Shown piece after piece: positions 1-49,056 of a stretch of 49,056 nt of DNA (positions within the stretch are counted from its first letter, which is position 1; each line of letters begins with the position of its first letter). The translations under genes were made by a program, and so were the position numbers. The notes below the pieces were generated by a model. It was not told the DNA's origin and ran no database searches. It worked only from the letters and a program-made list of their open reading frames with translations. The DNA lies in contig CANQLR010000020.1 in NCBI GenBank assembly GCA_947624745.1, positions 1 through 49,056 of the forward strand, read 5' to 3'. The DNA comes from an uncultured Clostridia bacterium. Its GTDB lineage: Bacteria; Bacillota; Clostridia; Oscillospirales; Ruminococcaceae.

Positions 1-102
1 GTGAGGTCGCAGAAAAGGCGCTACCGCAGCGGCAGGCTGGAGTCCGACAAGGTCCGCAAACTGGCGGAAATAGGGGTCAGGCTGGACGGAAGCGCGGGAT
101 AA
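1..102 (+). CDS. C-terminal fragment of a helicase-associated-domain protein
   Basis: This reading frame is open from the first base of the window and stops at a TAA ending at 102, so only the last 33 residues are present. The pattern (aromatic/basic run, Y-R-x-G-x-L, then a short helix ending K-L-A-E-I-G-V-R-L-D) resembles the helicase-associated (HA) repeat found at the C-terminus of some DEAD-type helicases and related Clostridia proteins. The real start lies upstream of the window. The assignment rests on one short repeat and is tentative. It lies 19 bp ahead of the sugar transferase gene and may belong to a different transcription unit. Confidence 0.4.
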   Translation: MRSQKRRYRSGRLESDKVRKLAEIGVRLDGSAG

Positions 103-121
103 TAATTAAGGAGCTAATGAA

Positions 122-874
122 ATGGCGGAGCCGGAAATGAGAGAGGGAAGCGTCGCGACGATCGAAAAAAATCCCGCCGAATTGGGCGAGAATTACAGCG
201 ACGTCGTCACCCCGCTTAAAGTACATAAAACCGAAATTGTCGCGGCTGCCCCGACGAGAGAGCGGGTGAAAGTTGAGCCAAAACCGCTGTATGACTTCGT
301 AAAAAGGGGGTTTGACATCGTCGTTTCGCTTATCTGCTTAACCGTCGGTCTGCCGGTTTATCTGATTATGATTCTCGCAATCGTAATCGACGACCCGGGT
401 AATCCGTTCTTTGTGCAGGAGCGAGTCGGGCTCAACGGGCGGGTTTTCAAGATGGTCAAGCTGAGGACGATGCGGAAGGACGCGGAGCAGATAAAGGTCA
501 ACTTGGCAGGGCAGAACGAGTACAAATCCGTGCATTTTAAGATCGAGAACGACCCGCGGGTCGCGAAAGTTGGACGGTTCTTGCGCCGGACAAGCCTTGA
601 TGAGACCGCACAGGTGCTGAATTTGCTGACGGGAAGTATGACGATAGTCGGGCCAAGACCGTTTATTCCGAGCGAACAGGAGCAGCTACCCGATGATAGA
701 TTGCAGGTAAAGCCGGGGTTGAGCTGCTATTGGCAGCTTGCCGATACGACGAAGATGACAGATGAGGAGCAACTCGAACTCGACTATAGATACATAAGAG
801 AGCGCGGGATAGGGACGGATTTGAAGATAATTTGGAAAACGATTTTGAGCATTTTCAAAGGCGGGAATTGCTGA
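122..874 (+). CDS. Undecaprenyl-phosphate sugar-1-phosphate transferase (initiating enzyme)
   Basis: A 250-residue bacterial sugar transferase of the WbaP/EpsL/PglC type. It would transfer a sugar-1-phosphate from a UDP-sugar to undecaprenyl phosphate at the inner face of the membrane, starting the repeat unit. A variable, probably cytoplasmic N-terminus of about 60 residues is followed by one hydrophobic segment (about 65-90), then the family signatures: F-F-V-Q-E-R-V-G, the K-L-R-T-M-R block, S158-L-D-E161 with the catalytic Asp-Glu pair, and G-S-M-T-I-V-G-P-R-P. It lacks the four-helix N-terminal domain of long WbaP enzymes, so it is a short monotopic type. The ATG at 122 has AAGGAG at 109-114. 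The gene overlaps the next start by one base (TGATG), so the two are likely co-translated. The sugar it transfers cannot be read from the sequence. Confidence 0.92.
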   Translation: MAEPEMREGSVATIEKNPAELGENYSDVVTPLKVHKTEIVAAAPTRERVKVEPKPLYDFVKRGFDIVVSLICLTVGLPVYLIMILAIVIDDPGNPFFVQERVGLNGRVFKMVKLRTMRKDAEQIKVNLAGQNEYKSVHFKIENDPRVAKVGRFLRRTSLDETAQVLNLLTGSMTIVGPRPFIPSEQEQLPDDRLQVKPGLSCYWQLADTTKMTDEEQLELDYRYIRERGIGTDLKIIWKTILSIFKGGNC

Positions 875-2010
875 TGAAATCATCGGAAAATAGGCTGCGG
901 ATCGCCATGCTCGGGCATAAGCGCATTCCGTCGCGCGAGGGCGGGATAGAGGTTGTTGTCGAAGAGCTTAGCACCCGAATGGTTCGGCTCGGTCACGAGG
1001 TGACTTGCTACAACCGCCGAGGGCACCACGTCAGTGGAAAAGAACATGACGGCGAAAAGCTCAAAGAATATCGCGGCGTGCGCCTGAAAAACGTCTTCAC
1101 TATCAATAGAAAAGGGCTTGCCGCGATGACATCTTCGTTCTCGGCGGCGGTTTGCGCGGCATTCGGAAAATATGACGTTGTGCATTTTCATGCCGAGGGT
1201 CCGGCGTTCATGTGCCGGTTGCCGAAACTTTTTGGAAAACGCGTTGTTGTGACGGTTCACGGCCTCGACCATCAGCGCGCTAAATGGGGGCGTTTCGCAA
1301 GTTGGTACATCATGCAAGGCGAGAAAAACGCCGTGAAATATGCCGATGAAATAATTGTTTTAAGCCTCGGCGTGCAAAAATATTTTAAAGAAAAATACGG
1401 CTGCGACACGGTTTATATTCCTAACGGAGTTAATCGCCCGGCACAGCGGGACGCCGATATAATAAAGGAAAAATGGGGTCTTGAAAAGGATAGCTATATT
1501 CTTTATCTTGGCAGAATCGTGCCCGAAAAGGGAATACACTATTTAATTAAAGCGTTTAAAGATATTACAACAGATAAAAAACTTGTGATTGCAGGCGGAA
1601 GCTCCGACACGAACGGCTATATGGACGAGCTTAAAGCACTTGCAGATGGCGATGACAGAATCATTTTTACAGGATTTGTTCAAGGACGGCTGAAGCATGA
1701 GCTTTACAGCAATGCGTATGTGTATGTTTTGCCAAGCGATTTGGAGGGCATGCCGCTTAGTTTGCTTGAAGCGATGAGTTACGGTAACTGTTGTCTGACA
1801 AGCGATATTGACGAGTGTACGGAGGTAGTTGGAGATAAGGCGGCCGCTTTCAGAAAAGGTGACGTGGATGATCTTCGGGAAAAATTGAGAAGTCTGATAG
1901 ATGACAGCAGGACGGTTGAGAAATATAAGGAAACCGCTGGGGAGTACATACTTGAAAAGTATGACTGGGATGATGTGGTCGAGAAGACGATAGCGGTATA
2001 CAGGAAATAA
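874..2010 (+). CDS. GT4-family glycosyltransferase
   Basis: A 378-residue GT-B fold retaining glycosyltransferase of family GT4, expected to add the second sugar to the lipid-linked repeat unit. The N-terminal domain begins with G-H-K-R-I-P-S-R-E-G-G-I-E, a variant of the nucleotide-binding loop seen in WchF/Cps2T-like rhamnosyltransferases. The C-terminal domain has L-Y-L-G-R-I-V-P-E-K-G and the nucleotide-sugar motif P-S-D-L-E-G-M-P-L-S-L-L-E-A-M. I chose ATG 874 because it overlaps the upstream TGA; an in-frame ATG at 832 would add 14 residues lying inside the upstream gene. Donor and acceptor are unknown. About 100 bp without a convincing gene follow. Confidence 0.88.
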   Translation: MKSSENRLRIAMLGHKRIPSREGGIEVVVEELSTRMVRLGHEVTCYNRRGHHVSGKEHDGEKLKEYRGVRLKNVFTINRKGLAAMTSSFSAAVCAAFGKYDVVHFHAEGPAFMCRLPKLFGKRVVVTVHGLDHQRAKWGRFASWYIMQGEKNAVKYADEIIVLSLGVQKYFKEKYGCDTVYIPNGVNRPAQRDADIIKEKWGLEKDSYILYLGRIVPEKGIHYLIKAFKDITTDKKLVIAGGSSDTNGYMDELKALADGDDRIIFTGFVQGRLKHELYSNAYVYVLPSDLEGMPLSLLEAMSYGNCCLTSDIDECTEVVGDKAAAFRKGDVDDLREKLRSLIDDSRTVEKYKETAGEYILEKYDWDDVVEKTIAVYRK

Positions 2011-2113
2011 GGAATAGTTCTTATGTTTGGAAAACAGCAAAGAAAAGGACCTTTGTGCTTTCGAGCGATTCCATTTCTTTAAGCCAATTAAAATTTGTAT
2101 TGGAGAATAGTTG

Positions 2114-3193
2114 ATGGTCAAATCAAATGTTGAATTAAACGGCAAAACAATCTTTGTGACGGGTTCCCCCGGCTTCATTGGCGCAAATCTTGTAATGAAG
2201 TTGCTTCGTAATCTTCACGGCGGTCACGTCATCAGTTTTGACAGCATGAACGACTATTACGATGTAAGCCTGAAGGAATATCGGCTTGCGGAGATTGAGA
2301 AGGCAGCGGGGAGTAGCAATATCAAACATACCTTTATAAAGGGGAACCTTGCTGACAAGCCGCTTGTTGACAAGATATTTGCAGAGTACAAGCCGGATAT
2401 TGTTGTGAACCTCGCGGCACAAGCCGGCGTGCGCTACTCCATAGAGCATCCGGATGTTTATATTGAGTCCAATATTATCGGATTCTTCAATATATTAGAA
2501 GCCTGCCGCCACAATCCGGTGGAACACCTGGTGTACGCTTCGTCCTCATCTGTTTACGGGGGAAACAAGAATGTCCCGTTCAGTACGGAAGACAAGGTGG
2601 ACAACCCGGTCAGTCTCTATGCTGCCACCAAGAAATCCAATGAACTTTTGGCTCATGCCTACTCAAAGCTCTACAACATACCATCAACCGGTTTGCGGTT
2701 CTTCACGGTTTACGGTCCTGCGGGCCGTCCGGATATGTTCTACTACTCTGCCACGCTGAAATTGAGCGCGGGTAAGACGATTCAGATCTTCAACTACGGG
2801 AACTGTAAGCGCGACTTCACTTATATCGACGATATTGTTGAAGGCATTATCCGGGTCATGCAGGGAGCACCGGAGAAGAAGATCGGAGAGGACGGCCTTC
2901 CAATTCCACCGTATCGTGTCTACAACATTGGAGGCGGAACGCCGGAAAACCTGCTGGACTACATCAGCACGTTGCAGGAAGAACTCGTCCGAGCCGGTGT
3001 TCTGCCGGAGGATTATGACTTCGAGGGACATAGAGAACTGGTTCCCATGCAGCCCGGCGACGTGCCCGTTACATATGCAGATAGCACGGCTTTAGAGCGC
3101 GACTTTGGCTTCAGACCTACGATTGACATTAGAACAGGACTTCGGAAATTTGCGGAATGGTATAAGAGTTATTACATTGACAGAAACAGATAG
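2114..3193 (+). CDS. UDP-glucuronate 4-epimerase (NAD-dependent epimerase/dehydratase family)
   Basis: A 359-residue extended short-chain dehydrogenase/reductase. It has the NAD-binding motif G-S-P-G-F-I-G near the N-terminus, Y-A-S-S-S-S-V-Y-G around the catalytic Ser, and the Tyr169-x3-Lys173 pair in S-L-Y-A-A-T-K-K-S. The following F-F-T-V-Y-G-P-A-G-R-P-D-M-F stretch is the signature of UDP-glucuronate 4-epimerases rather than plain GalE. Expected reaction: UDP-glucuronate to UDP-galacturonate. This fits the UDP-glucose dehydrogenase three genes downstream and the galacturonokinase-like gene next to it. ATG 2114 has GGAG at 2102-2105; a TTG at 2111 is also possible. It appears to head a uronate sub-operon (2114-6431). 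Confidence 0.88.
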   Translation: MVKSNVELNGKTIFVTGSPGFIGANLVMKLLRNLHGGHVISFDSMNDYYDVSLKEYRLAEIEKAAGSSNIKHTFIKGNLADKPLVDKIFAEYKPDIVVNLAAQAGVRYSIEHPDVYIESNIIGFFNILEACRHNPVEHLVYASSSSVYGGNKNVPFSTEDKVDNPVSLYAATKKSNELLAHAYSKLYNIPSTGLRFFTVYGPAGRPDMFYYSATLKLSAGKTIQIFNYGNCKRDFTYIDDIVEGIIRVMQGAPEKKIGEDGLPIPPYRVYNIGGGTPENLLDYISTLQEELVRAGVLPEDYDFEGHRELVPMQPGDVPVTYADSTALERDFGFRPTIDIRTGLRKFAEWYKSYYIDRNR

Positions 3194-3205
3194 GACAGAT
3201 GAACG

Positions 3206-4375
3206 ATGAGATGCGAAGAAAAATTCCATGAAATATATGGCAGAGATGCTGATGGTATTTCTTTCAGCCCTTATCGGATCTGTCCGATCGGCGCGCATAG
3301 CGACCACAATCTTGGAAAGATAACCGGCTTTGCAATTGACAAGGGGATTCACATCGCCTATCGGCCAAAGCAGAATGGCGTCATTGAAATGTCAAGCTTG
3401 CAATTCCCGAAGCGAGCACAGTGGCACATCCGGGAGATTGGAGAGAAGACCGGCGATTGGGCTGATTATCTCCGCGGAGCAACCTGGGCGCTGGAAAAGG
3501 AGCACAGCTTGTCTGTGGGGCTCTGTGGGGTAATAGACGGATCTCTTCCTATTGGAGGACTCAGTTCTTCCGCAGCTGTGATTCTCGCATTTTTGGACGC
3601 ACTTTGCAGGGTGAATCAGATAATACTGACAGCACAGAAACTGATAAACATTGCCTTCGACGCGGAGAGAAACTACGTCAGAGTAAACGTCGGAACCCTT
3701 GATCAGTCTTGTGAAGTGCTGAGCAGGAAGAACCATCTGCTCTACCTTGATTGTAAAGATAATCACTATGAGCTGATTCCTGCGTCGAAAAATATGAAGC
3801 CGTACAAAATTGCGGTCTTCTTTAGCGGTCTGGAACACAGTCTCGCCGGCTCGAAATACAACATGAGAGTGGATGAACTCAGAGCTGGCGTATATGCGCT
3901 GCAGGCGTTTGCAGGGATGGATTATGGAAAGTTCCATGAAGCGAATGCCAGGGATGTGAGCTTTGAAATCTATGAAGAATATAAAGAGAAACTTCCTGAA
4001 CAGTGGAGACGCCGCTGCGAACACTGGTACACAGAGTTTAAACGCGTCGAAGCCGGTGCTGAGGCATGGCGCAGGGGAGACATTGAGGAATATGGCCGTC
4101 TGAGTTTTGAAAGTGGCTGGAGCTCCATTCACAACTGGGAATCCGGCGCACCTGAGCAGATCAGGCTGTATGAGATCATGCGCGAAACAAGCGGCATCTA
4201 TGGCGGAAGATTCTCCGGCGCAGGCTTCAAAGGCTGCTGTATGGCGCTCATCGACCCGAGTAAAGCAGAATCAATCGCCGAAGAGGTCGAGAGAAAATAT
4301 CTGACGTCCTTCCCGGAGATGAAAGGGAAATACAGCTTCCACCTGTGTGAGAGCGCTGATGGAGTAAAGAGATGA
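3206..4375 (+). CDS. GHMP sugar kinase, galacturonokinase-like
   Basis: A 389-residue member of the galactokinase branch of the GHMP kinases. It shows G-G-L-S-S-S-A-A-V (ATP-binding loop) and, in place of the galactokinase signature, S-P-Y-R-I-C-P-I-G-A-H-S-D-H. From memory of the family, this substituted signature and the C-terminal R-F-S-G-A-G-F-K-G-C-C block are shared with plant galacturonic acid kinase rather than GalK. The inferred reaction is anomeric phosphorylation of D-galacturonate to galacturonate-1-phosphate. The neighbours fit: an epimerase yielding UDP-galacturonate upstream and a nucleotidyltransferase overlapping downstream (ATGA) that could make UDP-galacturonate from the product. 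The start at 3206 has only a weak ribosome binding site. An arabinose- or heptose-type GHMP kinase is the main alternative. Confidence 0.72.
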   Translation: MRCEEKFHEIYGRDADGISFSPYRICPIGAHSDHNLGKITGFAIDKGIHIAYRPKQNGVIEMSSLQFPKRAQWHIREIGEKTGDWADYLRGATWALEKEHSLSVGLCGVIDGSLPIGGLSSSAAVILAFLDALCRVNQIILTAQKLINIAFDAERNYVRVNVGTLDQSCEVLSRKNHLLYLDCKDNHYELIPASKNMKPYKIAVFFSGLEHSLAGSKYNMRVDELRAGVYALQAFAGMDYGKFHEANARDVSFEIYEEYKEKLPEQWRRRCEHWYTEFKRVEAGAEAWRRGDIEEYGRLSFESGWSSIHNWESGAPEQIRLYEIMRETSGIYGGRFSGAGFKGCCMALIDPSKAESIAEEVERKYLTSFPEMKGKYSFHLCESADGVKR

Positions 4376-5103
4376 AGTGTTTGATTTTAGCCGCAGGATA
4401 CGCAACAAGACTCTACCCGCTGACAGAGAACTTTCCAAAGCCGCTTCTGCCGGTGAAGGAGAAACCAATTCTCGACTGGCTGATTGAGGATATCGATGCC
4501 AGCGGGGAAGTGGAAGAGTACATCGTGATCAGCAACCACAAGTATGTGGATCATTTTATAGATTGGGCGCTCAAACATTCACAGAGAATCATTGTGGCAG
4601 ATGATGGTACAGAGTCAAATGAGATGCGCCTGGGAGCGGTGAGGGATATTCAATTTGTGATTGACGAAATGAAACTCTCAGAAGATCTTCTTGTGATTGC
4701 CGGCGACAATCTGCTGGACTTCTCGCTGACAGACTTCATCTCTTATGCGAAGACAAAGGGAACGTCCTGCATCATGCGATACTATGAACCATCGGATGTC
4801 AAACTCAGGAAGTGCGGTGTAGTTGAGATTGACGGGGGAGACAGGATTCTCAGTATGGAGGAAAAACCGGAGAATCCAAAAACACATTGGTGCTGCCCAC
4901 CGTTCTACTTCTACAAAGCTGTCGATGTTCCCTTGGTTGCCAAAGGTATTGAAAGCGGCTGCGGTGTGGACGCCCCCGGAAGCTTTATAGCTTGGCTCAG
5001 TACACAGACAGCCATCCATGCGATGGAAATGCCGGGAAAGCGGTATGATATTGGGGATCTTGATAGTTACCGGGCGGTTCAGAAGATATTTAAAGCTGAG
5101 TGA
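4372..5103 (+). CDS. Sugar-phosphate nucleotidyltransferase
   Basis: A 243-residue nucleotidyltransferase of the RmlA/GalU-like GT-A fold. The N-terminus carries L-I-L-A-A-G-Y-A-T-R-L (variant of GXGTRL), then F-P-K-P-L-L-P-V-K-E-K-P-I with the metal/phosphate-binding Lys, and A-G-D-N near residue 107. The ATG overlaps the stop of the kinase by four bases, so the two are translationally coupled. I infer that it activates the sugar-1-phosphate made by that kinase, perhaps with UTP to give UDP-galacturonate; the nucleotide used is not visible. It is shorter than typical RmlA (about 290 residues). Confidence 0.82.
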   Translation: MKCLILAAGYATRLYPLTENFPKPLLPVKEKPILDWLIEDIDASGEVEEYIVISNHKYVDHFIDWALKHSQRIIVADDGTESNEMRLGAVRDIQFVIDEMKLSEDLLVIAGDNLLDFSLTDFISYAKTKGTSCIMRYYEPSDVKLRKCGVVEIDGGDRILSMEEKPENPKTHWCCPPFYFYKAVDVPLVAKGIESGCGVDAPGSFIAWLSTQTAIHAMEMPGKRYDIGDLDSYRAVQKIFKAE

Positions 5104-5171
5104 ACTATATTAATAATCAACACTATTTGCTGATTGATTAAATATATTTGATAGAAAATAATTGAGAATGG

Positions 5172-6431
5172 ATGACGGAAATGATTAACGAACACACCGG
5201 AGAAAAGTACAGAATTGCAGTTGCAGGGACAGGCTATGTTGGTTTGTCCCTTGCGGTGTTGCTCGCTCAGAATAATAAGGTGACCGCAGTCGATATAGTG
5301 CCTGAAAAGGTAGAGAAGCTCAACCAGAGAATCAGCCCGATCCAAGACAAGGAGATTGAAGAATACTTGGCTGAGAAGGATCTTGATTTGACCGCCACAC
5401 TGGACGGGGAAAGCGCATATGCGGATGCTGATTTCGTGATTATCGCCGCCCCAACCAACTATGACCCACAGAAGAATTTCTTCGATTGCTCTGCGGTCGA
5501 GGCTGTGATCGAGCTGGTATTGAAGAGCAGTGACAGTGCTGTGATGGTGATTAAAAGTACTATTCCGGTTGGATATACAAAGTCAGTTAGAAAGAAATAC
5601 AACACGGATCGAATCATTTTCAGCCCTGAGTTTTTGCGAGAATCCAAAGCGCTCTACGACAACTTGTATCCGAGCCGAATCATCGTTGGCTGCGATGAAA
5701 ACATGAGAGAGGTTGCTGAGACATTCGCAAGTATGCTTGTCGAAGGTGCTGAGAAAGAAAACATTGACATCCTCTATATGGGCTTAACAGAAGCGGAAGC
5801 CGTCAAGTTATTTGCAAATACATACCTTGCGCTACGCGTGAGCTACTTCAATGAGCTTGACACATACGCGGAAGTCAAAGGTTTAAACACCGCTGATATT
5901 ATTAAAGGCGTCAGCCTTGACCCGAGAATAGGGGACTATTACAACAATCCGAGCTTCGGGTACGGCGGTTATTGCTTGCCCAAGGACACAAAACAACTCC
6001 TCGCAAATTATCAGGATGTGCCTGAGAATTTGATTGAAGCAATCGTAGAGAGCAACCGTACAAGGAAAGACTTCATAGCAGATCGCGTTCTGGAAAAGAC
6101 CGGATATTACACTGGATCGAGTATGTGGAACGCTGATAAAGAGCGCCCGATCACAGTTGGCGTGTACCGGCTAACGATGAAGGCTAACAGCGATAACTTC
6201 CGCCAAAGTTCAATTCAAGGCGTCATGAAGCGGATCAAAGCGAAAGGCGCCACGGTTATCATCTACGAGCCGACGCTTGAAGATGGAACGACATTCTTCG
6301 GAAGCCTTGTGGTGAATGATGTGGAGAAGTTCAAGAATGGCGCAGACGCGATTATTGCGAACCGGTATGAAGCAGTGCTTGATGACGTTACGTATAAGGT
6401 TTACACGAGAGATTTGTTTAGGAGAGATTGA
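5172..6431 (+). CDS. ugd: UDP-glucose 6-dehydrogenase
   Basis: A 419-residue nucleotide-sugar dehydrogenase that oxidises UDP-glucose twice to UDP-glucuronate with NAD+. It has the Rossmann motif A-G-T-G-Y-V-G-L at the N-terminus, S-P-E-F-L-R-E in the active site, and G-Y-G-G-Y-C268-L-P-K-D with the catalytic cysteine. Length is normal for the family. With the epimerase at 2114 it forms a UDP-glucose to UDP-galacturonate route. An AT-rich 68-bp gap precedes it. ATG 5172 was chosen over ATG 5181; both are possible. GDP-mannose or UDP-ManNAc dehydrogenase activity is less likely given the neighbouring glucuronate epimerase. Confidence 0.88.
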
Positions 6432-6433
6432 TT

Positions 6434-7447
6434 GTGGCTGCCAAAAAACGTGAAGTTTGGGTCGATTACATAAAAGTATTTGCCTGCATTTTAGTTGCAC
6501 TCGGGCACTTTTTCCAGTCGATGGCTGCGGCCGATATTCTTCCAGAGACAGAGTTATATCAGTGGTTCAACACAACGATTTACTACTTCCATGTCCCACT
6601 TTTCTTCATATGTTCCGGCTATCTGTATCAAAAATACAGTCACGTCGACTGCATAGAAACTTGGAAAAACAATGTCATCAAAAAGGCAATCGCTCTCGGC
6701 ATACCTTATTTTGTATTTTCATTTGCAACGTGGCTTCTGAAAACGGTGTTTTCCAACTCGGTGAACGGTCAGATCGGCGGCCTCGGCGATACGCTTTTTC
6801 TGCACCCGACATCGCCATATTGGTTTCTATATATCCTATTTTTCATATTTCTTGTAACGCCCACGGTGAAGACTTTGACGGGCATGACAATTCTGCTTGG
6901 AATTGCAATAGCTGGAAAAGTCCTCCAAATCATCGGGGGGGGGTACAACGTATTACAAATCTATGCGATATCAAACCTCCTTGCAAACTTGATTTGGTTT
7001 GTTTTGGGAATAGCAATAGCATTCGGGACACTGCAAAAATATTTTTCGAGAATTTTGGGAGCAGTAATCGGAGTAGTTTTTCTTGCCGTAAGCCTATGGT
7101 CGTATAGGATTAACAATGCGTGGCTTTCATTTGCTATGGGTCTTTTGGCATGCGCTGCAGTTTTCATGATGATAGCTGAATGCAAAGAAATCAAGGCACT
7201 GAGCTGGTTTGCAAAATACACGATGCCGATATTCCTGATGCATACGCTATTTGCAGCACCATGCAGAATAATTTTGATAAAGCTCGGGATTACAAATGTG
7301 GCAGTGCATGTCTGTGTGGGTATTGCGATCAGCTTTGCAGGACCAATAGTGGCGATGGAGATACTCGAAAAAATTAAACTGGACTTTCTGGTTTATCCCG
7401 GAAAGTTGATAAAGAAGGGATCAAAAAGTGGCACAAGAGCGGTATGA
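6434..7447 (+). CDS. Acyltransferase-3 family membrane protein, phase-variable (G9, in frame)
   Basis: A roughly 337-residue multispanning acyltransferase of the OafA/WecH/NolL type (Acyl_transf_3). It starts with V-D-Y-I-K-V-F-A-C-I-L-V-A-L-G-H-F, where the family has a conserved His, and has about ten hydrophobic segments. It would O-acylate (usually acetylate) a sugar of the repeat unit. GTG 6434 fits AGGAG at about 6419-6423; a TTG at 6428 would be too close. The coding sequence contains nine consecutive G at 6935-6943, read as Gly-Gly-Gly. Gain of one G would end translation at about 7108, and loss of one ends it within about 20 codons, so the present form is ON. The end overlaps the next gene. 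Confidence 0.85.
   Translation: MAAKKREVWVDYIKVFACILVALGHFFQSMAAADILPETELYQWFNTTIYYFHVPLFFICSGYLYQKYSHVDCIETWKNNVIKKAIALGIPYFVFSFATWLLKTVFSNSVNGQIGGLGDTLFLHPTSPYWFLYILFFIFLVTPTVKTLTGMTILLGIAIAGKVLQIIGGGYNVLQIYAISNLLANLIWFVLGIAIAFGTLQKYFSRILGAVIGVVFLAVSLWSYRINNAWLSFAMGLLACAAVFMMIAECKEIKALSWFAKYTMPIFLMHTLFAAPCRIILIKLGITNVAVHVCVGIAISFAGPIVAMEILEKIKLDFLVYPGKLIKKGSKSGTRAV
6935..6943 (+). repeat. Poly-G tract, G9, within acyltransferase gene (ON phase)
   Basis: Nine G residues read in frame as three glycines. The context is C-G9-T-A, shared with the other three long G tracts of this window (8189, 10212, 21155). Homopolymers of this length are hot spots for slipped-strand mispairing; both +1 and -1 changes here cause early termination. 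Confidence 0.85.
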
Positions 7448-8442
7448 AAACTTTGACGGTATAAGGGCATATGCCTGCATCGGCATAGTGTTAATGCACG
7501 TTCTCGCAAATGGCAATTTCGGTTTGACCGGTTTCGTGTTTGAAAAGTTCATTCCGTCCTTTACAAATTTCACATTGCTTTTCATGCTGCTGTCGGCGTT
7601 TTCCATGTGCTGCGGATATTATGAGCGATTCCGGAACGGAACGATCAGTCTGGAGCAGTTTTATGTAAGGCGCTACCAGCGCATTTGGCCGTTCTTTGCC
7701 TTGCTTTGCACCGCCGAGCTTATTCTTAACCATAGCTTAAATGCCCTTTACGAGTGGTTTGCCGATCTGACGCTTGCGTTCGGATTTATTCCGAATCACG
7801 GGATCGAAGTAGTAGGTGTAGGCTGGTTTTTGGGGACAATTTTCGTTTTCTATATGATTTTCCCATTCTTTGTTTTCTTGATGAAGGACAAGAAACGCGC
7901 TTGGCTTGTGATGGGAGTATGCTTGATTCTGCACCTTCTTTGTGTAGTGAGATTTGAAGCGGCAAACGGGCGAGATAATATTATTTACAGTTCTATTTTC
8001 TTCGTCGCGGGTGGTCTGATCTATTTATACAGAGACAGGCTGAAAAGTTTAAATACACTTTGGAAGGCGGTTGTCGGATTGGCGGCCTTAGCAATGCTGG
8101 CGGCGTATTATTTTGTAATGAGCAATCAGTTTTCGGTGATTATCCTGCTCCTACTGTTCACTATACTTACAATAGTTGGAATTTCAGCGGGGGGGGGGTA
8201 TATCGAAGGCACTGCTACAAAACAAAGTTGTCCGTTTTATCGGTGGCTTAAGCATGGAGATATACCTATGCCATATGTTTGTTTACAGGATTTTTGAAAA
8301 GCTTAACATTTTACATATGACCGGGAATGAGATAGTTAATTACTGCCTGATTGCGGTTGCGACTTTAGCAGGCGCAATATTAGCTGCATTTGTCTGGAGC
8401 AAATTGCTGAAAGTGATCCACGAACATTTTGGGAGGAAGTAA
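7428..8442 (+). pseudogene. Second acyltransferase-3 family membrane protein, switched OFF by a G10 tract
   Basis: A membrane acyltransferase of the same broad family as its upstream neighbour, beginning F-D-G-I-R-A-Y-A-C-I-G-I-V-L-M-H with the family His. The GTG start at 7428 has AAGGGA just upstream and overlaps the previous gene. With the ten G present at 8189-8198 the frame stops at 8297 after 289 residues of which the last ~35 are foreign. Removing one G (G9) joins it to a frame ending at 8442 with a typical C-terminal helix (S-M-E-I-Y-L-C-H-M-F-V-Y), giving about 337 residues. This matches the G9 = ON state of the upstream paralogue. I read it as a phase-OFF contingency gene rather than a dead pseudogene; a homopolymer sequencing error is the alternative. 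Confidence 0.85.
8189..8198 (+). repeat. Poly-G tract, G10, frameshifting the second acyltransferase (OFF phase)
   Basis: Ten consecutive G, preceded by AGC and followed by TA. One G fewer restores a full-length reading frame. Same sequence setting as the tracts at 6935, 10212 and 21155. Confidence 0.85.
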
Positions 8443-8443
8443 G

Positions 8444-9625
8444 ATGGCTTCTAAAATAAAGAAACTTAACGGCACCGTCATCGTGACCTACCGCTGCAAC
8501 GCGCGGTGCACGATGTGTAACAGATACAAAGCTCCGTCGAAGCCGGAGGAGGAAATTTCAATCGAAACAATCCGTAAGCTTCCGCCGATGTACTTCACGA
8601 ATATCACCGGCGGTGAGCCGTTCATCCGCACCGATCTCAAGGACATCGTGCGGGAACTTTACAAAAAGTCTGATCGCATTGTCATCTCTACCAACGGTTA
8701 CTTTACCGACCGAATAGTTGATCTTGCTAAGGAATTTCCGCAGATCGGTATCCGCATCTCAATCGAAGGTCTTGAGCAGACCAACAACGAGATACGAGGC
8801 TTAGATAATGGCTATCAGCGTGGCTACCAGACGCTGAAAAAGTTGCGTGAGATGGGCATGAAAGACGTCGGTTTCGGCATGACTGTGCAGGATAAGAATG
8901 CTCCCGATTTGGTGCCGCTGTATGACATCTCAGACGAAATGGGCATGGAGTTTGCCACTGCATCACTGCACAACAGCTTCTATTTTGTGGAGGCGAAGAA
9001 CATAATCCACGACCGTCCGATGGTGGCGCAGAATTTTGAAAATCTAATCAATAATCTTCTGAAAAGCAACAGCCCGAAGAAGTGGTTCAGGGCATATTTC
9101 AATCACGGATTGATCAACTATATTTACGGTCAGCCGCGGCTTTTGCCATGCGACATGAGCTTTGATACGTTCTTTATCGACCCTTATGGCGACGTAATGC
9201 CCTGCAATGGGACGAAGGATAAGGAAGTCATGGGCAACCTGAACACGCAGACATGGGACGAGCTATGGAACAGCCAGGAGGCGGAAAAAGTACGTACGAA
9301 AGTTCGCCACTGCGACCGGCAATGCTGGATGATCGGCTCTGTCAGCCCGGCGATGCACAAATACATCTGGAAGCCGGCATGGTGGGTCGTGAAGCACAAG
9401 GTCAAGAGCCTGTTCACGAGTAAGCCATACAGTATGTATGAGAATAAGATCTGTCGTGATTACCGAGATGGTAAGGTGACCAATGAAGAACTGGATAAGT
9501 GTAGTACATGTGACCTGTGCGCAGAAATCAACAACGGGTTGAGCGCTGCCAGCCAGGAGCAGCTGAAGGATAAGACCGGTGAGGAAATCGTTGAGGTGGA
9601 TATAAAAAGGCAGATGGGTATATAA
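8444..9625 (+). CDS. Radical SAM/SPASM domain protein
   Basis: A 393-residue radical SAM enzyme. The N-terminal motif Y-R-C-N-A-R-C-T-M-C gives the CX3CX2C cluster that binds the SAM-cleaving [4Fe-4S], and I-T-G-G-E-P-F follows. The C-terminal half has cysteines typical of a SPASM/Twitch auxiliary cluster (C-D-M-S-F-D-T-F-F-I-D-P-Y-G, then V-M-P-C-N, R-H-C-D-R-Q-C and C-S-T-C-D-L-C). GGGAGGA at 8431-8437 supports ATG 8444. It sits between the acyltransferases and glycosyltransferases, so I infer a role in modifying a sugar or lipid-linked intermediate. SPASM proteins also mature peptides, but I see no small precursor peptide gene next to it. Confidence 0.88.
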   Translation: MASKIKKLNGTVIVTYRCNARCTMCNRYKAPSKPEEEISIETIRKLPPMYFTNITGGEPFIRTDLKDIVRELYKKSDRIVISTNGYFTDRIVDLAKEFPQIGIRISIEGLEQTNNEIRGLDNGYQRGYQTLKKLREMGMKDVGFGMTVQDKNAPDLVPLYDISDEMGMEFATASLHNSFYFVEAKNIIHDRPMVAQNFENLINNLLKSNSPKKWFRAYFNHGLINYIYGQPRLLPCDMSFDTFFIDPYGDVMPCNGTKDKEVMGNLNTQTWDELWNSQEAEKVRTKVRHCDRQCWMIGSVSPAMHKYIWKPAWWVVKHKVKSLFTSKPYSMYENKICRDYRDGKVTNEELDKCSTCDLCAEINNGLSAASQEQLKDKTGEEIVEVDIKRQMGI

Positions 9626-9627
9626 AT

Positions 9628-10922
9628 ATGAATATTTTGTTTATTGCGTATTCGTGCTGTCCGAACAGCGGAAGTGAAAATAAAATAGGATGGAATGTTC
9701 CTATAGAAGCTTGTAAAAAAGAAGATAACAATGTTTTTGTTATTACGAAAGAAGAACATAGAGAAGAAATTGATCGATATTTAAATAATAGTTCTTTAAA
9801 TATTCACTTTTATTTTGCTGATATTCCTAAAATATATAAGAAAATATTTAACGGTGTATTCTACTCTGGCAGACTTAATATTTGGCACAAAAAGGCAGAA
9901 AAGATTGCCAAAAAGATATGTGAAGAAAACCTCATACAGATAATTCATCAGATTACACCTATAGAATTTAGGGCAATCGGAAATTATGGGGATATACCTA
10001 ATGTAAAGTTCATTTGTGGGCCTTTAGGTGGGGGAGAAAGTATGCCGAGGGCTTTTAATAGTTATCTTTGCGGCAAAGAAAAGCTTGCTGAAATAGTTCG
10101 CATGATGGTTAACAGTTTGTGCAGAATGAGACTGAAACATAGTAAAAAACTTTCAAAGTGTTCATATATTATGTGTGCAAACAAAGAAACTTTTGAGTAT
10201 CTAAAAAGTGCGGGGGGGGGGTATAACTGCGAAATCTTCTTCGATAATGGCTTGGACGAAAAAGAAATCATCGAGGGAAGAAACGAATATTGATAAAAAC
10301 TTGATTACTGAGATAGGAATAGAGTGCAATGGATATTGATATGTGCAACCGAATCAATAAGAAACACAAACCTATATTTTTAGTGGCGGGGCGATTAGTT
10401 TACAGAAAAGGACATGATTTCTTGCTCGACGCTTTGAAACGTGTTCCTTGTAGTCTTGAATACGAGTGCCGTATAGTTGGAGACGGTCCAAAATTTGAGG
10501 TGCTGAGCAAGCGTTGCTTGGATGATCCCATATTGCAACAGCATGTGCAGTTTAAAGGAAGAATACCTTATGCTGACATGGAACGTGAATATAGAGAAGC
10601 AGACGTCTTTATTATGCCAAGCCTTCGCGAAACAACAGGATCTGTTCTTCTGGAAGCTATGTCGAAGGGACTGCCGATTATCACTATAAATAAATTTGGC
10701 GGTGCCTTACTTGTAAATGAAAAAACGGGATGGGTATATGACGGAAAAACAAAAGAAGAACTTTTAAATGGTTTAAGCAGTGCAATTATAGAATGCATCA
10801 ATAATCCGAGTGAAGTAGCTTATCGTGGAAAAACCGCAAAAGAAATGTCTCAAAAATATACTTGGTCGTCAAAATTAGATTATTATTTCAATATATATCG
10901 AAAAGTAACGATGGACTGTTAA
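9628..10922 (+). pseudogene. GT4-family glycosyltransferase, split by a frameshift and carrying a G10 tract
   Basis: The first part (9628-10293) encodes the N-terminal GT-B domain (F-I-A-Y-S-C-C-P-N-S-G-S-E-N-K-I-G-W-N) and reads through ten G at 10212-10221 as Gly-Gly-Gly into F-F-D-N-G-L-D-E-K-E, then stops. The second part (10329-10922) encodes the C-terminal nucleotide-sugar domain (F-L-V-A-G-R-L-V-Y-R-K-G and R-E-T-T-G-S-V-L-L-E-A-M). The two are in different frames, and the segment 10270-10345 appears to need two single-base corrections, so changing the G number alone does not repair it. Options are a decayed gene, assembly errors, or a two-polypeptide glycosyltransferase with a second start at ATG 10329. 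Base composition drops sharply towards AT here. Confidence 0.75.
10212..10221 (+). repeat. Poly-G tract, G10, within split glycosyltransferase
   Basis: Ten G read as Ser-Ala-Gly-Gly-Gly-Tyr. In this gene G10 is the length that keeps the sensible local frame. G11 would give an immediate TAA; G9 gives an implausible reading ending near 10336. Flanks are GC on the left and TATAACTG on the right, similar to the tract at 21155. Confidence 0.82.
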
Positions 10923-11064
10923 TTTATGATAGATTGGAATTATATATTACACTTTGTGACAAGTGTACGATTATTGGAAAAGAGAATAAGCTTAAAAAAC
11001 TAAAAAACAAGATATTTACTCAGAAGGGACTAAAAAATAACTATGAGAGAAGGCTTGATGTGAT

Positions 11065-12318
11065 ATGAGAATACTGATTGTGAATTATCGCTATTTCATC
11101 TCGGGCGGTCCGGAAAGATACCTGTTCAATATAAAGCGTGTACTTGAGGAACACGGGCACGAAGTGATCCCGTTTTCAGTACATTCGAATAAGAATATAC
11201 CGACAGAGTATTCAAAGTATTTTGTGGAGCCGATTGGCGGACGGGATGCTACATATTTTGACGAGGTTAAAAAGACACCAAAGTCCGTATGGCAGATGCT
11301 CACGCGTAGTATTTATTCTTTTGAAGTAAAAAAGGCGATACAGAAAGAAATTAGGGAAGAAAAACCTGATTTGATTTATATTATTCATTTTGTAAATAAG
11401 CTTTCCCCCAGTGTCATACGGGGAGCCAAGCAGATGGGTGTGCCTGTGGTGCTTAGGCTTTCTGACTATTTCCTGTTATGTCCAAGGTTTGATTTCTTAT
11501 GTGAGAGACAGAACTGTGAAGAATGTTTAACAAAAGGTTACCGATCATGTATCAGGAAGCGGTGCGTGAAGGGCTCCTTATTCGCATCGGCTGTCCGTGT
11601 GCTGTCTATGAAAGTGCACAACTTAATAAAGGTATACAGAGATGTAGATGCATTTATCACACCATCTGAGTTCTTGAAGAAAAAACTTTCTTCAAATGGT
11701 TTTGATGAAAAGAAGATACATTGCATACCAACATTTGCCGTACAAGAGAAGCCATTCAGCGAGAATCCGCTGATTGGAACTTATGGATTGTATTTTGGAA
11801 GAATATCTGAAGAAAAAGGTGTAGAAACACTTATAAACGCCTATGAAAAATTGCCTGATCATTCTTTAAAAATAGTAGGTGATGATACGACGGAGGAAGC
11901 AATTCGGCTCAAGGCGTACGTCGAAGAGCAGGGGCTTGGGAATATTGAGTTTCTCGGTTTTAAAAGCGGCGAGAAGTTGGAAGAACTCATACATGGCTCC
12001 CGCTTCGTGGCAATACCCTCGATATGGTACGATAATCTTCCCAACACGGCTCTTGAGGCGTTCCAGCAGGCTAAGCCAGTGATTGCAAGTAACATCGGTA
12101 GTCTGCCTGAATTAGTGGAAGATGGTTACAATGGATATTTATTTAAAAAGGGCGATGCAGAAGAACTTGCAGAGAAGATTCGGTTGATGGATTGTGACGA
12201 TACAGTAAGAAAACTGGGAAATAACAGCCGACTTATATTTCAGGAAAAATTTAGTATGGAAAGACATTATGCGACTTTAATGGATGTGTTTAAGAACGCA
12301 GTTCTCAGTTCAAAGTAA
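11065..12318 (+). CDS. GT4-family glycosyltransferase
   Basis: A 417-residue GT-B glycosyltransferase. It begins N-Y-R-Y-F-I-S-G-G-P-E-R-Y-L-F-N, the usual acceptor-side loop of GT4 enzymes. A cysteine-rich insert at about 140-175 (L-C-P-R-F-D-F-L-C, then C-E-E-C and R-S-C-I-R-K-R-C) is found in a subgroup of capsule GT4 proteins and may bind a metal. The C-terminal domain has L-Y-F-G-R-I-S-E-E-K-G-V and I-P-S-I-W-Y-D-N-L-P-N-T-A-L-E-A. GAGAAGG at about 11045-11051 precedes ATG 11065. The 142 bp between it and the preceding glycosyltransferase are AT-rich without a convincing gene. Confidence 0.88.
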   Translation: MRILIVNYRYFISGGPERYLFNIKRVLEEHGHEVIPFSVHSNKNIPTEYSKYFVEPIGGRDATYFDEVKKTPKSVWQMLTRSIYSFEVKKAIQKEIREEKPDLIYIIHFVNKLSPSVIRGAKQMGVPVVLRLSDYFLLCPRFDFLCERQNCEECLTKGYRSCIRKRCVKGSLFASAVRVLSMKVHNLIKVYRDVDAFITPSEFLKKKLSSNGFDEKKIHCIPTFAVQEKPFSENPLIGTYGLYFGRISEEKGVETLINAYEKLPDHSLKIVGDDTTEEAIRLKAYVEEQGLGNIEFLGFKSGEKLEELIHGSRFVAIPSIWYDNLPNTALEAFQQAKPVIASNIGSLPELVEDGYNGYLFKKGDAEELAEKIRLMDCDDTVRKLGNNSRLIFQEKFSMERHYATLMDVFKNAVLSSK

Positions 12319-12566
12319 TATGCGAGTATCGGCAGTAATAAAGTTATCGAACTTCATGATTAATAGGAATTATACGTGATATACTTACAATAAATTTAAG
12401 TATAGATAGGCGATAAAATTAAATTTAAACAAATTAACAATTTGAGATTAAAATTAAAAATGATGAGATGTTCTGAGAATGAGACTTGAATAAGGAAAGA
12501 CACGATTGAAAAAGAATGCGATTATGAAATATTGACATCAATGCCGCAACAAGAAAGGTGTATAAT
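12319..12566 (+). other. AT-rich gap before the polymerase gene
   Basis: About 250 bp of very AT-rich sequence between a glycosyltransferase and the Wzy-like gene. I see no gene, no clear terminator and no consensus promoter. AAAGG at 12554-12558 is the ribosome binding site of the next gene. Confidence 0.5.
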
Positions 12567-13772
12567 GTGAAAAAATTAAGCAGTTGGCCGATTTTTATAT
12601 TGTTGAGTATTCCTTCTCTGAAAATGTATGCGGTACAACAACTTCCATTATTGGACAATTTTTTAGATGTATTGGGAGTGTTTTCATGCATCTTTTTGAT
12701 TATGCTATGTTGTTTAAAAAGAAATAAATTGGTCTTTCCCAAAGGCTGTAAATACATTATAACCTTTTTTTCTATATTTTTGATCACTACAATACTGCAT
12801 TATAATGAAAATCTATTGGGGTTGGTAAGCGTTACATCGAAGGTATTGATTGTTGTACTTTACCTTATTCTGTCCTTCAGTTCTGGGGAAAAGGTATTTT
12901 TGAATACTCTAAAAAAGTTTAGAAAAGTGTACATAATTATTCTTCTTATAGATTCGATATGCGTTCTTGTAGAAATACTTGGATTTGAAATATACGAAAG
13001 TTATATGTATACCATTTTGGGTTATGACAATTATGCTACATTTAGCATATTGCCTATGCTGTCTATTGTTTTCTATACATCATATAAGACCAAGAACAGG
13101 ATAACAGCCATGGATAAACTGGTTTTTATTACATGTCTAATTGTAAAAATAAGTACATTTTCTTTTACGGCTATTCTAGCGATGATGGTAATGGCGTTGA
13201 CAACTTATATAGCTCTGCGTGGCAAACAGTTAAGAAAAATGATTTCGGTAAGATTTATTATATGTATAATCGTATGTTTTATTATAGGATTAACTTTCTT
13301 TCACTTGGATACAATAGTGGATGTTTTCCTTGCTCCAACTGGGAAAACAATCACAAATAGAACCAATCTATGGATATATGCTTTGCAGGGAATATCAAAG
13401 AGTCCGCTTATAGGACATGGCTCTCTACAGGGCGATCAGTACAAAACGATTGCAGGATATTATTTGGCGTATACAACAACAGAAACACATCCACATAATT
13501 ACATACTTCAGATATTAATCAATACAGGTATGGTTGGATTGTTTGTTTATGTTGGAATTTTTAATCAGCTGATAAAGGCAATTCGTAATAATATTAAAAA
13601 TAAGATTAATGCAATTGTTCTTGGAGGCGTCATAGGATTTCTTATTATTTCAATCCCCGATGGGTATTTGGAATTACCAGCGATATATATGTTTATGACG
13701 GTCGTTTTTTTAGATAATATTAGTGCTCGCAGATCCTTAAGCCCAAATAAATTAAATAGTTTAACCAATTAG
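12567..13772 (+). CDS. O-antigen/capsule polymerase-like membrane protein (Wzy/ligase family)
   Basis: A roughly 401-residue protein with about ten to twelve hydrophobic segments. A large hydrophilic loop at about 260-300 contains N-R-T-N-L-W-I-Y-A-L-Q-G and G-H-G-S-L, then H-P-H-N-Y-I-L-Q-I-L-I-N-T-G, the motif typical of O-antigen polymerases and ligases (Wzy_C/RfaL-like). It would polymerise flipped lipid-linked repeat units at the outer face of the membrane. I chose GTG 12567 because it lies 8 bp after AAAGG; GTG 12558 would overlap that site. It is the only polymerase candidate in the locus, and with the Wzx protein at 16612 it defines a Wzx/Wzy-dependent pathway. Confidence 0.82.
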   Translation: MKKLSSWPIFILLSIPSLKMYAVQQLPLLDNFLDVLGVFSCIFLIMLCCLKRNKLVFPKGCKYIITFFSIFLITTILHYNENLLGLVSVTSKVLIVVLYLILSFSSGEKVFLNTLKKFRKVYIIILLIDSICVLVEILGFEIYESYMYTILGYDNYATFSILPMLSIVFYTSYKTKNRITAMDKLVFITCLIVKISTFSFTAILAMMVMALTTYIALRGKQLRKMISVRFIICIIVCFIIGLTFFHLDTIVDVFLAPTGKTITNRTNLWIYALQGISKSPLIGHGSLQGDQYKTIAGYYLAYTTTETHPHNYILQILINTGMVGLFVYVGIFNQLIKAIRNNIKNKINAIVLGGVIGFLIISIPDGYLELPAIYMFMTVVFLDNISARRSLSPNKLNSLTN

Positions 13773-13924
13773 GGGAAGTGTTTTTGAATATAAACGTATT
13801 AGATTGTGGCAGGATATATGATATTATATTTTATTAATTTTTTCTAATAGTTGAAATAAACTCAACGCTGTCCGTCACATTTGAAATTGAATGTCAACAA
13901 TTATATTTGGAGGTACGGCTTGAA

Positions 13925-15064
13925 ATGACATATGACAATAGACATATGGTGCTTGAATTTGTTCTGTCTCTTTCTGACGGTGGCGCAGAAACCTTGGTTA
14001 AGGATTATGCACTGATGTTGGATCGGGATCGGTTCGATGTTGCGGTAGTTACATTGTTTCCAATAGAGGATACAGCTAATGCGCGATTGCTTATGGAAAA
14101 TGGAGTGAGTATTTATCCGATTATGAAGAAAAAGCGATTCATAGATAGAGCACTGAAAAGACTTTTCATAAAACAGGTTATATCCAAGCGCCTTTTGGAA
14201 ATCGTTCGGATGACAAATGCCGAAATACTCCACATCCATCTTGCTCTGCTCAAATATGTGGCACCAATTTCATATAATTTGTGCGGTGTGAAATTGTTTT
14301 ATACTTGCCATAGTTTACCGGAAATCTATTTGGGGAGTGGAAAAAAGAAAGAGAATATGGCCGCAAAACTCCTGATCAAAAATAACAAGTTGCGGATGAT
14401 CGCTCTGCACAGTGAAATGGCACGGGAGATCAATGAAATGCTGGGGATTAATGATACATTTGTCGTTCACAACGGTATAGATGTTGATCGATTTAAGCAT
14501 GTGGTTGAGAGCCGCGAGCAAATCCGTGAACGAATTGGCATCCCTGCGAACGCTTTTGTAGTTGGGCATGTAGGCCGTTTTGATCCAGTAAAAAATCATT
14601 CGTTTATTATTGATATTTTTTCTTGCATTTTTCGCCAGAATCCTAACTCCTACCTCTTGCTGGTGGGTGCTGGATCGGAAAAGCAGATCTCATTTGTAAG
14701 ACAAAAGATGACAGAAAATAAAATTGAAGATCATGTGATGATCTTGTCACATCGCAGCGATGTTCCACAGCTTATGAAGACGATGGATTTGTTCCTGTTT
14801 CCATCATTGCATGAAGGCTTTGGTACAGCGCTTATTGAGGCTCAAGCGGCAGGTATTCGCTGTGTAGCCTCAGATGTGATCCCAGAATGTGCGTTTGTCA
14901 GTGAGAATGCTATACAGATGCCATTGAGTACATCTGCTCAGGCTTGGTGCGATGCTGCGATGGACGTGAATCGTAAAGGAACTAAAAAGAGTGATTTGGC
15001 TGAATTTAATATAAAAGACATCATTCGAAGGATCGAAAGCATATATCTAGGGGAAGCAGTATAG
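13925..15064 (+). CDS. GT4-family glycosyltransferase
   Basis: A 379-residue GT4 glycosyltransferase. The N-terminal L-S-L-S-D-G-G-A-E-T-L-V is the typical glycine-rich loop, and the C-terminal domain has G-H-V-G-R-F-D-P-V-K-N-H and F-P-S-L-H-E-G-F-G-T-A-L-I-E-A with the EX7E-type motif. ATG 13925 lies 11 bp after GGAGG; a TTG at 13907 overlaps the GGAGG itself. The gene is isolated by AT-rich gaps on both sides (134 bp upstream, 313 bp downstream), so it may have its own promoter, but I see no clear consensus. Confidence 0.87.
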   Translation: MTYDNRHMVLEFVLSLSDGGAETLVKDYALMLDRDRFDVAVVTLFPIEDTANARLLMENGVSIYPIMKKKRFIDRALKRLFIKQVISKRLLEIVRMTNAEILHIHLALLKYVAPISYNLCGVKLFYTCHSLPEIYLGSGKKKENMAAKLLIKNNKLRMIALHSEMAREINEMLGINDTFVVHNGIDVDRFKHVVESREQIRERIGIPANAFVVGHVGRFDPVKNHSFIIDIFSCIFRQNPNSYLLLVGAGSEKQISFVRQKMTENKIEDHVMILSHRSDVPQLMKTMDLFLFPSLHEGFGTALIEAQAAGIRCVASDVIPECAFVSENAIQMPLSTSAQAWCDAAMDVNRKGTKKSDLAEFNIKDIIRRIESIYLGEAV

Positions 15065-15377
15065 ACCAAAGAAACTCAAGTTGTCTAAAATTCTGAAGCA
15101 TATAGTTATGCGGATTTATTTTGTGTAATATTGCTAAGGGAATATATACAATTATAGAAACGGATAACTATGCAGCTTATAAAAGTGCATAAATACTATC
15201 AGCCATATTTTATGTATCATTTATAAAATGAAAATATAGAGTAAGATTTAACCTTAAAAGTACGAGATGATGTAATATAGAATTGTTATAATTTTACGTA
15301 AAAAGTCGACTTAATTAACAGCACCATATCATAGTAGAAGATATGATATGTACATGCCTAATTTGGAGAGATTATAT
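15065..15377 (+). other. AT-rich intergenic gap
   Basis: About 310 bp between two glycosyltransferase genes, strongly AT-rich with many stops in all frames. I find no RNA gene, no strong terminator and no consensus promoter. GGAGAG at 15365-15370 is the ribosome binding site for the next gene. Confidence 0.5.
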
Positions 15378-16487
15378 ATGCTTAATAATTTTTTTCAAAA
15401 AAGTATAGTGAATAGCAACAAGATATATTTTTTCTTACTTGATCAAATTCTTGGACTTTTCAAAGAGAACCATAGGGAACTGTTGATGAGAACAATATGT
15501 CAGGCATTACAAACACTGGAAAATAATGAACGACAAATCTCTTTTAATATTGCTCCTCAAAATGCACTTGAGATACCGTTCCTTCAAGGATTGAATCAAA
15601 TGGAGAGCTTTGCAATTGTCTTACAAGGTCCGCTATGTGATGCTGATGATATGACTTGTAAAACCATCGAATTCTATCGAAAGATGTATCCTCAGGCTCA
15701 AATAATATTATCTACATGGGAGGGGGAAGATGAAAATATCTGTAGCAGGGCAGAGAATATGAATGCTATAGTGATACGCAACAAAAAACCTGTTTATGCG
15801 GGTATAAAAAACGTTAATTATCAACTGACGAGTTCGTTAAATGGCGTAAAAAGGGCAGAGGAATTGGGGTGTTATTATGTGGCGAAAACAAGGACTGACC
15901 AGCGAGTGTGCAAACCATATGTATTTGACTTTATGATAAATCTCCTCCGACTTTTTCCATTATCAGAAGTATGTAATCAAAAAGAGAGGATTATATTTTT
16001 ATCAATGTATAGTGGAAATATATTTTCCCCTTATTATATGAGCGATTTTCTTTATTTTGGTACGATATACGATATGAAAAATCTGCTTTCTGCACCACTT
16101 GATTTTCGTGAATCATTTCAGTTAGGACAAGGATCTTCCAGAAAGGAAAATGCAGAAAAAATGTATCCACCCGAAATCTATATTATGAAGCATTATTTTA
16201 AGGATGTGATTGGATATCCTTGCAGCGATACGGTCAAAGAATACTGGAATATTGTAAAGAATCACTTAATTTCATTGGACAGTAAGACTATAGGCCTAAT
16301 GTGGAATAAATATAATAGAAGGTTTGAGCTAAATAGATTTTGGGGAGATTATTTTGGTAATCTCGATAATGAAAACATTATGGCAACCTTGAATTTCACT
16401 TTTACGAATTGGTTGAATTTATATAGCGGAACAATGAAATATCAAAGTGAGTATGAAGGATATACAAGCGAACGCTTAAATTTGTAA
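15378..16487 (+). CDS. WavE-like glycosyltransferase
   Basis: A 369-residue protein that resembles the WavE lipopolysaccharide-synthesis family (GT-A-like). Features seen are F-A-I-V-L-Q-G-P-L at about 75, I-I-L-S-T-W-E-G, the V-A-K-T-R-T-D-Q-R block typical of this family as the metal/donor site, and S-D-F-L-Y-F-G. It probably adds a sugar to the repeat unit on the cytoplasmic side. I chose ATG 15378 (after GGAGAG) over ATG 15348, which would add ten residues. AT-rich like its neighbours. Confidence 0.75.
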   Translation: MLNNFFQKSIVNSNKIYFFLLDQILGLFKENHRELLMRTICQALQTLENNERQISFNIAPQNALEIPFLQGLNQMESFAIVLQGPLCDADDMTCKTIEFYRKMYPQAQIILSTWEGEDENICSRAENMNAIVIRNKKPVYAGIKNVNYQLTSSLNGVKRAEELGCYYVAKTRTDQRVCKPYVFDFMINLLRLFPLSEVCNQKERIIFLSMYSGNIFSPYYMSDFLYFGTIYDMKNLLSAPLDFRESFQLGQGSSRKENAEKMYPPEIYIMKHYFKDVIGYPCSDTVKEYWNIVKNHLISLDSKTIGLMWNKYNRRFELNRFWGDYFGNLDNENIMATLNFTFTNWLNLYSGTMKYQSEYEGYTSERLNL

Positions 16488-16611
16488 GAAAGCGAGGTTA
16501 TTGAAAAATAATCCTATATATTATTTATATATCATTTTTATATACAAATAAAATAATTTGAACAAGACTCAATATAATAAATAATAATTAGGATTATTAA
16601 AACCTAATACA

Positions 16612-18045
16612 ATGATAAATAATATTATCACAAAATATCACAACTTGTCGCTTCCAGTAAAAGCGACTTTATGGTTTACGATGAGTCAATTTTTCGTTAA
16701 AGGAATTGGTTTACTCACCACTCCATTTACTACTAGAATTCTGTCTACAGAAGAGTATGGGAGAATTAGTACATTTGCTTCGTGGGAAAGTCTCTTTCTA
16801 GTTTTAAATACGTTTTCATCAGGTCATGCAGTAATGAACCTATGCGTTAAATACAAGGACAGAAAATGTATACTTTCAAGTGTAATTATTTTGAATATTC
16901 TTTTGTCTCTAATGTGGGGAATGATTATTCTACTTACAGCAAGTACCATAATCCAATTTACGGGACTATCAATAATCATGATAATGTGTTTATATTTATC
17001 CTGCATATTTCGAAACATAATTAGCGGATGGACATTTGTTAAACAGTATGAATATTCATATAAAATAATAGTTATTGAAACAATCATTTATTCGCTAGTT
17101 ACATCTGTGGGAGGACTTTTGTCTATAGCAATTATTTCTAAAACCGCTGAGGCGAAGATAATTCCGCAAGTCGTTGCTGCATCATTGATTGGAATGCTCA
17201 TTGTAATAAGTAGTTTAAAAAATAGTAAAATAAAATGTAATTCTGATATATGGAAATATACCCTTAACTTTTGTATTCCACTTTTACCGCATTATTTATC
17301 GGAAATAGTTTTGATGAGTAGTGATAAAATAATGATTGATCGTATGTGTGGTTCATCTGATGTTGCTATTTACAGCGTTGCATATGCTGTAGGATCGTTG
17401 ATAATGATGCTGGCTTCGGCAGTTGATTCTGCGTTTGCTCCATATCAATATCAAAAAATAACGAATAAAGAATATAAAACACTTGCTATTAATACAAATT
17501 ATATTATAATTTTCGTGGCTTTTAGTCTTGACGTGATAATGCTGTTTGGACGGGAGATTGTTTTGGTGTTTGGTGGAATAAAATATATTCAAAGCATTTC
17601 GTTGATTATTCCTATCAGCCTAGGAGTATTTTTCAATTATATATTTAGACTTTTTGCTAGGGTGCAGGAGTATTTTGAACAAAAGTATACTATAGTTATT
17701 GCCTCTGTCAGTTGTGCGCTATTAAACATCATACTCAATTATATCTTTATCAATATATATAGCTATAAGGCCGCCGCTTATACAACATTTTTCTGCTATT
17801 TTGTTTTCTGCTTTTTACATTATCTATTTTATCGCATGGCGTGCAGGAAACACATTGGACAGGAAATATACGATATAAAAGGATTGGCGCTGATTTCGGC
17901 AGCGATGATGGTTTCAACTTTAGTTATTGGCATTATAAGCAGATTATTTATATTGAAATATATAATACTTTTAGTTGCAATAATAATCGTTTTATTGCAA
18001 CGAAAGAGAATCCTTAACTTTGTTAAAACTATCAGGGAGAAATGA
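16612..18045 (+). CDS. Wzx-type polysaccharide flippase
   Basis: A 477-residue membrane protein with about 12-14 hydrophobic segments, from the polysaccharide-transport branch of the MOP superfamily. The N-terminus P-F-T-T-R-I-L-S-T-E-E-Y-G-R is the family signature, and the central S-S-D-K-I-M-I-D-R-M-C-G and V-A-Y-A-V-G-S-L are typical. It would flip undecaprenyl-linked repeat units outward for the polymerase at 12567. The upstream 124 bp are AT-rich and the ribosome binding site is weak. The stop overlaps the next start (ATGATGA), which joins the AT-rich block to the more GC-rich module that follows. Confidence 0.88.
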   Translation: MINNIITKYHNLSLPVKATLWFTMSQFFVKGIGLLTTPFTTRILSTEEYGRISTFASWESLFLVLNTFSSGHAVMNLCVKYKDRKCILSSVIILNILLSLMWGMIILLTASTIIQFTGLSIIMIMCLYLSCIFRNIISGWTFVKQYEYSYKIIVIETIIYSLVTSVGGLLSIAIISKTAEAKIIPQVVAASLIGMLIVISSLKNSKIKCNSDIWKYTLNFCIPLLPHYLSEIVLMSSDKIMIDRMCGSSDVAIYSVAYAVGSLIMMLASAVDSAFAPYQYQKITNKEYKTLAINTNYIIIFVAFSLDVIMLFGREIVLVFGGIKYIQSISLIIPISLGVFFNYIFRLFARVQEYFEQKYTIVIASVSCALLNIILNYIFINIYSYKAAAYTTFFCYFVFCFLHYLFYRMACRKHIGQEIYDIKGLALISAAMMVSTLVIGIISRLFILKYIILLVAIIIVLLQRKRILNFVKTIREK

Positions 18046-18689
18046 TGAAAATGCAAATTCTCGCCCACCGCGGCTATTGGAACTCAAATATCCCCTCCAA
18101 CTCGCCCTTGTCACTAAAAAACGCCCTCGAAAACGGCTATGGCTTTGAATCCGACGTTCGGGACTATATGGGTCGCATGGTAATATCCCACAACATCGCC
18201 GACGCCTCATGTCAGGACGCCGAAGAGGTTTTCAAATGGCTTTCCGAATACGGCGACAGGTACTGCTTCGCCATAAACATCAAAGCCGACGGGCTCAAAG
18301 ATATACTCAGGGGATATTTTGAAAAATATAACATCAAAAACTATTTTCTTTTCGACATGTCCATTCCGCAGATGGTCGAATTTGCAGAGAGGGGACTTCG
18401 GTTCTTTACTCGCCGAAGCGAATATGAAACCAAGCCTGTCATGTATGAGCAGTCGGCTGGCGTTTGGATAGACGGCTTTAAGCGGATCAACTGGATAACC
18501 GAGGAGCTTCTTCGGAGGTATATTTCGGACGGCAAAGAAGTGTGTCTTGTCTCACCCGATCTTCACGGCAAAACAGACTACAAGCTGTTTTGGGACAAGG
18601 TCAGAAGTTGGAATATTGATTTTTCAAAGGTCCTCCTCTGCACCGATCACCCGGACGAAGCTCGGGAATTCTTTAAAGAAAAGCTTTAG
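18042..18689 (+). CDS. Glycerophosphodiester phosphodiesterase-like protein
   Basis: A 215-residue TIM-barrel protein related to GDPD enzymes. It has A-H-R-G-Y-W, E-S-D-V-R-D (metal-binding Glu/Asp) and I-S-H-N (second His) in the order expected. It is shorter than typical GDPD (about 240-250 residues). GDPDs split glycerophosphodiesters to glycerol-3-phosphate and an alcohol; here the location with a HAD phosphatase, two nucleotidyltransferases and a cupin suggests work on a small phosphorylated precursor rather than lipid turnover (inference). The ATG overlaps the flippase stop. Confidence 0.78.
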   Translation: MMKMQILAHRGYWNSNIPSNSPLSLKNALENGYGFESDVRDYMGRMVISHNIADASCQDAEEVFKWLSEYGDRYCFAINIKADGLKDILRGYFEKYNIKNYFLFDMSIPQMVEFAERGLRFFTRRSEYETKPVMYEQSAGVWIDGFKRINWITEELLRRYISDGKEVCLVSPDLHGKTDYKLFWDKVRSWNIDFSKVLLCTDHPDEAREFFKEKL

Positions 18690-18698
18690 GAGTATAAC

Positions 18699-19331
18699 AT
18701 GGTAAAGGCAATATTATTTGACATGGATGGCGTATTAATTGACGCCAAGGACTGGCACTATGAGGCGCTGAATAAGGCACTCGGCTTGTTCGGAATTGAG
18801 ATAAGCAGATACGATCATCTGCATACCTTTGACGGGCTTCCTACAAAGGTCAAGCTGAAAATGCTCAGCGAGCAGTATTATCTCCCCGAGCAGCTCCACG
18901 GGTTTGTAAATCAGATGAAGCAACAGTACACGGCGCGGATGATACATGAAAAATGCCACCCGATGTTTCACCACGAATATGCGCTCTCAAAGCTTCACAA
19001 CGACGGCTATAAGATAGCGGTCTGTTCAAATTCTATACGCTCAACTATTGAACTGATGATGAAAAAGTCGATGCTTATTGATTATCTAGATCTCATCGTC
19101 TCAAACGAGGACGTTAAAAAGGCAAAGCCGGATCCCGAAATGTATCTGACTGCAATTTCAAAATTCGGTCTTAAGCCGGAGGAATGCATAGTCGTCGAGG
19201 ACAACCCCAACGGGATAGCGGCGGGAAAGGCAAGCGGTGCTTCGGTTCTTGAAGTCGCGACGGTTTATGATGTGAACTACGAAAATATAAAGAGGCTTAT
19301 TGACAAGGTCGACGGAGGCGAAAATGGTTAA
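18699..19331 (+). CDS. HAD-superfamily hydrolase, beta-phosphoglucomutase/phosphatase type
   Basis: A 210-residue HAD protein with motif I F-D-M-D-G-V-L-I-D, a helical cap after it, motif II V-C-S-N-S, and motif IV V-V-E-D-N-P-N-G-I-A-A. This layout is shared by small phosphatases and beta-phosphoglucomutase. The substrate cannot be read from the sequence; the module context suggests a sugar or polyol phosphate. It follows the GDPD-like gene by 9 bp with GGAG before the ATG, and the next gene starts inside its last codons. Confidence 0.82.
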   Translation: MVKAILFDMDGVLIDAKDWHYEALNKALGLFGIEISRYDHLHTFDGLPTKVKLKMLSEQYYLPEQLHGFVNQMKQQYTARMIHEKCHPMFHHEYALSKLHNDGYKIAVCSNSIRSTIELMMKKSMLIDYLDLIVSNEDVKKAKPDPEMYLTAISKFGLKPEECIVVEDNPNGIAAGKASGASVLEVATVYDVNYENIKRLIDKVDGGENG

Positions 19332-20043
19332 TATACTTATTCCTTCAATGGGAAAATCCACATTTTTTGAGGACAGCTTTTTCCCGAAGCCTTTAATTGA
19401 AATCAAGGGCAGGACCATGCTTGAGACTGTCATCGAGAATTATTCCTGGGTCGATCCAAAAAACTATATCTTCGTTTTTGACGACAAGGATTGCAGTGAG
19501 TTTCATCTTGATTCTTCTGCAAAGATTTTGTCCCCATTGAGCATTGTTATAAGGCTTAGAAATCAGACAAGAGGAGCGCTCTGTACTTGCTTGATGGCGG
19601 TGGACTACATAAATAACGATACGCCGCTTATAATCGCGAACAGCGACCAGATAATTGATGTTGATTATAAAGACGTCATCAGCCGTTTTGACAATATAAA
19701 AGCAGACGCGGGAGTCATAACATTCCCGAGCATTCACCCGCGCTGGAGCTATATTAGAAAGAATGACGATGAAGTCGTTGAAGTCGCCGAAAAGAGACCT
19801 CTTTCAAAGGACGCAATAGCGGGATTTTACTATTTCAGAAAAGGCTCGGACTTCATTGAGAGCGCAAAGAATGCGATCATAAAGGACAACTGCCTTAATG
19901 GGAAATTCTATATATCCGCCTCAATAAATGAGATGATTCTTATGGGCAGGAAGATTTCATACTGCGAGATCCCGAAAGAAAAATATCATTCGTTCTATTC
20001 TCCCGAAAAGATAAAGGAATATGAGGAGGGGAGAGCCTTATGA
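19324..20043 (+). CDS. Nucleotidyltransferase-like protein
   Basis: A 239-residue GT-A fold protein. N-terminus I-L-I-P-S-M-G-K-S-T-F-F is a degenerate nucleotide-binding loop (no GXGTR), followed by F-P-K-P-L-I-E-I-K-G-R-T-M-L, and N-S-D-Q near residue 105. GGAGGCG at 19315-19321 supports ATG 19324. It looks like a paralogue of the gene at 20374 with a less canonical first loop, so it may be catalytically altered. Start and stop overlap its neighbours, so the module is transcribed as one unit. Confidence 0.75.
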   Translation: MVNILIPSMGKSTFFEDSFFPKPLIEIKGRTMLETVIENYSWVDPKNYIFVFDDKDCSEFHLDSSAKILSPLSIVIRLRNQTRGALCTCLMAVDYINNDTPLIIANSDQIIDVDYKDVISRFDNIKADAGVITFPSIHPRWSYIRKNDDEVVEVAEKRPLSKDAIAGFYYFRKGSDFIESAKNAIIKDNCLNGKFYISASINEMILMGRKISYCEIPKEKYHSFYSPEKIKEYEEGRAL

Positions 20044-20360
20044 AAACCGCGAAGCTTAGTGACATGACAAAGGGCTGGTTTGTAGGCAATTTCGAGCCTA
20101 CCCTGTATAGAACAAACGACGTCGAAGTAGCGGTAAAATTATATTCAGCGGGAGCATATGAAAAGAAGCACTACCACAAAATAGCGACGGAAATAACGGT
20201 CGTTACAAAGGGAACTATACGCATGAACGGCGTAGAATATTCGGCGGGCGACATTATAATAATGGAGCCGAACGAGGCGACGGATTTTTATGCCGTGACC
20301 GACGCGGAGAACGTCGTGGTGAAGCTGCCGGGTGCAAATAACGATAAATACGAGGTTTAA
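20040..20360 (+). CDS. Small cupin-domain protein
   Basis: A 106-residue single-domain cupin. Metal-binding residues are visible in K-K-H-Y-H-K-I-A-T-E-I-T (HXH...E), and the second motif is P-N-E-A-T-D-F-Y-A, where the usual His is replaced. It overlaps the preceding nucleotidyltransferase by four bases. Cupins in sugar clusters act as isomerases or epimerases or as binding proteins; the role here is unknown. Confidence 0.75.
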   Translation: MKTAKLSDMTKGWFVGNFEPTLYRTNDVEVAVKLYSAGAYEKKHYHKIATEITVVTKGTIRMNGVEYSAGDIIIMEPNEATDFYAVTDAENVVVKLPGANNDKYEV

Positions 20361-20373
20361 AGGAGAAAATAAA

Positions 20374-21093
20374 ATGCTTAATATAGTTATACCTATGGCG
20401 GGTCGGGGGAGCAGGTTCGCAAAGGCAGGATATGAGCTTCCGAAGCCGCTTATAGACGTGAACGGCAGACCGATGATAGAGGTAGTTACAAGAAATATTG
20501 CCCCGAAATGCGAACACAGATTCATCTACATCTGCCAGCAGGAGCATCTTGAAAAATACGCCCTTGCAGAAAAGCTTGAAAAGATTTCTCCTAACTGCGC
20601 GATAGTCACGGTAGATCACATAACCGAGGGCGCTGCGTGTACGGTTCTTTTGGCGGAGAAATACATAGATAACGACGACCCGATGATGATCGCAAACAGC
20701 GATCAGTTTGTGGATACGGATATAAACGAATATCTTTCTGCTATGGGCGACAGCGACGGGCTTATTATGACTATGCCCGCGGACGATCCGAAGTGGAGCT
20801 TTATTAAATATGACGAAAACGGATACGTCACAATGGTGAGGGAAAAGGAAGTCATTTCAAATGAGGCGACAGTCGGGATTTATAACTATGCCAAGGGTTC
20901 CGACTTTGTAAAGTATGCAAAGCAGATGATAAGAAAAAATATCCGCGTCAACAACGAGTTTTATGTCGCGCCGGTCTATAATGAGATGATTGAGGACGGA
21001 AAGAAAATCGTTTTCAAAGATGTCGGCGAAAAGATGCACGGCTTGGGAACGCCGGAGGATTTGGAAGAGTTTTTACACGAATTTGTAAAATAA
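20374..21093 (+). CDS. Sugar/small-alcohol phosphate nucleotidyltransferase
   Basis: A 239-residue nucleotidyltransferase with I-V-I-P-M-A-G-R-G-S-R-F at the N-terminus, L-P-K-P-L-I-D-V-N-G-R-P-M and A-N-S-D-Q-F. AGGAG at 20361-20365 precedes ATG 20374. Proteins of this kind activate sugar phosphates or small phospho-alcohols with CTP or UTP. Together with the GDPD-like, HAD, cupin and paralogous nucleotidyltransferase genes it suggests production of one extra activated substituent for the polysaccharide (inference). The gene is the last before the poly-G hairpin. Confidence 0.78.
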   Translation: MLNIVIPMAGRGSRFAKAGYELPKPLIDVNGRPMIEVVTRNIAPKCEHRFIYICQQEHLEKYALAEKLEKISPNCAIVTVDHITEGAACTVLLAEKYIDNDDPMMIANSDQFVDTDINEYLSAMGDSDGLIMTMPADDPKWSFIKYDENGYVTMVREKEVISNEATVGIYNYAKGSDFVKYAKQMIRKNIRVNNEFYVAPVYNEMIEDGKKIVFKDVGEKMHGLGTPEDLEEFLHEFVK

Positions 21094-21121
21094 TATTTCA
21101 CCATAAAATTTAGCGTATTAA

Positions 21122-21169
21122 TTATTACCTTCCTTCGCGGATGCAAAATTCCGCGGGGGGGGGTAATAA
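21122..21169 (+). promoter_or_regulatory. 20-bp RNA hairpin containing a G9 tract, upstream of the FkbH operon
   Basis: The left arm 21122-21141 and right arm 21150-21169 can pair over 20 consecutive positions when G-U pairs are allowed, with an 8-base loop. The outer 8 bp (TTATTACC/GGTAATAA) and inner 6 bp (CGCGGA/TCCGCG) are perfect. The middle six pair TTCCTT with six of the nine G. The fit is exact at nine G, so any slippage would bulge or shift the stem. No T run follows, so it is not a simple terminator. A small palindrome ATAAC-T-GTTAT follows at 21166-21176. It ends about 30 bp before ATG 21200 and could affect read-through or translation of the operon. Confidence 0.65.
21155..21163 (+). 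repeat. Poly-G tract, G9, intergenic
   Basis: Nine consecutive G located in the right arm of the hairpin at 21122-21169. It is the only one of the four long G tracts that lies outside a coding frame. Flanks C on the left and TAATAACTG on the right resemble those of the tract at 10212. Confidence 0.85.
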
Positions 21170-21199
21170 CTGTTATATACGAGGAAAAGAGGTTCACCG

Positions 21200-22918
21200 A
21201 TGTACACCTTTAAATCGCTAAGAAAAAGCTCCAAGCAACCCGTGGCGGACGGCGCTCGCCGCCTTGCCGTCTTAGGTAACATCTCCACCCAATTCCTTGC
21301 CGTTGCAATCCGCGGTTACGCCGCGCTTGAGGGCTTGCCGCTGTCGGTTTTTGACGCCGACTACAACCAGATCGAGGCGCAGCTTCTGGATCCCGGGTCG
21401 GAGGTCTACGGCTTCGGGCCGGACAGCATACTCCTATGGCTCGGGACGGACAAGCTATACGAGGAATTTTTGGATCTGCCGCTCGAGGCGCGCTCGGGGT
21501 TCGCCGAGTCGGTGATGCAAAAGATTACGATGTACTGGGATCTCATCGCGCAGCACAGCCGGGCGAATATCCTTCAAATGAACTTCACAGAGATCGACGA
21601 TCGTGCCCTCGGCAACTACTCCTGCAAGGTGGATTCGGCGTTTGTCTACCAAATTCGCAAGCTGAATTTCATGCTTGAGGAGGCGATGATATCCCGAAAA
21701 ACCGTTTATCCCGTTGACCTTTTTTCAATACAGATTAGGCTCGGGACAGAGGTGTTCTACGACGCTCCGCTCTACTACAACGCCAAAATGACGGTCTCGA
21801 CCGACGCGCTTCCCTATGTTGCAAAGGCAGTCATCGACGTCCAAAAAGCCCTCGCAGGAAGAATCAAAAAATGCGTCGTTTTGGACCTTGACAACACCCT
21901 TTGGGGCGGGGTCATCGGCGACGACGGCATGGATAATATTGAGATAGGCGAGCTCGGCCGAGGGCACGTTTTCACCGACTTCCAGCGCTGGCTCAAGCAG
22001 CTTAAGGAGTGCGGAATAATCCTCTGCGTGTGCAGCAAAAATAACGAGGACACCGCGAAAAAGCCGTTCGAGGAGCACGACGAGATGATCCTGCGGCTCT
22101 CGGATATCGCGCTTTTCGTCGCGAATTGGGAGGACAAAGCCTCGAATATCCGGCTCATTCAAAAAACGCTGAACATCGGCATGGACTCAATGGTGTTCAT
22201 CGACGACAACCCGTTCGAGCGCAACCTCGTGCGGCAGATGATACCCGAGATAGAAGTCCCCGAGCTTCCCGAAGACCCCGCGCTGTATCTCGGCTATTTG
22301 CAGGAGCAGAACTACTTCGAGACCGCCTCCTTCACCGGCGCGGGCTCTGACCGCACGAAGCTCTATCAGGCGGAATTTGAGCGCACCAAGCTGATGATGT
22401 CGTTCGAGTCGATCGACGGCTACCTCGAAAGCCTCGAGATGATAGGCGAGGCGAAGCCGTTTGAGGAGTCGAAATTTTCGCGGATAGCGCAGCTCACCCA
22501 GCGCTCGAACCAGTTTAACCTGCGCACCGTTCGCTATACCGACGCTGATATCCAGTCAATCGCAAGCGACCCGAATTATGTCACACTGTATTACACCCTC
22601 CGCGACAAATTCGGCGACCACGGCTTAGTCGGCGTTATCATCATGAAGAAGAAAAACGGGGAAGAGCTTTTCATCGACACATGGCTGATGAGCTGCCGCG
22701 TTCTCAAGAGGGGCATGGAGGAATATATCGTCAACTGCTTCATGCGCGAGGCTAAAAACCGCGGATTTAAGCGGGTCTACGGCGAATATATCCCGACCCC
22801 GAAGAATGCGATGGTCAAGGATATTTACAAGACTATGGGCTTTACGGAGATATCTGAAAATAATTACGTCATGGACGTAAGCAAGTACGAAGAAAAGAAA
22901 ATTTATATAAAGGAGTAA
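21200..22918 (+). CDS. FkbH-like HAD-IIIC acyl-loading protein
   Basis: A 572-residue FkbH-family protein, first gene of a ten-gene operon. The N-terminal 200 residues look like the SGNH-like domain of this family (A-V-L-G-N-I-S-T-Q at about 23). The HAD-IIIC phosphatase domain follows with D229-L-D-N-T-L-W-G-G-V and F-I-D-D-N-P-F-E-R, and the C-terminus is a GNAT-like region (L-T-Q-R-S-N-Q-F-N-L-R-T). Characterised members take 1,3-bisphosphoglycerate, dephosphorylate it and load glyceryl onto an acyl carrier protein. The carrier protein gene starts 6 bp downstream, so the same reaction is likely here. AGAGG at about 21188 supports ATG 21200. Confidence 0.88.
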   Translation: MYTFKSLRKSSKQPVADGARRLAVLGNISTQFLAVAIRGYAALEGLPLSVFDADYNQIEAQLLDPGSEVYGFGPDSILLWLGTDKLYEEFLDLPLEARSGFAESVMQKITMYWDLIAQHSRANILQMNFTEIDDRALGNYSCKVDSAFVYQIRKLNFMLEEAMISRKTVYPVDLFSIQIRLGTEVFYDAPLYYNAKMTVSTDALPYVAKAVIDVQKALAGRIKKCVVLDLDNTLWGGVIGDDGMDNIEIGELGRGHVFTDFQRWLKQLKECGIILCVCSKNNEDTAKKPFEEHDEMILRLSDIALFVANWEDKASNIRLIQKTLNIGMDSMVFIDDNPFERNLVRQMIPEIEVPELPEDPALYLGYLQEQNYFETASFTGAGSDRTKLYQAEFERTKLMMSFESIDGYLESLEMIGEAKPFEESKFSRIAQLTQRSNQFNLRTVRYTDADIQSIASDPNYVTLYYTLRDKFGDHGLVGVIIMKKKNGEELFIDTWLMSCRVLKRGMEEYIVNCFMREAKNRGFKRVYGEYIPTPKNAMVKDIYKTMGFTEISENNYVMDVSKYEEKKIYIKE

Positions 22919-22924
22919 ATTAAA

Positions 22925-23173
22925 ATGGAGAGAAACGAAATACTTAAAAAGATTACCGAAATCGCGCGCGATGTCTTTGACAACGACGAGGTCGAGCTCA
23001 CGGAGCAGACCACTGCCGCCGACGTCGAGGAGTGGGACAGCCTCTCGCACTTAAGCCTTGTCAGCGACATCGAGGACGAGTTCGGTATAACATTTACCCT
23101 CGCCGAGGTGTCCGGGTCGAAGAATGTCGGCGAGCTTGTCGACGCGATAATCAAGCACATGGGTGAAAAATAA
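22925..23173 (+). CDS. Acyl carrier protein
   Basis: An 82-residue acidic carrier protein with E-E-W-D-S39-L-S-H-L; Ser39 is the expected phosphopantetheine attachment site. Its W-D-S-L context is that of specialised carrier proteins (FkbJ/DltC-like) rather than the fatty-acid AcpP (usually G-A-D-S-L-D). It lies between the FkbH-like gene, which should load it, and the rest of the operon. The stop overlaps the lipoyl-protein start. No phosphopantetheinyl transferase is present in this window. Confidence 0.9.
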   Translation: MERNEILKKITEIARDVFDNDEVELTEQTTAADVEEWDSLSHLSLVSDIEDEFGITFTLAEVSGSKNVGELVDAIIKHMGEK

Positions 23174-23532
23174 TGCTTTACTATTCTAAAAATCATCTTT
23201 GGCTTAAAGCGGATGAAAATACCGCCGAGATTGGTCTTACCGACTATGCCGCAGAAAGGCTCGGAAACATATTTTTTGTAAATCTTCCGGACGTCGGTGA
23301 GCACCTTTCTGCGGGCGAAAAATTCGGCGACGTTGAGAGCGTAAAAACGGTATCGGATCTTATCTCGCCTGTTGACGGCGAGATCACGGAGGTAAACGAA
23401 GCGCTTTTGGACGAGCCGGAGGCTATCTCGGAGGATCCGCTCGGAACATGGCTCGTCAGGGCGCGTATCGAAGCCGTTCCCGACGGACTTTTGAGCGAGG
23501 AAGAATACGGCGCGTTCAAGGAAAAGCTATGA
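23173..23532 (+). CDS. GcvH-like lipoyl-domain protein
   Basis: A 119-residue homologue of the glycine cleavage H protein. The lipoyl attachment site is V-E-S-V-K58-T-V-S-D, with I-S-P-V-D-G-E-I after it as in true H proteins. No other glycine cleavage genes (P, T) are nearby. The neighbours are a dihydrolipoyl dehydrogenase and a lipoate ligase, so the set can lipoylate and re-oxidise/reduce this carrier by itself. I infer a redox or acyl-relay function for the operon rather than glycine catabolism. Start and stop overlap both neighbours. Confidence 0.87.
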   Translation: MLYYSKNHLWLKADENTAEIGLTDYAAERLGNIFFVNLPDVGEHLSAGEKFGDVESVKTVSDLISPVDGEITEVNEALLDEPEAISEDPLGTWLVRARIEAVPDGLLSEEEYGAFKEKL

Positions 23533-24830
23533 TATACGATCTTGCGATATTAGGCGGAGGGCCGGCGGGCTATTCTGCGGCGTTTGAGGCCGTAAAGCTC
23601 GGGCTTAGCGCGATCTTATTTGAAAAACGTGAGCTTGGAGGAACCTGCCTCAACCGGGGCTGCGTGCCGACCAAATTTTTGGCGCATACTGCCGAGCTGT
23701 ATCACAGCGCGTTCAACAGCCGCGAGTACGGTATCATTTCGGAAAAGCCGGTTTTGGACTATCTTGCCGCCTGTGAGAAAAAGGAAAGTGTCGTTTCGGA
23801 GCTGCGAAGCGGCCTTGAGCAGTCGATGAGGCTCAAAAAAATAGCGGTCGTGAACGGCTCTGCCAATATCACGGACAGCAGCCGTATAACCTGCAACGGC
23901 GAAACTTATGAAGCAAAAAATATTCTCATTGCGACGGGCTCGATCCCCGCAGAGCCGCTTGCAGAGGGAGCTTTGACGAGCGACGAGATTTTGGAGCTTA
24001 AAAGCCTTCCGAGGTCTATGAAGATAATAGGCGGAGGAGTTATTGCGGCAGAATTTGCGCACATTTTCAGTCTCCTTGGCGTTGAAGTTACTATAGCTAT
24101 TCGCGGAGAGAGAATTCTAAGAAAATGGGACAAGGAAATCGCCGTCGCGCTGACCCAGAGCTTTAAAAGGCGGGGCATAAGGATACTCACGAACCAAACG
24201 CCGGAGCAGCTTTCGGAAAGATCCGCAGACGTTGTTCTTTCGGCCGTGGGAAGAAGACCGAACCTTTGCGGGGTGAACACTTCGCTCGTTGAGACCGACG
24301 AAAACGGCGGGATCGTTGTCGACCGCTGCTTCAGGACAAAAACAGAAAATATCTTCGCCGCGGGGGACGTGATCTCGAATAGCCGTATGCTTGCCCACAC
24401 AGCGATGGAGCAGGGAAAGACTGTCGCGAGAGTTGTCGCGGGCAGGGGAGCCGCTTTGCCGTCTGCTGTGGTGGAGTGCATATACACAAGCCCAGAGGCG
24501 GCGTCGGTCGGGCTTACCGAGGCCGAGGCTAAGGAGCGGGGCGTTCAGGTTGTTTCGGCAAAGAGCGGTATGCGCTCCAACGCACGGACGCTTATTGCCG
24601 GCACGGACAGAAGCTTTATTAAGATACTTGCAGATAAGAACACGCGAAAACTTATAGGCGCGCAGCTTGTCTGCGACCGTGCAAGCGACATAGCGGACGA
24701 GCTGGCGCTTGCAATAAATCACGGCTTTACGGTCGAGGACCTTTTAAAGGCCGCCCGACCTCACCCGAGCTTCTGCGAGGCAATAACCGACGCTGCGGAA
24801 GCTCTTTCGGAGAAACTAAATGAAGTATAA
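23529..24830 (+). CDS. lpdA: Dihydrolipoyl dehydrogenase
   Basis: A 433-residue FAD-dependent disulfide oxidoreductase. It has the FAD motif G-G-G-P-A-G-Y, the redox pair C40-L-N-R-G-C45-V-P-T-K, a second Rossmann motif I-G-G-G-V-I-A-A-E, and the C-terminal H-P-S-F-C-E in place of the usual H-P-T-L-S-E. Expected reaction: NAD+-linked oxidation of dihydrolipoyl groups, or the reverse. ATG 23529 overlaps the H-protein stop (ATGA); an upstream GTG-type extension would lie inside that gene. At 433 residues it is slightly shorter than typical Lpd (about 460). Confidence 0.9.
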   Translation: MIYDLAILGGGPAGYSAAFEAVKLGLSAILFEKRELGGTCLNRGCVPTKFLAHTAELYHSAFNSREYGIISEKPVLDYLAACEKKESVVSELRSGLEQSMRLKKIAVVNGSANITDSSRITCNGETYEAKNILIATGSIPAEPLAEGALTSDEILELKSLPRSMKIIGGGVIAAEFAHIFSLLGVEVTIAIRGERILRKWDKEIAVALTQSFKRRGIRILTNQTPEQLSERSADVVLSAVGRRPNLCGVNTSLVETDENGGIVVDRCFRTKTENIFAAGDVISNSRMLAHTAMEQGKTVARVVAGRGAALPSAVVECIYTSPEAASVGLTEAEAKERGVQVVSAKSGMRSNARTLIAGTDRSFIKILADKNTRKLIGAQLVCDRASDIADELALAINHGFTVEDLLKAARPHPSFCEAITDAAEALSEKLNEV

Positions 24831-25527
24831 ATATTGTTTTTCAAACGGCTTTGACCCGTATAAAAACCTTGCCTTAGAGCGCTGTTTGCTCGGTCTTGCG
24901 GACAAAAGCACCGCCATACTGTATCTTTGGCAGAATGACAACACTATCGTCATCGGAAAAAATCAGGACGTTTATTCCGAATGCCGAGTTGACAAATTTA
25001 CCTCTCGCGGCGGAAGGATAGCAAGGCGTATGTCCGGCGGGGGAGCGGTGTATCACGACCTCGGAAACCTAAATTTTTCGATAATTACGGACAGGGCGCA
25101 GGACGACGAGGGGGCATATTTTGACCTTATTCTTCGTATGGCCGCGAGCCTTGGGATAAAGGCCGAGCCGAGCGGCAGAAACGACGTTATATTTGGAGGC
25201 AGGAAATTTTCGGGCAGCGCGGTCTACGACGACGGCGGAAGGGTCTGCCGGCACGGAACGGTGCTTGTGAGTACGAATATTGAAAAGATGACCTATTATC
25301 TCACTCCCGAGCGCGAAAAGCTTAAGCGCCACGGCGTTGAAAGCGTTCGCTCACGGGTAATGAATCTCAGTGAAGTCAGTTCCGAAATAACGGTCGAAGC
25401 GGTGAAAAAGAGATTTATCGAGGCCGCTGGCGCGGAGCCGTTAAATGCCGAGGTAAACAGGAGTGAGCTTGAAGAATATACCGAGCTTTTCAGCTCGGAA
25501 AAATGGATATACGGAGGACAAAAATGA
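24820..25527 (+). CDS. lplA: Lipoate-protein ligase A-like protein, short form
   Basis: A 235-residue lipoate ligase/transferase. Motifs are R69-R-M-S-G-G-G-A-V-Y-H-D80 for lipoyl-adenylate binding and G-G-R-K129-F-S-G-S-A with the catalytic Lys. It lacks the roughly 90-residue C-terminal accessory domain of E. coli LplA, so it may need a partner for lipoate adenylation or act as a lipoyl/octanoyl transferase. It overlaps lpdA at its start and the dehydratase gene at its end. The likely target is Lys58 of the operon's H-like protein. Confidence 0.87.
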   Translation: MKYKYCFSNGFDPYKNLALERCLLGLADKSTAILYLWQNDNTIVIGKNQDVYSECRVDKFTSRGGRIARRMSGGGAVYHDLGNLNFSIITDRAQDDEGAYFDLILRMAASLGIKAEPSGRNDVIFGGRKFSGSAVYDDGGRVCRHGTVLVSTNIEKMTYYLTPEREKLKRHGVESVRSRVMNLSEVSSEITVEAVKKRFIEAAGAEPLNAEVNRSELEEYTELFSSEKWIYGGQK

Positions 25528-26462
25528 AGATACTTTCTCTCTCGGGATTTGTTCCCGAACAGATCTGCGACACGGTCCGCTTTACCGGGTATTCCGGGGG
25601 CAGAGCTATCTCTCACTACTGCGGATACGCCGCGGACTACATCTCGCAGGTGCTGAACGACGATTCTATAGACGGCACGGTGTTTCCAAAGTCCTGCGAC
25701 AGCGCAAGGATAATATCGAGCTATCTCGGAAGCGCGGATAAATTCCTGTACCAGCTTCCCGTACCTGCAAGGAGGGACGGGGCCGCCGTCAGCTATTTTG
25801 CGGGAGAGATAAGGGATTATAAGGAGGCAGTCGAGGCGCACTACGGCGTTCGGCTCGAAGACATAAAGGAGCGCGCCGAGGCGGTAAACAGGCGAAACGA
25901 AAAAATAAAAGAGCTTTACGAAGGGCTTGAGGATATTTCCTACAGCGACTATCTTTGCGGGATACATAAAATGCTCACGTTGCCTCTTGCAGAGCAGTCT
26001 TTGCCCGAACCGAAAGCGGCGAGCGCAGGCGGAAAAAGAGTCTATCTCGTCGGCTCGTTTTTGGCTGCCGAGGGGATATTAGACACGCTCGAACGCTCCG
26101 GCCTCAACGTGGTGGGGGACGGCCTCCCCGAATCGGGCAGGCTTGTGAGCGCAGCTCCCTGCAAAATTGATGGCGACATTTACAAGAACATCTCCGAAAG
26201 CATACTTTCCGCGAGGCTGTCTCCCACGCAGAATAACTTCGGGGAAATATTGGAGCGAGACATCAAAGAGATAAAGGAAAAGAAAGCCGTGGGCGTGATT
26301 TTCCTGACCCAGAAATACTGCGAGCCATATGACTATCTCTATTCGGTCTACGAAAAAAGGCTTGCTGCGGAAGGGATAAGGTCGTTGAAAATTTCACTTT
26401 CAAATTCCGAGGATTACAAAAGCTCTGAGCTTGCCGTCGAGGCATTCTCGGACATGATATAA
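25524..26462 (+). CDS. 2-hydroxyacyl-CoA dehydratase-type subunit (HgdB/BcrC family)
   Basis: A 312-residue protein of the 2-hydroxyglutaryl-CoA dehydratase D family. The conserved cysteines expected to bind an active-site [4Fe-4S] are visible: C33 in I-S-H-Y-C, C58 in F-P-K-S-C-D-S-A, and C266 in T-Q-K-Y-C-E-P. Characterised enzymes of this family use one-electron ketyl-radical chemistry to remove an alpha-hydroxyl group from a 2-hydroxyacyl thioester. At 312 residues it is shorter than HgdA/B (about 370-480). GGAGGA at 25512-25517 supports ATG 25524, which overlaps the lplA stop. It would pair with the next gene product. Confidence 0.87.
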   Translation: MKILSLSGFVPEQICDTVRFTGYSGGRAISHYCGYAADYISQVLNDDSIDGTVFPKSCDSARIISSYLGSADKFLYQLPVPARRDGAAVSYFAGEIRDYKEAVEAHYGVRLEDIKERAEAVNRRNEKIKELYEGLEDISYSDYLCGIHKMLTLPLAEQSLPEPKAASAGGKRVYLVGSFLAAEGILDTLERSGLNVVGDGLPESGRLVSAAPCKIDGDIYKNISESILSARLSPTQNNFGEILERDIKEIKEKKAVGVIFLTQKYCEPYDYLYSVYEKRLAAEGIRSLKISLSNSEDYKSSELAVEAFSDMI

Positions 26463-26473
26463 AGGGGTGCAGC

Positions 26474-27622
26474 ATGGCGCAGTCTGTTATTAAGCTCCAA
26501 TCGTCGCTGATGAGGGAGTATTACAAATATTTTTCTAAATATGCAAGGGGCAAGTCGCCCGAGAAAAAGGTCGCTTGGGTCACGGCGTTCACGCCTGTTG
26601 AGATTCTTGAAGCTCTCGGAATTTTATATTACTACCCCGAGAGCTACGCTGCCGTAATTGCCGCGAGCGAGCGGGAGCAGCCGCTCCTTAAAAAGAGCGA
26701 GCAGTGCTTTTTGTGCCGCGATTGCTGTTCATACTCCTGCTGCATAGAGGGCTGCTTAGAGCTTGAGGACGGCCCGCGCGGTACTCCCCCGAAGCCGGAT
26801 ATACTTATTGCCACAAACAATCAGTGCAACACTCTCCCAAACTGGTGGAACATTTTAGCCGAGAGATACAATGTGCCGCTCATAGTGATAGACTACCCCG
26901 GCGAGGCAGTCCCGTGCGAAAGGGCCTACGAATATGTTACCGCGCAGCACAGAGAGCTTATCTCACGTCTTGAGGAGCTTTCGGGCAACAGGCTCGACGA
27001 GAGCGTGCTCGGACATTTTATAGAAAACAGTGAACAAAGTGTTGCTTGGTGGAAAAAGGTCGCCGCGGCGCTTCCCGAGAAGGAAATAAAGCCGACCGCG
27101 CTTTTTGACGACATATCCTATCTCATAACGGCAAGGTGCAGCCCCGACACCGCCGAGCTTTACCGCGCGATATATGACGAGGTGAGCGCGCTCCCCGAAG
27201 CAGACAAGGGTCTAATACCTCTTTTCTGGCTCGGCTATCCGCTGTGGTATCATGCGGATCGGTATCTTTCCGAATGCCTTGATGGCTTCAGAATATGCGG
27301 CTCAAACTATATAACCTGGTGGAGCCTTGACTACAGCGGAAATGACGTCTATGAAATGCTTTTTTCGGCGTATAACTACACGTTTTTGAACCTTTCGCAG
27401 AAAACGCGCACCAAGCGCCTCACAAGGCTCATAAAGGACTCCGGGGCGGTCTGCGCGGTAACGCTTCACAATAAAAGCTGCAAGTGCGACTTTGTTTCCG
27501 CAAAGGACATCGGAATACCGCAGGCAGAGCTCGAGATAGACATGATCGACCGTGAGTTTCTGTCGCTCGAAAAGGCTAAAAAGCAGATCGAGCTTTTGAA
27601 GGAGACGGTATGTTCACGATAG
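26474..27622 (+). CDS. 2-hydroxyacyl-CoA dehydratase-type subunit, cysteine-rich
   Basis: A 382-residue second subunit of the same family. It starts with the usual helical segment and V-T-A-F-T-P-V-E-I-L-E-A-L-G. It then has an unusual cysteine cluster, with Cys at 78, 81, 84, 85, 89, 90 and 94, and C118 in N-N-Q-C-N. Ordinary family members have far fewer cysteines in this place, so an extra Fe-S or metal site is possible. Further conserved-looking positions are T-A-R-C-S-P-D and R-I-C-G-S-N. It follows the first subunit by 11 bp and overlaps the activator gene by 13 bp. Confidence 0.85.
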   Translation: MAQSVIKLQSSLMREYYKYFSKYARGKSPEKKVAWVTAFTPVEILEALGILYYYPESYAAVIAASEREQPLLKKSEQCFLCRDCCSYSCCIEGCLELEDGPRGTPPKPDILIATNNQCNTLPNWWNILAERYNVPLIVIDYPGEAVPCERAYEYVTAQHRELISRLEELSGNRLDESVLGHFIENSEQSVAWWKKVAAALPEKEIKPTALFDDISYLITARCSPDTAELYRAIYDEVSALPEADKGLIPLFWLGYPLWYHADRYLSECLDGFRICGSNYITWWSLDYSGNDVYEMLFSAYNYTFLNLSQKTRTKRLTRLIKDSGAVCAVTLHNKSCKCDFVSAKDIGIPQAELEIDMIDREFLSLEKAKKQIELLKETVCSR

Positions 27623-28356
27623 GTATAGACGTCGGCTCGACATACACAAAATACTGCGTTATGAACGACGGGAAAATTGAAAAGCTTTTTTGTGAGAAAA
27701 CGCCGATCCGTCAGAAGGAGTATTTTGAAAACAAAGCGAGAGAGCTTCTCTCGGAATATCCGAACGCAAGTATAGTTTCCTGCGGCTACGGAAGGGAAAA
27801 TATTTCGTCGGTAAAGCGAATTAACGAGCTTACCGCGCTTGCAAGAGGCGTGGGATTTATTTGCCCTGAGTGCGAGCTTGTTTTGGACATAGGCGGTCAG
27901 GATACTAAAATAATCCGCCAGAAAAACGGTCAACTCAAAGAGTTTTTTGTCAATGATAAATGTGCTGCCGGCAGCGGTATATTTCTCTCGAACGTCCTGA
28001 ATATGCTCGGCGAGGAGTTTGATAAAATAGACCTGACCGGGGCCAAAAAGCCCGAAATACAGCTTTCCTCGGTCTGCGCGGTCTTCGCACAAAGCGAGAT
28101 CGTGGAGATTATAGCCGGCCGTTCGCCCGAAGCCTCCGAAATAATACGGTCGGTCATCTGGCAGATATTCAAAAAAGCCGCCCTGCTTCTTGATAAGGTG
28201 GAGGGGACAAATATACTTCTTTCTGGCGGACTTTCGAGAATAACCGGGATAGAAAAATTCGCCGGGCTCTCGCTCGGAAAAGAAGTATCGACCGACCCGA
28301 AGGCGGCATATTTTTCCGCCATCGGCGCGGCGGCAATATCATTTTGGGAGGAATAA
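27610..28356 (+). CDS. ATP-dependent dehydratase activator (HgdC/BadF/BcrA family)
   Basis: A 248-residue ASKHA-fold ATPase with G-I-D-V-G-S-T-Y-T-K near the N-terminus, D-I-G-G-Q-D-T-K, C118-A-A-G-S-G and S-V-C156-A-V-F-A-Q-S-E. In the characterised activators the two cysteines of each monomer of a homodimer hold one bridging [4Fe-4S] that injects an electron into the dehydratase with ATP hydrolysis. Length matches HgdC (about 260). Its overlap with the second subunit supports a working three-gene dehydratase system. The electron donor is unknown; ferredoxin/flavodoxin is usual, while the lipoyl/Lpd pair upstream is a conceivable but unproven source. Confidence 0.92.
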   Translation: MFTIGIDVGSTYTKYCVMNDGKIEKLFCEKTPIRQKEYFENKARELLSEYPNASIVSCGYGRENISSVKRINELTALARGVGFICPECELVLDIGGQDTKIIRQKNGQLKEFFVNDKCAAGSGIFLSNVLNMLGEEFDKIDLTGAKKPEIQLSSVCAVFAQSEIVEIIAGRSPEASEIIRSVIWQIFKKAALLLDKVEGTNILLSGGLSRITGIEKFAGLSLGKEVSTDPKAAYFSAIGAAAISFWEE

Positions 28357-28359
28357 TTT

Positions 28360-29868
28360 TTGGACATCACATCATTTATCTTTCTTGCCTTTGTGGGGAT
28401 AAGCCTGTTCATCTACTGGCTCGTGCCCACAAAAGCGCAGTGGCTCGTTTTGCTTATTGACAGCCTGATCTTTTACTTCGTCACGGTAAAGCCATATACC
28501 TTTATTTACGTCGTGATAAGTGTTTTCACGGTCTGGGGCGCGGCTTTATATTTCCGAAGGACTGACAGCACAAAGAAAAAGCGCCTCGCATTGGCGCTTA
28601 CGGTGGTTTTGAACGTCGGCATTCTCGTCGCGCTCAAATACACGAACATGTTCATCGGGACGTTCAACTACTGGACGGGCAAAAGCGCCGCGACGGTGAA
28701 CTGGATAGCGCCTCTTGCGATAAGCTACTACACTCTATCGCTGATATCCTATCTTGTTGACTGCTACGGCGAGGCCTTGGAGCCGGAGAAAAACCCGTTA
28801 AAGCTGCTTTTGTTCACTACATACTTCCCGCAAATGGTTTCGGGACCGATATGCAGATATTCTCAGACCGGCACGCAGCTCTTTGAGGAGCACCGCTTCG
28901 ACTACGACCGCGTTCTTTCGGGAATGAGGAGAACTCTCTGGGGACTTCTCAAGAAGGTTATCGTCGCCGACCATGTCGCGATGATAGCGAATGTCATGTT
29001 TGACGACCCTGATCTTTTCTCCGGCCCGTGGGTGATAATAGCGGCGTGCGTGTTTATGGTGCAGCTGTTCTTCGACTTCTCGGGCTGCATGGATATAGTT
29101 ATGGGCGTTTCAAAGTGTTTCGGGATAATCCTCCCCGAAAACTTCAACGTTCCCTTCCTCTCAAAGAGCGTTCAGGAATTTTGGGGCAGCCGCTGGCATA
29201 TCACCCTCGGCGCATGGCTGAAGGATTATGTGATGTATCCGATCTCGCGTACAAAGCTCTTCAAAAGGACGAGTAAAAGCTTCAAAAATCGGTTCGGCAG
29301 ATCCGGCCAGAAGATACCATATTACGCAGCGATGTTCGTTGTCTGGACGCTTATGGGTATCTGGCACGGCAGCTCCTGGAAGTATATGATCGGCGAGGGC
29401 TGGTTCTTCTGGATAGTCATCGTCGCGGGACAGGTGTTCGAGCCCGCCTCAAAAAAGCTTAAGGAAAAGCTGCATATCAAGGAGGATAATATTGTATGGA
29501 ACGCGTTTCAAGTCGCAAGAACATTCCTCCTCGTCAGCATCGGCAATATCGCCTTCCGCGCCGACAGCCTCGCAGCGACGTTTTATATGTATAAGAGGGC
29601 ATTTGCGTGGAGTGGGATAATCGAGCAGCTGCATGCGATAGATGACGGCATAAATGGATTTGGAGGTATAGGATCACTTGCTGCCGTCGGCCTTATCGGC
29701 CTGATGCAAATCATCTGCGATTTCAGACAATATGCAGGTAAGAGCAATCAAGAGATTGTGGCGAAAAGACCAATAGTAGTGAGATGGATAATATATTATG
29801 CAGCAATTTTTATCCTGTTCTGGTTCGCACTCGACACGGCTTCTGAGTTTGTATATTTCCAATTCTGA
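28360..29868 (+). CDS. MBOAT-family O-acyltransferase (AlgI/DltB-like)
   Basis: A 502-residue multispanning MBOAT protein. Family features are F-W-G-S-R-W-H-I-T-L-G-A-W-L-K-D-Y-V and M-G-I-W-H336-G, with His336 as the expected catalytic residue. MBOATs of this group pass an acyl group from a cytoplasmic thioester donor across the membrane to a glycan (DltB: D-Ala from DltC to teichoic acid; AlgI: acetyl to alginate). With a dedicated carrier protein in the same operon, a Dlt-like route is the best reading. The TTG start at 28360 has GGGAGG at 28346-28351 and lies 3 bp after the activator gene. Confidence 0.9.
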   Translation: MDITSFIFLAFVGISLFIYWLVPTKAQWLVLLIDSLIFYFVTVKPYTFIYVVISVFTVWGAALYFRRTDSTKKKRLALALTVVLNVGILVALKYTNMFIGTFNYWTGKSAATVNWIAPLAISYYTLSLISYLVDCYGEALEPEKNPLKLLLFTTYFPQMVSGPICRYSQTGTQLFEEHRFDYDRVLSGMRRTLWGLLKKVIVADHVAMIANVMFDDPDLFSGPWVIIAACVFMVQLFFDFSGCMDIVMGVSKCFGIILPENFNVPFLSKSVQEFWGSRWHITLGAWLKDYVMYPISRTKLFKRTSKSFKNRFGRSGQKIPYYAAMFVVWTLMGIWHGSSWKYMIGEGWFFWIVIVAGQVFEPASKKLKEKLHIKEDNIVWNAFQVARTFLLVSIGNIAFRADSLAATFYMYKRAFAWSGIIEQLHAIDDGINGFGGIGSLAAVGLIGLMQIICDFRQYAGKSNQEIVAKRPIVVRWIIYYAAIFILFWFALDTASEFVYFQF

Positions 29869-29878
29869 GGTGATAAAA

Positions 29879-30871
29879 ATGCAGAATAAATTAACTAAAT
29901 TTATTTTAAAATCCGCACTGTTTCTGTTTCCGATTGTTACATTTTGTGTTGCTGTACCTATATTGATTCCAAAATTTCCCATGAGGTTTTTAGACGGAGA
30001 ATATGCGCTGTATCGGCAACAGAAGGACTATATTTTTAATAACGATGATTATAATAGAGTAATAATAACCGGCGATTCAAAAGCGAAAGCGGCATTTCTT
30101 CCCAAGCTTTTGTCAAATGATACATATAATATCGCGCTTGGTGGGCTGACACCGCTTGAGAACTATTACTATTTAAAGGAATATTTGGAAAATAGCGCTA
30201 TACCGGAAACGGTTTTCATTTCTTTTAATCCATTTCATTATATGACATTTGATACATTTTGGACAAGAAGTGTGTATTTTCATAGATTGACCGAGAACGA
30301 TTTAAAAGACACTTATGAGACAGCTTTGCTTTACAAGGATACAGACTATATATTAACCAATTTTGATAAAAATACTTTTGAATATAAGTATTATTCAGTA
30401 AAAAAATATGGAAAGACGTTTATTAAATCGTTTTTTGAAGACAGAAATAAGAAAAATATGGACATGTATAATGATATGTATGAAACAAAGGGGCAGGTTT
30501 ATTTTGGAACCGCCGAGTATTGTGATGGCTGGAGTCAAGAAGCGCAAGTAAAAAATTTTGAAGTTCTTGATATTATAGATTGCTATTTGCATAAAACCAT
30601 TGATATGTGCCTTGATTACGGGATAAATGTCATTATTGAAACTATCCCCATGAACAAAGCCACATATGATGAATGCTATAAAAGTTATTTATCCGATTAC
30701 TCAAATTATATGAAGAAGCTGCAGGAAAAATATCCTCAGATAATTGTTAATACCGAATTATACTATTATGATAATGAATATTTCGGAGATAGCGCTCATT
30801 TTAACCACAAAGGCACTGAGAAATATTCAAAATACATAAAAGAAAAGTACTCTGAAGTTTTTGAAAAATAA
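29879..30871 (+). CDS. Membrane-anchored SGNH-like protein (DltD/AlgJ-like partner)
   Basis: A 330-residue protein with one N-terminal hydrophobic segment (about 9-31) acting as signal anchor, then an extracellular domain. It has I-I-T-G-D66-S67-K-A-K-A, a G-D-S-type first block, and D304-S-A-H307-F-N near the C-terminus, the Asp-x-x-His block of SGNH esterases. In Dlt, Alg and Pat systems a protein of this type works with the MBOAT to complete transfer to the acceptor. GAGG before ATG 29879 fixes the start; an in-frame upstream start would lie inside the MBOAT gene. It ends the operon and is more AT-rich than the genes before it. Confidence 0.78.
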   Translation: MQNKLTKFILKSALFLFPIVTFCVAVPILIPKFPMRFLDGEYALYRQQKDYIFNNDDYNRVIITGDSKAKAAFLPKLLSNDTYNIALGGLTPLENYYYLKEYLENSAIPETVFISFNPFHYMTFDTFWTRSVYFHRLTENDLKDTYETALLYKDTDYILTNFDKNTFEYKYYSVKKYGKTFIKSFFEDRNKKNMDMYNDMYETKGQVYFGTAEYCDGWSQEAQVKNFEVLDIIDCYLHKTIDMCLDYGINVIIETIPMNKATYDECYKSYLSDYSNYMKKLQEKYPQIIVNTELYYYDNEYFGDSAHFNHKGTEKYSKYIKEKYSEVFEK

Positions 30872-30985
30872 TTAAACAAAATAGCATTATACATATTTAA
30901 AACATGCATTTTTCATTCTACGTTCTTGATTCTCTGGACACAATCTGTATGTTACATTCAAACTGGGGATACAAAATGGATTTTT

Positions 30986-31016
30986 TTAGCGGCTCGTTTT
31001 GCACAAACACCGCTAA
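30986..31016 (+). terminator. Possible terminator-like inverted repeat after the operon
   Basis: TTAGCGG (30986-30992) and CCGCTAA (31010-31016) form a perfect 7-bp stem, and GTTT/AAAC inside the loop can extend it. A run of six T starts about seven bases after the stem (31023 onward). It lies 115 bp after the last operon gene. The distance to the T run makes this a weak call. Confidence 0.35.
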
Positions 31017-31067
31017 CGATACAATTTTTTAAATTAGGCCTTGTTTGAAAAATAGAAAAATGTTGTG

Positions 31068-31256
31068 CTATTTCAACAAAATGGAAATGGCACCGACGTA
31101 AACGAAAGCAAGAAACGAAGAATCCAGTTTGCCATAACGCGTGAAAATCCTTCGGAACCGCTTGAGCTTTTGAAAGAAACACTCTATCAAATGACGCTCC
31201 TTAACGGAAGTTCCATCTGTATGTTTGACGGGAGGGTGCATAGCTGAAAATAGACC
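31068..31256 (-). pseudogene. C-terminal remnant of an IS5-type transposase
   Basis: On the minus strand the last ~60 residues read V-K-E-R-H-L-I-E-C-F-F-Q-K-L-K-R-F-R-R-I then F-T-R-Y-G-K. This is the well-conserved end of IS5/IS427-group DDE transposases, including the catalytic Glu region (R-H-L-I-E). The upstream two thirds of the gene are missing, and the sequence before it does not fit the family. It marks an old insertion at the border between the glycan locus and the recombinase element. Confidence 0.72.
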
Positions 31257-31321
31257 GTTGTGTGGCACGTTAAATCATATCGAAACTATGCTGCTCAGAC
31301 TGTTTTGGAGATGAAATAAAA

Positions 31322-31588
31322 ATGAATGAAATTATTAAGTTATCCAATGTGAGCCTCCCTGAAATCACGGAAGAAACATTTCTCGCTCATTTTGAATCGG
31401 AGGACTTTCTCCGGAGATATGGCAACCCAGTCGTAGTACGAGGGAGAGACCATCATGACCTAGTCTGTATGGCGGCGGAGTATTATCAGCGACTGGTTCA
31501 GACATTGGATAGCTACGAAAACGGCGACATGGTAGAGAAACCACGGGATAACGGTAACTTAAAGGAGCAACGATCACATGAGTTATGA
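31322..31588 (+). CDS. Small protein, possibly Phd/YefM-like antitoxin fold
   Basis: An 88-residue protein opening the recombinase element, with GGAG before ATG 31322. The middle (F-L-R-R-Y-G-N-P-V-V-V, then L-V-C-M-A-A-E-Y-Y-Q-R-L) resembles the Phd/YefM pattern where a short strand Y-G-x-P-V-V is followed by the hydrophobic strand and E-Y-Y helix. No toxin gene is recognisable next to it. The next gene starts within its last codons. Function is uncertain. Confidence 0.6.
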   Translation: MNEIIKLSNVSLPEITEETFLAHFESEDFLRRYGNPVVVRGRDHHDLVCMAAEYYQRLVQTLDSYENGDMVEKPRDNGNLKEQRSHEL

Positions 31589-32248
31589 TTTTCAGCTTCG
31601 GGATCCCGTGACGCATGAGGAACTTCATGTGCCTGGTCACCTGATGTATGGGGGAAATATTGCATGTGAGATCGACGGGCAGGGGAGATTCATCCCGACG
31701 CCAACCACAGAGGCTCGTCTTAATATTACATACAACTATGCGAGGTATTATCAGGAAGCGTTCCCGCCGGCAGAAAAGGTGGATGAGACGAATCGCGCTC
31801 AATATCTGCGGGATAAAGAGACATACGGTATCCGCAGTGACGAGAGTGGCGTCAAGTCTCTGAACGGCATGTCCGGTGTGGACGCCGTACCGCTTTTGGC
31901 AGAAATGATCCGAAGAATCGAAGCAAAGTATAAGAAGCCAGACGGCTCATGGGTGATTACTGAGAGACAGAGGACATACTACACGAGCAGGAGAACCGGT
32001 AAAATTGTAGATTCTCTGCTGGACGTATTTTATAGCCTCCACAGTCCCGATGAAACGGAACAAGAAACCTGGGCTCGTATCCTGGAGGAGTACGAAGAGC
32101 ATGTGGAAACGGAAGCGATAGACGAAGGCGGCCGGGACGAAACTATTGGACCGCGACGGCAGCCAATGCGATCAAACCGCTCTACCAGCTTATTGCGCTG
32201 TCGAAACTGCACCCGGACGGCATATGGGGCGAGGGTGCATATTTCTAA
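31578..32248 (+). pseudogene. Hypothetical element protein with a frameshift near its end
   Basis: GGAG precedes ATG 31578. The open frame runs to 32354, but from about 32138 it turns into low-complexity Arg/Ser sequence. The alternative frame there reads N-Y-W-T-A-T-A-A-N-A-I-K-P-L-Y and ends W-G-E-G-A-Y-F at 32248, clearly the natural C-terminus. The intact protein would be about 223 residues. I do not recognise the family; it has L-N-G-M-S-G-V-D-A-V-P-L-L followed by a basic helix and E-R-Q-R-T-Y-Y-T-S-R-R-T-G-K. Confidence 0.7.
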
Positions 32249-32326
32249 CAATGCAGCAAAAGCCAAACGGTATGGAAGGGGACCAATGATGAGCGAACAA
32301 ACAAAAGTGAATACCCAGGCGCTGGG

Positions 32327-33088
32327 ATGCCGAAAGACGCACTCCCCAGGGTGAGTCTGGAAGGCTCGGAGGTCGTCCGACGGAAGTTCATGTCTCACAT
32401 CAAGGAGATCATCCTGACAGTTCGCCCCGACGGGATACAGTTCAATAACAGCTGCGTCCAGAGGATGGAGGAGTGCGACTATATCAATATCCTCATCAAC
32501 CGCAAGAAGCGTGGCTCATCATGCGCCCTTGCGATCAGGACGATCGGGACGCGCAGCGCTGGTGTAATAACAAAGACGGCGTCAGGCGCGGCAGGAAGCT
32601 CACAGGGAGGGATTTCTGCACCCGTCTGTATCGGATGATGGGCTGGAATAAGGGGTATTACTATAAGATCTGCGGAACCCCGGCGCTGAGGGGAAGATGA
32701 TGAAGGAGAAGCCCTCTTAGTGTTCGAGCTGGAAGAATACGAGCGGTATACCCTGACGGCGAAGGCACGCAGGTCGGCGGGCGTGACCGATGAAGATCTG
32801 GGCGAACAGCTGGAGAGCATCAAGGCGGCGGACGCAGAGCGTGAAACCGCGTCAAGTGCCGCGGAAAATGGGGAGAGGCGAAAGACGTCCCGAAGGAAAG
32901 CAAAATATCCGGACAGCTGGCCGGAGGATTCCTTCGGCACGCCAATCGAAGAGCCTGTGCAGAGGATCCGGATCGACTTGCTGGACGAAGCGGTCAGCAT
33001 GAGAGACTTCACCGGGTTGGACGAACCTGAGGTAGCCGACTCACCGCCTATCGGAGCGGAGCAGCTTCGGATCGGAGGTGCTCCATGA
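32327..33088 (+). pseudogene. Recombinase-associated accessory protein, two frameshifts
   Basis: Three frames must be joined to obtain one sensible protein. The first (from ATG 32327, perhaps originally 32290) ends in Y-I-N-I-L-I-N-R-K-K-R. At about 32510 the sense continues in another frame with W-L-I-M-R-P-C-D-Q-D-D-R to I-C-G-T-P-A. At about 32688 it shifts again into L-L-V-F-E-L-E-E-Y-E-R-Y and ends at 33088. Proteins of this type recur beside serine recombinases in Clostridia and are sometimes labelled integrase; the real function is unknown to me. The core (32380-32750) resembles the next protein and the C-terminus of the following recombinase. Confidence 0.65.
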
Positions 33089-33456
33089 GCAGTGAGAGAG
33101 GCATTTCTATCTACTTTCGGGATAACAGGATACATATCCGCCATAAGACGATCCACGACCTTGGGAAGCCGGAGTATATCCATCTGCTAATCAACGAGGA
33201 AAAGAAGCAGCTGTTTATCCAGAGCTGCGAGAAGGACAGGGATGCGTTCAGACTGTATTATTCCGATGAAGAGGACAGTCGCGCGGAGACCTGTTATATC
33301 AACGCGAAGGCGTTTTTGATATACCTGTCAGGTGTAATCGGCGTGGAGCCTGGCTCGGATTCGCTGTGGTATTCCGGCGAGCTCCTTGCGGACGGGAAGA
33401 CGGTGTATATCGACCTGAAGGAGTACCGTAAGATCCCGTATGAGGGGACGAGATGA
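33085..33456 (+). CDS. Small accessory protein with the shared element domain
   Basis: A 123-residue protein starting four bases before the previous stop. It has Y-I-H-L-L-I-N-E-E-K-K-Q-L-F-I-Q-S-C, which lines up with Y-I-N-I-L-I-N-R-K-K-R in the upstream pseudogene and V-E-I-A-Y-N-P-I-E-R-L-L-F-V in the recombinase downstream. It seems to be the domain on its own. No catalytic motif is visible; a DNA- or protein-binding role is a guess. Confidence 0.6.
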   Translation: MSSERGISIYFRDNRIHIRHKTIHDLGKPEYIHLLINEEKKQLFIQSCEKDRDAFRLYYSDEEDSRAETCYINAKAFLIYLSGVIGVEPGSDSLWYSGELLADGKTVYIDLKEYRKIPYEGTR

Positions 33457-33693
33457 ACTCAGCAATCATTCTGAATTCGTCGTCCTGAGTAACGAAATAC
33501 CCGCGGCTTAAGCCGAATCATATCCCGGCGAGATCATGTGCAGAAGGGAGGGCGCACAGGGATGGAAGAAACCGAAAAGCGGTCTGGAAGACTGAGCAAA
33601 GGTCTTTGCCCTGTCACCAGCAGGGAAGGAGAAAAGCGCCCTCAGCTGACCGGAAAAGAAGACGTGCGTGAGAGATATAACCGGGAACGGGAC
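33457..33693 (+). other. Gap with a short leader reading frame before the recombinase
   Basis: No established gene. A short in-frame ATG at 33562 opens a basic, unstructured-looking stretch (E-K-R-S-G-R-L-S-K-G) that runs into the M-S-K-I-T-V-I-P-A-R start region of the recombinase at 33694. It could be an N-terminal extension or a small separate protein like the one at 36448. Confidence 0.4.
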
Positions 33694-35971
33694 ATGAGCA
33701 AGATCACGGTAATCCCGGCAAGACAGCACCGGTCTGACTGATCCCCGCCAGCGCAAGCGCGTGGTGGTCTACTGCCGCGTCTCTACCGACGGGATATCCA
33801 AGGTCAGCTCGTTTGAACTGCAAAAGAGCTAGTACCTGAAGATGGTGAGACAGAGACCGGAGTGGAGACTCGTGGGTCTGTATTCCGACGAAGGTCTGTC
33901 CGCTACCAGCCCCAGTAAGCGGGTCGGCCTTTTGCGGATGCTGGAAGACGCAAGACAGGGCAAGTTTGACATTATCGTAGTCAAGAACCTTTCCCGCCTG
34001 AGCCGCAACCTCATGGACTGCATGAACATCATCTATGAGCTGAGGAGCCTTCCGCGGCAGGTGGGCATCCTGTTCGAGACGGAGAACATGTTCACACTGG
34101 ATAAGAGCGTGGACTTCACCCTGCAGGTGCTGAGCCTTGTGGCGCAAGAGGAGAGCCATAAGAAGAGCGAAGCGATGCTGGCTTCGTATAAGCAGCGGTT
34201 CAGCCAGGGCAACTTCATGAAGCCGGATCTACTGGGCTACGACCGCTCGGGAGTGAATGAGATTACCGTCAACGAGGAAGAGGCTGTGACGGTGCAGCTG
34301 ATCTTCATGCTGTACCTCGCAGGGCACCAGCCGAAGGAGATCGCCGATATCTTGGTCAGCCTGGGCAGGAAGACGCACACGAGGCGCAATCTTGACGGAA
34401 ACATCCGGAAAGAGGGCGAAGTGAAATGGAGCGCCGGTACGGTCATGTCCGTTCTGAAAAATGAGCGGAGATGCGGGGACGTATTAGCCCAGAAGACCTG
34501 GACGCCCAACTATCTGGACCATAGATCCAAACGCAACGACAATGTTCTGCCGCAGTACTACGCCACGGATCAGCACCTCGGGATCGTATCCAGAGAAGAC
34601 TTTCTGCTGACCCAGCGTCTTATCCGCGCGAACAAGGGCGGTTGGGATAAGGGCCTGCCCGTATTGGAGATCTTTGAGGAGGGACCGTTGTCCGGCTCCG
34701 TGCTGACTGTGCCGAACTGGCTGGGGTTTGGCGCGGAGGATTATAACCGCGCCGCGCTGAGGGCAAACGGAGCAGAGGAGGAAACGCTTCAGGCGATCCA
34801 GGAGCGCGACCATCCGTCCGAAGAGATAGCTGAAACGGTCAGCCAGCCTGTGCAGACCGGCGAGTTCAGCCACCAGTATGCCATTGACTCGGATGACTAC
34901 GAGCTGTTCCCGGATAAGGAAGCGCCGGAGACGCTGCCGGAACCCGAGAAAGCTCAGGACGGCTTCTCCGCCTTGGTAGAGGAATACCGGGACAGGAACA
35001 GACTGGAGGCCCACACCACGCAGAGTGGCGGTCTTGCAGACTGTGAGGTGGCAAGAGCCCAGCTCTTTTCCTACCGGGATAAGCCGTATGTCACGCTGGA
35101 CAGCAGAGGGATCACCTTCAGCAAATCATGTTTCCGGAAGCTGGACGGAGATCAGGAGACTCCGCAGGAGGTTGAGATCGCATATAATCCGATCGAGCGG
35201 CTGCTGTTCGTGCGCGCTGCAAAGGAGAACACTCCGGGGACGCTAAAATGGATCCGTGACAGGGAAGGGTATATCTCCATGCGCCGCTGTGCCAGCAGGG
35301 GACTGTCCGGAGCGGTCTATGACAACATGAAGTGGAACGGAGATTATAAATACCGCTTCATCGGAACGAAAGAAGACCTTGGGGACGAGACCGTATTGGT
35401 TTTCAGCATGGAGGAGCCGATCATCATCGTTCCGGCCAAAAAAGATATTGCGGAAGATATGGATACGGAGAATATGACCAGCCAGGAAGCGAGGCAGGCG
35501 CTTCGGGGAGGGAATATACCGGAGAATTACAACAAAATGCCGAATCTCGATGATTTCGAACTTGGGAACGGCCCCATGGCTACGGCGGCGAAGAAGCTCT
35601 CCCGGAGCAGAGCGATCTACTACGACGAATTGCTGGAGAAGACCAACGGAGAGATCAGCCTTGCGGACTTAGGTGAAAAGAGGTTCGACCCGGAATATAT
35701 CCGCCAGATGATCCGGACAGGACTGTCGCCCAAGGAAGGGTGGCATTATCTGAAGGGCATGGCGGTGATCCGAAAGAGCAGCTTTACGATCTACCCGTCA
35801 GACTGGGCGGACAGCTTCGGAGAGCTTGTCAGTTCCTTCAGAGAAAGACCGCCGTGGAAAGGAACACACTCCAAATCCGTTCCCTACGGCTGGACGCTGG
35901 GACTGGATATCCCCAGTCGGGAGACGGCAGAGAATACGATCGCCTGTCTCAGGAATGAGATGGCGGGATAA
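33694..35971 (+). pseudogene. Large serine recombinase with frameshift and premature TAG
   Basis: The natural start is probably ATG 33694 (M-S-K-I-T-V-I-P-A-R). A frameshift near 33725-33737 and a TAG at 33830-33832 interrupt the catalytic domain. The catalytic motif V-Y-C-R-V-S-T-D lies at 33767-33790, upstream of the TAG. From ATG 33842 the frame is open for 709 residues: rest of the resolvase domain (V-V-K-N-L-S-R-L-S-R-N), recombinase domain, then a long C-terminal part. No zinc ribbon is seen; instead residues of about 410-530 of the open frame carry the domain shared with the accessory proteins upstream (V-T-L-D-S-R-G-I-T-F-S-K-S-C-F). A product starting at 33842 would lack the catalytic serine. 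Confidence 0.78.
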
Positions 35972-35983
35972 GGAGGTCAGGTC

Positions 35984-36442
35984 ATGATTGCGGATCAGGA
36001 AACGATAGAGCGCCTGCTTAAAGAATTCCCGAAAGGGTGCAGGATCGTCTGTGATAAACTGGACGATCCGTATACGAAGATCCTGGCAGGAACGCAGGGC
36101 GTATGCAGGGGAGTAGACGATGCGGTAAGTATAATGGCGACCTGGGACTGTGGGAGTTCCCTGTCCCTTGCGTATCCGGTGGACAAAGCGCATTGCGTGG
36201 CTTCTGAGGAAGAGATCAAGGGATCGCTGAGCTGGCTGGGAAAGCTCCAGGAGACAGCCGAGAAAGGACACTGCCCGAGATGCGGAGCGGAGCTGGAGAG
36301 CTTTCGCAGACACGCGCTCAGCCGGTACGCAAACGTGACCGTATGCGATCAGTGCGGCGTACAGGAGGCGCTCGAGATAGCCGGTCTGTGTGATAAAAAA
36401 CCGCTCACGGAGTGGTACTGCACCAAGGAATGGAAACTGTGA
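35984..36442 (+). CDS. DUF4314-like protein with C-terminal zinc ribbon
   Basis: A 152-residue protein with GGAGG just upstream of ATG 35984. Its N-terminal ~70 residues fit DUF4314 (L-D-D-P-Y-T-K, G-T-Q-G-V-C-R-G-V-D-D-A, W-D-C-G-S-S-L), a small beta domain common in phages and conjugative elements. The C-terminal half adds C-P-R-C-G and C-D-Q-C-G, a four-cysteine zinc ribbon. The fusion suggests nucleic-acid binding. It lies between two recombinase genes in the same orientation. Molecular role unknown. Confidence 0.72.
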   Translation: MIADQETIERLLKEFPKGCRIVCDKLDDPYTKILAGTQGVCRGVDDAVSIMATWDCGSSLSLAYPVDKAHCVASEEEIKGSLSWLGKLQETAEKGHCPRCGAELESFRRHALSRYANVTVCDQCGVQEALEIAGLCDKKPLTEWYCTKEWKL

Positions 36443-36447
36443 GGGAT

Positions 36448-36654
36448 ATGGGTACAGACAGGAAAACAGAGCCGTTAAAGGATGGCTGCGGATCGGTGAC
36501 AGAATCCCTTACCGGGATTCTTAAGGGAAAGGTTCCCGAGGATATGGATCGTCACCGGCTGCGTGAAGAAAGACTGCGGGATAAATATGCAGTCCCCGCG
36601 ACGGATGAAACAGAACAAAATAGTTCTGGGTCGTCGGTGCTTTGCAAGAAATAA
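36448..36654 (+). CDS. Small hypothetical element protein
   Basis: A 68-residue protein. ATG 36448 is preceded by GAGGG at 36441-36445 and lies 5 bp after the DUF4314-like gene. The segment L-T-G-I-L-K-G-K-V-P-E-D followed by R-L-R-E-E-R-L-R-D-K-Y looks like a helical, charged motif; a degenerate version may occur in the leader before the recombinase at 33694. Function unknown. Confidence 0.5.
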   Translation: MGTDRKTEPLKDGCGSVTESLTGILKGKVPEDMDRHRLREERLRDKYAVPATDETEQNSSGSSVLCKK

Positions 36655-36960
36655 AAGTGCCCGGCGGCACGTCTGAGGGGATAAGTATATCACATAAGAG
36701 ATGAAAAATCAAGGAGCCTGGAATTGCGTTGACGGTATTCACCGTGAGTCACCTGGCAGAATTTCCTGAAAAACGGGTGAAAATTCTTTGAAACCGCTTG
36801 CTATGTGGCTAAGGATGAGTACAATGGTATTAGCGGATAAAGAAAGGCAGGTATACGATCCGGTGGCGAAAGAAAGCAAGCCGAGCAGGAATACATCTAA
36901 ACGCAGGAAAGATGAAATCAGACGCCGACTTTCAAGATGATCTAAATGGAGGCAGACGGC
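36655..36960 (+). other. Gap with a possible 41-residue reading frame
   Basis: About 300 bp without an established gene. An ATG at 36815 opens a 41-residue, very basic frame ending at 36940 (S-K-R-R-K-D-E-I-R-R-R near its end), but its ribosome binding site is poor and I cannot tell whether it is real. No promoter or terminator is obvious. Confidence 0.35.
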
Positions 36961-38234
36961 ATGCTGATTCAATTTAATTTTAAGAACTTCAGATCATTCA
37001 GAGATGATGTGTCCTTGGATATGACAGCCACTAAGATAGCAGAACATCCAAACCATGTAGTTGAGTGTGGTGGAGACAAGCTGCTTTCTGTAGCTGCGAT
37101 TTATGGGGCAAATGCCAGTGGAAAGTCGAATGTTTACGCTGCTTTTTCATTTATGAAGGAGTATGTGTCCAATTCTTTCTACTATGGCGGGAACAGCACC
37201 AGGAAGAATGGGGAAATCCCGCAGGTTTCGCCGTACCTGTTTAACTGTGAAAGCCGGAATGAGCCGTTGGAGTTTGAAGTATTTTATGTGGATCCTTCGG
37301 ATGGAAAAGAGAAAACTTACCAGTATGGTTTTGTGATCCAGGGTACAGAAGTCCTGGAAGAATGGCTGTATACAAAAGCAAGGACAGCCAGGACGAAGTA
37401 CCGCACCGTTTTTACCGCAGGAAGGGTGAAGAATTAGAGACGGATGGGCTGCCGAAGAAAGCGGTAGAAAACCTGAAAGAAGCACTGATGAAAGAGACAT
37501 TGGTTGTATCTCTCGGAGCGAAGCTGAATATTGGAAAGCTTACCGCAGTTTATGACTGGTTTGCAAACTGTGAAACAGCACATTTGGCGGTGCTGGGAGA
37601 GGAATTCTCCAGGGCGGCAGATTTACCCGTTGGATTTGTGACAGATCGTTCTGTACAGGAGAATGTACTTCAGTTCATCTCCTCCTTTGACGAGTCCATC
37701 GTGGATTTTGAGATTGAAGAAATTAAGAAGACAGACGAGGGACTACTGGGGAAGACGTATGTCATTCATACGATTCATAAGCTGCCTGATGGAAGCGGCC
37801 TTCAGAGCATACTTCTGGGGAATGAATCCAGTGGGACGCGAAAGATGCTGGCGCTGTATGAACCTCTCAAGTATGTTTTGGAACATGGAAGCGTCCTGTT
37901 TATTGACGGGTTGAGCGATGGCCTCCATCCGCTGCTCGTCAGGAATATTATACTGACGTTTCTGACGTCCGAAATCAATGTGAACCATGCACAGCTGATT
38001 TTGACGAGTCACGATGTCTGGCAGTTTTCCAATGAACTACTCAGAAGGGACGAACTGTGGGTCACGGATAAGGACAGGGATGGCGTATCAACGCTGTATT
38101 CGGTTGCGGACTTTAAAGATGAAGAAGAAAAAAAGATCCGAAGGAATGAGGCCCTGGTAAAGAATTATCTAGTCGGCAGCTATGGAGGAATCCCTGCGTT
38201 GAAGCCCCTGACCATGATGGAGAGCAAAAGATAA
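36961..38234 (+). pseudogene. AAA/ABC-type ATPase (AbiLii/RloA-like), frameshifted at a T5 tract
   Basis: The N-terminal part (36961-37437) has N-F-K-N-F-R-S-F-R and the Walker A motif Y-G-A-N-A-S-G-K-S-N. The C-terminal part is open from before 37400 to 38234 in another frame and has L-L-G-N-E-S-S-G-T-R-K-M-L (signature region), L-F-I-D-G-L-S-D-G-L-H-P-L-L and T-S-H-D-V. Adding one T to the T5 run at 37409-37413 fuses them into a ~424-residue protein. The Walker B position has Gly where the usual D-E-L-D-x-x-L-H-P has Glu, so ATP hydrolysis may be lost as well. Such ATPases often act in phage defence (Abi) or DNA repair; defence is inferred only from family and context. Confidence 0.75.
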
Positions 38235-38386
38235 AATATATTGTTGCAGGGCATTTGCCGGGCAAAATAATGGAACGACTAAGAATATTACTTTTATGGC
38301 TGGCGCCGCGGCTGCACATTGAAAAACGCAAGCGCGCATTGCAGCCGGGAATGCCACCTCAAATGGTGTCAGAGACGAGGTGAAAG

Positions 38387-39613
38387 ATGGAAGCGGTCAT
38401 CTACATAAGAGCACTCTACTGCATGCCGGGGGACGAGCTGTCCTTGGCTGAACGGGAACAGAAGATCCGGTAATACGCCGCTTCCCACGGCATTGAGATA
38501 ACGAAATCCTATACGGATGCGGAAGAGACCCACACGGCAAGCGATGGGTTCACGCGGCTTTTGGAGGACGGAGCAAGGCGGCGGTTCGATCACGTGCTGA
38601 TCGATTCCGTTTTTACAGCGGGGCGCGACGTCACAATGGCAAAGTATGTGCTTCTGGGTACCTTTTTCCCGGCAGGGATCCACTTCACCGCCGTTTCGGA
38701 CGGCTTTACCAGCCGGGGAAAGACTATGGACGAAGTGGAAGCATACTTTAAAGCCGCACATTACAAGCTCCTGGGCCGTAAAAAAACAGAAAGAAACGCC
38801 GCACTGGCGTCGCCTGGCGGCAGACGCCCAACATACGGTTTCAGAAAAACGGACGGCATGATGGTGGTTGACGAAGCCGAGGCGGAGACAGTCCGCAGGA
38901 TCTATGGCATGCGTCTCAATGGCATAGGTCCTGAGAAGATCATCAGGACGCTGGAAGAGGAAGGTGTGCCGTCTCCGACAGGGAACTGCCCGTGGTATAG
39001 GCAGCTGATCCGGCAGATCCTGCGGGACAGGATGTACATAGACGAAAAATACGGGCCGATCATCGAACAGGATCTGTTTGATGAAGTCCAGAGAAGGTTT
39101 CCCGAACGAAATCCTGCCGCGGCGGCCGGCATTGACAGCGAACTTGACGAGGATGAGATCCTGACGCTCCTGAAGAAAGAATACAGGCTGGCGGTAAGGG
39201 CTGCGGAGCGTCTCCGAAAGGATGAGGGCGTTCGGGAACGGCTCACGGAGAGGATCCGGAAAGAGGATCAGAATGCTGCCATGAGCATAGCCGACGCACA
39301 CGCGGCTAAGATGGAGGCATATCAAAGATACCGGGATACAGATACAGAGCTCACCCGAAGAGAGCTTAAGCGTTTGTCGGAGGAACTGGACAGGAAGATT
39401 CGAGAGACGGAGACTGTCCTGACGGAATGCACCGCGGCGGAGAAGAATATCCCGCTGGCGGCAAGCGTGGACAATCCCTGGCTGAAGCTGTACACCTCTT
39501 GGGATGGGGCCCGCAAAAGCATGTATTACTCCGCAAAACGTGGCGGGCTGAGGGAGACCTATTGGAGGGATCTGCTGCTGAAGGGCCTTGACCCGCAGGA
39601 AGAACAAACGTAA
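38387..39613 (+). pseudogene. Serine-recombinase-like protein without visible catalytic Ser, interrupted by TAA
   Basis: Starting from ATG 38387 (after GAGGTGA), the frame reads V-I-Y-I-R-A-L-Y-C then L-S-L-A-E-R-E-Q-K-I-R and meets a TAA at 38471-38473. It then continues open through Y-A-A-S-H-G-I-E-I to 39613 (resolvase-like core, Recombinase domain with T-Y-G-F-R-K-T, and a C-terminal coiled coil). Where serine recombinases have Y-x-R-V-S, this one has Y-I-R-A-L, so no nucleophile is seen. It may be a non-catalytic partner of the recombinase encoded 17 bp downstream, and is probably broken here by the TAA. Confidence 0.7.
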
Positions 39614-39630
39614 GATTGAAGGCGGATGAG

Positions 39631-41388
39631 ATGGCGAGAAAGAGCAGAAGAAACGGCAGGATAGAGTCTGAGGAACTTATTAAACGGGATCGGTCGGAAA
39701 GCAGACTGCGCACAGCCGCGTATGTGAGACTGTCCAGTGAGAATAACGGGTACGGAACGTCTGACAGCATTGAGACACAGATCGGCCTTGTGGCGGACTA
39801 TATCGCACGGCAAAACGATCTGGTGCTAACGGATACCTATGTGGACAACGGCGTGAGCGGCACGAATTTCGACCGGCCGGAGTTCCAGAGGATGATGGAG
39901 GATATGAGGCGCGGGAAGATCCAGTGCGTCGTGGTCAAGGATCTTTCGAGGTTTGGCAGGAACTACATTGAGACGGGATACTACCTGGAGAGGATCCTGC
40001 CGCTTCTGAATGTGCGCTTTATAGCCATCACGGATAACCTGGACAGCGCCCGTGAAGGAAATCTGGAAGGGATGATCGTTCCCTTCAAGAACATCGTCAA
40101 CACGATGTACGCAATGGAATTTTCAAAGAAATCCACGCAGACGTGGGCGATGGCAAAAAAGTCCGGGAACGCCAACGGGATAGCGCCGCCGATGGGTTAC
40201 CTGAGAGACGGAGATCACATGGTATTGGATCCTGCCACGGAGCCGTATATACGGATGATCTTCGCGTGGAGACTCGCGGGTGTACCGGTGCGGGTCATCG
40301 TGGAGAGGCTGAACCTGATCGGCGCGCCGACAAGGAGCGGGGCGAAGCTGGCGGCCAGGGAAGGCGCAAACGGCGGACCGATGGAAAAGGAAGGACGAGT
40401 CGCCGCCAGATGGACGTATAACGCCGTCGACGCTATCATCCGCAACCCTGCCTATGCCGGATATTTGTGTCTGGGGAAGACGCGCCAGGCAAAGTACCGC
40501 AGCCAGCCGTCCCAGGTGCAGTCGAGAGACGAGTGGGCGCTCTTCCCGAACCGGCACACCCCTTACATAACGGAAGAAGAGTTTCAGCGGCTCCGGGAAT
40601 TTCACGATAAGGCGGACGCGTTCCAGGAGAAGATAGACAGCGGCCGGGAGCGGCTGGATGAGGAATACCCGGACCACTTCTACCGAATGGTCTATTGCGC
40701 GGACTGCGGCAGGCCGATGCAGTTTTACCGGCATAAGGAAAAGGGCGAGTACGGAGAGGTCATTGGACTGAGGTATCGCTGCAAGCAGTCGGATGGCAGG
40801 GTGTCGGGGTGCAAAAACAGCTCCGTGACGCAGGAGTTTATCAAGATCGCTGTAATGGACCGCATCCGTGAACAGGCGCGCTCTGCGGAGGACATAGCGG
40901 CGCATATCCGTAAGGCAAAGTCAAAGGACGGCGGTTCGGCTGTAAAAAAGCTGAAGGACGAGATCCTGGAGGCGAGGGACCGCATCCGGGAACTGGACGA
41001 CCGCAGGGAGAAGCTGTATGAGGACTATGTGGAGGGGATCCTTGACCGGGAAGAGTTTTTGACCCTCAAGGAGAAAATCGATATGGAAAAACGGGAGGCG
41101 CGGACGGAGACGGAACGGCTCGAGCGAAAGCTGACGGAGATGGAAAGAGCGGTGGAAGAGTGCCGCAGGACGGCGGAAGATCTGAAGCCGATGAAGGGTC
41201 AGTATGATTTTACTCCGAAACTGGTGAAAGAACTTGTGGAGTCCATCCGGCTGAGCGGCGGAGATACCGTGGAAGTCCTGTTCAGATGCGGGAATATATT
41301 ACAAAGCCTTCTTGTGAAGGAATTCATAGCCGATGCGGAAGATGTTCCGAATGTGACCGGGGAAGTATGCGGCGGGAGGGAACCGTGA
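39631..41388 (+). CDS. Large serine recombinase, intact
   Basis: A 585-residue recombinase with all expected parts: A-A-Y-V-R-L-S-S-E with the catalytic serine near residue 35; V-V-K-D-L-S-R-F-G-R-N; Recombinase domain (M-G-Y-L, then I-I-R-N-P-A-Y-A-G); zinc ribbon Y-C-A-D-C-G-R-P-M followed by the later R-C-K and G-C-K cysteines; and a long C-terminal coiled coil (about 430-540). Such enzymes carry out directional att x att recombination. I start at ATG 39631; a TTG at 39616 is possible. The stop overlaps the next gene's GTG. Confidence 0.9.
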   Translation: MARKSRRNGRIESEELIKRDRSESRLRTAAYVRLSSENNGYGTSDSIETQIGLVADYIARQNDLVLTDTYVDNGVSGTNFDRPEFQRMMEDMRRGKIQCVVVKDLSRFGRNYIETGYYLERILPLLNVRFIAITDNLDSAREGNLEGMIVPFKNIVNTMYAMEFSKKSTQTWAMAKKSGNANGIAPPMGYLRDGDHMVLDPATEPYIRMIFAWRLAGVPVRVIVERLNLIGAPTRSGAKLAAREGANGGPMEKEGRVAARWTYNAVDAIIRNPAYAGYLCLGKTRQAKYRSQPSQVQSRDEWALFPNRHTPYITEEEFQRLREFHDKADAFQEKIDSGRERLDEEYPDHFYRMVYCADCGRPMQFYRHKEKGEYGEVIGLRYRCKQSDGRVSGCKNSSVTQEFIKIAVMDRIREQARSAEDIAAHIRKAKSKDGGSAVKKLKDEILEARDRIRELDDRREKLYEDYVEGILDREEFLTLKEKIDMEKREARTETERLERKLTEMERAVEECRRTAEDLKPMKGQYDFTPKLVKELVESIRLSGGDTVEVLFRCGNILQSLLVKEFIADAEDVPNVTGEVCGGREP

Positions 41389-42932
41389 ACTTTGCGTTAT
41401 ATCTGAGGCTGTCTGTTTCGGACGGAGACCTGGGTAAAAACAGTAATGTGGATAGCAACAGCATCGAGAACCAGAGGAGACTGCTCCGGTTTTACCTGAG
41501 AGAACACAAGAAACTCTTCGATCCATTCGAAGATACCATTACCGAGTACGCCGACGACGGCTACAGCGGGACGAATTTTGATCGGCCTTCCTTCAAGAAG
41601 ATGATAGAGGACGCGAAGAGAAAGAAGATCCAAGCCATCCTGGTCAAGGATTTTTCGCGCCTGGGCAGAAACTACATCACCGTGGGCGATTATATCGAGC
41701 AGATATTCCCGCTGCTGGGGATCCGGCTCATCTCTGTGAATGACGGATATGACAGCAAAGTGGATCCCGCGGGAAGCCTGGACAGCAGTTTTACCAACCT
41801 GGTCAATACGCTCTACAGCCGGGACGTCTCCAGGAAAGTCAAAAGCGGGAACTACACAAGATACCAAAATGGGACAAAGAAGACAAACTGCGTCCCATAC
41901 GGCTACCGAAAAGCGGGGACGGAATGGGTGATCGACCAGGAAGCGGCGGACGTCGTGCGGCTGATTTTTGAGGAGGCAGGAAAAGGGAAGAACACAACCG
42001 CGATAGCGACTATGTTGAATGAACGGAATATCCTAACGAGGGCGGAGTACCAGCGTACGCATGGTATGGACCTCTACGGCAAACCGGTCGCTGCAGAGCA
42101 CGAGCGGAGATGGACGTCCGCCATGGTGGCGAGCGTGCTCGGAACCTATGCCTATACCGGAGCTTTGATAGGCGGAACGCTGGAAGCGGTCTCGGTGGGC
42201 AGCCATAAAGTCCGAAGAAAGCCGAAGGATGAGTGGATCACCCTGGAGAACAACTATGCGCCGATCATAAGCCGGGAGGAATATGAAAAGGCGCAGGCGG
42301 TCCTTGTGAGCAGGGACAGGGAGAAATACAATGCTCCTCAAACTTATCCGTTGAAGGGGAAGATCCGATGCGGGAACTGCCATAGAGCCATGACGTATAT
42401 ATCCAATAGCCGCGGAAAGTAGTTTTACTGCCAGCACAGGGGCAGACAGGGAGAGTTCACCGAATGCCCGAAAGAGCGGTATCCTGTAAGCGAAGTGGAG
42501 AGCGCAGTACTGGAATCATTGGCAGCGCTTATTGAAAGGGTCAAGGGACTGAAAAAGGGAAAGACAGAGGATACTGAGAGCCTTGCGCTTACAGACAAAA
42601 GGCTGGAAGAACTGAAAGACGAAAAACTGAAGCTCTATGAGATGTATGTTGACAAGATCATCGGGAAGGAAGAATACCTGGAAAGAAAGGATAAGACCCA
42701 GGAAAAGATAGAGACGCTCGAATCAGAGACGATGGAACTCCGTCAGGAGGAGAAGAAACGCCTGGAACTGAACCAGGCTGTGGACGACGCCTTGTATGGG
42801 ATACAGAGCACCGACAAGCTGACGCCGGAAATGGAGGAGCGGTTCCTAGAGGCGGTGTATGTCTATGGGTCGGGTAAGATAGAGATCCTATACAGGCTGG
42901 ACGATATGATCAGGCGGGAGCTGGGAATGTGA
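41385..42932 (+). pseudogene. Large serine recombinase with an in-frame TAG in the zinc ribbon
   Basis: GTG 41385 has GGGAGGG just upstream and overlaps the preceding stop. The first part has F-A-L-Y-L-R-L-S-V-S-D with the catalytic serine, V-K-D-F-S-R-L-G-R-N and the Recombinase domain. A TAG at 42420-42422 falls between R-C-G-N-C-H-R-A-M and F-Y-C-Q-H-R-G, that is, inside the zinc ribbon. The same frame then stays open to 42932 through the second half of the ribbon (E-C-P-K) and a coiled coil. The full product would be about 515 residues. The truncated product (345 residues) would lack the DNA-binding ribbon and coiled coil. Confidence 0.8.
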
Positions 42933-42967
42933 CGACATACGGGTTTGTCAATATAGCACAGTAACGA

Positions 42968-43423
42968 ATGAGGACAGATATGTATGAAATGAGCGAGGAA
43001 GCGCCGGAGCTTGTGCGGCTGCTCCATCAATACCCGGATACGGTCGTAACCATGAGAAGCGCATTTTATATTTACGACCTGACGGACGTAATACCCGACG
43101 GATATGACCTGGCGGCGGAGAAAGGTGCAAAAAGGATATATGACAAGCGGATCAGGCAGTATTACTGCCCATCTGACTTTTTCAGGGAAGGGATAGAGAG
43201 GATCGACTATAAAGGGTACCCGATCCCGATATACAGTCGGGAGAGGATGCTGATAGAGCTGATCCGGTACAGAAAGAAACTGCCGTTTGACTATTACAAA
43301 GAGGTCGTCCTGAATTACAGAAAGATACTGCCTAGGCTGGATATCCAAGAGATCCAGGATCATGCGCTGGCGGCCTCGCAGAGCGACAGGATCATCGAGA
43401 CTCTGCAATTGGAGGTGTTTTGA
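42968..43423 (+). CDS. AbiEi-like antitoxin domain protein without the N-terminal winged helix
   Basis: A 151-residue protein with T-V-V-T-M-R-S-A-F-Y-I-Y-D-L-T-D-V-I-P, matching the central domain of type IV AbiEi antitoxins (usually S-x-x-T-A-L-x-x-H-x-L-T-D-x-I-P). R-E-R-M-L-I-E-L-I-R-Y matches the following D-x-E-R-T-I-x-D-L/I-I-R region. Typical members are ~200 residues with a winged helix in front, which is absent here; there are only 35 bp to the recombinase stop. No AbiEii nucleotidyltransferase toxin follows. It is probably a truncated or repurposed remnant. Confidence 0.62.
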   Translation: MRTDMYEMSEEAPELVRLLHQYPDTVVTMRSAFYIYDLTDVIPDGYDLAAEKGAKRIYDKRIRQYYCPSDFFREGIERIDYKGYPIPIYSRERMLIELIRYRKKLPFDYYKEVVLNYRKILPRLDIQEIQDHALAASQSDRIIETLQLEVF

Positions 43424-43542
43424 AGGGAAGCTGACAACCGGATGAAAGGGCTTCTGTTGTCGGATTGCAAAAGACGGAAAGAAGTGAGATTCGTCAATCA
43501 CGGGCCATCACAGGCGAGTTGTCGGACAATTTCGCGTTGCGC

Positions 43543-43571
43543 TTGACATTTTGGTGCGAATTGATTATAAT
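43543..43571 (+). promoter_or_regulatory. Perfect-consensus sigma-70-type promoter
   Basis: TTGACA at 43543-43548 and TATAAT at 43566-43571 are separated by exactly 17 bp. It lies about 90 bp upstream of ATG 43661 of the nuclease-family fragment. Confidence 0.85.
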
Positions 43572-43660
43572 GTAAGTGTGATATCAGGTTCAATATACAG
43601 ACGGTCAACAGACAGAACTCTGCGTCAGGAATACCGTCGGATAAAGAGTGGTGATACGCC

Positions 43661-44052
43661 ATGGGCGACAATAAAGACAAACAGATCATAGAAAACGACA
43701 TGGCGCAGGCCCTGAATGTGACAGACGAAAGCGCCGCGCACGACGCGACGGCAAAAAACTGGTTGCAAACAAGGCGATCCTGGCGTATATTCTGAAGTAC
43801 ACGATGGATGAGTTCGCGGATACGCCGCTGAAAGAGATCCCGAAGTACATTGAGGGGAAGCCAAAGATCAGTAAGATAGCTGTGCCGCAAGATCATACCG
43901 ACGTCGAAGATGCGGACGGCAATGAAGACGTAGAGGTCGAGTTGCTGGAAGCTGACGAAGAAGAAAATGGGAAGTTGAGCGGTAGCAGACAGATAGAGGG
44001 ATCATCCACAGACGATAAAAGCATTCGTGAAAGCAGCATATACGCTAATTGA
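43661..44052 (+). pseudogene. N-terminal fragment of a PD-(D/E)XK nuclease-family (Rpn/YhgA-like) protein
   Basis: ATG 43661 opens M-G-D-N-K-D-K-Q and A-A-H-D-A-T-A-K. The sense then moves to another frame at an A6 run (43753-43758) and continues L-V-A-N-K-A-I-L-A-Y-I-L-K-Y-T, D-E-F-A-D, I-P-K-Y-I-E to a stop at 44052. The A-N-K-x-I-L-A-x-I-L-K opening is typical of the PD-(D/E)XK nuclease family transposases (Rpn-like). One extra A (or two fewer) would restore the frame. The catalytic core that should follow is missing, so the gene is both frameshifted and truncated. It sits behind a perfect promoter. Confidence 0.6.
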
Positions 44053-44329
44053 AAAAATTGCTGTTCATGAGGCAGTCAAAGATTTTGATGGCACCAGAAT
44101 TCAAGAAATAGAGAAATTTTACCGAATCGTAGGCAAAATTGATTAAAACACATACGCACGTCTTTAAGTTTGTTAAACGGGGGCCGTACCTTTTTGCCTC
44201 CCCACAGCACGGTGCTGGCTCTGTCACCCTCCCCCCTGAAACGATCTTCGAGAATCCGAGAAAAATAAAGAGAAAGTGAGAGAAATCGCAAGAAATTCAG
44301 ATATATTTGAAAAAAGTTTAAAAAAGGGC
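44053..44329 (+). other. Gap between the element and the rplM promoter
   Basis: About 280 bp without a gene I can support. It starts with the tail of the nuclease-family remnant and ends in an A-rich stretch just before the -35 box. No attachment repeat was recognised here. Confidence 0.5.
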
Positions 44330-44358
44330 TTGACAAACCCCGGTTTTGGTAATATAAT
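44330..44358 (+). promoter_or_regulatory. Perfect-consensus promoter of the rplM-rpsI operon
   Basis: TTGACA at 44330-44335 and TATAAT at 44353-44358 with 17 bp between. An A-rich stretch upstream could act as an UP element. It fits a strongly expressed ribosomal protein operon; transcription should begin near 44365, about 90 bp before ATG 44457. Confidence 0.9.
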
Positions 44359-44364
44359 AGCTGA

Positions 44365-44440
44365 TGTTGTTCCGACCACGCTCGGAAAGACGGCGGTGCT
44401 CGCCCCGTTAAGAGCCGCCCGCCGCCTGTTTATTCAAATT
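44365..44440 (+). ncRNA. Ribosomal protein L13 leader RNA (autoregulatory), candidate
   Basis: The 5' untranslated region of rplM contains TTCCGA (44370-44375) pairing with TCGGAA (44382-44387), then a GC-rich helix between ACGGCGG and CCGCC and a loop with GCCCCGTTAAGAG. This layout matches my recollection of the Firmicutes L13 leader family, in which L13 binds its own leader and represses translation. A covariance-model search is needed to confirm it. Confidence 0.6.
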
Positions 44441-44456
44441 TTTCAGGAGGATCAAT

Positions 44457-44891
44457 ATGTCAACATTCATGGCAAATCCGCAGAATGTCGAGCGCAAATG
44501 GTACCTTATCGACGCCGCCGGAAAGCCCCTCGGCAGAGTTGCCGCGGCCGCCGCTTCCATACTCAACGGCAAAAATAAGCCCACCTATACGCCTCATGTC
44601 GACTGCGGTGACAACGTTATCATCATCAACTGCGACAAGGCCGTTCTTACCGGCTCGAAGCTTCACAAGAAGGTCCGCCGCTGGCACACCGGCTGGATCG
44701 GCCACCTCAAGGAATACAAGTATTCCGACATGATGGCCAAGGAGCCCGAAAAGGCTATGAAGTACGCCGTTCAGGGCATGCTCCCCAAGAACACCATCGG
44801 CGCCAATTCTCTCACCCGTCTTAAGGCTTACAAGGGCAGCGAGCATCCTCATGCGGCCCAGAAGCCCGAGACCATCGAGATCGAGCTTTAA
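44457..44891 (+). CDS. rplM: 50S ribosomal protein L13
   Basis: A 144-residue L13 with the family pattern: F-M-A-N-P then R-K-W-Y-L-I-D-A-A-G-K-P-L-G-R at the N-terminus, V-I-I-I-N-C-D-K-A, a K-K-V-R-R-W-H-T-G-W segment, M-L-P-K-N and the final Y-K-G-S-E-H-P-H-A-A-Q-K-P. It is a primary binding protein of the large subunit that binds 23S rRNA. CAGGAGG lies 6 bp before ATG 44457. It is followed by rpsI after 16 bp, the standard order in bacteria. Codon use is strongly biased, as expected for a highly expressed gene. Confidence 0.98.
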   Translation: MSTFMANPQNVERKWYLIDAAGKPLGRVAAAAASILNGKNKPTYTPHVDCGDNVIIINCDKAVLTGSKLHKKVRRWHTGWIGHLKEYKYSDMMAKEPEKAMKYAVQGMLPKNTIGANSLTRLKAYKGSEHPHAAQKPETIEIEL

Positions 44892-44907
44892 TCGAGGGAG
44901 GTAAATT

Positions 44908-45309
44908 ATGTACGAATCCAAGAACCCCTACTTCTACGGCACAGGCCGCAAAAAGCACTCCGTAGCGAGAGTAAGAATATACCAGGGCAGCGGTAAGATC
45001 ACCGTCAACGGCAGAGATATCGACGATTATTTCGGCCTCGAGACCCTTAAACTCATCGTCCGCCAGCCCCTTAACCTCACCGAGACCGCCGGTCAGTTCG
45101 ACATCGTCTGCACCGTCGCGGGCGGCGGCGTTTCCGGCCAGGCAGGCGCTATCCGCCACGGCATTTCGAGAGCCCTTTTGCAGTTCAATTCCGAGCTTCG
45201 CCCCGCTCTCAAGGCCGCCGGCTTCCTGACAAGAGACCCGAGAATGAAGGAAAGAAAGAAATACGGCCTCAAGGCAGCAAGAAGAGCGCCGCAGTTCTCG
45301 AAGCGTTAA
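44908..45309 (+). CDS. rpsI: 30S ribosomal protein S9
   Basis: A 133-residue S9 with [12 protein letters not shown] at the N-terminus, I-R-H-G-I-S-R-A-L, and the conserved C-terminus [27 protein letters not shown]. The last residues contact tRNA in the ribosomal P site. GGGAGG precedes the ATG. The 3' end of rpsI is a known insertion site of integrative elements with tyrosine integrases, and the integrase gene lies right after it here, with the S9 C-terminus preserved. Confidence 0.98.
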
Positions 45310-45361
45310 TCAGCGCTTTTCAAAACGGCGAGTTTACGCCATTTGCGAGCGTTGTTGCGCG

Positions 45362-45383
45362 ATTTGGTCAACATTTGGTCAAC
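45362..45383 (+). repeat. Tandem 11-bp repeats, likely integrase arm sites near the attachment site
   Basis: Two exact head-to-tail copies of ATTTGGTCAAC at 45362-45372 and 45373-45383, about 55 bp past the rpsI stop and 45 bp from the integrase stop. Tandem repeats in this position are typical arm-binding sites for tyrosine integrases. The core crossover site is probably within the last codons of rpsI. Confidence 0.6.
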
Positions 45384-45395
45384 TAAATCATACTG

Positions 45396-45430
45396 TAACC
45401 TCTCTGTTTTGAACGGGGAGGTTATTTTTT
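45396..45430 (+). terminator. Intrinsic terminator shared by rpsI and the integrase gene
   Basis: An 11-bp stem (45396-45406 with 45414-45424, allowing two G-T pairs) around a 7-base TTTTGAA loop, followed by six T. It lies between the convergent rpsI and integrase genes. The A-rich left side is weaker, so it serves mainly the plus strand. Confidence 0.8.
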
Positions 45431-46568
45431 AGTCTGCAAGACAAAGCTCAATTTGTTCCGCTGTCTTAGCCTTGGTCCTGAGCAGGACATCGGCATAGAT
45501 GTCGGCGGTAACGCTTACATCACAGTGTCCTAAATGTTCTGATACGATTTTCAGGTCTATGCCGCTGTTCAAAAGCATTGTAGCGTTGCAGTGACGAAGC
45601 TGATGAAGAGTCATGCTCTCAAATTCTGTGCCTTTGGTAAATCGTTTGAGGGAATGATAGACGGAGTTACGGTCACGGTAATTTCCAAGAGCAGATACGA
45701 ATACCATTTCCGGATGCGCAAAGTTATCGCCAAGAGCAAGCTTGAGCTTTTCTACATAGTCTTTCTGAGCAATGAGAATGTTTTTCAATTCCTGTCCCAT
45801 GCCGATAACACGGATGCTGCTCTCGGTTTTAGGCTCAGTCAGTTCGTGCCTACCTCCAATATCAGTTAATGTATGATTGATGAAAATAAGGTTGTTTTCA
45901 AAATCAACATCATTCCATGAAAGACCGAGGCACTCTCCCGAACGCATTCCCGTATACAGCAAAGTCTTTATAATCCTCTTGAAATCTTCGTCCCACGGCT
46001 TACTTTCAAGATAGTTCATGAAGCGTCTGAGCTTGTCTTCCTCAAGAGCCTTATTCTTACGGCTTTTCTTTCGCTTCGGAAGCACCACATTTCGGCATGG
46101 TGTATCACGGATAAAGCCTTGTTCCGCTCCTCGACGAAAAATGCTTTGCACGATTACATAGAGCTTTCTCACAGTAGAAGGGTTCAGGTCATAAGACTGC
46201 ATAATCTGCGTCAGTCTGGGAGCGTTAATATCCTTGACTTTGACATTGCCAAGAATAGGTTCAATATGTTTTTTATACTGACCCTTGTATGTGTAGACCG
46301 TGCTTTCTTTCAACTCCTGAAGAGCATAGTTCGAGAAGTACCATTCGGCGAGTTCAGAAAAACGCATATTCTCATTAAGGACTGCATAGCCTTTGCAGTG
46401 ACGCTCAAACTCAAGTGCATATTCCTGGGCCAGTTTTTCGGCTTTCCTGGGTGTAACGCCGTCGGGCGGAGTGAATGTAGTGGATTTCATCAATTTTTTG
46501 CCGGTCATATCTGTGCCGACAAAAACTCTGATGCGATATGTATTTCCACGTTTTGTTATACTTGCCAT
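45429..46568 (-). CDS. Tyrosine-type site-specific integrase
   Basis: A 379-residue phage/Tn916-type integrase. An N-terminal AP2-like arm-binding domain (residues 1-60, starting with the S-I-T-K-R-G-N-T-Y-R strand) is followed by a SAM-like core-binding domain (about 68-165). The catalytic domain has R209 (T-G-M-R-S-G-E), K247, H322-Q-L-R325-H, H348 (H-L-G-H) and the nucleophile Y358 (A-D-I-Y-A-D). All catalytic residues are present, so it is likely active. AGGAGG lies 9 bp before the ATG. It lies at the rpsI end of the element, next to the tandem repeats it probably binds. Confidence 0.95.
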   Translation of the reverse strand: MASITKRGNTYRIRVFVGTDMTGKKLMKSTTFTPPDGVTPRKAEKLAQEYALEFERHCKGYAVLNENMRFSELAEWYFSNYALQELKESTVYTYKGQYKKHIEPILGNVKVKDINAPRLTQIMQSYDLNPSTVRKLYVIVQSIFRRGAEQGFIRDTPCRNVVLPKRKKSRKNKALEEDKLRRFMNYLESKPWDEDFKRIIKTLLYTGMRSGECLGLSWNDVDFENNLIFINHTLTDIGGRHELTEPKTESSIRVIGMGQELKNILIAQKDYVEKLKLALGDNFAHPEMVFVSALGNYRDRNSVYHSLKRFTKGTEFESMTLHQLRHCNATMLLNSGIDLKIVSEHLGHCDVSVTADIYADVLLRTKAKTAEQIELCLAD

Positions 46569-46614
46569 ATGTAAATTCCTCCTATTTCACACTATGGCAT
46601 ATCTCTGCACTTAT

Positions 46615-46643
46615 ATAGTACATCGCAGCTTTTAAAGTGTCAA
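46615..46643 (-). promoter_or_regulatory. Candidate promoter of the integrase gene
   Basis: On the minus strand TTGACA (46643-46638) is followed after 17 bp by TACTAT (46620-46615), about 45 bp upstream of the integrase ATG. The -35 is perfect and the -10 matches four of six positions. Confidence 0.5.
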
Positions 46644-46658
46644 GATATGTCCCTTTAT

Positions 46659-47777
46659 TTATAATGACTTTTGTACTTTTTTCTTCTGACAAAGAATTTC
46701 TTCCGTCTTTTCTTTTCCAAGAAAGCCCTTGATTTTTTCATATTCTTTTGCGCTTTGCCTAAGCTCTACGTTCTCTTTCAGCAGCTTTTTATTATGCTCA
46801 CTGACCCTCACATAACTGTTCTCTTTTCTGTCGAATTTGGCGCGTAATTCGCGATTCTCGGCTTGCAAATCAAGCACACTGTGATACAATGACTTGATGA
46901 GCCTGACCGCCTTTTCAAGCACAGGCACAGCTTTCTTTTCTCGGTATGATTTTGCAGATTCGAGCGTTCCAGCCTCGGGTAGCAGTTTGTCTACATCTTC
47001 GGGAAAATCCTGCACCAACTTCTCCGCGCTTTTCAGCTTCGGCACGGTTTGATTTAGCTGCTTTTCAACCGTCCGCAAGTCCATTTTTGCGGATTCAATT
47101 TCGACATTCAGCTGCTCCACCTCCTCGGCGCGCTGCTTTTTCTCAAAGTCCAGAACGGACAGGTGCTTTTCGTGCGTGCCCTTTTGCTCCCATTCAATTC
47201 CATGCCGCTCCATAATCTCCGCGAGAGCCTGTTTCTCTGCCTGTACCCACTGATTCCATTCGGTCATACCCCTTGTGCCGCCCTTAAATCCGAGGGCAGC
47301 AAGTGCCTGTTTGAGCGATACTCGGGTATCCAATCCCCGCTTGCTACCAGTGGTAAATGGCACAAAGTCAATGTGCAAATGCGGCGTGGCTTCGTCCATG
47401 TGCAGGTGAGCTGAAAACACCCGCAGGCTCGGGTTGCGCTCTTGAAATCCTTGATAATACTCGTCCAAAACTGTTTTTGCAAGCTCGCCGTTCTCGGTCG
47501 TAGCTCCCATATTGTCCTTATCGCCAATCTGCAAAATAAGCTCGTGGAAAGGCTTTTCCTGTTTGCCCGAGCGAATCTTCTCGTAATAATTTTCAATCCG
47601 ACGGTCGTCGCGGGTCTGTTTAGCGTTGTACCGCTCTAACGCACTATCAAATAATTCATGATAAACCGTCTTGATGTCCTCGTTGCAATAATCAATATTT
47701 CGTTCGGTGCGGCTGCCGTCAACATTCGCAGCCTTGAATTTGCGCGAATTGTGATTGACCGAACCTTTGCCCACCAT
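46659..47777 (-). CDS. MobV-type relaxase (plasmid recombination/mobilization protein)
   Basis: A 372-residue Mob_Pre-family relaxase. The N-terminus R-K-F-K-A-A-N-V-D is typical, and the metal-binding histidines stand in H124-L-H-M-D-E-A-T-P-H133-L-H135, the MobV signature. A long coiled coil (about 210-360) follows. It should nick the element's origin of transfer and lead the strand into the recipient with help from another element's secretion channel. I chose the ATG at 47777, 12 bp after AGGAGG; the frame stays open to an ATG at 47873, but that would translate the hairpin region upstream. Confidence 0.92.
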   Translation of the reverse strand: MVGKGSVNHNSRKFKAANVDGSRTERNIDYCNEDIKTVYHELFDSALERYNAKQTRDDRRIENYYEKIRSGKQEKPFHELILQIGDKDNMGATTENGELAKTVLDEYYQGFQERNPSLRVFSAHLHMDEATPHLHIDFVPFTTGSKRGLDTRVSLKQALAALGFKGGTRGMTEWNQWVQAEKQALAEIMERHGIEWEQKGTHEKHLSVLDFEKKQRAEEVEQLNVEIESAKMDLRTVEKQLNQTVPKLKSAEKLVQDFPEDVDKLLPEAGTLESAKSYREKKAVPVLEKAVRLIKSLYHSVLDLQAENRELRAKFDRKENSYVRVSEHNKKLLKENVELRQSAKEYEKIKGFLGKEKTEEILCQKKKVQKSL

Positions 47778-47813
47778 CGCACTAATTGTCCTCCTAATAA
47801 AAATCCTCCTTTC

Positions 47814-47849
47814 AGTAACTTCGGTTCTGTTACTCTTGTCAAGAGTAAC
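47814..47849 (-). promoter_or_regulatory. Overlapping hairpins upstream of the relaxase gene (candidate oriT or attenuator)
   Basis: GTTACTCTT (47829-47837) and AAGAGTAAC (47841-47849) form a perfect 9-bp stem with a 3-base loop. AGTAAC at 47814-47819 can pair instead with GTTACT at 47829-47834, so two exclusive hairpins are possible. The second would lie next to the AAAGGAGG in front of the relaxase gene. Position and shape suit a relaxase recognition site or a translational control element. Confidence 0.45.
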
Positions 47850-47896
47850 GCAAAAGTACTTTCGGCAAGCCAAAAGCGCCCTTGCGCCCTACGGGG

Positions 47897-48562
47897 TCAA
47901 TCGGCGGTCAAGCCGCCTAAAAACCCCGCCACCCTCTCCACCTCTGCCCTCATAGCCTTTCTCCCATTTTCATCAGCGGCTATGAACACCTCACACAAAT
48001 ACTCCGCATATCCCGCCTGACCCAGCGCATACGCAAACCTCGGGTCAGGCTCATCGTCAGGGCTTCGGGGCGCAATCTCCCGCCAGTCATACATCGTCTG
48101 CAAATACCCCCGGAGGGTATTCCACACCTTATTTTCCCACCGCTCATACTCCTGCCTTTCCCTCTGCCGCCTGCGGTACTCGCTAACCTCATTAACGGAT
48201 TTATGCCCGCCGAGGTCGAGGTGCAGGTAAAAATCCTCATTCAACTTCTTCGCTGCGTCGATCGGCCTCGGAAGCCCGAAAAGCCTCTGCGTGAACCCTA
48301 TCACATCGGCATGCACCCCGCAGCCGAAGCAGTGAAACCCGTCGGGGTAGATCTTCGCCGAGGGCGTTTTTTCGGCGTGAAACGGGCAAATCGCCATGCC
48401 CGAGCGGTTGATTTTCAGCCCGTAACCCCGCGCGACGGTGGGCATGTCGAGCGCGGATTTAATGTCGTCAAAAAGCGTAAAATTCTCCTTTCCGAACTTT
48501 TGTGGATTTTGCGCATTTTGCACATTTTGTAGTTCAGCGTGCGCAAAATGTGCAAAGTTCAT
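47897..48562 (-). CDS. CHC2 zinc-finger (DNA primase-like) protein
   Basis: A 221-residue protein carrying the zinc finger of DnaG-type primases: C59-P-F-H62, K-T-P-S-A-K, then F-H-C78-F-G-C81-G. The rest is helical and basic (E-Y-R-R-R-Q-R-E-R) without a Toprim domain, so it is not a full primase. Such proteins accompany DUF3987-type helicases in mobile elements and probably help start replication. The first ~20 residues (F-A-H-F-A-H-A-E-L-Q-N-V) are encoded by a copy of the 56-bp repeat, so the true start may lie further in; AAAGGAG at about 48487 has no standard start codon at the right distance. Confidence 0.8.
   Translation of the reverse strand: MNFAHFAHAELQNVQNAQNPQKFGKENFTLFDDIKSALDMPTVARGYGLKINRSGMAICPFHAEKTPSAKIYPDGFHCFGCGVHADVIGFTQRLFGLPRPIDAAKKLNEDFYLHLDLGGHKSVNEVSEYRRRQRERQEYERWENKVWNTLRGYLQTMYDWREIAPRSPDDEPDPRFAYALGQAGYAEYLCEVFIAADENGRKAMRAEVERVAGFLGGLTAD
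48506..48561 (-). repeat. 56-bp repeat, copy 1, at the start of the CHC2 gene
   Basis: This stretch and 48638-48693 are near-identical 56-bp sequences (about four differences). Each holds two head-to-tail GCGCATTTTG-like units and an inverted copy (CAAAATGTGCAAAG), so each can form a hairpin. The paired setting around a primase-like and helicase-like gene recalls iterons of a replication origin or operator sites. Confidence 0.65.
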
Positions 48563-48637
48563 AAGAGTATAAATACCAAAATCACTTTATCATTTTAAAC
48601 TGTAAAATCTGACGTTATTACTTTTTTAGTTTCATGT

Positions 48638-48693
48638 ATTTTGCGCATTTTGCGCATTTTGTCGCTCAGCGTGTGCAAAATGTGCAAAGTTCA
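48638..48693 (-). repeat. 56-bp repeat, copy 2, at the end of the DUF3987-like gene
   Basis: Second copy of the 56-bp repeat, directly oriented, 76 bp from copy 1. It ends with the stop codon of the upstream minus-strand gene (48691-48693). The 76-bp spacer is AT-rich. Confidence 0.65.
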
Positions 48694-49056
48694 CGTTTCA
48701 TAGATTCGCGGATTGACCGTGATGTCAACCATCGGCTTGTTGTTCGCCCCGCTGCTGACCTCGCGCCTGATATAGCCGTAATCTTCAAGCATATTAACTG
48801 CTTCGTCGAAGTCAGAGGAATTTTTGAACAGCTTACAGCGGCAAATCCGATACAATTCGTTTTGGCGGATATTAGTTATCCTCTTTGACTTAATTTTTGC
48901 GATGATTCGCTCTGCTTGAATCGTTCCCGCGTCGAAATCGCCGAGCCCGTAGGCGTGGACAGTTTGGTCGCAGTAATAGAGCGCGATTGCAACCGCGTCG
49001 GTGAAGGTCGCTTGCGATACGCGCACGTCCTCGGGGTTCTTGCCCTCAAACGCGCA
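48691..49056 (-). CDS. C-terminal part of a DUF3987-like (helicase/primase-associated) protein
   Basis: The frame is open from the window end and stops at 48691, giving about 121 C-terminal residues. The final part (V-N-M-L-E-D-Y-G-Y-I-R-R-E, then N-K-P-M-V-D-I-T-V-N-P-R) looks like the winged-helix tail of DUF3987/RepA-like helicase proteins in mobile elements, where a short G-R/K-P-S/M-x-x-I-x-V-N-P strand closes the chain. The start is outside the window. It is followed by the CHC2 gene. Confidence 0.6.
   Translation of the reverse strand, partial: CAFEGKNPEDVRVSQATFTDAVAIALYYCDQTVHAYGLGDFDAGTIQAERIIAKIKSKRITNIRQNELYRICRCKLFKNSSDFDEAVNMLEDYGYIRREVSSGANNKPMVDITVNPRIYET

Follow-up and report, generated by a model that had tools for sequence, protein, structure and literature searches.

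An FkbH–ACP operon with a lipoyl-linked 2-hydroxyacyl dehydratase and MBOAT/SGNH genes: a candidate route for Dlt-like surface glycan acylation

Described systems and organisation of the operon

Teichoic acid D-alanylation by the Dlt pathway (DltA, DltB, DltC, DltD and DltX) involves a carrier protein, an MBOAT and an SGNH protein. MBOATs with a C-terminal FXYXXF motif are presented in the available part of PMC12148441, the source for the function of this motif, as users of acyl-CoA that work without a carrier protein. The 2-hydroxyacyl-CoA dehydratases (HadBC/HadI, HgdAB/HgdC) combine two HGD-D subunits with an activase. FkbH and a discrete ACP occur together in the polyketide glyceryl-ACP pathways (tetronates, methoxymalonyl-ACP) described in the accessible part of PMC7489565, and the lipoate-binding proteins of sHdr sulfur oxidation are, in the portion of PMC6067878 at hand, lipoyl proteins beyond the classical complexes. 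Genes resembling parts of these systems lie side by side in the window, that is, the whole 49,056-nucleotide stretch of gut anaerobe DNA that was analysed. Text searches of a PMC library found no paper joining FkbH, 2-hydroxyacyl-CoA dehydratase and capsule, none joining 2-hydroxyacyl-CoA dehydratase with lipoyl, and none joining FkbH, polysaccharide and glyceryl. FkbH and MBOAT were co-mentioned in the available part of work on cyanobacterial peptides.

The operon (ORFs 21200..30871) comprises ten ORFs, all intact and on the + strand, which, as the preliminary description had it, are separated by at most 11 bases or overlap. The family assignments of that description were borne out by Pfam and NCBIfam profile matches and, for the SGNH protein, by a structure model; the interpretation given there as a whole is partly supported. 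The features are as follows.

18042..21093, + strand: five upstream genes, common to loci L008 and L043 (Pfam matches or assignment by eye)
21122..21169, + strand: hairpin of 20 pairs, separating the upstream genes from fkbH
21200..22918, + strand: FkbH-like loader, 572 aa (PF21211, E 6e-65; TIGR01686, 300.6 bits, cut-off 146.65)
22925..23173, + strand: acyl carrier protein (ACP), 82 aa (PF00550, PP-binding)
23173..23532, + strand: GcvH-like lipoyl protein, 119 aa (PF01597, E 3e-34)
23529..24830, + strand: dihydrolipoamide dehydrogenase-like Lpd, 433 aa (Pyr_redox_2/dim; TIGR01350, 394 bits, slightly below the 408.8 cut-off)
24820..25527, + strand: short lipoate-protein ligase LplA, 235 aa (PF21948, LplA-B_cat, E 2e-58)
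25524..26462, + strand: HgdA, HadC-like beta subunit (PF06050, E 8e-30; 3o3m_B, E 2e-11)
26474..27622, + strand: HgdB, HadB-like catalytic alpha subunit (PF06050, E 3e-37; 3o3m_A, E 6e-28)
27610..28356, + strand: HgdC, ATP-dependent activator (TIGR00241, 168.1 bits, cut-off 125.4)
28360..29868, + strand: DltB-like MBOAT, 502 aa (PF13813; TIGR04091, 167 bits, cut-off 375)
29879..30871, + strand: SGNH protein, 330 aa, with an N-terminal helix (modelled fold DltD-like; sequence blocks GDSK and DSAH)

The start codons of Lpd, HgdA and SGNH were reset to internal ATG codons agreeing with those of relatives; the MBOAT starts with TTG. Searches with HgdA used a start at 25521, one codon ahead of the ATG at 25524, and its residue numbers follow that earlier start. 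Gaps were found at the FkbH-ACP (6 bases), HgdA-HgdB (11), HgdC-MBOAT (3) and MBOAT-SGNH (10) junctions, and overlaps at ACP-GcvH (1), GcvH-Lpd (4), Lpd-LplA (11), LplA-HgdA (4) and HgdB-HgdC (13). A second copy of the operon (locus L043) is present in the same genome on contig C37.

The loader consists of a HAD-IIIC phosphatase domain and an FkbH N-domain (FkbH_N), with D229, D231, N232 and T233 at least 95% conserved across 16 distinct rows of the alignment, and is expected, by analogy with its family, to make glyceryl-S-ACP from 1,3-bisphosphoglycerate. In the ACP, W37-D38-S39 is at least 95% conserved (24 distinct rows), and the protein scored only 16.6 bits against the DltC model (cut-off 68). 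The view that FkbH-ACP stands where DltA-DltC would is supported; a discrete PP-binding ACP is present, and none of the ten genes matched an AMP-binding family. At the other end of the operon, the Dlt-like character proposed earlier is supported: the MBOAT has an IWHGS catalytic histidine and ends in FVYFQF, an FXYXXF motif, and the SGNH model (pLDDT 90.7) was nearest DltD, which accounted for all five best PDB matches (the first with E 1.3e-4 and a TM of only 0.45), although the protein has no Pfam or NCBIfam match. The gaps of at most 11 bases leave no room within the operon for a DltX-like peptide (outside it, only ORFs of at least 60 aa were listed). Dlt-like acylation with an FkbH-loaded ACP is very probable.

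The upstream genes encode, in order, GDPD-like (called by eye, with no Pfam match), HAD phosphatase, NTP transferase, cupin-like (below the Pfam cut-off) and NTP transferase products, and possibly serve acceptor synthesis. Among the loci read, these sugar-type genes recur in L008 and in the second copy L043 (the contig of L006 begins at fkbH), and elsewhere the core is paired with hexapeptide or AT3 acyltransferases; the acceptor therefore appears to vary.

Recurrence of the core and the lipoyl link of the dehydratase

Relatives of HgdB were found at 37 loci, 19 of which include FkbH, so that the genes taken together in the preliminary description do co-occur outside this genome. FkbH was detected in 30/37 carrier genomes vs 55/247 sampled genomes of the window's order with a completeness of 90 or more (53/245 after removal of the two carriers in that sample), a comparison between different taxon sets in which the Fisher calculation ignores kinship. 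FkbH was counted at a limit of E 0.001 for the carriers and of 1e-40 for the sampled order; the poorest top match among the 30 carriers with FkbH was 4e-75. By record title, 35 of the 37 carriers are MAGs of unstated completeness; those not so marked, which bear strain names, are bacterium 1XD42-1 and Eubacterium plexicaudatum ASF492, the latter with an internal stop in its LplA match. G006 itself was the one carrier among 286 genomes sampled from its order. Plasmid carriage was rejected, HgdB matching none of 72,556 plasmid records at E 1e-30. Linkage persists at eight loci where FkbH is divergent (31-43% identity), and two gene orders occur, with the lipoyl genes either ahead of or behind the Hgd genes. 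A chance neighbourhood was rejected, since the arrangement recurs far beyond chance.

Both HGD-D subunits and the ATP-dependent activase of 2-hydroxyacyl-CoA dehydratases are present, and in HgdC the residues C118 and C156 reach at least 95% conservation across 34 distinct rows. The HgdB model (pLDDT 91.8) had HadB (3o3m) as its top PDB match, with a TM of 0.88. HgdB C85, C118 and C336 align with HadB cysteines, and C85, Glu56 and Tyr87 with BzdO C95, Glu65 and Tyr97, whose roles in BzdO are given in the available part of PMC11971306; all were invariant in 35/35 rows. C118 lies one residue off BzdO C128, beside a gap. From these alignments, C85, C118 and C336 are the likely cluster ligands of HgdB, accompanied by Glu56 and Tyr87. 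Further cysteines are C84 and C90 (35/35 rows each), which have no counterpart in the aligned HadB, BzdO or MbdO, C338 (34/35), without a counterpart in HadB, the sole sequence alignable there, and C222 (34/35), which is not distinctive, BzdO having an aligned cysteine. The position of HadB Ser37 is occupied by Ala in 31/35 rows and by Ser in 4/35. In HgdA, C34, C59 and C267 occur in 35/35 rows each and C16 in 33/35, that is, three invariant cysteines and one near-invariant, vs the six of an [8Fe-9S] double-cubane cluster; BzdN C263 and C293 align with Pro and Ser, not with cysteine. The ligand pattern of HgdAB, as read from the alignments, is of the 2-hydroxyacyl-dehydratase type, and a double-cubane reductase was rejected because its pattern differs.

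The GcvH-like protein has its lysine within an ES.K.VSD motif in the alignment, Lpd has both CxxxxC and HPxxxE (by eye), and LplA covers positions 2-242 of the 328 of TIGR00545. In the window's genome, matches to GcvH (PF01597), and those to LplA (PF21948) at E <= 1e-10, are confined to the two operon copies, and neither GcvP (PF02347) nor E2 acyltransferase (PF00198) was matched. A glycine cleavage role and a 2-oxoacid dehydrogenase role for GcvH and Lpd were therefore rejected for this genome, and the earlier association of the lipoyl genes with the dehydratase stands.

At 29 of the 37 loci GcvH adjoins the Hgd genes, and full-length GcvP was found in 0/29 of those genomes. Of the eight loci without their own GcvH, five are in genomes with GcvP (four full, one a contig-edge fragment) and for the other three the contig stops at the Hgd genes. 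This count disregards weak, partial GcvP hits in two genomes, G002 and G003 (31.5 and 26.9 bits, cut-off 26 bits, about 120/429 positions), as well as sub-threshold hits in seven more. Three changes are required for the GcvH-borrower state on the HgdB tree. Genomes with another lipoyl enzyme lack LplA at the locus in 8/8 cases vs 1/26 for the others, in a table that omits L017, L027 and L041 (contig ends) and uses an E2 limit of E < 1e-60 chosen after the table was seen, with partial matches in G019, G034 and G189 uncounted; with G019 and G034 added as E2 carriers, LplA absence becomes 8/10. Lpd is not adjacent at L016 and is divided between two ORFs at L020 and L035. Apart from the window's genome, the sampled members of its order include one carrier, G189, which has no full GcvH match (one of 35 positions) and no LplA match; its locus, at a contig end, shows no HgdA, has HgdC matches spread over three ORFs, and may be decayed rather than a counterexample. 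From the distribution of GcvH and GcvP, HgdABC very probably needs a lipoyl-H protein.

Proposed reaction and its alternatives

The preferred reading, with a rough probability of 0.42, is Dlt-like envelope acylation in which the loader is another one and a novel step tailors the acyl group: thiol-assisted alpha-dehydroxylation of glyceryl-ACP, followed by export. Once FkbH had loaded the ACP, HgdC would use ATP and one electron of low potential to activate HgdAB, presumably an oxygen-sensitive iron-sulfur enzyme. As in the HAD family, HgdAB would turn the glyceryl thioester on the ACP into a ketyl radical and expel the alpha-hydroxyl. The resulting radical would be quenched by a thiol, not by beta-proton loss with return of the electron. 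Two reducing equivalents would come from dihydrolipoyl-GcvH, directly or via the extra cysteines near the active-site cluster, with Lpd and NADH re-reducing the lipoyl group and LplA attaching the lipoate; an analogue is ribonucleotide reductase, which is served by thioredoxin and its reductase. The product would be 3-hydroxypropionyl-ACP, from which the MBOAT would move the acyl group to the tyrosine at its C-terminus; an extracellular glycan would then receive it from the DltD-like SGNH protein. The sequences speak for the families, the conserved linkage, the genomic dependence of HgdABC on a lipoyl-H source, the HAD-type ligands and the Dlt-like export parts; the substrate, lipoyl radical quenching, product and acceptor we infer.

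HAD-type enzymes are known to require electrons in catalytic amounts only. The retention of a three-gene lipoyl set for such an enzyme therefore argues for stoichiometric use. A redox function of the lipoyl protein looks somewhat more likely than acyl transfer. HgdABC probably acts on the FkbH-loaded ACP, and the odds are about even that its chemistry is net reductive rather than redox-neutral. Specified in full, as a lipoyl-dependent, ACP-linked ketyl-radical reductive dehydroxylase with dihydrolipoyl-H and Lpd as stoichiometric reductant and 3-hydroxypropionyl-ACP destined for surface glycan acylation, the proposal is tentative.

A redox-neutral dehydration would suit a ligand set that matches the dehydratases and not the double-cubane reductases (PMC11971306, available part). 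HgdABC would then convert glyceryl-ACP to 3-oxopropionyl-ACP, or lactyl-ACP (made by MaoC and SDR enzymes) to acrylyl-ACP, a separate reductase would finish the reaction, and the lipoyl protein would carry the acyl group or trap the aldehyde. MaoC and SDR genes do adjoin FkbH-ACP at L018 and L024, the latter with a VOC gene as well, and the SDRs resemble 3-oxoacyl-ACP reductases without reaching any equivalog cut-off; oxo or lactyl intermediates fit these two loci as well as the preferred reading does. However, the operon in the window has neither SDR nor MaoC, and both the dedicated Lpd and lipoyl protein and the pairing with glycine cleavage where lipoyl genes are missing would be unexplained, which leaves this route unlikely.

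The steady association of HgdABC with GcvH, and mostly with Lpd, would also be explained if NADH, Lpd and lipoyl-GcvH formed the electron supply of HgdC in place of ferredoxin or flavodoxin, the dehydratase reaction being ordinary. The lipoyl couple, at about -0.3 V, is a two-electron couple, poorly suited to a low-potential one-electron acceptor; moreover, the electron need of these enzymes is only catalytic and the extra cysteines sit in HgdB, and such a supply line is considered improbable.

Some loci separate the two halves of the operon, as would be anticipated if the lipoyl-HgdABC core acted on free CoA or a lipoyl-bound 2-hydroxyacyl group in general metabolism with FkbH-ACP-MBOAT merely a frequent neighbour. 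The core lacks a nearby FkbH at L013, L014, L015 and L037, where FkbH is on other contigs, and seven of the 37 carrier genomes have none, including that of L035, which has flanks of about 9 and 10 kb and is without LplA. Conversely, FkbH-ACP-MBOAT occurs without the dehydratase core at L093-L096; G068 (completeness 100) has a 67% identical FkbH, with FkbH-ACP on a 5.3-kb contig, and no HgdB match; and G124, G155, G173 and G193 have FkbH 53-54% identical and no HgdB match. Against such independence, FkbH is enriched in carriers, FkbH and ACP lead directly into HgdABC at L029 and L032 despite a divergent FkbH and the other gene order, and the neighbours include three kinds of acyltransferase (MBOAT, hexapeptide and AT3), all of which make a general metabolic role hard to favour.

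These findings suggest a three-carbon acyl group carried by the ACP, a non-DltA loader for MBOAT/SGNH export and a use of lipoic acid beyond the classical complexes. If the proposed dehydroxylation is correct, the H protein gains a second partner, with HgdABC sharing the one of glycine cleavage in genomes that have this system, and the operon represents an undescribed bacterial surface decoration and a new pairing of two old cofactor systems. Acyl groups on surface glycans influence the charge of the surface and how it meets phages and hosts.

Comparison with described systems

The operon resembles the Dlt pathway in having a carrier protein, an MBOAT that matches the DltB model below its cut-off and an SGNH protein whose modelled fold is nearest to DltD. 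In contrast to that pathway, the loader is FkbH (DltA/AMP-binding match in 0/10 operon genes) and the shuttle motif is on the C-terminus of the MBOAT itself, not on a DltX peptide. The presence of motif and carrier protein together also departs from the pattern in the available part of PMC12148441. HgdABC has the two HGD-D subunits, activase and HadB-type Cys, Glu and Tyr of the 2-hydroxyacyl-CoA dehydratases, but HgdAB is far under the HadB and HadC equivalog cut-offs (123.9/750 and 43.1/700 bits) and differs in its ACP and lipoyl gene linkage, extra invariant cysteines and a Ser37 position that is mostly Ala. Superfamily and activator type are common to the class I benzoyl-CoA reductases and double-cubane proteins, from which the operon is set apart by HgdB Leu121, aligned with BzdO His131, and by the HgdA Pro and Ser in place of BzdN C263 and C293. 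Relative to the polyketide glyceryl-ACP pathways, FkbH and a discrete ACP are retained, whereas an export acyltransferase takes the place of the FabH-like enzyme, glyceryl-ACP dehydrogenase and methyltransferase, none of which was found among the ten operon genes. Finally, as with the sHdr lipoate-binding proteins, the lipoyl protein lies beyond the classical complexes, but it is paired here with a radical enzyme of the HAD type in place of Hdr-like subunits.

Operon layout and second copy

The ten genes FkbH, ACP, GcvH-like, Lpd, LplA, HgdA, HgdB, HgdC, MBOAT and SGNH protein form the tight operon proposed in the preliminary description: all ORFs are intact and on one strand, with junctions from a 13-base overlap to an 11-base gap, and family scans of the ten ORFs matched the family assignments made there. 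The operon and its surroundings comprise the following features.

6428-7447: AT3-like acyltransferase ORF, further upstream, within the polysaccharide locus (PF01757 confirmed)
7428-8297: AT3-like acyltransferase ORF, likewise within the polysaccharide locus (assigned by eye)
21122-21169: 20-pair hairpin separating the upstream sugar genes from fkbH
21200-30871, + strand: ten-gene operon
33842-47873: serine-recombinase-type ORFs and a phage-type integrase ORF (assigned by eye) and a Mob_Pre relaxase

Judging by its recombinase, integrase and relaxase ORFs, the region immediately after the operon may be an integrated mobile element. A second operon copy was found in the same genome (locus L043, contig C37), with the gene order and upstream genes of the window and a different last gene (16907-17863), encoding an SGNH-like protein with 16% identity to the window's; the acceptor or transferase may therefore differ between the copies. 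The hairpin is near-identical in sequence in L043 and is not present in the HgdB-carrying loci L007 or L008.

Recurrence of the core and linkage to FkbH

HgdB was searched for in genome_contigs, which the tool describes as covering 84,980 species, with six exact peptide patterns that retrieve close relatives only. This yielded 37 loci with 45-89% identity across most of the protein, except for the contig-end fragment L041, and these were annotated using BLAST and HMMs made from the same loci. GcvH, Lpd, LplA and HgdABC (a 2-hydroxyacyl-dehydratase-type enzyme, HgdA and HgdB, plus the activator HgdC) form a core shared across them, which supports the co-occurrence beyond the window's own genome that had been proposed as a check. 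The lipoyl genes lie upstream of HgdA in the window, L006, L007, L008, L012, L025 and others, and downstream of HgdC in L018, L024, L026, L028, L029, L032 and others. Within the terms searched, no paper among the PMC texts covered unites these operon parts.

FkbH is encoded at the same locus in 19 of the 37 cases and in the same genome in 30, on a contig separate from the HgdABC core for L010, L011, L013, L014, L015 and L037. Among 247 genomes of at least 90 completeness sampled from the window's order, FkbH was found in 55 and HgdB in 2; the enrichment of FkbH in HgdB carriers over this sample (Fisher p 3e-12) compares different taxon sets and ignores kinship. The converse linkage, from FkbH to HgdB, is looser: FkbH occurs without any HgdB match in genomes G068 (67% identical) and G124, G155, G173 and G193 (53-54%). 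In the other HgdB carrier of the sample, G189, HgdB lies at a contig end (L074) behind a 100-aa ORF that matches FkbH, HgdC matches are spread over three ORFs and no HgdA was seen at the locus, and the genome is without a full GcvH match or an LplA match; the locus looks degraded. A sample of 286 genomes from the order of G006 contained one with HgdB. The HgdB proteins of L009, L010 and L011, from bins labelled Gastranaerophilales (Melainabacteria), are 76-81% identical to the window's and are its tree neighbours, which suggests recent cross-phylum transfer or misbinning.

Probable lipoyl dependence and the proposed HgdAB reaction

In the window's own genome, for which the tool gives a completeness of 100, GcvH and LplA are confined to the two operon copies, and no GcvP or E2 was found. 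GcvH is adjacent at 29 of the 37 HgdB loci, all of them in genomes without a full-length GcvP match. For the remaining eight, the genomes of L009, L011, L019 and L040 have full GcvP, adjoined by GcvH in all four, and that of L010 has part of a GcvP where a contig ends; the contigs of L017, L027 and L041 stop at the Hgd genes. The association of a missing adjacent GcvH with GcvP has a Fisher p of 4e-6 excluding these three cut loci and 1e-4 including them. On the HgdB tree, this borrower state needs 3 changes and is found in the Melainabacteria-labelled group adjoining the window's clade, in L019 and in the Treponema locus L040 (long branch). LplA lies in the locus in 0/8 cases when the genome has GcvP or a full E2 and in 25/26 otherwise, the exception being L035. 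The plain reading is that HgdABC depends on a lipoylated H protein, from whatever source the cell has. Lpd is not adjacent in L016 and is divided between two ORFs in L020 and L035. One internal stop codon interrupts the LplA match in both G018 (L023) and G020 (L025, Eubacterium plexicaudatum), reflecting either a sequencing error or a broken gene.

The nearest relative of HgdB, by sequence and by model (TM 0.88), is the dehydratase subunit HadB. For the class I benzoyl-CoA reductase subunits, passages of PMC11971306 give C95, C128 and C380 as cluster ligands, Glu65 as the acid and Tyr97 as the thioester contact of BzdO, with the same cluster coordination in HadB, and C36, C73, C100, C263, C293 and C327 as double-cubane ligands of BzdN. 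HgdB C85, C118 and C336 align with the HadB cysteines, and C85, Glu56 and Tyr87 with BzdO C95, Glu65 and Tyr97; C118 falls one residue off BzdO C128, with a gap alongside. HgdA has three invariant cysteines and C16 in 33/35 rows, and has Pro and Ser where BzdN has C263 and C293, positions at which HadC, as aligned, likewise has no Cys. Together, these features indicate that the HgdAB cysteine pattern, as read from the alignments, is of the dehydratase type. Four further cysteines are present in HgdB, C84 and C90 (35/35 rows) and C222 and C338 (34/35), and of these C84, C90 and C338 are beside or near cluster ligands in sequence. As aligned, HadB, BzdO and MbdO have neither C84 nor C90 and HadB has no C338, whereas BzdO has a Cys aligned with C222. 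Filing HgdABC as a 2-hydroxyacyl-CoA dehydratase (HAD) proper was rejected, its substrate and reaction being putative.

In ribonucleotide reductase chemistry, a radical is quenched by thiols. We infer the substrate, stoichiometry and product of the HgdABC reaction as follows: loss of the alpha-hydroxyl would leave a radical, thiols would likewise quench it with dihydrolipoyl as the reductant, and glyceryl-ACP would become 3-hydroxypropionyl-ACP. A lipoyl protein and an Lpd of its own would be of no evident use to a redox-neutral dehydratase, whereas the reductive reaction would give both a role. MaoC-like and SDR genes lie between FkbH-ACP and MBOAT in L018 (6249-7399) and L024 (1806-3358), with a VOC (glyoxalase-fold) gene in L024 only, and further MaoC-like genes lie by FkbH in L066 and L069. 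Those of L018 and L024 could convert glyceryl to lactyl ahead of HgdABC or act on 3-oxo products, so loci may vary in their acyl group.

Putative export end and comparison with the Dlt system

According to passages of PMC12148441, the FXYXXF motif shuttles acyl groups by accepting them on its tyrosine and is located in DltX in the Dlt system and at the MBOAT C-terminus in others, and a carrier protein is the acyl donor of DltB. The window's MBOAT matches the DltB model below cut-off, contains IWHGS and ends in FVYFQF. Among the 17 MBOATs examined, each 430 aa or longer, FXYXXF was present in 14 and WHG in 15; the L018 protein and one from L027 have neither and end in LYAQF, and the L072 protein is truncated by the locus end. 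The last protein of the window's operon has an N-terminal helix and GDS and D..H blocks, and the best five PDB matches of its model (pLDDT 90.7, from 8 sequences) are all DltD structures, at fold level only (TM 0.45).

FkbH-ACP-MBOAT is present in G124, G155, G173 and G193 with no Hgd or lipoyl genes beside it in the stretches read; this loader-export cassette is thus separable. Hexapeptide acyltransferases (L016, L025, L026, L036) or an AT3 acyltransferase (L010) lie next to the core or FkbH, and L035 is downstream of NeuB-type sugar genes, sugar or glycan acylation being the common theme of the loci. Filing the operon as a Dlt pathway was rejected because DltA is absent from it; the apparent likeness to the Dlt system lies at the export end.
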